Shown: one piece after another, positions 1 through 39,349 of the stretch
Layout: each line of letters starts with the position of its first letter
Numbering within the stretch: the first letter of the stretch is position 1
Origin: a virus
IMG/VR virus record: IMGVR_UViG_3300046734_000435
Coordinates: 1-39,349 of that record
Reading direction: 5' to 3' (one strand)
DNA length: 39,349 nt
Position numbers and translations under genes: made by a program
The notes under the pieces: model-generated
Databases searched by the model: none
The model's input: only the letters and a program-made list of their open reading frames with translations
What the model was told of the DNA's origin: nothing

Positions 1-2843
1 AGAGTTGCAGGGGCAGAATCTACTAGATTTGCTACAGAAGTATCCACATAATTCTCAGTTGCATATCCAGTAAGGCTTGGAACTTGTGATGCAACATATG
101 ATTTTGTTGCGTATGTTGCCAAATCTGCACTCACAAGTTCATCGGTAAAATCTAGTGCAAGTGAGGTTGCGTTGATAGCAGTACCAAGTTTTGAACCACC
201 GCCGGCCGTAGTAGATATTACACCCTCATCGCTGGTATAATATACACTGCCTGTAGTAAGTCCAGAGAGACCTGTATGAATTCCGTGTTCAAGAGTTACA
301 TCAATAGTCGTTCCCGCTGATGCTGCGACACCATGCAGTTTGTTAGAATCAAAGTTGCTTGCAGTAAATCCTGCTCGAATAAATCTTAGTGCTGCATTTG
401 ATCCATTGGGGTAATACAAAGAACCGTGTAAACTTGCAGATGTGTAATCAAATGATGCTCCCTCTAACGGCCAACTATTATCGATACTAGTTAATACACC
501 GCTCTTTGTGGGTCCGCTGGCATCAGTAGCAGCAATAGGTGCCTGAATAATCATTGAAGCGCGATTCGACGTGCCGCTGCGATAGTTCATTACCATATGA
601 TCACTATTCGGGAAAAACTGAAGATATGATGTTCTGTAATTGGTTGACTGCCATGCAATATGCAAATAATTCGATCTTACTAGAGTAATAGAACTACCAC
701 TAATCGTGTATTGTGCATAATTCGCTTTACCACCAACATCACTGTATAGTGAGAAAATTTGATCAGAAACTTTTGGATTCCAATCAGCGTGGTGTACATT
801 AAGACTACTATCAACAGAATTATTTAAATATGTCGCTGTTGATGAACTTGTTCCATTTGCATAATCAGTGTCATAAACTCTAATATAACCATCATATCCA
901 GAAACTAACCACCTTCCCAAGTTATTTGGATCTAGTTTAATTCTACCACAATCACGATTATTAAATTTATTAGCAACACTAATTACTGAACCAAAGGTTG
1001 GGGCATTTACGCCATCCCACTCAACTCTGATACAGTATATATCATCCTTTTCAAAGAAAATATTAAAGAAATAACTTCCAGTTGAGCTATGAGCATAGTC
1101 ATATATAATTTTCACATCTCCACTAAGTGTAGTTGTAGAACCCCAAGTTTCGCCATCAGAATCTGTTATAGTTTCCATGTCTGGTTCTGCATCGTGAGTT
1201 GTAGTAGTAGATGTTATATTTTTACTGGAGTCCACAGAAAATAGGTGTGCTGTGAATGTTAGAGCCCCCGCTGAGACTGTATCTCTACCAATCCAGAGAA
1301 CTTTTGATTCGTCAACTGGACTTACAAATGGATAACTTTGTTGTCCACTATCACCACCAGAAAAAGAATGCGTACTCCAATAGGTATTATCCTCTATAAT
1401 TTGAGAATACCAGTTAGAACCTGCTCTATAAATATGAAAAACTTTCAAAGGATCTGATGGATAGTGTCCACTGAACCATTTATTAAAATTATTTCCAGCA
1501 CCGCCGGCCGGATTCAATTCGGCAACATTAGTGTTGAGTGCGGTTGTTGTTACTTCTACTGGAGTCACAGTTCCATCAGTATTCAACATCATAACATCGT
1601 TTACAGACGCTGAAGCTGTTGATGTATATTCTACAACATTAGCGTTTGGCACATCTGCCACTGTGATAAATCCAGCACCATTTGTTAACTGATTGTTGTT
1701 TGTTGGAATAGTTGGTAGATTAGTTAAGTCATTATAAGAGCCAGATGTCGCAACAGATGCGAGAGATGATGTATCTGCCTTAGTCGCTAATGAGTTAGTG
1801 ACTGTAGTAGAGAAGTTTGCATCATCACCTAGTGCAGCTGCGAGTTCATTAAGAGTGTCTAATGTGCCGGGCGCAGCATCTACTAGATTATTTATTTGAG
1901 TCGTGACATATGTTTCAGTTGCAAATGACTCCGTACTACCCCCACCAGTTGATGTGACTTCTAAAGCTCCACCATTGTCTGAAAGTTCTATAGTACCAAG
2001 TGTGATACTATTCCCACTAAGATATAAATCTCTAAACTTATTAGTCGCACTACCTAAGTCATAAGTTTCAGTTGTGTCTGGTATGATATTTCCAGATATA
2101 CTACTAAGTGACGAATTATCAACCCATGTATAATCAGTTCCATTCCAAGAAAGAATTTGATTGTTGGTTGCACTAGTTTGATTTAAGTGTGAATCTACTT
2201 TTGTGTCATCATAATATAAATTATAAATTCCTTCATCTACATCATCTGTAGTAAGTAATACCGATCCCTGATAACCATTAACAGAATTTACAGTTACCAC
2301 GGCCGTTACAAATAAATCGTCTACATATTTTTTTCTTGCAGCATCAGTATCATTTATGGGTGCATCAAGACCTTTTATATTTGATGCATATACATCAACC
2401 CAAGTTTTTGAAGGACTACCTAAGTCATAAGTTGCAGTTGTATCTGGTAATATATCAGTGTAAGAACCTGACGCAATATCATCTGGTTTCCATAATGCCG
2501 TAGAATTTTCCCACACCAAGGCCTGGCCATCAGTTGGTGGGGTAGTGGTTGTATCTACATCAGTATGGTCACTTATAGAGGTCGTTGCAGTTGCCGCGCT
2601 GGCCGTGTCTGTTAAGTTATCAACAGCTCTTGCGAGTTTTTCTAATTCATCAGCTGTAGCAGTGGACGTTAATTGGTTGACGCGAGTATTTACCGCAATT
2701 TCGATTGCAGTGTTTTCTGTGTGTCCAATTGACTTTGCAGCTCTAGTTATAAGAAGTAATTCAGTTACAGACGCGGTTGCAATTTGATTCTGTAAATCAC
2801 TTACTAGTGCAGAAATAGAACTGTTTAAATTTGAATCTGCCAA
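1..2843 (-). CDS. Tail fibre/adhesin, MADSNL family, propeller-like region (partial)
   Basis: I translated this frame from 2843 to the left edge without meeting a stop: about 947 codons, with the 3' end outside the window. The start is TTG at 2843, chosen because an in-frame TAA lies five codons upstream, AGAGGA sits at Shine-Dalgarno distance, and the residues that follow (ADSNLN) match the ATG-started paralogues at 4994 and 6192. Residues 1-80 are the shared N-terminal domain. Next come two TYDLGS...W/F-DxY fibre repeats, a DAARKKYVDD motif and a LDTLNELAAALGDD segment. A long aromatic region (roughly residues 440-760) with motifs such as VLWIGRD and GRWLVSGYDG looks beta-propeller-like. 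A second copy of the LVDSAP motif begins at the edge. Inferred role: receptor-binding fibre. It has its own late promoter and is last of the adhesin array. Domain fold is inferred, not proven. Confidence 0.88.
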   Translation of the reverse strand, partial: MADSNLNSSISALVSDLQNQIATASVTELLLITRAAKSIGHTENTAIEIAVNTRVNQLTSTATADELEKLARAVDNLTDTASAATATTSISDHTDVDTTTTPPTDGQALVWENSTALWKPDDIASGSYTDILPDTTATYDLGSPSKTWVDVYASNIKGLDAPINDTDAARKKYVDDLFVTAVVTVNSVNGYQGSVLLTTDDVDEGIYNLYYDDTKVDSHLNQTSATNNQILSWNGTDYTWVDNSSLSSISGNIIPDTTETYDLGSATNKFRDLYLSGNSITLGTIELSDNGGALEVTSTGGGSTESFATETYVTTQINNLVDAAPGTLDTLNELAAALGDDANFSTTVTNSLATKADTSSLASVATSGSYNDLTNLPTIPTNNNQLTNGAGFITVADVPNANVVEYTSTASASVNDVMMLNTDGTVTPVEVTTTALNTNVAELNPAGGAGNNFNKWFSGHYPSDPLKVFHIYRAGSNWYSQIIEDNTYWSTHSFSGGDSGQQSYPFVSPVDESKVLWIGRDTVSAGALTFTAHLFSVDSSKNITSTTTTHDAEPDMETITDSDGETWGSTTTLSGDVKIIYDYAHSSTGSYFFNIFFEKDDIYCIRVEWDGVNAPTFGSVISVANKFNNRDCGRIKLDPNNLGRWLVSGYDGYIRVYDTDYANGTSSSTATYLNNSVDSSLNVHHADWNPKVSDQIFSLYSDVGGKANYAQYTISGSSITLVRSNYLHIAWQSTNYRTSYLQFFPNSDHMVMNYRSGTSNRASMIIQAPIAATDASGPTKSGVLTSIDNSWPLEGASFDYTSASLHGSLYYPNGSNAALRFIRAGFTASNFDSNKLHGVAASAGTTIDVTLEHGIHTGLSGLTTGSVYYTSDEGVISTTAGGGSKLGTAINATSLALDFTDELVSADLATYATKSYVASQVPSLTGYATENYVDTSVANLVDSAPAT

Positions 2844-2869
2844 CTTATCTTCCTCTTAACTTTCTGTAT

Positions 2870-2877
2870 TATTTATA
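2870..2877 (-). promoter_or_regulatory. T4-type late promoter TATAAATA
   Basis: The minus strand reads TATAAATA, 26 bases before the TTG start of the adhesin at 2843. The box lies just downstream of the stop codon of the preceding gene, so the left-edge adhesin probably has its own late transcript. Confidence 0.7.
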
Positions 2878-2879
2878 TT

Positions 2880-3845
2880 TTAATAAAGTGCATTTTTTAT
2901 AGTTGCTTCTTTCATATTAAATATGGTAGGAATTTTTTGACTTCTATTAATATTAATGTCAAAATTTTCTACTTCTGTAATGGAATATGGAATTCTTGTG
3001 AAAATATATTTTCCGTTTTTTTCTACTCTACCAATTTTAGAGTTTATAGTCAAATAATTTTCATCGTCTACTAATATGATATTTTTATCATAAAATATAT
3101 ATTCCGGCAAACTTATATTGGATTCCCAAGCATTGTGGCCAAGTATATAATAGTATGTATCTGAACTTGAATATATCTCATTACTATCATTTATTGTAAT
3201 TGATTTTGAAGAATAATAGTATTTAATTTTTTTAATAATATTCAACTTTTCGTCAAAATGTAGAAAATATGTATACTTATTTCCAGATACAACAATACCT
3301 AGTTTTGAAGTCTTTTCTCCGATTTCAATGTTTTTTATCTTGTCATCTATACTAATCTGTGTTATACTCTCCATGTTGTTGTTACAGAGAATAAAATAAT
3401 CTTCAAATACAAATAAAAACCTATTACTACTTGCACCATCCGAAATGACTAAACCTTTTATAAATTTAGAACTATATTTCCCACAAACTTCAAATTGATT
3501 ATCTTCAAAATTTGCTACAGAAATATGTCCATTGAATAGAATTGGAAATGAAGTACCAGAAAAATTTTTAGAATTATTATTTGACTTATAAGATTTATAT
3601 ACTATATTATCATTTGGGTTATTGTAGAATATTTTTGTTTTATCTTTTTGGTGTGCAATTTTCATGCCTGATTGATTTAGGGATAAAACATACCCCCCAT
3701 CATACTTTACAGGTAAGTTAGTCACATAATTATTTTCCGAAACTCTATTGGTGTCTATTACATATTTTTTAGTAGTATTACCACTAGATGCATTAGTTGT
3801 CATATATGAGTAAGAAACACCATTATGATAATTAGTTTCTGACAT
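2880..3845 (-). CDS. Unrecognised protein, possibly a propeller-like adhesin module
   Basis: A 321-residue protein, rich in Asn, Lys, Ile, Ser and Tyr, with no family I recognise. It consists of repeated short beta-strand-like stretches (YVLSLNQSG, FLFVFEDYFILC, LGIVVSG, YYILGHNAW, IILVDDENYL), compatible with a beta-propeller or other all-beta fold. I chose the ATG at 3845, which overlaps the stop of the preceding gene as TAATG, giving translational coupling. An in-frame ATG at 3860 would add five residues (MGFYL) and overlap that gene by 16 bases. The preceding gene carries the MADSNL core but no C-terminal effector, whereas this protein has no core. It may therefore be the detached distal part of that adhesin. 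Its base composition appears more AT-rich than its neighbours, which could mean recent exchange. Confidence 0.85.
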   Translation of the reverse strand: MSETNYHNGVSYSYMTTNASSGNTTKKYVIDTNRVSENNYVTNLPVKYDGGYVLSLNQSGMKIAHQKDKTKIFYNNPNDNIVYKSYKSNNNSKNFSGTSFPILFNGHISVANFEDNQFEVCGKYSSKFIKGLVISDGASSNRFLFVFEDYFILCNNNMESITQISIDDKIKNIEIGEKTSKLGIVVSGNKYTYFLHFDEKLNIIKKIKYYYSSKSITINDSNEIYSSSDTYYYILGHNAWESNISLPEYIFYDKNIILVDDENYLTINSKIGRVEKNGKYIFTRIPYSITEVENFDININRSQKIPTIFNMKEATIKNALY

Positions 3846-4435
3846 TAGATAGAACCCCATTCATGCCACTGTCCATTTGCATATGCATATACTTTGTTAG
3901 TATCTTGTGCAATTGCAAATGTAGAATTTTTACCGTTTGCTGGGAAACTTGCATAATCTGTATAACTATTAATTTTTGTATTCGTAGGTGCGTTTGCAAT
4001 ACCTACAAATTTATTTGTAGAATTATTATATACTAAAACATCCCCTGTAGATAAACTACTATGGTCTATATCTCTAATATCTGCCTTTACAATTTCTGAC
4101 CAAGACATATCAGTACCATCAGTTTTTAAGAATTCTCCGGCCTGACCATCCTGTCTTGGTAATTCTGCACCACTGGATGTATTTGGTGTTACTAAGTCTA
4201 ATACTTTACTAACTACCAAAGATAATTTTGTAATCGTTGCAACATCGTTTGCACCAGATAATAAACTGTTTAATCTAGTATTTAATAACTGTTCTAAATC
4301 ATCATTTTCTGTTTGTCTAATATTCTTAATTACTCTTGCATATTTAAGTAAATCATCGGCATTCGCTGTAGGAATACTGGTTTTTAAATCTGCAATAATA
4401 GAATTGATTGTAGAATGAAATGTTGTATCTGCCAT
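3845..4435 (-). CDS. MADSNL-family small fibre protein (core only)
   Basis: A 196-residue protein, second shortest of the four MADSNL paralogues. Residues 1-80 are the shared N-terminal domain (MADTTFHSTIN, then TENDDLEQ, R-L-N-S-L-L-S). A linker follows with GEFLKTDGTDMSWSEI, a motif common in phage fibres, and then a short C-terminal region with FAIAQDTNKVYAYANGQW. This last part aligns with the corresponding segment of the 184-aa and 395-aa neighbours (AEDTYHYWNGSAW in the latter). It ends where the 395-aa paralogue goes on into its LamG-like domain. It starts four bases after the previous stop with GGGGATAA as possible ribosome site, and its stop overlaps the next ATG (TAATG). Inferred role: fibre subunit or adaptor that may carry the coupled downstream protein. 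Confidence 0.88.
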   Translation of the reverse strand: MADTTFHSTINSIIADLKTSIPTANADDLLKYARVIKNIRQTENDDLEQLLNTRLNSLLSGANDVATITKLSLVVSKVLDLVTPNTSSGAELPRQDGQAGEFLKTDGTDMSWSEIVKADIRDIDHSSLSTGDVLVYNNSTNKFVGIANAPTNTKINSYTDYASFPANGKNSTFAIAQDTNKVYAYANGQWHEWGSI

Positions 4436-4439
4436 TTAA

Positions 4440-4994
4440 TTATCCCCAACTAGTTCCATTCCAAATCTGGAATGTATCGTCTGCTTGTATATGTACAACT
4501 TGACCGGTGACTGAACCAGAAACTGGAATATCTCCCGAAGTTGCGACTGATTGAATTTGTGGTATATTCGAATCAAATTTAGATGTTCCGTCATATAACA
4601 ATATATCATTGTCATTTGGAACTTCGTCTCCAATTTCTGTTATATTTCTTGTTACTACACCATTCCATTCATCTTGATTTCCGTCTGTCGATAAAAATGT
4701 ATTTGCAGAACCTGTTTGACTTGGAATAATTTCACCAACTGTCGCAGTATATACTGGATCTAACATTAAACCAACTGCCCTACCAAGTTTAGAAAGATCT
4801 GATGCTGTTGCAGTAGATGTTAAGGAAGAAACGCGAGAGTCTACTGCAACTTCTAATGTTGCATTTTCTGTTTGATCTAAAAAAACATTTGTCCTACATA
4901 ACTTTAATAATTCTTCTGCAGATGCACTACTAATTAGTGTTCCGACTCTAGATATAACTGCCGATGTTGATGTATTTAAATTTGAATCTGCCAT
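4440..4994 (-). CDS. MADSNL-family small fibre protein (core only)
   Basis: A 184-residue protein beginning MADSNLN. Residues 1-80 are the shared domain (TENATLEVAVDSRVSSL, then TSTATASDLSKLGRAV), closest to the partial adhesin at the left edge. It continues with NTFLSTDGNQDEW, DILLYDGTSKF and the terminal QADDTFQIWNGTSWG, which closes the protein. The DTxxxWNGxxW ending is shared with the 395-aa paralogue, where it is internal. This looks like the minimal form of the family, without an added receptor-binding module. AGGAA lies upstream of the ATG. It sits 10 bases after the stop of the 395-aa gene, in one operon. A minus-strand ORF at 4436-4633 in another frame is a shadow of this gene. Confidence 0.9.
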   Translation of the reverse strand: MADSNLNTSTSAVISRVGTLISSASAEELLKLCRTNVFLDQTENATLEVAVDSRVSSLTSTATASDLSKLGRAVGLMLDPVYTATVGEIIPSQTGSANTFLSTDGNQDEWNGVVTRNITEIGDEVPNDNDILLYDGTSKFDSNIPQIQSVATSGDIPVSGSVTGQVVHIQADDTFQIWNGTSWG

Positions 4995-5004
4995 CTTTTA
5001 ATTC

Positions 5005-6192
5005 CTATTCTATCGCCGGTGGTGTAAAGTTTGTGGTATATCTTACGGCATTACTAATTCTAAAATGTTTTATGTACGCAGAATCGATACCATTATTTGA
5101 GGTTTCGTGTAAATATAATTTTACTCTACTAATATTAGGTGTTCCTGCATTTGGATTTAAATACGCGACTTGACTACCATTGTGGTAAACTTTACACCCA
5201 CCAGAATTATATCCAGAAAATACAATTGCATGATGAACCCACTGCCCAGTTACACTCGATGTTGAGGCGGTTATTGATGCATTTGTACTACTTCCACCAG
5301 CTCCATCAAAATTGATCATGTCTGTTTTATATTCAACCATTCCTGTGTCAAACCAGTATGCTGGAGTACTTCCGAGAGTATCGATATATCCCCAGAATTC
5401 TATTGTAAAATTTGACCCCATCGAAAATGATGAGAAGTCATATTGCACTCCACCCGAATTGATATTTTTTAGTGCATTTCCTGATATACCAGTACTAGTT
5501 GCACTGACTACAGCAGTATTTGCATTTACCTGATTGACTCCACCATTACCGTAATTTGATATTTGTTCATTTCTATTTGTGTCAAATGATGCATACCAAA
5601 TAGTATTTGCATCTATCCAATTATATGCTGCGGCCTTAGTTATTTCCTGCCATGCACTACCATTCCAATAATGATATGTGTCTTCTGCAATTGCATAAAT
5701 AAATTGTCCAGATGTGCCAGATACTAAATTTGCAGATGATGCAATTGTTTCTATACTTGAGAATGGAGAATCAACTGCAGAAATATTTGTACCATCAAAT
5801 CCTAGTGCTTTGCCATCAGCAGCTGCCGTAAAATCTAAACCAGTTACATCCGTAGAATCTACTTTACTCCAACTTGTTGATATACCATTTGTTTCTAATA
5901 ATTTATTTGTGTGTCCAGTTTTAGTAGGTAAATCTACACCTACTACTACATTTGTTTCCAACAGATTATAAACTGCCCTAGAAAGATAGTGTTTTTCTAA
6001 TGGAGTTGCAGTAGATAATAAATTACCTACTCTAGTAGAAATTAAATTTTCTACTGTGTTGTTTTCTGTTCGATTAATAGATTTTAAACATAAAGATATA
6101 TCAAAAAGTTCTTTTGCTGTTGAAGTAGGAATTAATGATGTACATCTTGCAACTAAATCGTTAATAGAACCTGTTAAATTTGAATCTGCCAT
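5005..6192 (-). CDS. MADSNL-family adhesin with C-terminal LamG/lectin-like domain
   Basis: A 395-residue protein. Residues 1-80 form the shared N-terminal domain (MADSNLTGSIN, TENNTVENLISTRVGNLLS). Residues 80-190 form the fibre core with KLLETNGISTSWSKV and AEDTYHYWNGSAWQEI. Residues about 195-395 resemble a LamG/concanavalin-like jelly roll: WYASFD at its start, FSMGSNFTIEFWGYID, VTGQWVHHAIVFSG, CKVYHNGSQVAYLN and the terminal IKHFRISNAVRYTTNFTPP. Those are the usual strands of LamG-like domains in phage fibres and bacterial surface proteins. Such domains bind glycans, so the inferred role is host-surface recognition. It starts 9 bases after the 330-aa fibre gene with AAGGTAGAG upstream. 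It is the clearest evidence that a fixed core receives exchangeable C-terminal modules. Confidence 0.9.
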   Translation of the reverse strand: MADSNLTGSINDLVARCTSLIPTSTAKELFDISLCLKSINRTENNTVENLISTRVGNLLSTATPLEKHYLSRAVYNLLETNVVVGVDLPTKTGHTNKLLETNGISTSWSKVDSTDVTGLDFTAAADGKALGFDGTNISAVDSPFSSIETIASSANLVSGTSGQFIYAIAEDTYHYWNGSAWQEITKAAAYNWIDANTIWYASFDTNRNEQISNYGNGGVNQVNANTAVVSATSTGISGNALKNINSGGVQYDFSSFSMGSNFTIEFWGYIDTLGSTPAYWFDTGMVEYKTDMINFDGAGGSSTNASITASTSSVTGQWVHHAIVFSGYNSGGCKVYHNGSQVAYLNPNAGTPNISRVKLYLHETSNNGIDSAYIKHFRISNAVRYTTNFTPPAIE

Positions 6193-6201
6193 ATCTCTAC
6201 C

Positions 6202-7194
6202 TTAACCAATTGTAACGATTTGGATTTCAGAATTCAATTCCTGTCCATTCGTAAATTGTAATTCGTATTCATTTAATAATGTATATTTTGTTGGACATAA
6301 AATTTTACCATCAACAAATACCTGTATCCATGAACTATTTATAAATAAATTTTTTCCCTCATTATCAACAAATGTATACTTCAACCTACTTTGAGTTTCA
6401 ACCTTTTGTATTCTGGAATATATCAGTTTTGGAGTATTTGATAATTCTTTGTAATCTTTAGTACCCAATTCTGGTTTATTCTTTAGATATTTCCAATCAA
6501 TTTTTAGGGTTGTCAAGTCTGGTTTATTTTGGATATTTTTATAGTCTATTGAGTTAAATAAAGGCCTAATTTGATCGACAATATTAGATTTTAACTCGTT
6601 TGTATTAGATTCTGTTATAACTTTATTCCATTTTCTACCATCAGAATAATATAACAATCCTGTATCTTTTGCAATAGTAACCATACCATTGTGTAAATAT
6701 GGATGTGGAAATTTTGTAATACTTGAAAATCCTGTAGACCATTTAAAACTTTTCTTTACATGTGCGGTATCTGCAGTTATGTCCAATGTGTTAATTTCTG
6801 GATATTTGAATACTGTAACGCTACCTTTGGCCAGTTCTCTAAATGTCAATTCAATTCTATTATCATCTTTATATGTTACATCATAATTAGTTGTCAAACT
6901 ATCTTCAATATATACAAAAAATGAATTTGCATCAGTACCAAAATTATGATTGATAATCCATTTTCTTTCATTATTATTTTGAATGTGAAAGTAAGTATCT
7001 CTTTTTTCTGTAAGTTGATACCATGTTTTAATTCCATCTAGTTTTGTATAGATGTATAACGCACCACGTACTAGTGCAGTTTCCCCAACTTCTGGATACA
7101 TTGGAAAATTTAAATGATTTGTTGCAAAAGTCAAAGTACCCTTGACTCTTACGTTTTGCATATTTAATGTTCTAGTTTTCTGTGTCATCGTCAT
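6202..7194 (-). CDS. Tail fibre protein with NKP repeats
   Basis: A 330-residue fibre-like protein. Near residues 70-130 is the WIINHNFGT...YVTYKDDNRIELTF-type beta domain seen in other fibres of this window (xHNxxT followed by a D-N residue pair and GSVTVF). The middle has DTGLLYYSDGRKWNKV, a common fibre-linker motif. Residues 215-260 carry three imperfect Y-K-x-L-x-N-K/T-P repeats (YKNIQNKPDL, WKYLKNKPEL, YKELSNTPKL), as in many marine phage fibres. A final beta domain carries WIQVFVDG. The listed start (7194) lies inside the previous gene. ATG at 7188 has AGAGAAG at better spacing and may be the true start. The TATTTATAAATA palindrome at 6336 lies in its 3' part. Inferred: fibre or fibre-baseplate connector. 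Confidence 0.86.
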   Translation of the reverse strand: MTMTQKTRTLNMQNVRVKGTLTFATNHLNFPMYPEVGETALVRGALYIYTKLDGIKTWYQLTEKRDTYFHIQNNNERKWIINHNFGTDANSFFVYIEDSLTTNYDVTYKDDNRIELTFRELAKGSVTVFKYPEINTLDITADTAHVKKSFKWSTGFSSITKFPHPYLHNGMVTIAKDTGLLYYSDGRKWNKVITESNTNELKSNIVDQIRPLFNSIDYKNIQNKPDLTTLKIDWKYLKNKPELGTKDYKELSNTPKLIYSRIQKVETQSRLKYTFVDNEGKNLFINSSWIQVFVDGKILCPTKYTLLNEYELQFTNGQELNSEIQIVTIG

Positions 7195-7408
7195 CTTCTC
7201 TAAATCTAATGTCTTGTGCAGTACCTACAAAATATACTTTACCAGACAAGGCCATTTTTATAATTTCAAATAAATGTCTTTGATATCTAATATATTCTAA
7301 TTTTTCTTCTTTAGATGCGGATTTATTATCGAAATTAAAATTATCAAGATTTTTTTCAATTTTTTGTATCCATGCAACTATTTGAGTTGGGTGTATAGTT
7401 CTACTCAT
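7172..7408 (-). CDS. Small hypothetical protein, possible fibre-assembly factor
   Basis: A 78-residue protein I do not recognise. It is probably mainly helical, with charged stretches (IQKIEKNLDNF, SASKEEKLEYIRYQRHLFEIIKMAL), a short GKVYFVGTAQDIRF strand region and an acidic tail (EDDDDTEN). It overlaps the previous gene by 8 bases and the next by 23, so all three are probably translationally coupled. Small helical proteins placed directly before fibre genes in T4-type phages include fibre-assembly chaperones such as gp57A. Position suggests this role, but I see no sequence match. The VYFVGTAQDIRF part could alternatively be a small fibre-tip or attachment piece. Confidence 0.8.
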   Translation of the reverse strand: MSRTIHPTQIVAWIQKIEKNLDNFNFDNKSASKEEKLEYIRYQRHLFEIIKMALSGKVYFVGTAQDIRFREDDDDTEN

Positions 7409-7607
7409 GTTCTAACTTAATCTCCATTTGTGTGAGATAGTTTTGAACTACAGAAACTTGCTCTGCATATTTTTCTCTTAAATCATCTTTATGGAAGTTT
7501 GTTACTAATGCATTTTGTTTTAGCATGCCAATAGATTCTCTCATAACACTTTTCATTTCTGTCGGATCATCAATGAGAGATAGATCATAATATTTTAACT
7601 CTTGCAT
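7401..7607 (-). CDS. Small helical hypothetical protein, first gene of fibre operon
   Basis: A 68-residue protein, probably nearly all alpha-helical (DPTEMKSVMRESIGMLKQNAL, then a C-terminal amphipathic helix ending in MEIKLEHE). No family recognised. It has a strong ribosome site, AAAGGAG, upstream of ATG 7607, and the late-promoter octamer at 7627-7634 lies 19 bases before the start, so it opens the transcript that continues through the adhesin array. It overlaps the next small gene by 8 bases. Possible roles are a fibre-folding chaperone or a minor virion component. This is inference from position only. Confidence 0.82.
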   Translation of the reverse strand: MQELKYYDLSLIDDPTEMKSVMRESIGMLKQNALVTNFHKDDLREKYAEQVSVVQNYLTQMEIKLEHE

Positions 7608-7626
7608 TTTTAAAACTCCTTTCTTC

Positions 7627-7634
7627 TATTTATA
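7627..7634 (-). promoter_or_regulatory. T4-type late promoter TATAAATA
   Basis: Minus strand TATAAATA, 19 bases before the ATG at 7607 and immediately after the U-tract of the terminator at 7636-7664. One operon ends and the next begins within about 40 bases. Confidence 0.75.
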
Positions 7635-7635
7635 T

Positions 7636-7664
7636 AAAAAAATAGGGGGCCTGGCCCCCTATTT
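7636..7664 (-). terminator. Intrinsic terminator after the 858-aa fibre gene
   Basis: A 10-bp perfect stem (AAATAGGGGG with CCCCCTATTT, 7640-7649 and 7655-7664) closes a 5-base loop. On the minus strand it is followed by a run of seven T. It lies 25 bases beyond the stop of the 858-aa fibre gene at 7689, a textbook rho-independent terminator. Confidence 0.88.
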
Positions 7665-7688
7665 CATAAAGAATTAAATTAATGAGTT

Positions 7689-10265
7689 TTAAATATCAGT
7701 CATTGCCATTACTGATACGCGCACATGTCTAGATTCTGTGAGATAAACAGTAAGAGTATTTGAATCAGTTTCCTCTATTGGTACAACATCGTTTGCATAC
7801 AAGCCGTCATCTCCCAATACCATACATTGGATTATAAGAAAGTTTGTATTCAAGTTATGCGAAACTGTATGTGTTGTTGCAGTTGCAGTTGATTGATATG
7901 TAAATCTTAAATCATTAACATCTGTTCTAATTGAACTATCGGAAGAAATTCTCTGTGCCTGTTCTGTCGCTAAATCTGATTCCAAATCTAATACAAGAGA
8001 TTCTAGAGTATCATAACTATCTTTAACTGCAGAATCTAATAATACGTGTGCATTTGCAATACTAGTTGCTGTATCAATATAATTTGTACCAGATGGTGCA
8101 GCGTAAGTACCATCGGTATTTAATCCAGATGCAGTTTCAACTGCGTCTACTTCGGTTTGTAAGGTTGCAATTGCAGTTGTGTTATCACTAATACTAGTAG
8201 TGATAGATGAATCAAGTTTTAAACCATTTGATGATGTTGAAAGTGAACTACCATCTATTCTGATTGCTAGATTTGCACCAGTGGCGACCGAATCTGTCGA
8301 ACCATCTGCAGTCAACATCAAACCACCATCTGCACGTACATCGATACCAATTTCGTCTGAAGGTAATTCTGAAACACCAGCACCAAAGTTTAGAAATAAT
8401 TCGTTACCACTTTTTTGAATACCGGCCCCAGCAATAATTTGTCCAGCACCAGAGAATTGTTCAAATGATATTGATGTTGTACCAACTGTAATAGAACCGT
8501 CTGTTACAAGTACATAACCATTATCTGCATTTAGTGTACCTTCTTCCACAAATGTAAATGTACCAGAAGTTAATACAGAACCAGTATCTGCGTCATCAGA
8601 TCGGGCCAGAGTTGTAGTAGATAGTGTATAAGTGTAAATACCATTTTCAGAACCAGTACTTTGGTCTTTAACAAGTACTCTATCACCATCGACTAATGTT
8701 ACACCATCAATTGATGTTACACTTGATAAACTTGTAATATTCGAAGTAGTTGCAACTCTAACAGATTCTTTTACATCTAAACCAGTTGCAACACTATCGA
8801 CGTATTCTTTGTTCGCCGCATCTGTCGGGTCGGTAGGATTTGCAACACTAATAATTCTATTGTTGCCCATGTCCAAATTGCCAGACATAGTATCACCAGA
8901 TTTACTAACTTTAGTAGTAATACTATCTGTAGTAGTTTTAATTTGAGCATCCAATAAATCGTCTGCATCAGTTAAATCTGTTGCACCAGTAATATAGTTA
9001 GAAGATGAATTTGCAGTATATGCACCATTAGTACCTAATCCGGCGCCAGTCTGTGTTGCGTTAACTTCTGATTGTAAAGAATTTAATGCAGTATCAAGTC
9101 TTTCATCTGCATCCTTTAATGAAGTCGCTGCAGTAAGATAATTTGTACTAGAGTTTGCACTGAAAGTGCCGTCCGTGGCAAGACCTGATCCAGTTTGTGT
9201 GACATCTAATTCAGATTGTAAATTTGTAATTGCAGTATTGATTGTAACATCTGCATTTGTTCTTGCTGTAATCTCTGCGGATAAATTATCGTTTGTGGTT
9301 TTTAATTGTCCGTCCAAAGTTGCATCTGCGTTTTTTAAAGATGTTGCAGTAGTTAAATAGTTTGTACCAGAATCTGCACTGTAAGTACCACTCGAACCAA
9401 GTCCTGCCCCGTTCTGAGTACTGTCTAATTCATTTTGTACACCTTGTACCGCACTATCTAATAGAAAGTCAGCATTTTTTAAAGATGTTGCAGCAGTAAG
9501 ATAATTTGTTGTATTATCGGCAAGATAAGATCCATCTGTTTCTAGTCCAGCTCCAGTTTCAATATCATCAATTTCTACTTGGACTTCTGCTGGGAATGAT
9601 GTTGTCTTTAGAGTACCAACCATTGTACTTGGATGATTGTCACATACATAATACAAATAATCTGGTGAATCCATCGGCACTTTAAAAATTAATGTACCAC
9701 TCTCTTTGCCCTGTGCATTAGTTCCTGTGACAACTGTACCAGCACCGTCATCGTGACTTACACCATCATTGTATTCCGTTGCAGGGTTTGATGCATCCGT
9801 AAGAATTCTAAAGGGATGTCCAGATGCATTTAAATCTAATTTATATGTAATTCCTGGCTGTAATTTGAGTGTAGGATTATTATCACCGTCTATAACATAT
9901 GCGCCAGATGTAGTAGAAACTGCAAAGGTAATGGATGCCTCTACGTTATCTAGTGCGGTTTCTAATGTATCAATCTGGGTTTGCAGAGCCGAGTCTGCAT
10001 TTGTTCTGTCTGTTACTTCTGTGGTAATTGTAGAATTTAAAGTTGCAACTTCTGCTGTTAGTTCATCTAATGAAACGGCCTGATGAACTATAATTGCCCC
10101 ACCAGAATCGAGAGAAGAAAATTTGAATACTTTATCCGTAGTATTGTACCACAGTCTGCCAGGTTCAGACGGCGTTGGGTCAGAGGTAAGTTTCTCAATT
10201 CGTAAGTTCTCAATAAACGAATTATCTGCTAACTCTAAACCATGAAATTTTACATATCTAGGCAT
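7689..10265 (-). CDS. Large tail fibre with cupredoxin-like domain and fibre repeats
   Basis: An 858-residue fibre. Residues 1-60 resemble fibre N-termini (GRLWYNTTDKVFKF). Residues 62-110 are a coiled-coil-like stretch. Residues about 111-222 form a cupredoxin-like domain with His150 (ASGHPF) and YYVCDNHPSTM providing Cys208, His211 and Met215, the type-1 copper ligand set. Residues 237-440 hold four copies of a repeat GxGLxxxGxYxAxxxxNYL-x-ATSLKxAD-x-LD; a fifth lies near 715-745. A GDTMSGNLDMGNNRI collar motif lies at 456-470, DAANKEYVDS at 482-491, then the VRVATT...IDGV-GDRVLVKDQ...NGIYTY fibre domain. The C-terminus has the HNLNT-type beta domain also present in the 127-aa and 330-aa proteins. 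GGAG precedes the ATG. It forms a single-gene operon between its own late promoter and terminator. Inferred: trimeric host-contact fibre; copper binding is unproven. Confidence 0.92.
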   Translation of the reverse strand: MPRYVKFHGLELADNSFIENLRIEKLTSDPTPSEPGRLWYNTTDKVFKFSSLDSGGAIIVHQAVSLDELTAEVATLNSTITTEVTDRTNADSALQTQIDTLETALDNVEASITFAVSTTSGAYVIDGDNNPTLKLQPGITYKLDLNASGHPFRILTDASNPATEYNDGVSHDDGAGTVVTGTNAQGKESGTLIFKVPMDSPDYLYYVCDNHPSTMVGTLKTTSFPAEVQVEIDDIETGAGLETDGSYLADNTTNYLTAATSLKNADFLLDSAVQGVQNELDSTQNGAGLGSSGTYSADSGTNYLTTATSLKNADATLDGQLKTTNDNLSAEITARTNADVTINTAITNLQSELDVTQTGSGLATDGTFSANSSTNYLTAATSLKDADERLDTALNSLQSEVNATQTGAGLGTNGAYTANSSSNYITGATDLTDADDLLDAQIKTTTDSITTKVSKSGDTMSGNLDMGNNRIISVANPTDPTDAANKEYVDSVATGLDVKESVRVATTSNITSLSSVTSIDGVTLVDGDRVLVKDQSTGSENGIYTYTLSTTTLARSDDADTGSVLTSGTFTFVEEGTLNADNGYVLVTDGSITVGTTSISFEQFSGAGQIIAGAGIQKSGNELFLNFGAGVSELPSDEIGIDVRADGGLMLTADGSTDSVATGANLAIRIDGSSLSTSSNGLKLDSSITTSISDNTTAIATLQTEVDAVETASGLNTDGTYAAPSGTNYIDTATSIANAHVLLDSAVKDSYDTLESLVLDLESDLATEQAQRISSDSSIRTDVNDLRFTYQSTATATTHTVSHNLNTNFLIIQCMVLGDDGLYANDVVPIEETDSNTLTVYLTESRHVRVSVMAMTDI
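8946..9557 (-). repeat. Four fibre repeats in the 858-aa fibre
   Basis: Four divergent copies of a motif GAGL-x3-G-x-Y-x-A-x4-NYL-x2-ATSLK-x-AD-x3-LD, separated by coiled-coil-like linkers. Related copies occur in the 376-aa fibre at 37549-38679. They are protein-level repeats; the DNA copies have diverged. Confidence 0.75.
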
Positions 10266-10303
10266 CGTGTCTTACTCCAAGGTTTTTATTTTTTATATAC
10301 TGA

Positions 10304-10311
10304 TATTTATA
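10304..10311 (-). promoter_or_regulatory. T4-type late promoter TATAAATA
   Basis: Minus strand TATAAATA in the 63-base gap before the 858-aa fibre gene, 38 bases from its ATG at 10265. Confidence 0.75.
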
Positions 10312-10328
10312 ATATTTAGTTTCTATGT

Positions 10329-10712
10329 TTAAGTTACTAATGAAGTTCCGTCAAAAAATACGTCCACATAACCACTTATACTTTCTGACAGGTGTACCTT
10401 GAAAGAATTTGCATCTAATGTTTCTACATATGCGTAAAATTGGTCTCCATTGGAATCGAAAAGTTTTTCACTGAATTGTGTTGTGTTTTTATTATGAGTA
10501 ATTACCCAACTCACCGAAGGAGTTGAAATATTATATCTTTCAAATTCTATAGTTAAATTTGTCAGACCCAAATTCACACGAGCTGTTGCTGCATCAGTGG
10601 CACCTGTACCACCATGTGCCAAACCAACCGCTTCACTTGCAGTAAACTCGCCGAGGGCGTAAGAGTCACCCCCAGCGTCTGTAATTACTTTTAATGGTAT
10701 AACATCAGTCAT
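10329..10712 (-). CDS. Short fibre-tip-like protein with GGTGA motif
   Basis: A 127-residue protein made of two typical phage-fibre pieces. Residues 1-50 are a GEFTASEAVGLAHGGTGATDAATARVNLGL segment; the pattern GGTGAxxAxxARxNL-x-L is widespread in phage fibres and recurs at residues 36-51 of the 1062-aa PKD protein, along with a GEFT motif before it. Residues 60-127 are the beta domain with WVITHNKNTTQF, a DANSFKVHL strand and SGYVDVFFDG at the end. That domain also ends the 858-aa fibre and occurs in the 330-aa fibre protein. It follows the 1346-aa GNGMR paralogue by 18 bases with no promoter seen between, so the two are probably co-transcribed. Inferred role: small fibre or knob, perhaps attached to the product of its upstream neighbour. 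Confidence 0.87.
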   Translation of the reverse strand: MTDVIPLKVITDAGGDSYALGEFTASEAVGLAHGGTGATDAATARVNLGLTNLTIEFERYNISTPSVSWVITHNKNTTQFSEKLFDSNGDQFYAYVETLDANSFKVHLSESISGYVDVFFDGTSLVT

Positions 10713-10730
10713 TAACTAATGTCTCTCTTA

Positions 10731-13700
10731 TTATGATGAAAGGTAGGAATTATCAACACCCCACCCGTCAGTTAATAGTAGTACACGCATTCCATTTCCA
10801 TAACTTTTTGTACTCATCATACCTTTGTAAGTTCTAGTCTTATTGGTTAGTCCACTATCACTAAATCTATCACTAGATACTAGTGTATCTTGTCCTACAG
10901 AACCACCATCACAGAATGCAATCAAATCAATCTCTTTTCCAGTGAATAGATATCTTTGCGAACCAATTCTGTTAGGAAATTGGATAACCAACTGACCATC
11001 ATCATTCAAGGATAATTGTTCTAATGGATTGATTACAGAGTGTGAATCGGTTTCATTAAGACCTGCAAAAACATGTCTATCCCATGGTTTTAATGTATCT
11101 TTTTCTCGTACAACAAACCTACGGAATCTACCCTGTCCTTCCATATCAAATGCAGCAAGTTCCTCTGCAATAACTGGATTAACATAAAAATCCGTAACAT
11201 AATTTCCTGCTCGGTCATATAATCCTTGATATGCAACAGAACTTTGTCTCTTATCGATTTCTCTATCTGTAAAGTAAATACCATAATCTGACCAAAGAAC
11301 TGGTGGTTCGGATGTTTGATATATGCAATGAACTGGTTGCGTATTAGATGTGAAATCAGGCTCTCCTGTAACAGAATCGACATGTCTTTGAACAACAACC
11401 CATGCATTATCATCTGATTCTGATGATGACGCCTGATCCCTCACTGCAAATGCTATTCCATGATCTGCAATAGTTAAGAAATAACTCATAGGATATGATG
11501 GTGCGACATCCGAAAATTGTTTTCCACTTCTTCTAAAAAATCCTTTTTGAATACGCATATTACCAGTATTATATGGTGTATCATATATTAATTCTGTACT
11601 AGAACCAGTTAAATATTGTTCTTCGTATCGATATTCTCCATCTTCAAGTAATCCTTTTGTAACAACCACAGGAGCGGCAGTAGTACCTCTAGTTTCATAT
11701 GTGATATTTTTAACACCTGAACCACTAGTATTATTGGCGAAAATATCCGCAAGTCCAGACGTATCAACCCCTTCTACCTGATCCATTGCAATACCAACCC
11801 TACCGGCACTAATATTAATTTCTGATTCTACTGCATCATCCAATTGGGCCCTTAGTGTATATGGGTTTATTAAATGTACATTTGATTGTACATATCCACT
11901 ATATTGTGGTCTTAATGCACCAAGAAACCCTGGCTCTCTTATTCTTGCCGGTTTAGTTACATCTACACCTTGTGTTTCGGTAACATCACCATTACTTAGT
12001 AATTGATACTTTGTTGCAATATGTAATTGTAAATATTCAAATTGTCTATCAGATACTAAACGTGGGTCTACAGAATTATTTCCTAATTCGATATGAACCT
12101 CGTTAATATATGGTGACGCATCTTTGATTTCATACCCTCTAGAAACATTAAGTCTAATTCTCCAAGCCTGATCTCCATCAGTTCCCGATAGTGGTGAACT
12201 ATTAGATGTTTCTAATACAATTGGACCCATTGAATAATCTCTTACGTATTCAAAAGAATCGATATCTAAATTAGAAGTGTTGTACTGGAAATCCGATGCC
12301 TTAGTTAATCCCAAATCTAAACTACCATGTGTTTGATTTGGATGTCTATATCTCTTATCATAATCAAATGATATTTCTGGACCTGTTGGTCTTTCTGTTT
12401 TCACATCCGCCGAGGTATCACTCAATATTTGTTGATAATATGAGTATGTATAATTTGATGCTGAGCTGTTACCTTGAATTGCAGGGAAAACTTCCCAACC
12501 AATATTATTAACTGGATTTGCAAAAGTGCCCATATCTCTTGATAATGGGAACGATAACCTAATATTACCAACATTAGATACTGCTGGTTCTTTTGTTGTT
12601 TGGAAATTAAAAGTTAATGGGTCACTTGTGACTAAAGTATTCTCAGTATAAGTCACCGAAGAACCGAACTTTGCCAAATCTGGAACATCTTCTGCAAACA
12701 ACCCATCGGTTAGAACAGTTGGACCATAATGTGCGTAAGGATTAACAAATTTAATACTACCTTGTTCGGTATTTGCGTCCATAGTGCCAGTGGATGGAAA
12801 TAATCCACCAGTACCAAACCTAGTCGCGTCAGTTGCAAAAGTGGTTGAAATATTTGCCGCAACGGAATTTTCTATCCATGCAAAGAAGTTTTTACGTGTG
12901 GATAGATTGCTGCTAGTTAGGTTTGCCATAGTCCACCAATCGTGGTTAAATGTAGCAAAAGTGCCAGCGGTGAATCTACCAGCGGTGACCGCAGTTTGAT
13001 ATGCGACAGACTTAGCATTAAATAACCCCCACCCCTTATCATCGGTGGCAGTACGTTTTTTTGATCTTCTTAAATATGCACTAGAATCTTCTGCATATTC
13101 TACGTCGATATAATTTGTACCAGTTTTTACAAACATATATTGCGAAATATATGGATCTAGTTTCATCTCATTAGCCATAGCAGTTGTTAATGCTAATGCA
13201 GTCATAGGAACCTTTGCTGTGAAAGTTATTGAAAGTTCAATTGGATCAGCAGTCCAAGGTTTTTCGGCAGATTCATCAACCAAATTGGTTAACTTAACCT
13301 CGAATGTATCGCCAGGGTCTGCACCATCAAACCCACTAATAGTATGTTTGTGTACATAACCCTCCATATAGTGGGTTTTGCCACCAACACTGACAGGAGA
13401 TCTGAACTGGCTCGATTGCCCGAAATCTTCATACCACCTCCAGCCGGCGGTGTTAAGTCCAAGTTGATCGGTATTTAAATTTCTATAATTCATTTTAAAT
13501 CCAGAATTATAGGTTACAGTACCGTGTTGGGCGATTTTAGGCTCGGTGATGCCAGAGAAACTTTGGTTTGAACCAGATGGAAATCCAACAGTTGGTGTAG
13601 CTCCATACTGTTTTACGTAAGGAATTCTGTTTACCGTCATAGTTTGTTCGACAGAATTCTGGTTTGCATAACCTTCCATAATACCAATTCTTGATGGGTC

Positions 13701-14771
13701 TACACTAAGAGTCAAATAACCAGATAATGGATTTGCAATTGCAGAATTAACAAAACTATTATAAACCTTTTCTAGAAAAGGTTCGACTTCATCACTATCA
13801 ACCGTAACCGAATCTAGTGTTGTAATTGAAGCAGAAGTTTTTTGACTTGTACTTGTCAATGTAAACTCGTAAGTGTCTCCATACTGTAATATGCCAGGCT
13901 CAGAACTTAACCCAATAAAACCTTCCCATTTTGCAGGTTCGGTAACATCGGCTGGGAAAAATTGTTCATCTTTGTATGTTGTAAACCAAAAATGGTGATT
14001 AATAACACCACTAGGTTCTAGTTCTTCTACATAATTTCTTAAATTTCCTTTTGAATCAATGCCACTTGCAACGTCTGGATAAGCAACGACATATCTTGCA
14101 CTAGTAGTAATAAGTCTTTTAATTTTTGCAAATTCGTTTCTATAAACTCTTTCTGATATAAAACTTAATCCAAAATAACCTGTCTGTTCATCGGCCTTCT
14201 TCTTTCTAGTAGGTACATTTGGTAATACTTTCAACCAATTACCGTCTGCATCCTGATTCTGTGGGTTTGGGTTTAAATATGCAAATAACTCGGCGTTTGG
14301 TCCTAAGAACTTATCAAAATATGTTGCATCTTCGCCAGGATACTGTGTTTTAAAAGTGGCGGATTTGGAGCCAGGCAACGATGTTGAAAGATAATCTGCC
14401 CAGTGATCGTTGCCAAATCCAGTATAAGGATCGTCTTGGATTTGTTTAATTTTTAAATCATTATTATCCATTTTCCATTCTGTAAAAGTTCCGTCATATC
14501 CTTCTGACGTAACATTTCTTAATCCGTGAGCCCCTTCATTAATAATATTTGTATTGGAATCATAATAGTACACAATAATATTATCAATATATCTGGTTAG
14601 AGCTGCATCACTAACTGTAATTTTTACGACTTCTGGGCCAACATCTATAAAACCATTGTCCATTAAATCTTCTGCTAATTGTGTAATTAATGGTTTATCT
14701 GGTTCTCTTCTTCGGTTCCAACGATACCCATCTAATTGAAAAATATCATTTCTTTGAATAGCTCTACTCAT
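10731..14771 (-). CDS. Giant virion structural protein, GNGMR paralogue 4
   Basis: A 1346-residue protein, the largest complete one in the window and the fourth member of the GNGMR family. The N-terminus SRAIQRNDIFQLDG resembles the SIQRNEIINIS start of the 1262-aa paralogue. The first 850 residues are mostly family-specific beta-rich sequence without a domain I recognise. The shared C-terminal module includes HIATKYQLLSNGDVTETQG, FFRRSGKQF, YPMSYFLTIADHGIAFAV, WVVVQRHVDSVTGEP, PVHCIYQTS, RFVVREKDTLKPWDRHVFAG, SVINPLEQLSL, GSQRYLFTGKEIDLIAF and KGMMSTKSYGNGMRVLLL near the C-terminus. AGGAG precedes the ATG. It sits apart from its three paralogues, 10.8 kb further along. Inferred role: baseplate-peripheral or tail-surface component. 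Confidence 0.93.
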   Translation of the reverse strand: MSRAIQRNDIFQLDGYRWNRRREPDKPLITQLAEDLMDNGFIDVGPEVVKITVSDAALTRYIDNIIVYYYDSNTNIINEGAHGLRNVTSEGYDGTFTEWKMDNNDLKIKQIQDDPYTGFGNDHWADYLSTSLPGSKSATFKTQYPGEDATYFDKFLGPNAELFAYLNPNPQNQDADGNWLKVLPNVPTRKKKADEQTGYFGLSFISERVYRNEFAKIKRLITTSARYVVAYPDVASGIDSKGNLRNYVEELEPSGVINHHFWFTTYKDEQFFPADVTEPAKWEGFIGLSSEPGILQYGDTYEFTLTSTSQKTSASITTLDSVTVDSDEVEPFLEKVYNSFVNSAIANPLSGYLTLSVDPSRIGIMEGYANQNSVEQTMTVNRIPYVKQYGATPTVGFPSGSNQSFSGITEPKIAQHGTVTYNSGFKMNYRNLNTDQLGLNTAGWRWYEDFGQSSQFRSPVSVGGKTHYMEGYVHKHTISGFDGADPGDTFEVKLTNLVDESAEKPWTADPIELSITFTAKVPMTALALTTAMANEMKLDPYISQYMFVKTGTNYIDVEYAEDSSAYLRRSKKRTATDDKGWGLFNAKSVAYQTAVTAGRFTAGTFATFNHDWWTMANLTSSNLSTRKNFFAWIENSVAANISTTFATDATRFGTGGLFPSTGTMDANTEQGSIKFVNPYAHYGPTVLTDGLFAEDVPDLAKFGSSVTYTENTLVTSDPLTFNFQTTKEPAVSNVGNIRLSFPLSRDMGTFANPVNNIGWEVFPAIQGNSSASNYTYSYYQQILSDTSADVKTERPTGPEISFDYDKRYRHPNQTHGSLDLGLTKASDFQYNTSNLDIDSFEYVRDYSMGPIVLETSNSSPLSGTDGDQAWRIRLNVSRGYEIKDASPYINEVHIELGNNSVDPRLVSDRQFEYLQLHIATKYQLLSNGDVTETQGVDVTKPARIREPGFLGALRPQYSGYVQSNVHLINPYTLRAQLDDAVESEINISAGRVGIAMDQVEGVDTSGLADIFANNTSGSGVKNITYETRGTTAAPVVVTKGLLEDGEYRYEEQYLTGSSTELIYDTPYNTGNMRIQKGFFRRSGKQFSDVAPSYPMSYFLTIADHGIAFAVRDQASSSESDDNAWVVVQRHVDSVTGEPDFTSNTQPVHCIYQTSEPPVLWSDYGIYFTDREIDKRQSSVAYQGLYDRAGNYVTDFYVNPVIAEELAAFDMEGQGRFRRFVVREKDTLKPWDRHVFAGLNETDSHSVINPLEQLSLNDDGQLVIQFPNRIGSQRYLFTGKEIDLIAFCDGGSVGQDTLVSSDRFSDSGLTNKTRTYKGMMSTKSYGNGMRVLLLTDGWGVDNSYLSS

Positions 14772-14824
14772 TCGTGAACTCCTTAATGCATAAAGTTTTA
14801 TTAACTAACTTGTTTTGTTTCTAT

Positions 14825-14832
14825 TATTTATA
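14825..14832 (-). promoter_or_regulatory. T4-type late promoter TATAAATA
   Basis: Minus strand TATAAATA in the 77-base gap before the 1346-aa gene, 53 bases from its ATG. The rest of this gap shows only AT-rich sequence and the ribosome site. Confidence 0.72.
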
Positions 14833-14848
14833 AAAATAAAAATCCTTA

Positions 14849-15793
14849 TTATGTAACCATATCTATATTATCTTGTGTACCATCTGAAAAGAAAAATCTA
14901 ACATAGGAAGATAATACTTCTGAACCGTCAAATGTTGCAATCAAGTTTAAATCATCTCTTGTACCATCTGAATATTGAAAATGTAAAAATGCGCCGGATG
15001 TGCCTGATGCTATTTGTTGAGGTTCGAATCTTTCTGTTACACTATTATATACAATACCAACTTGTTGTTGACTTTGTACCAAACTATTTATTTGCGATTC
15101 AGTATGTCCACCATAACTAAAATTTGCCAAGGAATATTGCACACTATTTATAGTTGCTCTATTTCTGTCTACGTCTTGTATTAAATCATCTAAATCTGTG
15201 TTTACTCTATCTTCTAATTCTAATAACTGATTTGAAAGAGAATCAAGTTCAATTTGTGTCTGTCCACCAGACGTACCAAATGTTCCTATATATCTTGCAC
15301 CAGAAATATAAATTTTATTTCCAGAAATTCCAGATGGTAGATTATTACCAATAAAATGTAAAATGCCAGATTGATAATCAAAAAACCATTCATCATCATT
15401 TCCAGAACCTGCTGCAAATATTTGATTGCCGGATGTTGGATTTGTAGAACTTGCAGAATCTATATAAACTTTTACTTGATATGTACTACCAAATTCTGGT
15501 GGTATCCAATCTGTTAAATTTGTTTTCCAAGTACGATTTGATGTAGACGTTAAATCCATATCACACTCAACCGTATTTGAATTTAAATATAATTCAACAT
15601 ATGTACTATTTACGGTTGGAATAATTGCAGGAATTTCTTGAGATTCTGACCAAAGTCTATCTCCACGTAATAATAATGGACTTGGGATAGCTTCGTTAGT
15701 TGCGCCCTTTATAGAATTTAAGTCTGTCTTGGATGCACCATAACCTAATTTTTTCCAAAGAAAGTCTAATTTTTGATTATCGGGTATTGACAT
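14849..15793 (-). CDS. Virion structural protein, beta-rich with coiled coil
   Basis: A 314-residue protein starting MSIPDNQKLDFLWKKLGYG, followed by TNEAIPSPLLLRGDRLW. This N-terminus is one I associate with structural proteins of marine T4-like phages, but I cannot name a function. Residues 60-170 are beta-rich, including WKTNLTDWIPPEFGSTYQVKVYID and FDYQSGILHFIGN. Residues 180-215 are a likely coiled coil (IELDSLSNQLLELEDRVNTDLDDL). The C-terminus has two similar short strands (FLHFQYSDGTRDDLNLIA and VRFFFSDGTQDNIDMVT), an internal duplication. It follows the PKD protein by 9 bases with no promoter between and is probably co-transcribed. Inferred: trimeric fibre or baseplate-attachment protein. 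Confidence 0.87.
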   Translation of the reverse strand: MSIPDNQKLDFLWKKLGYGASKTDLNSIKGATNEAIPSPLLLRGDRLWSESQEIPAIIPTVNSTYVELYLNSNTVECDMDLTSTSNRTWKTNLTDWIPPEFGSTYQVKVYIDSASSTNPTSGNQIFAAGSGNDDEWFFDYQSGILHFIGNNLPSGISGNKIYISGARYIGTFGTSGGQTQIELDSLSNQLLELEDRVNTDLDDLIQDVDRNRATINSVQYSLANFSYGGHTESQINSLVQSQQQVGIVYNSVTERFEPQQIASGTSGAFLHFQYSDGTRDDLNLIATFDGSEVLSSYVRFFFSDGTQDNIDMVT

Positions 15794-15802
15794 TTACTTA
15801 TC

Positions 15803-18800
15803 CTATGTTATACTAATAGAGTTAACTGATTGTCCAGAGTTTAATGCAATTCTAACCAATGCAACATTATTAGTTGCGTTAGTCAAATTTTCTGTACCTA
15901 AAGTCATAGTATAAGAACCACTCAATGAAGTATTCGATTGTATTCTATCTCCACCAGTTGACGCACAACCATTACTACCATTACCACCACCTGATGTACT
16001 TTCGCCTGGCACACCAGCGCCAGCATATTGTACACTACAATCCAACCAACCATTTAAACTACTTGCAGTGTCAATTGTAGTGCCCGGCGCTGCAATCCAA
16101 ACACCAGAAACACCACTACTACTTATATTAATATTAAAGTTTGCAGTGATAGTTCTCCTAAACGCAAAAGTAAAATATTGAACACCCGAATCACCACTTC
16201 GATCTGGGCCAACTGGTAAAAATCCACTATAATCATCCAGACTATGTTTCAATACACCAAGTCGAACTGTTGCCTCTTGTGTACCAGATACGCCTGGGTC
16301 TGAACTTTCAGAGTAAAGATTGTTTGTATAAAAATTGATCGTATTATTATATGTAGGAGTATCAGTAATCTCTGATGCAAAATCAAAAATTCTTTTTCCA
16401 CTATCGTTATAACCAGACCCTAAACTTGAACTTACAGGAATAGAAAGCTCACTAATACCAGATTGTGATGATGTGTGGACTGCAATTTTTTGATTATTAT
16501 TTACATAACTACCTGTACCATTTACGTTGTATGCAACTGCACGTATAGATTCAATTGTTCTAACTCCAGAATTTGTTATATCAATTTCTAAATCCCCAAT
16601 TGCATATGGAGTACCAACACCAGTATTTACTAATGGATATCCACTTTGCAACATGGTTGTTGTGCCATCTATTGCAGAATAATTAAAACTCTTGTTATTA
16701 ATAGATTGACTTGACGTGCCTTCATAATTGTTACTGCCAGTCACATATAGCACTTGTGATGTATTTCTGTATGTTTGACCGACCAAATTAGATACCGAAA
16801 TATCACTCCAAGTTAATTTAGAATTGTATGTATAATAAGGAATTCCACTTATATATTTGTAAAATCCAGTTTTTTCTGAAATAGTTCCAGCAGTCAGAGT
16901 TGGAGTAGACGTTAGATTATCTTTAACAAACTCTATTGAGTTAGTGTTTCCTGTTCCACTGTGCGAAAGTTGATATCTATTTACTCCTACAGGCACTGCA
17001 GCTGCAGATTTTTGAATTTTTGCCTTAAATCCTTTATATAAATTTGGATAATATATACTATTATTAAAATTACTGTAACTACCACTAGAGTTTAATCCAT
17101 TATAATCACTTTCACTATCAATTTTTAGACTAGTATATGTGCCACTATTATTATTAGAATCCAATACTTTATTTCCGTTGTCTACGCCGTTAACGAGTGC
17201 AGTTAATGTACCACTATCCGCATTATATGCAAATGATGATATTGAAGTTGATGAAATATTTCCACTTGTAGATGTTGTTCTTTGTACAGAAGAACCTATA
17301 CTATAAGTAGTACCTGTTGTATTGTCAGTGAAACCACTCGCAAGTAGTGGGGAAGATCCAGTATTACCACTAAATGAAATACTTTTAGAACTTAGTCCTT
17401 GCGGCGCAGATGGATTAATATCATATACCTTTAATGACTTTGTTGTTTGTTTTGGAATTACATTAGGGTTTGCTGTACTGTGACTTGAAAGAGTTAATCT
17501 TAAAGTGTCTCGCCCAGAGCCAGTGTGTGTACCAAATCCCCAAGTATGTTGTAATCTATTACCAGTTACCCCACCATCTGCATTATCTGAAGTGATATTT
17601 TCAACTGCAGTACCATCGCCCCAATCCATTGTATATTCTACATCTGCCATAGTAGTCTGGGTTGATATATTTTCTAAGTATAAACTGTCGCCTTCGATTA
17701 CATATAAATTATTACCAGACAGTTCAGACCCCCCTGTTGCATTTCTATAAAGTCTAAACGCGGCCGCTGGATCTGTTGTATAGATAATAATATAATCTTC
17801 TATTGTTGATGAAGCTTCACTACCAGCACCAGAACCACTTGAATTATATGCACGAACAGTTACTGTATATGGACTATTTGCATTTGATGTATATGTGTGA
17901 CTTGGAGTAGAGTCTGTGGTGTTATTTGTATTAGACCCATCCCCCCAATCAATATCATATCTATTTGCAGTACCATCAACTGTCAAATTTAATGTGACAT
18001 ATGTACCTTGTCCACCGAAAGTGGGATTTGCAGAAAATGAAACTGACTTAACATATACACCTTTTCTTATGTTGTCAAGAGCTTCATTTAAATCATCAAT
18101 CACATCCGCAGTTTTTCTATCAGATTCGATTACCAATGCACCATCACTAAAACTGCCATCAGATGCATTTCCAACGTCTAAATCTGCTGCCGTTTTGGTC
18201 TGAAATGCCGCTTCAAAATCCGAACTATTAAATGATGCGCCAGGAATCCATTTTGAAGTTGTTGGATCCCAAATAATTGCATCACCTTGTATTGGTGCAT
18301 TAGTTGTTAAATCCACATTATCAAAATTAGTTATATCTTGTTTGAATGTTGTAAAATCTGTATCTAATTGATTAAAGTCTAAAACATGATTATCAAAATC
18401 ATTTCTAAAATCTAAAGTGTCTCCTAAAGAATCTGCAATCTCTTTCAGTGTGTCAAGTTCTGGAATTACTCCATCAAGTAATTGATCAAATCTTTGTTTG
18501 ATTAAATATCTAACAGAACCACTTGTTTGATCGTCATCTTCGAGAATATCTAATCTATCTTCAATATCATCTACATCTACTGTAAGAGTTGCAGTTTTTG
18601 TAGGCCCATCATATGAATATACAATTCTTCCAGTAAATATAAATTTTTCTACTTCGGTTTCATCTACAAATACTCCAGAATTATCAGTACCAGAAACTAA
18701 TTGAGATTGTCCAATCTGTAACCAAGCATTTTGATGTGAGTAGTATAACTTTCCATCTGCACTGTTTTTTGCAAGTTTTCCAGATTCTGGTAAAGTATCA

Positions 18801-18991
18801 AAATCACTAAAAGTGGGAAATTCTCTATAATGTATTAATTGTAAATTACTACGTGCTGTCGCAGAATTGGATGCGCCAGTACCACCCATATCAATGCCAA
18901 TAAGATCTTGATCAGTAAATTCACCAAGAATTACTTCTCCATCATTTTGGAATATTGCCTTGATAGGTCTTACTGTATCGAATGCCACCAT
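15803..18991 (-). CDS. Large structural protein with two PKD domains
   Basis: A 1062-residue protein. Residues 1-50 carry GEFTDQDLIGIDMGGTGASNSATARSNLQL, the fibre GGTGA motif shared with the 127-aa protein. Residues 70-96 have GKLYYSHQNAWLQIG. Residues 138-235 are helical and coiled-coil-like (VIPELDTLKEIADSLGDTLDF). Residues 240-255 hold the PIQGDAIIWDPTTSKWIPG linker. Two tandem PKD domains follow: about 315-405 with YDIDWGDG and HTYTSNANSPYTVTVRAYN, and about 410-505 with YTMDWGDG and HTW. The remaining 550 residues are Ser/Thr/Asn/Gly-rich and beta-like, ending in a compact domain with GSYTMTLGTENL and VRIALNSG. PKD domains mediate extracellular protein or glycan contacts in many surface proteins. 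AAAGGAG precedes the ATG. Inferred: elongated fibre or whisker-like protein next to the spike gene. Confidence 0.92.
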   Translation of the reverse strand: MVAFDTVRPIKAIFQNDGEVILGEFTDQDLIGIDMGGTGASNSATARSNLQLIHYREFPTFSDFDTLPESGKLAKNSADGKLYYSHQNAWLQIGQSQLVSGTDNSGVFVDETEVEKFIFTGRIVYSYDGPTKTATLTVDVDDIEDRLDILEDDDQTSGSVRYLIKQRFDQLLDGVIPELDTLKEIADSLGDTLDFRNDFDNHVLDFNQLDTDFTTFKQDITNFDNVDLTTNAPIQGDAIIWDPTTSKWIPGASFNSSDFEAAFQTKTAADLDVGNASDGSFSDGALVIESDRKTADVIDDLNEALDNIRKGVYVKSVSFSANPTFGGQGTYVTLNLTVDGTANRYDIDWGDGSNTNNTTDSTPSHTYTSNANSPYTVTVRAYNSSGSGAGSEASSTIEDYIIIYTTDPAAAFRLYRNATGGSELSGNNLYVIEGDSLYLENISTQTTMADVEYTMDWGDGTAVENITSDNADGGVTGNRLQHTWGFGTHTGSGRDTLRLTLSSHSTANPNVIPKQTTKSLKVYDINPSAPQGLSSKSISFSGNTGSSPLLASGFTDNTTGTTYSIGSSVQRTTSTSGNISSTSISSFAYNADSGTLTALVNGVDNGNKVLDSNNNSGTYTSLKIDSESDYNGLNSSGSYSNFNNSIYYPNLYKGFKAKIQKSAAAVPVGVNRYQLSHSGTGNTNSIEFVKDNLTSTPTLTAGTISEKTGFYKYISGIPYYTYNSKLTWSDISVSNLVGQTYRNTSQVLYVTGSNNYEGTSSQSINNKSFNYSAIDGTTTMLQSGYPLVNTGVGTPYAIGDLEIDITNSGVRTIESIRAVAYNVNGTGSYVNNNQKIAVHTSSQSGISELSIPVSSSLGSGYNDSGKRIFDFASEITDTPTYNNTINFYTNNLYSESSDPGVSGTQEATVRLGVLKHSLDDYSGFLPVGPDRSGDSGVQYFTFAFRRTITANFNINISSSGVSGVWIAAPGTTIDTASSLNGWLDCSVQYAGAGVPGESTSGGGNGSNGCASTGGDRIQSNTSLSGSYTMTLGTENLTNATNNVALVRIALNSGQSVNSISIT

Positions 18992-19006
18992 GCGCTCCTT
19001 TATAAC

Positions 19007-19014
19007 TATTTATG
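19007..19014 (-). promoter_or_regulatory. Late promoter variant CATAAATA
   Basis: Minus strand CATAAATA, overlapping the stop codon of the PAAR gene and 15 bases before the ATG of the PKD protein. The AAAGGAG ribosome site lies between box and start, so a transcript beginning about 6 bases past the box would still carry it. The first base differs from the T4 consensus. Confidence 0.5.
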
Positions 19015-20053
19015 TAACTTGACCACCAACCCCAGAGGACTTTGGTGCATTTACTTGTCCTACTTGCGGCGCAAGAGTTTTTCCATCTTCACAAGATACT
19101 GCACGTCGAATGGTTAACACACCTCTAGACCCACTATTTCTCTTATATGTTCTTACAGATAAAGTGTTACCCTGATTTCCACCTATCATATCAACTGTAT
19201 TATTTGTATAATTTCCTGTCGCAAACCCAACATGTCCACTACCAGAACTCCTACCATTTCTAAACATTACAACTATATCGCCAGGCTGCATTTCATTCCA
19301 TGGTATTTCTTTACCATATGATTCGTAACCACGGGCCATTGCAGTTTTATGATATTTGTTACCACTTCTTTTAAGGGTTGCTCCTACAAAGACCGCACAC
19401 CAAGCAGTTTCATCTGCATATTGATTTCCTTGATATCCAATTTCATCCCATAATGCAGTAATGTTTGGGTTATTGCCAGTTTCTTTCCATGCACTATTTC
19501 CCATAGATAATGCCTTTTGTGCGACCTCATAGGGGTTTCTTTGGGGCATTTCCCCACACATTCCACTAGACAATTCTTCATATTCTGGTTTCTCGCCATT
19601 TGTAGATTCTATTTGTTCTGAGTTGTTAATAGGATTTGCATTTGCAGAATCATCCACTGTTTGTATATTACTAGGATATAATGCTGGCGCATCTCTTAAT
19701 TTAGGGGCAGGGAATGGTGTAAATTCTGGAAATGTGAACTCTGGGGGGGTGAAAGATTCTCCACTATCTCCAGCAAATACATTACCACTCCCTTGGGCAA
19801 TAGCAGAACCACACGCAACAGGGTCACCTATTCGCGCAACTGCCTTGCCGTTTGCATATACGGTTGCAGACCCAGCTGCAGTAGACGAACCATGTGGTGG
19901 TACATTTGGGCATCCATGTGGTGTCCAACCATCACCTTTTCTATGGGTGGGTTTACTATTTGTTTTTACATTACCACTGCCACCATTATTCGCTCTTGGT
20001 GGGAAACATCCATGTCCTGTGCAGTTGTCATCTTTTCTAGTTACAGCTGGCAT
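19010..20053 (-). CDS. PAAR spike-tip protein fused to CHAP-like amidase
   Basis: A 347-residue fusion. Residues 1-96 are a PAAR-type cone: GHGCFPPR, THRKGDGWTPHGCPN, VPPHGSS, GSATVYANGKAVARIGDPVACG and GSGNVFAG. Its Cys and His residues fit the metal-binding tip that caps the central spike of contractile tails. Residues 97-165 are a Pro- and acid-rich linker. Residues 166-320 resemble the TIGR02594/CHAP-type peptidoglycan amidases: ETAWCAVFVGATL gives the probable nucleophile Cys219, MQPGDIVVMF follows, GSGHVGFATG gives His274, and GGNQGNTLSVRTY is typical. Expected action: piercing the outer membrane and cleaving the peptide side of peptidoglycan during injection, the job done in T4 by gp5 lysozyme plus the gp5.4 PAAR tip. 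The start overlaps the previous gene by 17 bases with GAGAGGAT upstream, so coupling is likely. One of the most confident functional calls here. Confidence 0.93.
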   Translation of the reverse strand: MPAVTRKDDNCTGHGCFPPRANNGGSGNVKTNSKPTHRKGDGWTPHGCPNVPPHGSSTAAGSATVYANGKAVARIGDPVACGSAIAQGSGNVFAGDSGESFTPPEFTFPEFTPFPAPKLRDAPALYPSNIQTVDDSANANPINNSEQIESTNGEKPEYEELSSGMCGEMPQRNPYEVAQKALSMGNSAWKETGNNPNITALWDEIGYQGNQYADETAWCAVFVGATLKRSGNKYHKTAMARGYESYGKEIPWNEMQPGDIVVMFRNGRSSGSGHVGFATGNYTNNTVDMIGGNQGNTLSVRTYKRNSGSRGVLTIRRAVSCEDGKTLAPQVGQVNAPKSSGVGGQVT

Positions 20054-23000
20054 ATATTGGATATCCTCTCACTATTCTAACTTCTTGGGAATAATTATAA
20101 AAATCTTCTTCACTTACATCAATTTCACAATTTAATTTAAATGGAGAAATATCTTCCAAATATTCCATGGCCTCTGGTAAGTCTCCTAACGATCTCATTT
20201 GTTCATATATTTTAAGTTGATTTTCATATTCTTCTTTTGAAATTGCAAGTTCACCTTTTTCATATTCTGATTTAAAATTATTAATCAGAGTTTCAACATC
20301 TATATTATTTTCAGAATTATCAAATCTAAAATGTCCATCTTCTCTCATTTTATTTATCCATTCAATTCTGTCTAAATAATCTCCTTTATAATATAATTTT
20401 TCTGGTAATTCATCACTGGTAAATAAAAATCTATCTCTGTCATATGACCAATTATTGTGTACAGGAAATTCTAAATCAATTATTTTTCTAAGACCACGAG
20501 CAGTATCAATCTCTTGTCTAAATAGAATATTTTCTACAACAACATTATCTCTCAATACACCAATTTTTTTCAAATCAAAAGATACATTAGACCCCGTTAC
20601 TACCAAAATTGTATAGTCTCCAGTTAAAGATCTTTCTGCTTGCAATGATGCAATTTCATTTGTAAGTCTTTCTATTTCAGTTGGGTCTGTCTCATTTGCT
20701 AGTTCTGCCTGTCTATCTGAAATTATAATATCAATTTCTTGCAATGAATTTAAATTATTATAAGAATATTGAATATTTTTTGTCATTTCTTCAAATTCAC
20801 CAAAAACGTTTTGTACCTCTAATCCTACGATAGTTCTTGGTTGTTCACCCAATCCATCTCCTAAGTCTATAGGATATAATTCTTCATATAATACATCGGT
20901 AATTATGCCATGAGTCGAACCTTGAAATACTTTCTCTCCAACATTAAATCGGTTTACATCACTCAAAGGATTTTCTAAAATATATGTTAATGTACCTTTT
21001 GTTGAGTTAATTCCTAGTACACCTGTTTTTAATATTCTAGGAGTTAATAATTCAAAATCAGTATAGTCATAATCTAAAGGATAATGACCATGTTCTTGTA
21101 CCCAAGATTCATAAGAGTATTTTCTTAGAAATTCATCGACTTCTCCAATACGACCTCTAACATATCTTTGATCTACCATTTCCAAACATTCTGGCAATCT
21201 CCCAGAACCCTGTATAATTTCATATGTAAAGTTATATTTACCATCTCCAATTCCCCCACTATCTTTATCCATATCATGATCGACATATTCAAATTCATAT
21301 AGAGTGTTAGATGGATTGTTTGCCCCTGTAACAGTTTGTTTTATCCTATATTCTTGATCAAATGATCTGCCGTGCCTACCAGAAGGTCTACCATCACTTT
21401 CTTTCAGAAAGCCTGGAAATGGAATAAATTTAGTAGATGGATCTAATCTTGGCACTGGAATAACATCGTGTCCATATGCATTAGACCCACCATTTCTAGG
21501 GTGTCCTGATTCGATTTTAAAATGTGGTATTATAATTTGTTTTAATTGATTATAATGAGAAATTCCAATATAATTATTTGAATATACAAATTCATATGGA
21601 GACTCTACATACTCTTGATACATACCACCATACATTGCAGAATTATGATCGTAGAATATAACAGCCTGTGTATCCATGACAGAATACTTACCAGTATTTT
21701 TAATATTGACTGCATCCAGAATTATCTGTCTACCACCTCTAAACTCAAATAGTCCAAATTGTTTTTTAAATAAACTTTTACCATTTGTATTGGTTGTTGC
21801 AGTAGTTTTTGCAAAATTAGAATCTGGAATATATGATATATCTGTTGGTGGTGTAATTTGAGGCACCATTCCAAATGTAGTATCTGTGTCTATATCAATA
21901 TAAAAATAATTATATAGATAAGTCTTATCTGGTTGACTATAATATGGTTTTATAGGTACAATAATATCTTGAGAACTACGAATTTCAAATTCAGTTCTAA
22001 ATACTAAATCAGATTGTTCTGCATAAAATTTACCTTTAGGTTCTTGAATAGATTTAAACTTTTTAAAGTAATTATTGATAGGAACATTTGTTATATCTGG
22101 AGAACCAAAATATAAATTCTTTTGTATAACTACATCATCTGGACTTTGATAATATAGTAAATCATTGAATATTTTATCCTGTGGTTTTGTGATTAATAGA
22201 CCACTTGGACTCTTTATCCAATCTGGTTCTTGATTATATAAGTGCGCGTATGAATTGTGCAACTCTTTAGCTTTACTTAAATCATAAGATAAATTTAATT
22301 CAAAATCTTTATCTAAAGTTGTCGAAGAGTATGTTATCTTTGAAGTAACTTCGCCTGTATCTTTTGCGCCTAAAATAATCTTATTGTCTGGAACTATTTG
22401 TTGGAATAACAAATTAGTTTCTTTTACATTAGATTTTATCAGAGAACTTTCATCTCTGGTAAATAACTCTGCGTGTACTAAATCTACAAATTCACCATAA
22501 CTATCTGCAATAGTTGCCATTTTTGTTACTTGGTCTAAGTTATACCTTGCAAATTCTGAATTTTCTCCATGCAGAATATGTTCACCGTCACCTGATAGTA
22601 GGTGTTGTGCAGATTTTACTTGATTTTGTATTCTTTGTATGATATTTTTACTGAATATTCCAATATCACCAAGTTTAGATACAATAATGTCATCTGTATC
22701 ATAATTTGATATTGCATTTTGAACAATATCTCTACTAATACCAAGATCAAATTGTTTTGAATCTGTTCCGATATTACTTGTCACTAATTCCATTAGTTTG
22801 GATTTATCAGTAATGATACTATCGAGTCTAGATAAGTTATTCCATATACTACCAATAATACCTGTTTCTGAATATCTATCAAGTCCAACATCTGTTATTT
22901 CAATGATGTTATTGAAACTGACAACATCTGTAGAAATTATTTCTACCTTTGTGGAGAAAATTTCTGCTATATATTCCGATCCACCAGTTTCATATGCATT

Positions 23001-23156
23001 ACTTGCATACTCTAAAGTTTGTCCATCATCTTGAGTATAACGAAATAAATTATAATATTCTATTGTTACAGATGAATCGCGCTCAAATACATAATTCCAT
23101 CTTTTAGTGGTTTTAATCTGTGTTTGTACACCGCCGGAGGTAAAAAATTGTGGCAT
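20037..23156 (-). CDS. Large baseplate-associated structural protein, unrecognised
   Basis: A 1039-residue protein without a family I can name. The N-terminal MPQFFTSGGVQTQIKTTKRWNYVFERD is followed by mixed helical and strand sequence. A helical, coiled-coil-like stretch lies near residues 795-830 (IIISDRQAELANETDPTEIERLTNEIASLQAE). The C-terminal 100 residues are acidic and helical (FKSEYEKGELAISKEEYENQLKIYEQM), ending in VRIVRGYPIYASCN. Many Tyr, Asp and Ile residues and no signal peptide or membrane segment. It begins one base after the stop of the acidic repeat protein and overlaps the PAAR spike gene, so the three form one translational unit. Position next to the spike suggests a baseplate hub or wedge component. 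The length and coupling support a virion role but no homology is visible to me. Confidence 0.9.
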   Translation of the reverse strand: MPQFFTSGGVQTQIKTTKRWNYVFERDSSVTIEYYNLFRYTQDDGQTLEYASNAYETGGSEYIAEIFSTKVEIISTDVVSFNNIIEITDVGLDRYSETGIIGSIWNNLSRLDSIITDKSKLMELVTSNIGTDSKQFDLGISRDIVQNAISNYDTDDIIVSKLGDIGIFSKNIIQRIQNQVKSAQHLLSGDGEHILHGENSEFARYNLDQVTKMATIADSYGEFVDLVHAELFTRDESSLIKSNVKETNLLFQQIVPDNKIILGAKDTGEVTSKITYSSTTLDKDFELNLSYDLSKAKELHNSYAHLYNQEPDWIKSPSGLLITKPQDKIFNDLLYYQSPDDVVIQKNLYFGSPDITNVPINNYFKKFKSIQEPKGKFYAEQSDLVFRTEFEIRSSQDIIVPIKPYYSQPDKTYLYNYFYIDIDTDTTFGMVPQITPPTDISYIPDSNFAKTTATTNTNGKSLFKKQFGLFEFRGGRQIILDAVNIKNTGKYSVMDTQAVIFYDHNSAMYGGMYQEYVESPYEFVYSNNYIGISHYNQLKQIIIPHFKIESGHPRNGGSNAYGHDVIPVPRLDPSTKFIPFPGFLKESDGRPSGRHGRSFDQEYRIKQTVTGANNPSNTLYEFEYVDHDMDKDSGGIGDGKYNFTYEIIQGSGRLPECLEMVDQRYVRGRIGEVDEFLRKYSYESWVQEHGHYPLDYDYTDFELLTPRILKTGVLGINSTKGTLTYILENPLSDVNRFNVGEKVFQGSTHGIITDVLYEELYPIDLGDGLGEQPRTIVGLEVQNVFGEFEEMTKNIQYSYNNLNSLQEIDIIISDRQAELANETDPTEIERLTNEIASLQAERSLTGDYTILVVTGSNVSFDLKKIGVLRDNVVVENILFRQEIDTARGLRKIIDLEFPVHNNWSYDRDRFLFTSDELPEKLYYKGDYLDRIEWINKMREDGHFRFDNSENNIDVETLINNFKSEYEKGELAISKEEYENQLKIYEQMRSLGDLPEAMEYLEDISPFKLNCEIDVSEEDFYNYSQEVRIVRGYPIYASCN

Positions 23157-23157
23157 A

Positions 23158-25476
23158 TTATAACCTTATCTGCCACATGGAATTGTCTCTTGCGACAAAT
23201 GGGCCCACGAATGTATTTAATTCAATAGTAGATGGTACTGGGTTTAACTTATAAAATGTCACAGTTCCATCTCTTAGTTGTATGATACCTTTTGATGCGG
23301 CACCATTATTTTCATCTGGAGAAATTTCTGCGCCGATTTCGCCAAGTTGTTCTCCACTAGATGCACCTATACCAGTTTCATCTTCTCCAGTTTCACTGCC
23401 AGTATTTGTTGTTGTAGATTCATCTTCTCCAGTATCACTACCAGTATTTGTTGTTGTAGATTCATCTTCTCCAGTATCTGCACCAGTAACTAATGTTGTA
23501 GATTCATCTTCTCCAGTATCTGTGCCAGTGACTAATGTTGTAGATTCATCTTCTCCGTCATCTGTACCAGTATTTGTTGTTGTAGATTCATCTTCGCCAG
23601 TTTCACCACCAGTGACTAATGTTGTAGATTCATCTTCGCCAGTTTCACCACCAGTGACTAATGTTGTAGATTCATCTTCGCCAGTTTCACCACCAGTAAT
23701 TAACGTTGTAGATTCATCTTCTCCAGTTTCACCACCAGTAATTAACGTTGTAGATTCATCTTCTACTTCATCTTGACCTGTATTTTTTTCTGAAACTTCG
23801 TCTTGTATTTGTTCATCGCCAGTAATAACTGTACTAGATTCATCTACTACATCCTCAGAACCAGTTGTATTTGTTGATGCATCGTCAAGAATTTCTTCTC
23901 CCGATAAATTTAATATACTAGTAGAATTTTCTACTACAAATTTTTCAAATTCTTCAAAAGTTTCAAATAAATTAAAGTTTAAGAAATCTTCATCTTCTGA
24001 TAATGATGTGAATATAATTGATAGTATATTTTCTATATCTTCTGGAGTTGCAAAATCTAAAGTTGCAAGTTGTATTTTTTCTACAAACCCTTGAATATCT
24101 AACTGATTGATTGCTTCTAATAGAGTAGTATCAGTTATATCTAGAGTAATTCCTTCGGATACTTCTATTTCATTGAATAAGAAATTTATAAAAAATTCTT
24201 CTATTTCGGACAAATCTTCGAAGTTTACATTTGAAAGTTCTAATTTATCAGTATCTTCACTAAATACCTTATTCAATAATTCATTTAATGTTGTTTCTTC
24301 TAAAGTTTTTAACTGAGTAGATGCAACAGTTTCAATTAATTCACTAAATTGAGTATCTTTAGATTCTACTATATCATCTAAATTAGTTAAAACTTTTTGT
24401 GTTAATTCTTCTGTGATCTTTTCGATAATTGTGGGTACAACCGTAGTTTCAATTACTTCTTGAACACCTTGAATTACACTCTTTTGCAATTCTTCGTTGT
24501 CAGTAGTATCACCAATATTTAAATTACTAGATGCTTCTACTACAACTTCTTCTATGAAACTTTGGAGTGAAATTTGTTCTTTAATTGTTTCAACAATAAG
24601 TTTTTCGGAAAGAGACTGCAATTCCTCCTTTGGTAAAGGTTCTATATACTCTCTACGAACTTCATCTGAAATATCTGAATCAGAAATTTCTTCTGGGGCC
24701 TCCCCTTGGGAAACATTCGATATACCACTAGATGATAACGCTTCTGCGGCGGCGATAAGTGATGTTTTAGTTTCTTCTACTATTTGTTCAATTGCATTGG
24801 CCAATAAAGCTTTTGTTGATTCTTCTTTTGGCTGAGTTGAAGGTAATATTGTTAGAGCAGAATCATTTACTTCAGAATCAGTTACTGCAACAATAACAGT
24901 TTGTGGTATAATTTCATCACTACTTTGAACTAAGTCAGAACCTTCGTCAATTTTTTCGAAAGACTTTTCTGTTGGTGAAACGGATACCGTTTCTACTTCA
25001 TTTGTTGTTGTATTACTCGATTCAGATTCAAATTCGGAAACTGGGCCCGTTGTTGTTGCAGATACAGATTCTGTTTCAATAGCAACGTCCGATACAGGAC
25101 TAGTACTACTTTCTGGTATCGCAATATTTCCAGTAGAAGAAAAAGTACTAAAAGATTCTATTTGAGAATTATCAGTATTATATAATTCAACCCACCATTC
25201 AAGTGTTGTGCCGTCTACATCATAATAATACTTCGTGAGAGTATCTATAGTGGGAGTATATATTTTTAGTTGGAAAGTGTCACCATTGGATATGGTAGCA
25301 GAATTTCCTTGATTTGTACCATTGACAATAATATCACCAGTTGAAAATGTCACTGATGCGGGAGCAACTAGTCCAGATATTGTCAGTTCGACAGACGAAA
25401 CCTCGGCAGGAGAGGTTAATCCTGTCTCGGCAAGAACGTAATCTTGCAAAAAGAATATTTCAGTAATAGTTGCCAT
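23158..25476 (-). CDS. Acidic protein with nine 14-residue tandem repeats
   Basis: A 772-residue, strongly acidic protein. Residues 1-130 look like a beta-sandwich (SSVELTISGLVAPASVTFS, then ATISNGDTFQLKIY). Residues 130-560 are Glu/Ser/Thr-rich and then helical (IEQIVEETKTSLIAAAEAL, VIIETTVVPTI-like stretches, many EE and DE pairs). Residues about 565-700 hold nine near-perfect copies of DESTT-x-x-TG-x-x-x-G-E. The last 60 residues are folded-looking again (GIIQLRDGTVTFYKLNPVPS, MWQIRL at the C-terminus). The repeats suggest a flexible linker between two folded ends. No Shine-Dalgarno sequence is apparent before ATG 25476, and a CATAAATA box lies only 7 bases upstream. It begins the transcript that leads to the spike gene. 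Function unknown; a length-variable spacer or decoration is possible. Confidence 0.9.
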   Translation of the reverse strand: MATITEIFFLQDYVLAETGLTSPAEVSSVELTISGLVAPASVTFSTGDIIVNGTNQGNSATISNGDTFQLKIYTPTIDTLTKYYYDVDGTTLEWWVELYNTDNSQIESFSTFSSTGNIAIPESSTSPVSDVAIETESVSATTTGPVSEFESESSNTTTNEVETVSVSPTEKSFEKIDEGSDLVQSSDEIIPQTVIVAVTDSEVNDSALTILPSTQPKEESTKALLANAIEQIVEETKTSLIAAAEALSSSGISNVSQGEAPEEISDSDISDEVRREYIEPLPKEELQSLSEKLIVETIKEQISLQSFIEEVVVEASSNLNIGDTTDNEELQKSVIQGVQEVIETTVVPTIIEKITEELTQKVLTNLDDIVESKDTQFSELIETVASTQLKTLEETTLNELLNKVFSEDTDKLELSNVNFEDLSEIEEFFINFLFNEIEVSEGITLDITDTTLLEAINQLDIQGFVEKIQLATLDFATPEDIENILSIIFTSLSEDEDFLNFNLFETFEEFEKFVVENSTSILNLSGEEILDDASTNTTGSEDVVDESSTVITGDEQIQDEVSEKNTGQDEVEDESTTLITGGETGEDESTTLITGGETGEDESTTLVTGGETGEDESTTLVTGGETGEDESTTTNTGTDDGEDESTTLVTGTDTGEDESTTLVTGADTGEDESTTTNTGSDTGEDESTTTNTGSETGEDETGIGASSGEQLGEIGAEISPDENNGAASKGIIQLRDGTVTFYKLNPVPSTIELNTFVGPFVARDNSMWQIRL
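23375..23790 (-). repeat. 42-bp tandem repeat, nine copies
   Basis: The plus-strand sequence TGTAGATTCATCTTC recurs at 23413, 23455, 23497, 23539, 23581, 23623, 23665, 23707 and 23749, exactly every 42 bases. Each unit encodes 14 residues of the acidic protein (DESTT-x-x-TG motif). Some adjacent units (around 23623-23706) are nearly identical in DNA, so the array could expand or contract by slippage or recombination. A degenerate tenth unit lies at each side. Confidence 0.93.
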
Positions 25477-25483
25477 TTGTTAC

Positions 25484-25491
25484 TATTTATG
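25484..25491 (-). promoter_or_regulatory. Late promoter variant CATAAATA
   Basis: Minus strand CATAAATA with only 7 bases between its end and the ATG at 25476. If it works like a T4 late promoter, transcription would start at or about one base before the start codon. No ribosome site is seen in this interval. Confidence 0.45.
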
Positions 25492-25513
25492 AATTAAATT
25501 GCCGAGAACAAAT

Positions 25514-25540
25514 AAAAAGGGGGATAAATCCCCCTTTTTT
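25514..25540 (-). terminator. Intrinsic terminator after the 1049-aa GNGMR gene
   Basis: AAAAAGGGGG (25514-25523) pairs with CCCCCTTTTT (25530-25539) around a 6-base loop. On the minus strand the stem is followed by TTTTTATTTG. It lies about 25 bases after the stop at 25566 and just before the next promoter. The A/T arms make it look bidirectional, but genes run only on the minus strand. Confidence 0.87.
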
Positions 25541-25565
25541 CTACTTTATTTTTAAATTATAATTA

Positions 25566-28500
25566 CTATAGTCTTACTGTCCAATCAGAATATTCTGGTC
25601 TAATTGGTCCACCACGTACTAGAGTGAAAATACGCATTCCATTACCATCTGACTTCGTTGATTGCATCCCTGCATATGTTCTATTTGCAGATGTTGTTGC
25701 TGTATCAGTACCTGTATGCCATGTGTATGCTGCTCGGTAATCCAATGCATCTGATGGTTTAAGTGTAGATGTGCCGGCGGTTCCCCCACCAACACTACTA
25801 TCTTGTTCTCCATCTAAATCATATTTTGGAGATGTGGCTGTACCAACATTGGTAATTCCACCTTCAGTTGATGAATCTGCACCTGAGAAACAAATTAAAT
25901 CCATTTCTGAGTTTGGATATATATATCTTTGAGATGCCATTGGTGTTGGAAAATTAAACACAAAGGTTTTATCTTGAGTAATAGATAATTGTTCAACTGG
26001 ATTGATAATAGCAGGACTATCAACTTGTGGAATAACTGCAGAGACATGATAATCCCAAGGTTTTAATACATCATATTCTCTTACAACAAACCTATAAATT
26101 CCTTTTGCCTCTCTATGCATATCTGTCCAGTGTTTTGGAAAATCTGGATCTTCTGGTACTTCTATTAAATATAAGTTTTGTGCTTCTGGGTCTTCTGCAT
26201 AATTTTGTAGTTGCATTTTCAAGACTTGACCTTCGGATAAAGATTCTCTAAGGAATACGGAATCTACTGGTAAACTATATACATATGTATTTAAACTAGT
26301 ACCTTGAAATGATGCAGTATTTGCAGGCCACAATACATCACCAGTAGAATTTACTGTATATTCGTATGGATTCCTTGCATGATCTAATTCAACATTCTCG
26401 ACAAATACATTCAACCTTGCGGCATCTTCTAATTGTGCAGTTCCATCTCCTTGTCGGCCATATGGATTGATATATTTATTTAGATAACCAGCACCTTTCC
26501 ATCTATATTTGACACGTACTTTGGGGGTTGTATCTGTGCCCAATGTAGGATTAGTGTTGGTGGAGCTGATGGTGGTGTTGCGAAAGACGACCCCACCAAT
26601 TTCCAAAGGATTGCCCGATGGATGAAGAAAACTCATTTTGTGCGAAACCATTTCTTGAGTTGTTAGTGTAGAACCAGTATATACTGCTGGGGTAACTGAG
26701 TCTATTTCAAATTTATAATCAACTCCTTCAACTAATACTGCATGTACTGAATCGTTGTCAATCGTGTCAAGTAATACAACTTCTTCAATTTCTAATCCCA
26801 ACATAGCTGGACCAAGTTTATCGTTATATGCTGCATCATATTGGTTTACTGTTATGTAATCGTATGAATTGACCGTTGTTATGTTCGTGGTTCTCTGCGC
26901 GGTGGCTTGATCATCTACATAACCACCACCAGAAACACTTTGCAAAGCCACTGTTTTGGTTGAAGCAGATGTACCAGTTGGAGTATTATAAATTTTCTGG
27001 GCATTTGGTCCACTATAATTTATACCACTACCATATTCATTTGCTTGTATAGGTAAACTATCGGTTATAATAGAAATATCTATTTGGTTTCCTGGCTTCA
27101 ATCTTCTGCCAGAAGCATCATATATATTTTGTAAATCTGTAGAGACTGTAGTTGTTTGAAATGGAGTTGTAGCAAAATCTAAATTCTTCTCAAAAGATGA
27201 GTAATATCCAGCATTTTGTTCTGAAGTCTCAAAAGGTCTTTTACTTGGGGAATATACACAATGCACAGGAGACTTACCATCTTCAAATTCGATTTTACCC
27301 GAAGAATTATCCACATGTCTCTGTATAACAAACCATGCATAATCATCATCTTGATCTACAGATGCCTGATCAAACATAAATAGAGAAGTACCATGATCTG
27401 TACATGTCAATCTATAAGTAATTGGATATGTATTATTTGTATCAGATGATGTTTTACCTTGTCTACGGAAAAATCCTGCTTTTGCCTTTGCTCCTTGTAT
27501 GCCTGGCGCAAAATAAATTTCGGCCAACTCGCCCGGCAGTCTAAACACGGACTTCTTCGTACCATCTCTATCCTGCCCTCTAGTAGTATCACCATTATCT
27601 AGAAGTTGATATTTTGTACCAACGTTAACATGCACGTAATCATCTCTTTCGTCATAATAGAAACGAATTCTCCATTTTTGTGGAGAGCGTCTTTGTCTAA
27701 CTGGCGATGGTAAATTCAAATTTGTAGGTATGGCCTCTGAAACTGAATTAATATCTGATCTAGATGACAATAAGTCGGTTGCCTTTTCAGATTCTACTAC
27801 TAGTAAATTACCAACTCTACGAATTGCCTTCATAACAGCAGTATGATCTTGTTGTCCGTTTACATCAATTGAAATTGGTGTTGTTGAAGTTTCCGTTTCA
27901 TATGGATAAATCAAATTATAAGGTTGAACCTCAACTTCATCTGCCGGAATAATTAGAGACCACTCTCCTTTAGAATAAACTTTATCGCCCGCAGTAACTT
28001 GGGAAAACGGAACATCTACAGTTGCAGTAATGGTAGTACCATCGGTAATAGATGCAATTGTTGCAATACCAGTACCAGAAACTTCTCTAATTCGTTTACC
28101 TACAAGTGTAGTAGAAGCAGACCCATCTACTAACCAACTACCTACTGGTGCATCACTAAATTCCGCAATCATAGTTGCACCAACTCCTGTTGCACCAGTT
28201 ACTGTTAGTGGTGCAACAGTTTGAGATTGATTTTCGAATGTTGATGTAAAGTTATTTTTATATGGATGTAAACATAAATCTAATGCAAGATTTCTCAAAA
28301 CACCATCTTCATATTCAGTATAGTTTTCTGGATTTATAAAATATACTATTTTTATAGTTGCACCAGATGTAGGAATTTTTCCAGTATTAAACAAAATATA
28401 ACCGTTTGGAGTTTGAATTACTCCACTGCCTGGATCATATGTTTGTTGGTCACTGAATAAAAAATCACCACTATCTGGATATGTATCGTCGCCGGTATAA

Positions 28501-28715
28501 TTGTCTGCAATTAATTCATTAAATTCATTTACAAAAATTCTTACTGAAGCAATATCGGCCAAACCAAGATCTGGCAATCTTTTGAGTGGTAAATGTCTAG
28601 TGACACCATCACTCACAAAATATTCCGCATAGGTTGGTTGCATAACACTAGTAATTTCAGTTCTTTGTACTGAAAATCCAGCTGATGCGAATGGTTGCGT
28701 TAAAGTAGATGCCAT
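25566..28715 (-). CDS. Virion structural protein, GNGMR paralogue 3
   Basis: A 1049-residue member of the GNGMR family. The N-terminal part has FSVQRTEITSVMQPTYAEYFVSDGVTRHLPLKRL, which parallels the SIQRNEI...VEYHTGGGSTRVFPLRS start of the 1262-aa paralogue. The shared module begins near residue 340 with KWRIRFYYDERDDYVHVNVGTKYQLLDNGDTTRGQDRDG. Then come FFRRQGKTSSDT, YPITYRLTCTDHGTSLFMFDQASVDQDDDYAWFVIQRHVDNSSG and PVHCVYSPSKRPF. After a family-specific insert it resumes with RFVVREYDVLKPWDYHVSA, AIINPVEQLSITQDKTFVFNFPTPMASQRYIYPNSEMDLICFS and YAGMQSTKSDGNGMRIFTL. It has its own late promoter and terminator. Close similarity to the 1262-aa gene points to duplication. Inferred: baseplate or tail-surface component. 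Confidence 0.93.
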   Translation of the reverse strand: MASTLTQPFASAGFSVQRTEITSVMQPTYAEYFVSDGVTRHLPLKRLPDLGLADIASVRIFVNEFNELIADNYTGDDTYPDSGDFLFSDQQTYDPGSGVIQTPNGYILFNTGKIPTSGATIKIVYFINPENYTEYEDGVLRNLALDLCLHPYKNNFTSTFENQSQTVAPLTVTGATGVGATMIAEFSDAPVGSWLVDGSASTTLVGKRIREVSGTGIATIASITDGTTITATVDVPFSQVTAGDKVYSKGEWSLIIPADEVEVQPYNLIYPYETETSTTPISIDVNGQQDHTAVMKAIRRVGNLLVVESEKATDLLSSRSDINSVSEAIPTNLNLPSPVRQRRSPQKWRIRFYYDERDDYVHVNVGTKYQLLDNGDTTRGQDRDGTKKSVFRLPGELAEIYFAPGIQGAKAKAGFFRRQGKTSSDTNNTYPITYRLTCTDHGTSLFMFDQASVDQDDDYAWFVIQRHVDNSSGKIEFEDGKSPVHCVYSPSKRPFETSEQNAGYYSSFEKNLDFATTPFQTTTVSTDLQNIYDASGRRLKPGNQIDISIITDSLPIQANEYGSGINYSGPNAQKIYNTPTGTSASTKTVALQSVSGGGYVDDQATAQRTTNITTVNSYDYITVNQYDAAYNDKLGPAMLGLEIEEVVLLDTIDNDSVHAVLVEGVDYKFEIDSVTPAVYTGSTLTTQEMVSHKMSFLHPSGNPLEIGGVVFRNTTISSTNTNPTLGTDTTPKVRVKYRWKGAGYLNKYINPYGRQGDGTAQLEDAARLNVFVENVELDHARNPYEYTVNSTGDVLWPANTASFQGTSLNTYVYSLPVDSVFLRESLSEGQVLKMQLQNYAEDPEAQNLYLIEVPEDPDFPKHWTDMHREAKGIYRFVVREYDVLKPWDYHVSAVIPQVDSPAIINPVEQLSITQDKTFVFNFPTPMASQRYIYPNSEMDLICFSGADSSTEGGITNVGTATSPKYDLDGEQDSSVGGGTAGTSTLKPSDALDYRAAYTWHTGTDTATTSANRTYAGMQSTKSDGNGMRIFTLVRGGPIRPEYSDWTVRL

Positions 28716-28746
28716 CTTTTATTTACCCCATATGTTTGTTTATCTA

Positions 28747-28754
28747 TATTTATA
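28747..28754 (-). promoter_or_regulatory. T4-type late promoter TATAAATA
   Basis: Minus strand TATAAATA in the 54-base gap before the 1049-aa gene, 31 bases from its ATG at 28715. Confidence 0.75.
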
Positions 28755-28769
28755 ATCATCATTATAATA

Positions 28770-31700
28770 CTACGCTGGAGCGCCACCTTCATTGGTATCA
28801 GTAAATTTGATACTACTACCGGCAGTTTGCATAAAGATCCTCATTCCATTTCCGTTTGGTAATGTACTCATCATACCTTCATATCTTCTTTTATTTTTCT
28901 TCCAGTAGTATTTCTGTCCATCTGGTCCTACATGTCCAGCGTATGGGTGTGCAGTACCAGCGGATGTTACATCAAAACCTTGTCCACCAACTGTAAACTG
29001 TGCATTCAAACCATCAGAATCTGTATATTTTTCAATTTCAATACTACCTGATTGAGTACTAAAGTCTGCAGAAGAAACTGTAATCAAATCAAGTTCACTT
29101 CTTGGATAATAAAATCTTTGTGATGTAAGTTGAGTTGGGAATGAGAATACAAAGTCTCTATCCTGTGTAATTGACAACTGTTCTTGTGGATTAATAATTG
29201 CATTTGAATCAATTTCATGCATAGTTGCAGATACGTGGAAATCCCAAGGTTTTAATACATCCTGTTCTCTAACAACAAATCTATTAATTGTTTTTTGGAA
29301 ATTTTGATTTCTCTCTGGAAAATCCCTATCTTCAGGTGTTTCGATATAATATGCGTTTCCTGCTGGGTCCGCAAATACGTAATTAATTAATTTAACAGTT
29401 AATGCTGCACTAGGTCTTGGTGCATCTCTAAACAATAATGTTTGGTTAAAGAAATCATAGATATATACATTTTTAGTTGGGTCTAATAATGACCAAATTG
29501 GATCGCCAGGCAATCTACCATTCACAGACGCACCAGTTAGATTTGTATATTTACTAATATTTAATCCAGTTGATGAATTTACAGGAGTCTTATATTTATC
29601 ACCAAAGATTTCCCACAATGCATAAATGAAGTGTATTTTATATGCCTCTTTTGTTGTTGGGTTTATAACACTACATGCCATACTCGCACCACCAGTGGGA
29701 TCGGTTGGATTGTATACGGTCCAATCAAGGTCTACACCTTCCTTATATGTTGCAGCATTTTGTGATGTACCATCAAAAATTTCTTTAATATAATCTGGTA
29801 CTGCTGCAGTAGATTCAACTGGTAGTTTAAAACTACTACCCAATTTAGTTACACCAGCGGCATCAAGTGATTGTATAAATCTATGACCTGTTGATGGATC
29901 TCCCATTCTTACCCACTGGTCATAATTAAGAATATATGCATCTGTATCTCTAATCAATTCTTGTCCATCAATAGCAACAATCAAAGAATCTAAAACCTTC
30001 GTTTGGTTTGCTTGATTTTCGTTGTATAGAATGTCCAACATTGCATATGAAGGGTCTGACCAATCTCCAGGCGCTGCGCCGGTTGCACCATCTGGAATAC
30101 CATCGGTTGCATCAGTTGCGGCAGTTACAAAAGTAGAAACACGTTCAATTCTATTTTCTGGATAAATTACATTACCAGAAAAATGTGGAGCTAGTCTAGA
30201 ATCCATAACCCAACTAGAGCCTTTGGATTTTGCAGTAGAAGATACACCATCTCTAGGCAACTCTGTAAACCCGACAATTTCTAAATCATTAACTCTCTCG
30301 TTTGAAGTTATCGTCGTAAAATCTGCTGGAAAATTGAATGCACTTGGATCAAAAGTAGCTGGATCTGTTACTTGCCACTGATAACCTTTCAACCAATAAT
30401 CCGTTGTTTGAGTCATTTTAGAACCAACGATACCAACATCTAATTCTTTTTTCTCTCCAGTACTGTCTCCAGACGCATCAGTACCTGTCAAATACCCTTT
30501 ACCTGTAAAGTCTAGTGCGTTTACCGTACCATTAAACATTGTCTCTGTTGGGTCAAAATAAAGTGTTGGGCCTTCTGTTTCCAACATTTGTCCTAATGAT
30601 GTATAAAGATTTGGTGTCTTTGTTAAATCATTAATATCAGATGCGGCATAGTATTGGTTTAAATCTGCAATATCTATTGGTCTTTTACATGGAGAATACA
30701 CACAGTGGACAGGAGACTTTCCAGTAAACTCTGGTTGTCCTGTTGTTTGGTCTACGTGTCTCTGTACAACAAACCACGCATAATCATCATCTTGATCTAC
30801 AGATGCTTGTTCCCACATAAAGAAACCCATACCATGGTCAGTAATAGTAATTCTATATGATAAAGGATATGTTCGTGCAGTATCGTCTATATCTTTTTGA
30901 GATCTTCTATAAAAATCTGATTTAGACTTAATTAATTGATAAGTACTACCTCTACCAACATTAGGTTCTTTATAGATATCACACAGTTCTCCAGGCTCTC
31001 TAGATACTGGACCTTTGATACCATCTCTAGATTGTCCTTTTGTCACAGACATGTCATCAAGTAATTGGTATGAAGTTGCAACATTAACTCTTACAGATGC
31101 AAGTTTTCTATCCCATTCAAAACGCAATCTCCATTTTTGGGGTTTACGATTTGAAGTAGGAGATGTATATTCTGGTGTCAATGTGTCATCAGACAACAAA
31201 TCTACCCCTTTAGATGATTCAACTAAAAATTTATCACTGATATCTCTTAGTGCATATTCAACATCTACTTTATTATTGGATAATGGTTTTGGATAAATCA
31301 AGTTAAATGCAGGTGCATATGTATCAACTTCTTCGTATTCAATCAAAAAGATGCTACCAGCATCAATATATGAATTTTGATCCGAAGTTGCCAGAACTTG
31401 ACCACCACCGTCAGTATTGACTGTAAATGTTTGATTTGCTGCATCCCAATTTAAATCTAATATTGCATATTGTTGTGAAGAAGTGGCGGGAATAAATACA
31501 ATACCATCATTCGCAACAAATGCATGGTTTACACCACTTATTGCAGTTTGAATTGGACCCAATCCAGCCTTTCCTACTAATGCACCATATGGAACATCTA
31601 AAGAATGTTTCCAATGATATCCGATTGCAACATTAACATTATTGAGATCTGCTGAGTCTACCCATGTAATTTCTGAACCAGCAAGTAATGTAATAGTACT

Positions 31701-32558
31701 TCTTCTAGTCGCGTCATCTGATTCGACTGTGTAAAAACTTTCTGGTAATAATTTTCCATTAATTGAAACTCTAAATTCTCCATCTCCCAAATCACCTCTA
31801 GTGAATGGTAACATTGCAGTACCAGATGCTGCAGTCAATACAACATTAGATGATCCAATGGTAGAGATATCCTTTTCAAAAGAAGTTCTCCATTCTCTAA
31901 CAACTTTATAAAGATGTTTAAAAGTTTTCTGTACACCCTCAATTCCTGTTGTGGTATAATCATCGTTATATTGTGTAGTTAAAGTATGTCTAAGTTTTGT
32001 AACACTTGCATCTGTATATCCAGCCGCTACTGGATCGCCGTTAACGTCAAGAGGTGTTGCATGTGTTGCCTTTAACAATTCTGGTGTGTCATAAGGATGA
32101 ACAGTCAAGTCTTTTGCAAGTTGGTATAATAAACCACCATCTGTACCTGTCCAAGAATCTTGCGCCTCTTGAAATCTAACCTCAACTGTATCACCAGATA
32201 CTGGTCTATATTCTTCTGCAAAAATCAAAGAACCGAAAATTCCGGCACTTCTATCAAATTCTACAGAACCTAGGCCGGCAAGTTGTGAACCTTCTTTATA
32301 TGTACCATCTTCCCAAGATGTTACATCGGGGTCTGTTGTAGTACCATCAACTGAATTTTTACCTTGTGTTCTGTCAATAGAATATCTTACTTCACCAACT
32401 TTAATTTCCCAATTCCAATCTTTATCTTCGTAATCGATTTTTGAACGTAATGGAAACACTCTTGTAGAACCGCCACCTGTATGGTATTCTACGTGTTGTC
32501 TGTGAGAGATATTAATAATCTCATTTCTTTGAATACTATACCCACTTGAACTTGGCAT
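28770..32558 (-). CDS. Virion structural protein, GNGMR paralogue 2
   Basis: A 1262-residue GNGMR family member. The N-terminus has SIQRNEIINISHRQHVEYHTGGGSTRVFPLRS, then a beta-rich family-specific region. The shared module starts near residue 470: KWRLRFEWDRKLASVRVNVATSYQLLDD, VTKGQSRDGIKG, DFYRRSQKDIDDTARTYPLSYRITITDHGMGFFMWEQASVDQDDDYAWFVVQRHVD and PVHCVYSPCKRP. After a long insert it ends with RFVVREQDVLKPWDFHVSATMHEIDSNAIINPQEQLSITQDRDFVFSFPTQLTSQRFYYPRSELDLI and YEGMMSTLPNGNGMRIFMQ. AAAGGAG lies upstream of the ATG. It has its own late promoter. The block DQDDDYAWFV-x-QRHVD is almost identical to paralogue 3. Inferred: repeated structural component of the baseplate or tail surface; no named homologue. 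Confidence 0.93.
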   Translation of the reverse strand: MPSSSGYSIQRNEIINISHRQHVEYHTGGGSTRVFPLRSKIDYEDKDWNWEIKVGEVRYSIDRTQGKNSVDGTTTDPDVTSWEDGTYKEGSQLAGLGSVEFDRSAGIFGSLIFAEEYRPVSGDTVEVRFQEAQDSWTGTDGGLLYQLAKDLTVHPYDTPELLKATHATPLDVNGDPVAAGYTDASVTKLRHTLTTQYNDDYTTTGIEGVQKTFKHLYKVVREWRTSFEKDISTIGSSNVVLTAASGTAMLPFTRGDLGDGEFRVSINGKLLPESFYTVESDDATRRSTITLLAGSEITWVDSADLNNVNVAIGYHWKHSLDVPYGALVGKAGLGPIQTAISGVNHAFVANDGIVFIPATSSQQYAILDLNWDAANQTFTVNTDGGGQVLATSDQNSYIDAGSIFLIEYEEVDTYAPAFNLIYPKPLSNNKVDVEYALRDISDKFLVESSKGVDLLSDDTLTPEYTSPTSNRKPQKWRLRFEWDRKLASVRVNVATSYQLLDDMSVTKGQSRDGIKGPVSREPGELCDIYKEPNVGRGSTYQLIKSKSDFYRRSQKDIDDTARTYPLSYRITITDHGMGFFMWEQASVDQDDDYAWFVVQRHVDQTTGQPEFTGKSPVHCVYSPCKRPIDIADLNQYYAASDINDLTKTPNLYTSLGQMLETEGPTLYFDPTETMFNGTVNALDFTGKGYLTGTDASGDSTGEKKELDVGIVGSKMTQTTDYWLKGYQWQVTDPATFDPSAFNFPADFTTITSNERVNDLEIVGFTELPRDGVSSTAKSKGSSWVMDSRLAPHFSGNVIYPENRIERVSTFVTAATDATDGIPDGATGAAPGDWSDPSYAMLDILYNENQANQTKVLDSLIVAIDGQELIRDTDAYILNYDQWVRMGDPSTGHRFIQSLDAAGVTKLGSSFKLPVESTAAVPDYIKEIFDGTSQNAATYKEGVDLDWTVYNPTDPTGGASMACSVINPTTKEAYKIHFIYALWEIFGDKYKTPVNSSTGLNISKYTNLTGASVNGRLPGDPIWSLLDPTKNVYIYDFFNQTLLFRDAPRPSAALTVKLINYVFADPAGNAYYIETPEDRDFPERNQNFQKTINRFVVREQDVLKPWDFHVSATMHEIDSNAIINPQEQLSITQDRDFVFSFPTQLTSQRFYYPRSELDLITVSSADFSTQSGSIEIEKYTDSDGLNAQFTVGGQGFDVTSAGTAHPYAGHVGPDGQKYYWKKNKRRYEGMMSTLPNGNGMRIFMQTAGSSIKFTDTNEGGAPA

Positions 32559-32604
32559 TAATAATCTCCTTTAAAATTTTTAGGACTTTTTGTTTATCTG
32601 AATA

Positions 32605-32612
32605 TATTTATA
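32605..32612 (-). promoter_or_regulatory. T4-type late promoter TATAAATA
   Basis: Minus strand TATAAATA in the 65-base gap before the 1262-aa gene, 46 bases from its ATG at 32558. Confidence 0.75.
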
Positions 32613-32623
32613 AAACTTTTCTT

Positions 32624-34372
32624 CTAGTCTATGTTAACATCACTGTTGAAAATATAGTCTCCATTCACTAACATCAACACTCTCATTCCGTTTCCATTTG
32701 GTAGAGTTGATAACATCCCCTGATATCTTCGGTTATCTGTATTTGTTCCATCTGGTTTGTATGTTTGCATAGGTACATTACTACTCTGTGCAACTACTTC
32801 TGAAGATGAGAATGCAATTAAATCAATTTCTTCTTTTGGATACATATATCTTTGAGTAGTGAGTCCTGTTGGGAAAGTGATAACAAACCTGTTATCATCT
32901 GTAATTGCAAGTTGTTCCATTGGGTTGATAATTGCATTACTATCTGTCTGGTGTCTAGTACAATCTTTGTGTACATCCCATGGTTTTACGATATCAAATT
33001 CTCTTGCAACAAATCTCCAAATATTTTTTGCCATAAATTCATCTGCGAGAGAATCTTCTCTGTCATACGGATTCAAAATATATAATGAATCTGAATTTAA
33101 TTCGGATACCGAAAATTCATTTCCAGATTCATCATACACACTACCAATAGCATTTGCTGCAGTCTGTAAATTTGCAGCCTGTTGAGTAAAGTATACACCA
33201 AAATCTCTAGGCGAAACACTTTCCCTTGAACAAGAATACATACAATGTAATGGGAATCTAGATGATTCATCAGTTCTTGTAATACCTGTTTGATTATCTA
33301 CAGTTCTTTGTGCAAGTACCCATGCATAATCATCGTTTTGGTCTGTTGAACTATCATCCATTATAAAGAAACAAAATCCACGTTCTGTGAATGTAATTCT
33401 ATATTGCATAGGATATGTACCGGCTACTGAACTATCCTGTTTGGGGAATCTTTTAAACCAACCTTTGCCGCGTCTTTTATTTCTCCAACGAGTACTTCTA
33501 TTAATAGTACCACCATCTTCAGGAATTACAATATCTTCGAAAAATAAATCAACACACTGGCCAGGATCTCGTAAGATAGAAGTAGAAACTGATGCACCAT
33601 TTTCTAAAGTAATTAAACCATCACTAATACCTAATGGTGCAGTAATATCTCCGTTATCTAAAATTTGGTTTTTGGTTGCAATGTTAATTTTTAACCACGC
33701 ATAAGAAGGATTTGGAATTCCTACTGTGGCCTCCCATCCCGCCGGCAAACTTGCATTTGTAACAGTACCATAGCCAGGATGTGAATTAACTAGGGTTTCT
33801 CCCCAAGTACTTACGAGAGTTTCATCAATTGCATTACCGTCACTATATGTGTCTAATCCCAAATTACGCATTTTTAAATTTAGTTGATATAACTCTGCAG
33901 AAAATTCTTTGTCACTTTCAAATAACCTCGGACGTTCATCATATTCAAGACGCAATCTAAATTTTTGATCGATACCTCTAGAAACTTGACCTTGATTTGG
34001 TGACATTTGGTCTGTAGAATCGTATACAATTACATGTTGCAATTGTGGTTGTCCATCATCAGTAGTACCATAACTAGGTGTACCATCATATCCAGCAACA
34101 GGAAATACTGGGTCAAAAAATCTTTTTGTTACTAGGGTTGAACCATCTGCGGCGTCTACCACTTCATTACCAGATTGTGGGATTCCGTTGTATAATTGCC
34201 ATTCTCGTTTTAAATCTAAATCTAAAACTTTGAGCATTCCACCATATGGAGTACCGTCCAATCCACCATCACCAGTAAAACCACCATTACCAGTGAAGGC
34301 AGTGAACCCTGTTCTTACAGTAGAAACTCCATAGTTTTTAAATGCTGATAAGGTAACTTGTAATTGTGCCAT
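32624..34372 (-). CDS. Virion structural protein, GNGMR paralogue 1 (short form)
   Basis: A 582-residue protein, the shortest GNGMR member and close to the minimal shared module. After a distinct N-terminus (FTAFTGNGGFTGDGGLDGTPYGG) it carries FRLRLEYDERPRLFESDKEFSAE, AWLKINIATKNQILDNGDIT, GWFKRFPKQDSSVAGTYPMQYRITFTERGFCFFIMDDSSTDQNDDYAWVLAQRTVDNQTG and PLHCMYSCSRE. It closes with RFVAREFDIVKPWDVHKDC, SNAIINPMEQLAITDDNRFVITFPTGLTTQRYMYPKEEIDLIAF and YQGMLSTLPNGNGMRVLML. Being the simplest, it defines the module boundaries and might represent the ancestral form. AAAGAG precedes the ATG. It lies directly before the 1262-aa paralogue, each with its own late promoter. Role inferred as structural. 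Confidence 0.92.
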   Translation of the reverse strand: MAQLQVTLSAFKNYGVSTVRTGFTAFTGNGGFTGDGGLDGTPYGGMLKVLDLDLKREWQLYNGIPQSGNEVVDAADGSTLVTKRFFDPVFPVAGYDGTPSYGTTDDGQPQLQHVIVYDSTDQMSPNQGQVSRGIDQKFRLRLEYDERPRLFESDKEFSAELYQLNLKMRNLGLDTYSDGNAIDETLVSTWGETLVNSHPGYGTVTNASLPAGWEATVGIPNPSYAWLKINIATKNQILDNGDITAPLGISDGLITLENGASVSTSILRDPGQCVDLFFEDIVIPEDGGTINRSTRWRNKRRGKGWFKRFPKQDSSVAGTYPMQYRITFTERGFCFFIMDDSSTDQNDDYAWVLAQRTVDNQTGITRTDESSRFPLHCMYSCSRESVSPRDFGVYFTQQAANLQTAANAIGSVYDESGNEFSVSELNSDSLYILNPYDREDSLADEFMAKNIWRFVAREFDIVKPWDVHKDCTRHQTDSNAIINPMEQLAITDDNRFVITFPTGLTTQRYMYPKEEIDLIAFSSSEVVAQSSNVPMQTYKPDGTNTDNRRYQGMLSTLPNGNGMRVLMLVNGDYIFNSDVNID

Positions 34373-34404
34373 ATTAGTTTACTCTTTCTAATTCGTTATA
34401 TATC

Positions 34405-34412
34405 TATTTATG
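34405..34412 (-). promoter_or_regulatory. Late promoter variant CATAAATA
   Basis: Minus strand CATAAATA overlapping the stop codon of the 198-aa gene, 32 bases before the ATG at 34372. Spacing is normal; the first base differs from consensus. Confidence 0.55.
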
Positions 34413-35004
34413 CCGCAGAACCTGTATTACTTCCGCCGCCACCAGACAAATTTTGATAATGTATTGGTACAAATCCATTACAAGATACAGTTGCAGTTAT
34501 ATTGTTAATTCCAGAATTGTCTCCATAAGAAAGTACGAAGATATCATCATTTTCTGGTTGTGGTAATATTAGACTATGGAACTTAGAAGTTCTATTGCCG
34601 GTGTTATCTTTTCCAGAAACACTTACAATTTTTTCACCAGTTGTCCAATCTTCTGTTTCACTTAATCTCCAAAAACCAATATCAAATTCATCTTGTATAT
34701 CAAATCTAAACCAAACCTCAATAATAGAATATGATAAAACTGTTTCTTCTGGGTCTATTCCAAGACTAACCAATCTTTCTTTTGTTACACTGGGCCCAAC
34801 CAATACTATTTCAGTTTCACATGAATATGCATTACCATAATTATTTGAGGTAAATGACGAAATCATAGGGGCAAAGTCTACTGCAATATCACCATTCGGA
34901 GTTGTTACCACACCATTACTAACATTATCAATACCAGTAGAATTTCCATCTATACCGATATTTATGATAAAATTACTTTGTTGACTGTTTTCTATATATG
35001 ACAT
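34408..35004 (-). CDS. Hypothetical virion protein with Gly/Ser tail
   Basis: A 198-residue protein I do not recognise. It appears all-beta: GVVTTPNGDIAVDFAPMISSF, SCETEIVLVGPSVTKERLVSLG, SYSIIEVWFRFDIQDEFDIGFWRLSETEDW and GEKIVSVSGKDNTGN. The C-terminus has NITATVSCNGFVPIHYQNLSGGGGSNTGSAA. The glycine-rich end is typical of small phage fibre or tip proteins. It starts three bases after the stop of the PA14-containing 842-aa gene, with no promoter between, so it is co-transcribed and may form a complex with it. Its stop overlaps the next promoter box. A receptor-contact tip is a guess from position and the Gly tail. Confidence 0.83.
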   Translation of the reverse strand: MSYIENSQQSNFIINIGIDGNSTGIDNVSNGVVTTPNGDIAVDFAPMISSFTSNNYGNAYSCETEIVLVGPSVTKERLVSLGIDPEETVLSYSIIEVWFRFDIQDEFDIGFWRLSETEDWTTGEKIVSVSGKDNTGNRTSKFHSLILPQPENDDIFVLSYGDNSGINNITATVSCNGFVPIHYQNLSGGGGSNTGSAA

Positions 35005-35007
35005 TTC

Positions 35008-37536
35008 TTATCCATTAAAATATTTTGTACCAAATGAAAAATCTTCATTAGGGTCGTGCATCCATGAAAAATCAGAATTCTTTAATTGCCAATCATTACT
35101 ATGGTTTGGAGATTTTACAAATACTCTCAAAACATCACTGCCGCGTCTTTCATACATGTTTGCAAATACAGGATATCTTTGTCCTGCTGTTAGATATTTA
35201 GAGTATTCCTGAGATGCAAATCTTTTACCATGATCCCCACCATTGTCAACTTGTGCGTTTGCGCGAGTCCTAGTACTTTTAAATTTTGCATGGTCTCCTA
35301 ACCAAAAATAACTACCATCATCTGAATACGTATTAAATTTGTATGTACCAGAAACATGTGGTACAATATATCCATGATACATAGATACATAATAGTTACC
35401 AATATTTTCTGGAGTATCCATTTGGCTTTCAATATACTTAACTGTTGCAGGTCTACCACCACGATAGTACCCATACCCACCTAATAATTTACTATCGCCC
35501 CACCAACCCCATACGTGATATCTGACAACGCCAGGTGACAGTGGTGGTAAAGTTCTTTTAGTATTTGCCAATGCATCAGCACTTGTAGAACCAGTTCTAT
35601 TTAAATTCATTCCAGACCATGCTAAAGTAAATGCATGTGGATTTGTAGATGATGTTTGTTGTTTAAATCCGGCCTTTGCAACAGTTTTAATAGGTATATT
35701 ATTTGTATCTCTAAATACGATAGTAAATATTTCTGATGAGTCATTTGCATGTTGTGGAAAGTTATATACTTTTCCTGAGTCCGCCTTTGATGCAATTTTT
35801 GTATAAACTACAAAACCATTTTCACCACCAGAAAATGACTGTAAACTCCACCCTGCAGGCCTTGCTGAATTATATTCAGTTTCTGTACGTACAGAACTTG
35901 GATTAGAAAATCTTTGTATTGCAACTATTAAATCATTATCTTTTATTCCTGATTGTAAATTTGCACTAAATCCAACATCCTGTATACCAACTCCAACTTG
36001 GTTAAGATCATTTATATTTGGCCCATCAACTTCTAACGCCAACATAAATCCGTTATTATACGAACCTGTATCGTTTTGATCTAATTTCCATTTTGGTAAT
36101 TTTTCACCTCGATTGTATAGAGAATATCCCCATTCAAAGTTTGTGCCCGTCAACTTACCAGATTCCAGTGGAGGTGTGATTAGGAAACTTGGAGCTGCAT
36201 CGGAACTCACCCCAGCAATTAATATTACTGGATTTGGTAAAATACTGGATGCAGTAATAGTTGTCGTATTATCCACATAAACTGCACTTAAAGGAATATA
36301 ATCTTTCTTTTGTTTTATTTGTATATCGGAAATACTAACAAAATTTTCTGAGTTAATAAACAATGGATATACTTTATTCCAATTATTGTTATTCTTTACA
36401 TAAACTTCTCTGATTTCTTTCCATGCACCAGAATCTTTTGCATATATTTCTTTTGGAACCCACCATTTTGTCCTATCATTTCCTAATGGACTTAGTAAAG
36501 TACCTGTCGAATTGTTTGGTTTAACATCTCTTACTACATTATGACCATTTTTTGATATAACAGAAAATCTAAAAAATCTCTTATTCGCACCACGGCCAAT
36601 ATTATCACCAGAAACGTATGGTCTACCATCACCTATAACTTCAACTCCCTGATACTCACCACCCTGATTAAAGTAGAAATTTGCAGTTGCATCACCATTT
36701 TTATAATGAGTTATAGTTGATGTGCCTTTGAAAAAACAAAATCCTGCTCCATCATATTTACCGCCAGAATGATGTGGTTGTACAATTTTAATATAACAGT
36801 TTCCACTTGCATTTCTCACGTTCATACTCATTAGTGCCCAAGAGTTTTGTCTAAAGTCAAAGTTTAGTGTCTGCATTACACGACCATCAGATTTTCTCAC
36901 CAATGTCATGATATATTTTTCTCTGGTCATATCTGTATATTCCAGACCATTACTATCATTACCAATGATATAATAAAATGAAAGAGTATCCATTCCAGTT
37001 GCATTAAATGTTGGGGATTGCCAAGAACGAGGATAATGTGTACCTATTTGTACATATCCTGTAATATCATTTCTGTTTGCAATGATACCATGTTTGGATG
37101 CACCACCAGTATCGCCAGAACCACTACCAAATCCACGGTTCTTTGCATCTAGTTTAAGACTCACTCTAGTCTCTGTCCAAGATAAGGGTTCGTTTGTTGC
37201 ATCAATTCTTGCAACTTCTGTCCAAGGGCCCTCTTCTGTTTCACATGCCTCTAATGATAAAATTCTATCACCTGTACCAATATTTGCAGGCCAAGTTAAA
37301 TCATACGTGATATATGGATTTTCTCCCTGTTTTCTAGGATGGTTATCATCGATAGTAAAAACAGGTGTATACATTCTATCTAAATTATTTTCACTGTAAT
37401 TTTTAAGTGGCTCATATAATCTGGCATCGACTGCCTTCAACCCTCTACCCTTATTACCAGAGTGTTGGATTTGCAAATCTACTTTATACTCTACGTTCTG
37501 TTGATTAAGAGTATCATCTTTGACATAGTATGCCAT
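35008..37536 (-). CDS. Large structural protein with C-terminal PA14-like domain
   Basis: An 842-residue protein. The N-terminus (MAYYVKDDTLNQQNVEYKVDLQIQHSGNKG) is followed by beta domains with YDLTWPANIGTGDRILSLEACE, FYYIIGND and VMQTLNFDFRQNSWALMSMNVR. A linker near residue 365 has two W-x-P/x-EIYAKDSGAWKEI and EVYVKNNNNWNKV repeats, a common marine fibre motif. Residues about 705-812 resemble PA14/GLEYA: YVSMYHGYIVPHVSGTYKFNTYSDDGSYFWLGD, then YSKYLTAGQRYPVFANMYERRGSDVLRVFV. The DDGSYFWLG loop holds the adjacent Asp pair that binds calcium and sugar in lectin-like PA14 domains. Inferred role: glycan-binding tail adhesin. It follows the 376-aa fibre by 12 bases in one operon. Confidence 0.91.
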   Translation of the reverse strand: MAYYVKDDTLNQQNVEYKVDLQIQHSGNKGRGLKAVDARLYEPLKNYSENNLDRMYTPVFTIDDNHPRKQGENPYITYDLTWPANIGTGDRILSLEACETEEGPWTEVARIDATNEPLSWTETRVSLKLDAKNRGFGSGSGDTGGASKHGIIANRNDITGYVQIGTHYPRSWQSPTFNATGMDTLSFYYIIGNDSNGLEYTDMTREKYIMTLVRKSDGRVMQTLNFDFRQNSWALMSMNVRNASGNCYIKIVQPHHSGGKYDGAGFCFFKGTSTITHYKNGDATANFYFNQGGEYQGVEVIGDGRPYVSGDNIGRGANKRFFRFSVISKNGHNVVRDVKPNNSTGTLLSPLGNDRTKWWVPKEIYAKDSGAWKEIREVYVKNNNNWNKVYPLFINSENFVSISDIQIKQKKDYIPLSAVYVDNTTTITASSILPNPVILIAGVSSDAAPSFLITPPLESGKLTGTNFEWGYSLYNRGEKLPKWKLDQNDTGSYNNGFMLALEVDGPNINDLNQVGVGIQDVGFSANLQSGIKDNDLIVAIQRFSNPSSVRTETEYNSARPAGWSLQSFSGGENGFVVYTKIASKADSGKVYNFPQHANDSSEIFTIVFRDTNNIPIKTVAKAGFKQQTSSTNPHAFTLAWSGMNLNRTGSTSADALANTKRTLPPLSPGVVRYHVWGWWGDSKLLGGYGYYRGGRPATVKYIESQMDTPENIGNYYVSMYHGYIVPHVSGTYKFNTYSDDGSYFWLGDHAKFKSTRTRANAQVDNGGDHGKRFASQEYSKYLTAGQRYPVFANMYERRGSDVLRVFVKSPNHSNDWQLKNSDFSWMHDPNEDFSFGTKYFNG

Positions 37537-37548
37537 TTATTGCCCTCT

Positions 37549-38679
37549 TTATACTCTATACCAAACATCACCATTAGAACCACCAGATGGTAGATTTGAA
37601 CTAATTGTTTGGTTGTGTTGCGACTGATTACCTAAATTTCTTTTTGAAAAAGATTGTATGTGTCCTGATGAATCGACAATCACTTTATCAATCACTTCAG
37701 TACCATTGGTATTTACAGATGATGGATTATGTGTTGCGTGTGAATATGTAAATGCTGCAGAATCATATACAATTAAAGTGTCACCAGATGTTGGTGGTGT
37801 TTCTAATTTAAGAGCAAGTTGATTATAGATATTTGTATCTTCGTTTATTAATGATTGTAAAGAAACATCTACTGCCTCTAATTTAACATCAACTGCATTA
37901 ATATCGCCCTTAATATTATCTGTTATTGCATATGTATTTCCACCATCTGATGTGTAAACGCCGGCAGAGTTCAATCCAATATTTGTTTGTGATTTAGTTA
38001 ATCTATTGTCTAATCCAACAATAGATTGAATATTTTGATTAATTCTATTTTCATTTGTCGCAGACTGAGTATCTAATGCAACCAAAGATTCTTTAACAGT
38101 ACCAGTAATATAATTACCAACTAACGTAATATTACCACTAGAATCTGCACCAAGATTTGTTTGCGTATTATTTAATATATCAGCTTCTTCTTTAATCTTC
38201 GTGTCTAATAAATTGTCTGCATTTGCGAGAGAAACAGATGTTGACAAATAATTAGATGTTGTTGGTTGGATATATTGTCCAGCTGGTGTTAGACCTGCAT
38301 TTAATTCAACTGCATCAATACTTTGTTGCAATCCAACATCGGCATCAATCCTTGAATTCTTTTCAGTTAAAACTTCTGAATCAGTATATGCGACTAAAAC
38401 ATCATGTGCATTATTTAAACTCTCAACAAGGTTTGCACCAGCATATGCAACATCAATACTTCCAAGAGGACCAATATTCGAAATATTGGTATTAATTAAT
38501 GTTTCGTGTTCGTTAAACGCTCCTACTACAGTCTTACTATCTGTAGATAGTCCGTTAAAATCTCCTACTAGTGCCTGTACATATAATGCATGGTCTCTAA
38601 TTTCATTAGTTTTAGTGGCCCAAACGTCAAACGTATCAGTTCTAATAACTTGTGTTAGTGATGGATATGTAAATGCCAT
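37549..38679 (-). CDS. Tail fibre protein with GAGL/NYL-type repeats
   Basis: A 376-residue fibre. Residues 1-95 include VWATKTNEIRDHALYVQALVGDFNGL and the SLNNAHDVLVAYTDSE helix. Residues about 125-160 hold a repeat (NAGLTPAGQYIQPTTSNYL, then SVSLANADNLLD), with two weaker copies after it (TNLGADSSG...NYI and TNIGLNSAGVYTSDGG). These match the repeats of the 858-aa fibre. The C-terminus has DTLIVYDSAAFTYSH, the SSNLPSGGSNGDVWYRV ending typical of phage fibres, in which GDVWYR is the usual last strand. It starts one base after the preceding small gene. Inferred: trimeric fibre or a fibre-baseplate linker; the copies shared with the 858-aa fibre suggest common ancestry or recombination between them. 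Confidence 0.9.
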   Translation of the reverse strand: MAFTYPSLTQVIRTDTFDVWATKTNEIRDHALYVQALVGDFNGLSTDSKTVVGAFNEHETLINTNISNIGPLGSIDVAYAGANLVESLNNAHDVLVAYTDSEVLTEKNSRIDADVGLQQSIDAVELNAGLTPAGQYIQPTTSNYLSTSVSLANADNLLDTKIKEEADILNNTQTNLGADSSGNITLVGNYITGTVKESLVALDTQSATNENRINQNIQSIVGLDNRLTKSQTNIGLNSAGVYTSDGGNTYAITDNIKGDINAVDVKLEAVDVSLQSLINEDTNIYNQLALKLETPPTSGDTLIVYDSAAFTYSHATHNPSSVNTNGTEVIDKVIVDSSGHIQSFSKRNLGNQSQHNQTISSNLPSGGSNGDVWYRV

Positions 38680-38680
38680 T

Positions 38681-38899
38681 TTAAGTTCTCTCTACTAGTA
38701 TTTTTAATAATTCTTTTATTTCTTGCACTTCTGTTTTAAGGTTGTCTATTTCTCTTTCAGTTTTATCAAATCGATTTACTCTTTTCATATAGTTTCTATA
38801 TGATTGTATATCTGTATTAATAACCGCCTTTGAGTGCGGATCTCTGCGTAGATTTTTTTCTTCCTTAACTATCATAAAATCATTTATATCTCTACTCAT
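38681..38899 (-). CDS. Small coiled-coil protein
   Basis: A 72-residue protein beginning MSRDINDFMIVKEEKNLRRDPHSKAVIN and ending in a heptad-rich helix (EREIDNLKTEVQEIKELLKILVERT), a probable coiled coil for oligomerisation. I cannot name it; small proteins of this shape are usual between baseplate genes of marine T4-like phages. The TATAAATA octamer abuts its ATG directly, leaving no room for a ribosome site. An alternative in-frame ATG is residue 9. It ends one base before the 376-aa fibre gene, indicating translational coupling. Inferred: minor structural or assembly protein. Confidence 0.83.
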   Translation of the reverse strand: MSRDINDFMIVKEEKNLRRDPHSKAVINTDIQSYRNYMKRVNRFDKTEREIDNLKTEVQEIKELLKILVERT

Positions 38900-38907
38900 T
38901 ATTTATA
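38900..38907 (-). promoter_or_regulatory. TATAAATA octamer abutting a start codon
   Basis: Minus strand TATAAATA immediately followed by the ATG at 38899 of the small coiled-coil gene. A perfect octamer, but a transcript from it would begin inside that gene, so it may serve the 376-aa gene downstream, or the small gene may start at residue 9 (ATG at 38875). Confidence 0.4.
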
Positions 38908-38910
38908 ATC

Positions 38911-39349
38911 CTAAGTGGCGAGTGCAACAATTCTTAAATCTGAGACACGAGGCACTATAGAAGAATTTTTACTTCTCAATACAATTTTAACGCCAAACCC
39001 AATGAATTCTTCAATATCTCTTATATCATACTCAAATTCCCTAAAGTCACTTATTGAATTTGCAGGAATTCCATACCCATCTGGTCTTTCAATGAAAGTA
39101 TATGGCAATTTTCTATATTCAAGTGAATCACTACTTTTAGTTTTGTAATATAAGTCAATATCTGTATCTGCAGGTCTATTCGCAGTAATAACAATTTTCA
39201 TAGATTTAGATGGCTGTGCAAGTTGGATTTCTCTAGTGATATATGTTGCATCAACAGAACCACCCGTCGATTCTAGTTCACTCACAAATCCTGTATAAAC
39301 ATGTCCAATATTACCAGATGCGAGGTTGGTATCCGTTTGAATACCATTC
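38911..39349 (-). CDS. C-terminal end of a structural protein (partial)
   Basis: The last 146 residues of a protein whose 5' part lies beyond the right edge. The frame is open to the edge: before the GTG at 39285, the codons read GIQTDTNLASGNIGHVYTG in phase, so that GTG is an internal Val and not a start. The visible part is a beta-rich domain with EIQLAQPSKSMKIVITANRPADTDIDLYYKTKSSD, YGIPANSISDFREFEYDI, FGFGVKI-like strands and the closing VPRVSDLRIVALAT. A similar closing domain, ending in a motif like vPxvxDLRxIAL, is one I associate with large baseplate-proximal structural proteins of marine T4-like phages. No function is assignable from this end alone. Confidence 0.87.
   Translation of the reverse strand, partial: NGIQTDTNLASGNIGHVYTGFVSELESTGGSVDATYITREIQLAQPSKSMKIVITANRPADTDIDLYYKTKSSDSLEYRKLPYTFIERPDGYGIPANSISDFREFEYDIRDIEEFIGFGVKIVLRSKNSSIVPRVSDLRIVALAT

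Follow-up and report, generated by a model that had tools for sequence, protein, structure and literature searches.

Why should neighboring genes of one virus begin alike and end differently? In the 39,349-nucleotide stretch of viral DNA analyzed here, called the window, four minus-strand genes (A, B, C, and D, starting at 2843, 4435, 4994, and 6192, respectively) encode the same N-terminal domain (N-domain) followed by dissimilar C-terminal parts (Table 1). Gene A runs off the window edge. A preliminary description attributed this arrangement to duplication with exchange of receptor-binding modules. The exchange part of that reading is supported, mostly in relatives and more weakly in this phage, but the duplications do not appear to be recent. 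We think it probable that these genes code for one family of proteins attached to the tail, consisting of conserved anchors along with short subunits and exchangeable adhesins.

Table 1. Coordinates of the array genes and their neighbors in the window
Feature	Position	Strand	Description
Gene A	3..2843	-	TTG start; N-domain residues 1–80; visible part only
Gene A, inner parts			Fibre repeats; linker ~290–440; putative propeller-like region ~440–830; second linker
End of visible gene A	1..225	-	Three otherwise near-identical contigs start differing, and all end here
Gene X	2880..3845	-	321 aa from coupled ATG; ORF opens at 3860
Gene B	3845..4435	-	ATG start; N-domain and core only; 196 aa
Gene C	4440..4994	-	ATG start; N-domain and core only; 184 aa
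Gene D	5005..6192	-	ATG start; N-domain, core, and LamG-like C-terminal domain; 395 aa
D tail	about 5008–5640	-	
Gene E	6202..7194	-	Directly upstream of array; without N-domain; kept in three lineages
Gene F	7689..10265	-	Structural gene, upstream flank; phrog_677 profile match in one stretch

The four N-termini are homologous, as had been proposed, with blastp, shuffle scores, and invariant columns in agreement. The first 80 amino acids matched in all six pairs with E-values of 4.8e-11 or better (best 7.5e-29), the blastp alignments of the B/C/D pairs taking in the core as well as the N-domain. Local alignments of the N-domain scored 14.8 to 24 SD above 500 shuffles in six of six pairs, and no shuffle equaled the real score. 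The alignment has 15 invariant columns, including T42, E43, N44, E48, R54, L58, S60, and A62. The predicted structure of the N-domain consists of four helices (amino acids 4–21, 26–38, 45–59, and 64–78), with block pLDDT values of 78–95 over residues 1–80. These ~80 amino acids had no Pfam or PHROG match. Fold searches (C against the PDB and viral structures; VIA) returned no match at E≤0.001 and no named family, the best VIA hit (Z 8.2) falling short of the value that the tool sets for helical bundles, and a literature search found no description of the domain. The N-domain appears to constitute a new and so far unnamed family of anchor domains, with a putative role in docking.

Past the N-domain, B and C end after a short core, as described previously, with the motifs ANGQWHEWGSI and IWNGTSWG, respectively. 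The core is ~100 amino acids in length, and blastp aligns B, C, and D through it (B/D, 30% identity over 195; C/D, 35% over 185). Matches to trimerization motifs had E-values of 2.0–2.7, no better than those of unrelated entries. The claim that D continues past the core into a LamG domain holds as well (Laminin_G_3, PF13385, E 1.7e-9); D scores 38.4 bits and its L052 counterpart 44.1 bits, above the gathering cut-off of 27.6. For A, of which at least 947 amino acids are visible before the window edge, the reported absence of the core and presence of fibre repeats stand, but the propeller-like region is without a Pfam match and remains conjectural. Residues 214–397 of A match tail or tail-fibre PHROGs, and its TTG start is also found in the counterpart of L052. 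The start of gene X at 3845 is likely to be correct, since its ATG overlaps the stop codon of B (TAATG) and such an overlap also occurs in two relatives (TAATG and ATGA). X follows B in all three lineages where it was found; the search with X matched only this phage, the L052 contig, and the L029 contig, and X of L029 had no match among isolate phages. The model of X, built from three sequences, is all-β and of low confidence (mean pLDDT 50.4). By title, the best fold matches to this model are largely propeller proteins (Foldseek E 1.3e-3), and VIA gave a match with Z 9.9 and rmsd 4.4 over 152.

The profile search for the N-domain suggested in the preliminary description identified 21 loci in 20 viral contigs. 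Copies were counted in 20 records chosen for earlier matches to the N-domain or gene E, so that 20 of 20 is not a prevalence. The number of copies per record reaches 6 in G002, 9 in G015, and 14 in G007, while five records that are fragments have one each (G004, G017, G018, G019, and G020). The N-domain was not found among 50,697 isolate phage records in single-sequence searches of limited sensitivity, in which whole C (E≤0.01), the A N-domain (E≤1), and the G002 N-domain (E≤1) had no match. A relative's B matched 16 isolate records, of which the best 10 matched residues 94–194 only, and a whole MANTF member matched nine, from residue 79 onward only. One of four pattern stretches in prokaryote genomes was a relative. 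The array carriers are a group of uncultivated, marine T4-like viruses of bacteria. The TerL of L029 is 57–58% identical to the best 12 of 2,650 matches, which are cyanophage-type records.

The N-domain genes fall into subtypes that recur across lineages. In a 67-row tree, the members of the window, L052, and L029 are united for B (100/99), D (99/97), and C (94/79), with the caveats that long branches (L029 and L052 rows) meet within the B and D groups and that the C group is under the support threshold; the A pair has 88/48. The order E-D-C-B-X is common to these three, and D-B-179-MADAQ-MANTF-MPN occurs in four of the four records of sufficient length (G007, G010, G011, and G015). D and B co-occur in all 12 lineages having either (the window, G001, and G002 counted once). 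MPN, MSDT, and MANTF members form a triplet of neighbors that occurs again elsewhere in G007 and G015. Because B, C, and D each cluster with the corresponding genes of other lineages, in a nearly fixed order, the duplications look old. Relatives keep the core-only genes, which are thus not empty cassettes. The reading of the preliminary description, by which duplication was specific to this lineage and was followed by tail exchange, fits the tandem paralogues with different tails, and it fits a 1.95 kb unit (a 264-aa N-domain gene and a 368-aa gene) that G005 has and G004 lacks, between flanks 94–98% identical, which indicates that gain or loss of units is possible. A recent origin of the duplications in this phage is nevertheless very improbable, as the subtypes group with, and keep the order of, counterparts elsewhere, and the N-domain DNA of the paralogues in the window is only 52–56% identical. 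A crossover between N-domain copies was considered as the cause of the G004/G005 difference and was not demonstrated; the N-domain DNA of G004 is 90% identical to that of the 685-aa gene of G005 and 64% to that of the 264-aa gene.

Comparison of close relatives for swapped C-termini gave no swap for this phage, as two near copies of it carry the same array (two contigs, 99.9% identical over 15 kb); the same was true of G012 compared with G002 (99.5% over 16 kb). Among relatives at large, a break in identity was seen in 69 of 70 pairs of long members versus none of 28 D pairs, D being similar end to end among close relatives; these pairs are not independent, and some long rows are truncated ORFs. 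The absence of breaks in B and the 179-aa type (0 of 27, from 55 short pairs) says little, since both end before the break site of the long members. The first 100 amino acids of long members are 74–100% identical, and later blocks are often only 10–35% identical, with some pairs keeping 40–60% in their tails. One MANTF and one MADAQ member have a tail in common (50% identity over 382 aa), and the tail of D(291) is 54–65% identical to stretches of other fibres. FG-GAP was above cut-off in seven of the 10 long members scanned, and LamG in one of the 10. Long members thus diverge past their start, and tails turn up again behind other anchor subtypes and in a fibre that begins differently. The sequences therefore support an exchange of tail modules, mainly in relatives and more weakly for this phage. 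A diversity-generating retroelement (DGR) and an invertible cassette were considered as sources of variation: RVT_1 and the serine recombinase PF00239 (Resolvase) were each found in none of seven records, which may be fragments.

For this phage, the case for exchange comes from D and A. The tail of D varies by lineage, being LamG, absent, or cupredoxin-like. A search with the LamG tail matched only this phage and the contig of L052, and whole D matched six Rhizobium phages among isolates, at LamG residues 318–393 only. Transfer of LamG from D to C in L029 was unsupported, as a profile comparison failed to match the L029 C tail with the LamG domain of D; that tail also had no Pfam match at 0.01, no PHROG match, and no PDB sequence match. 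Between D and one relative, identity rises at residue ~180 from ~46% in the core (43–47%) to ~80% in the tail (70–88%), and DNA identity rises from 55–62% to 75–87%. Slow evolution alone might make the tail of D and the linkers of A more alike than the anchors, with no exchange in this phage. Close kin are indeed alike, and at fourfold sites identity is not far higher in the D tail (38/63; core, 9/26) than in F (109/216; all counts summed). We regard this explanation as unlikely, given that the jump occurs within a single gene, that the D tail differs in kind by lineage, and that a 2423-aa fibre beginning with a different N-terminus also has the A linkers, with DNA identities of 82% (381 bases) and 88% (209 bases). 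At the end of A, identity drops sharply, L003 differing at 0 of 14,769 sites and then at 12 of 186, and L002 at 3 of 14,769 and then at 12 of 208. Part of an A linker has several matching sites in the G022 fibre, so that linkers of this type repeat and assemblers may mix copies; comparison of the G022 fibre with itself returned only the trivial row. As the repeated linkers may be misassembled, we do not take the variation at this end as proof of allele exchange.

We propose that the array encodes fibres and short fibre-base proteins with a common N-terminal domain of four helices. Its most likely role is to attach each protein to the virion or to paralogous proteins. B, C, and D continue from this domain into the core, whose terminal β-motif (WNG-x-x-W) possibly serves in trimerization. 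B and C, along with the 179-aa type of relatives, would be conserved short subunits. Probable receptor-binding modules (LamG, cupredoxin-like, and FG-GAP) may be added, removed, or replaced behind the anchors of D, C, A, and the long members, the anchors themselves staying. Recombination may take place at conserved junctions, that is, the core end and the fibre linkers.

The place of these proteins on the virion may be considered from the gene neighborhood. In the preliminary description, several different adhesins may share one baseplate socket; the neck or collar would be an alternative site. In L029, genes for head-tail adaptor Ad2, head closure Hc2, T4-gp15_tss (E 8e-67), a 159-aa ORF, TerL, and sheath directly follow the array. 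This gp13-gp14-gp15-gp16-gp17-gp18-type order thus lies next to the array in L029, the window itself ending inside A. In T4, wac lies in the interval before gp13, with gp9–gp12, and the L029 array takes a like position before gp13/14/15-type genes. The array might then encode neck or collar fibres (whiskers) rather than baseplate adhesins, and residues 308–367 of A match PDB 9d93, 'tail collar fibers' (E 7.6e-9). We consider this doubtful, as the same stretch of A also matches many tail-fibre PHROGs, and a stretch of F matches phrog_677, the baseplate wedge tail fiber protein connector. Among the profile matches listed for the array genes, none carried the name gp10, gp11, gp12, or wac. A somewhat better candidate, although we do not favor it, is a hetero-oligomeric hub, in which one of each subtype would join the same branched or stacked complex. 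The short proteins would then be partners that the complex cannot do without, and exchangeable adhesins would be confined to some of the subtypes. The constant pairing of D with B, the nearly fixed order, and the recurring triplet are in accord with a hub, and known branched systems, as far as described in the parts consulted, assemble via conserved N-terminal domains (PMC10253068, PMC9700779). However, the subtypes could be parallel fibres with separate sockets, and five records, though fragments, have a single copy. Still more tentatively, the subtypes might be fixed positions in a hub of paralogous four-helix domains, short members being structural and long ones adhesins, with the set repeated in part as the triplet.

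The family of anchors and exchangeable adhesins preferred here has parallels in branched tail-spike and tail-fibre systems (CBA120, RaK2/phiK64-1, phiKp24, and Ackermannviridae), whose conserved 5' ends are proposed to permit recombination (PMC10253068, PMC9700779, PMC11414711). According to the portions of these sources consulted, such systems have, like the array, several adhesins per phage with common N-terminal domains and differing receptor modules. Here too, several genes have homologous N-termini and different C-termini, their adhesin role being putative. Fourteen fibres are proposed for phiKp24, and G007 has 14 N-domain copies. By those same accounts, the shared domains of the branched systems are gp10-like (XD) or D1 β-sandwich and their modules depolymerases, whereas those of the array are modeled as four helices and look lectin- or propeller-like, respectively; the array, unlike the branched systems as described, also has several members with anchor and core only. 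The host recognition cluster of pelagimyophages and cyanomyophages, likewise T4-like marine phages, is a hypervariable tail-fibre island ending at the neck gene gp14; the sections consulted mention concanavalin A and major tropism determinant domains, and no shared N-domain family or conserved short paralogues (PMC7029224). In metaviromic islands of marine phages, some under-recruiting genes are reported, in the part consulted, to serve host recognition (PMC3909814); similarly, it is within gene A that three contigs of this phage vary and end.

Set beside these systems, the array seems to be a new form of a known host-changing strategy. The N-domain family serves as a marker of genes that are probably involved in host recognition in uncultivated T4-like marine phages, a single record having as many as 14 copies, and because constant and exchanged parts can be told apart, candidate receptor modules become readable from metagenomes. 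If the subtypes do form a hub, host range would change by swapping parts behind the trimerization plug or between fibre linkers, leaving the hub unchanged. If the docking role is right, the N-domain would be another kind of anchor, beside gp10-like and D1 domains, for tails with multiple adhesins.

Genes A, B, C and D share homology over residues 1–80, with alignments far above 500 shuffles in all six pairs, confirming the four genes with a common N-domain and different C-terminal outcomes of the preliminary description. Behind the N-domain, B, C and D have a common core of ~100 residues, to which a LamG domain is added in D; A has fibre repeats in place of the core. The N-domain of these four genes is covered by no Pfam or PHROG match. 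Gene X, described earlier as an unrelated module coupled to B, indeed has no N-domain and no family match (Pfam, PHROG), and its start overlaps the B stop in three of three lineages. Identity of X between lineages is 25–30%, the lowest among the genes compared. The X model is all-β and of low confidence, and its best matches, largely propellers, are weak given such a model. A TTG start occurs both in A (window 2843) and in its counterpart in the related locus L052 (14355).

Genes of the array in the window
Gene	Position	Strand	Remarks
A	3–2843	minus	TTG start; at least 947 aa, extends past the window edge
X	2880–3860	minus	likely start 3845
B	3845–4435	minus	
C	4440–4994	minus	
D	5005–6192	minus	

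The predicted model of C has four helices across residues 4–78 (block pLDDT 78–95), a poorly predicted middle, and a β end from residue 151 (pLDDT 85–88). Fold searches with this model (PDB, viral) gave no match at E≤0.001; matches over 37–46 columns to Mtd, the collagen XVIII trimerization domain, and CBA120 TSP3 had E-values of 2.0–2.7, no better than those of unrelated rows. A similar stretch of a relative's B (residues 140–187) matches isolate tail fibres (E 0.3–0.7). Together, these weak fold and tail-fibre matches at most suggest a trimerization motif.

The profile search proposed earlier was carried out with ten N-domains and matched 21 loci in 20 viral contigs. Twenty records, selected for prior matches to the N-domain or to gene E (directly upstream of the array), have 1 to 14 copies each (6 in G002, 14 in G007, and 9 in G015). 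The 50,697 isolate phage records gave no match to whole C, the A N-domain, or a G002 N-domain; isolate records matching whole D, a member of the long N-domain subtype MANTF, or a relative's B did so, among the matches listed, only behind the N-domain.

The window is a virus record of 39,349 bases, and the same phage occurs in two further records (99.9% identity over about 15 kb), one of them of 140.9 kb with two extra N-domain copies at 106 and 111 kb. A second array in G002 (106.5–117 kb; L022 6498–17009) has two N-domain fibres of 773 and 647 aa, interspersed with genes of 96, 375, 236, 620, and 640 aa. In G007 (L083/L084) and G015 (L087), members of the long subtypes MPN, MSDT, and MANTF lie side by side as a triplet once more, elsewhere in the genome. 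In the related locus L029, the genes after D, C, B, and X match head-tail adaptor, head closure, T4 gp15 (E 8e-67), TerL, and sheath; the best 12 isolate matches of its TerL are cyanophage-type records (57–58% identity). The array of L029 thus occupies the place of gp9–gp12 and wac in the T4 gene order. In pelagimyophages, the host recognition cluster is described as hypervariable and as extending up to gp14 (PMC7029224).

Elsewhere, large proteins at window 10731–14771 and 32624–34372 and at L052 1424–5965 have a common ~250-aa C-terminal stretch matching the phrog_12249 'tail sheath' profile, a name that may mislead, given its presence in two different window proteins. At window 19010–20053, a PAAR-type profile is joined to a baseplate hub/tail lysozyme profile in one protein. 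A contig of a Saprospirales MAG (L100, PAPS01000031.1) has 37,816 bases, as does the L033 record, with the match at the same place; this may hint weakly at a host or reflect a binning error.

The duplication put forward earlier as the origin of the array is disfavoured as a recent event. An N-domain tree (67 different sequences, 84 columns; good support on 17 of 64 inner branches) joins window B, C, and D each to its L052 and L029 counterparts (100/99, 94/79, and 99/97, respectively); A and an L052 gene pair at only 88/48. Because the tree tool warned of few columns and of long branches meeting within the B and D groups, this tree alone is not decisive. The gene order E-D-C-B-X, common to the window, L052, and L029, agrees with it; A follows X in the window and L052, not in L029. 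D-B-179-MADAQ-MANTF-MPN (subtypes named by their initial letters or by length; 179, a short subtype; MADAQ, a long one) is the order in four of four records of sufficient length (G007, G010, G011, and G015), and D and B are both present in 12 of 12 lineages having either, this phage's records being counted once. The cross-lineage grouping, kept order, and co-occurrence speak against recent duplication.

Tail replacement is seen in relatives. Among long members of G007 to G015, 69 of 70 pairs have a 50-residue window below 40% identity (MADAQ 14/15, MSDT 6/6, MANTF 21/21, MPN 28/28), and the same break occurs in 0/28 D, 0/21 B, and 0/6 179-aa pairs. These pairs are non-independent, including paralogues of one genome, some long rows are truncated ORFs, and the more distant window, L052, L029, and G016 lineages are left aside. 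Only D is a fair contrast, since B and the 179-aa type end before most long-member break points. Outside G016, long members are 74–100% identical over their first 100 residues and often 10–35% in later blocks, with some pairs staying at 40–60%. High identity returns near the C-terminus in MADAQ and one MSDT pair, so there the middle part changes. A Pfam scan of 10 long members placed FG-GAP_2 above cut-off in seven and LamG in one; most Kelch and all Ig/cadherin-like matches fell below it.

Tails are also similar across subtypes: among the matches listed (filtered at 45% identity and 60 aa), a MANTF and a MADAQ member are 50% identical over 382 aa, an MPN and a MANTF member 49% over 193 aa, and the tail of D(291), the relatives' D form, is 54–65% identical to stretches of other fibres. 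This tail matches phrog_677, and we read it as cupredoxin-like. G005 has a two-gene unit, an N-domain gene of 264 aa and a gene of 368 aa, that is missing from G004, although the flanks are 94–98% identical. D has LamG in the window and L052, no tail in L029, and a D(291)-type tail in G007 to G016; C is tailless in the window and L052, and in L029 it has a tail of ~229 aa that is assigned to no family.

For the phage of the window itself, D and its L052 counterpart are 43–47% identical up to residue 180 and 70–88% beyond (DNA, 55–62% and then 75–87%). Recent exchange was not seen at fourfold sites (38/63 in the D tail, 9/26 in the core, and 109/216 in the upstream structural gene F). In DNA, linkers of A match parts of a 2423-aa fibre of G022 (L109 4229–11500) at 82% identity over 381 bases and 88% over 209 bases; in this fibre, A-like linkers lie between long segments and the N-terminus differs from that of A; the N-domain profile has only a weak partial match in G022, in a different gene (E 0.007). 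The array is the same in the near copies of the window phage, and G012 matches G002 at 99.5% over 16 kb, including the second-array region, which is evidence against exchange. The module swapping put forward earlier gains support from relatives, through replaced and cross-subtype tails, and weaker support from the window phage; near copies of the window show no swap.

At the window edge, within A, contig L003 has no mismatches from 226 to 14,994, 12/186 at 40 to 225, and further differences after; L002 has 3/14,769 and then 12/208. The ends of the three near-identical contigs are no more than about 20 bases apart. All three end in the same fibre linker (window 1–225; 3' ends of L002 and L003), and most of what differs between them falls within the final ~225 bases. 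These may be real allele variation, comparable to metaviromic islands in marine phages (PMC3909814), or mixing of repeated linkers.

In CBA120, RaK2, and phiKp24, several adhesins are described as held by conserved N-terminal domains, and conserved 5' ends in such branched systems have been proposed to permit recombination (PMC10253068, PMC9700779, PMC11414711). The array would work like those systems, with fixed N-terminal domains and several variable probable adhesins; its N-domain is not recognizably gp10-like or D1-like. We file the array as a variant of the branched-adhesin strategy with only putative membership in the structural class. In our reading of the sequences, anchors and short subunits are kept and the probable adhesive parts change.
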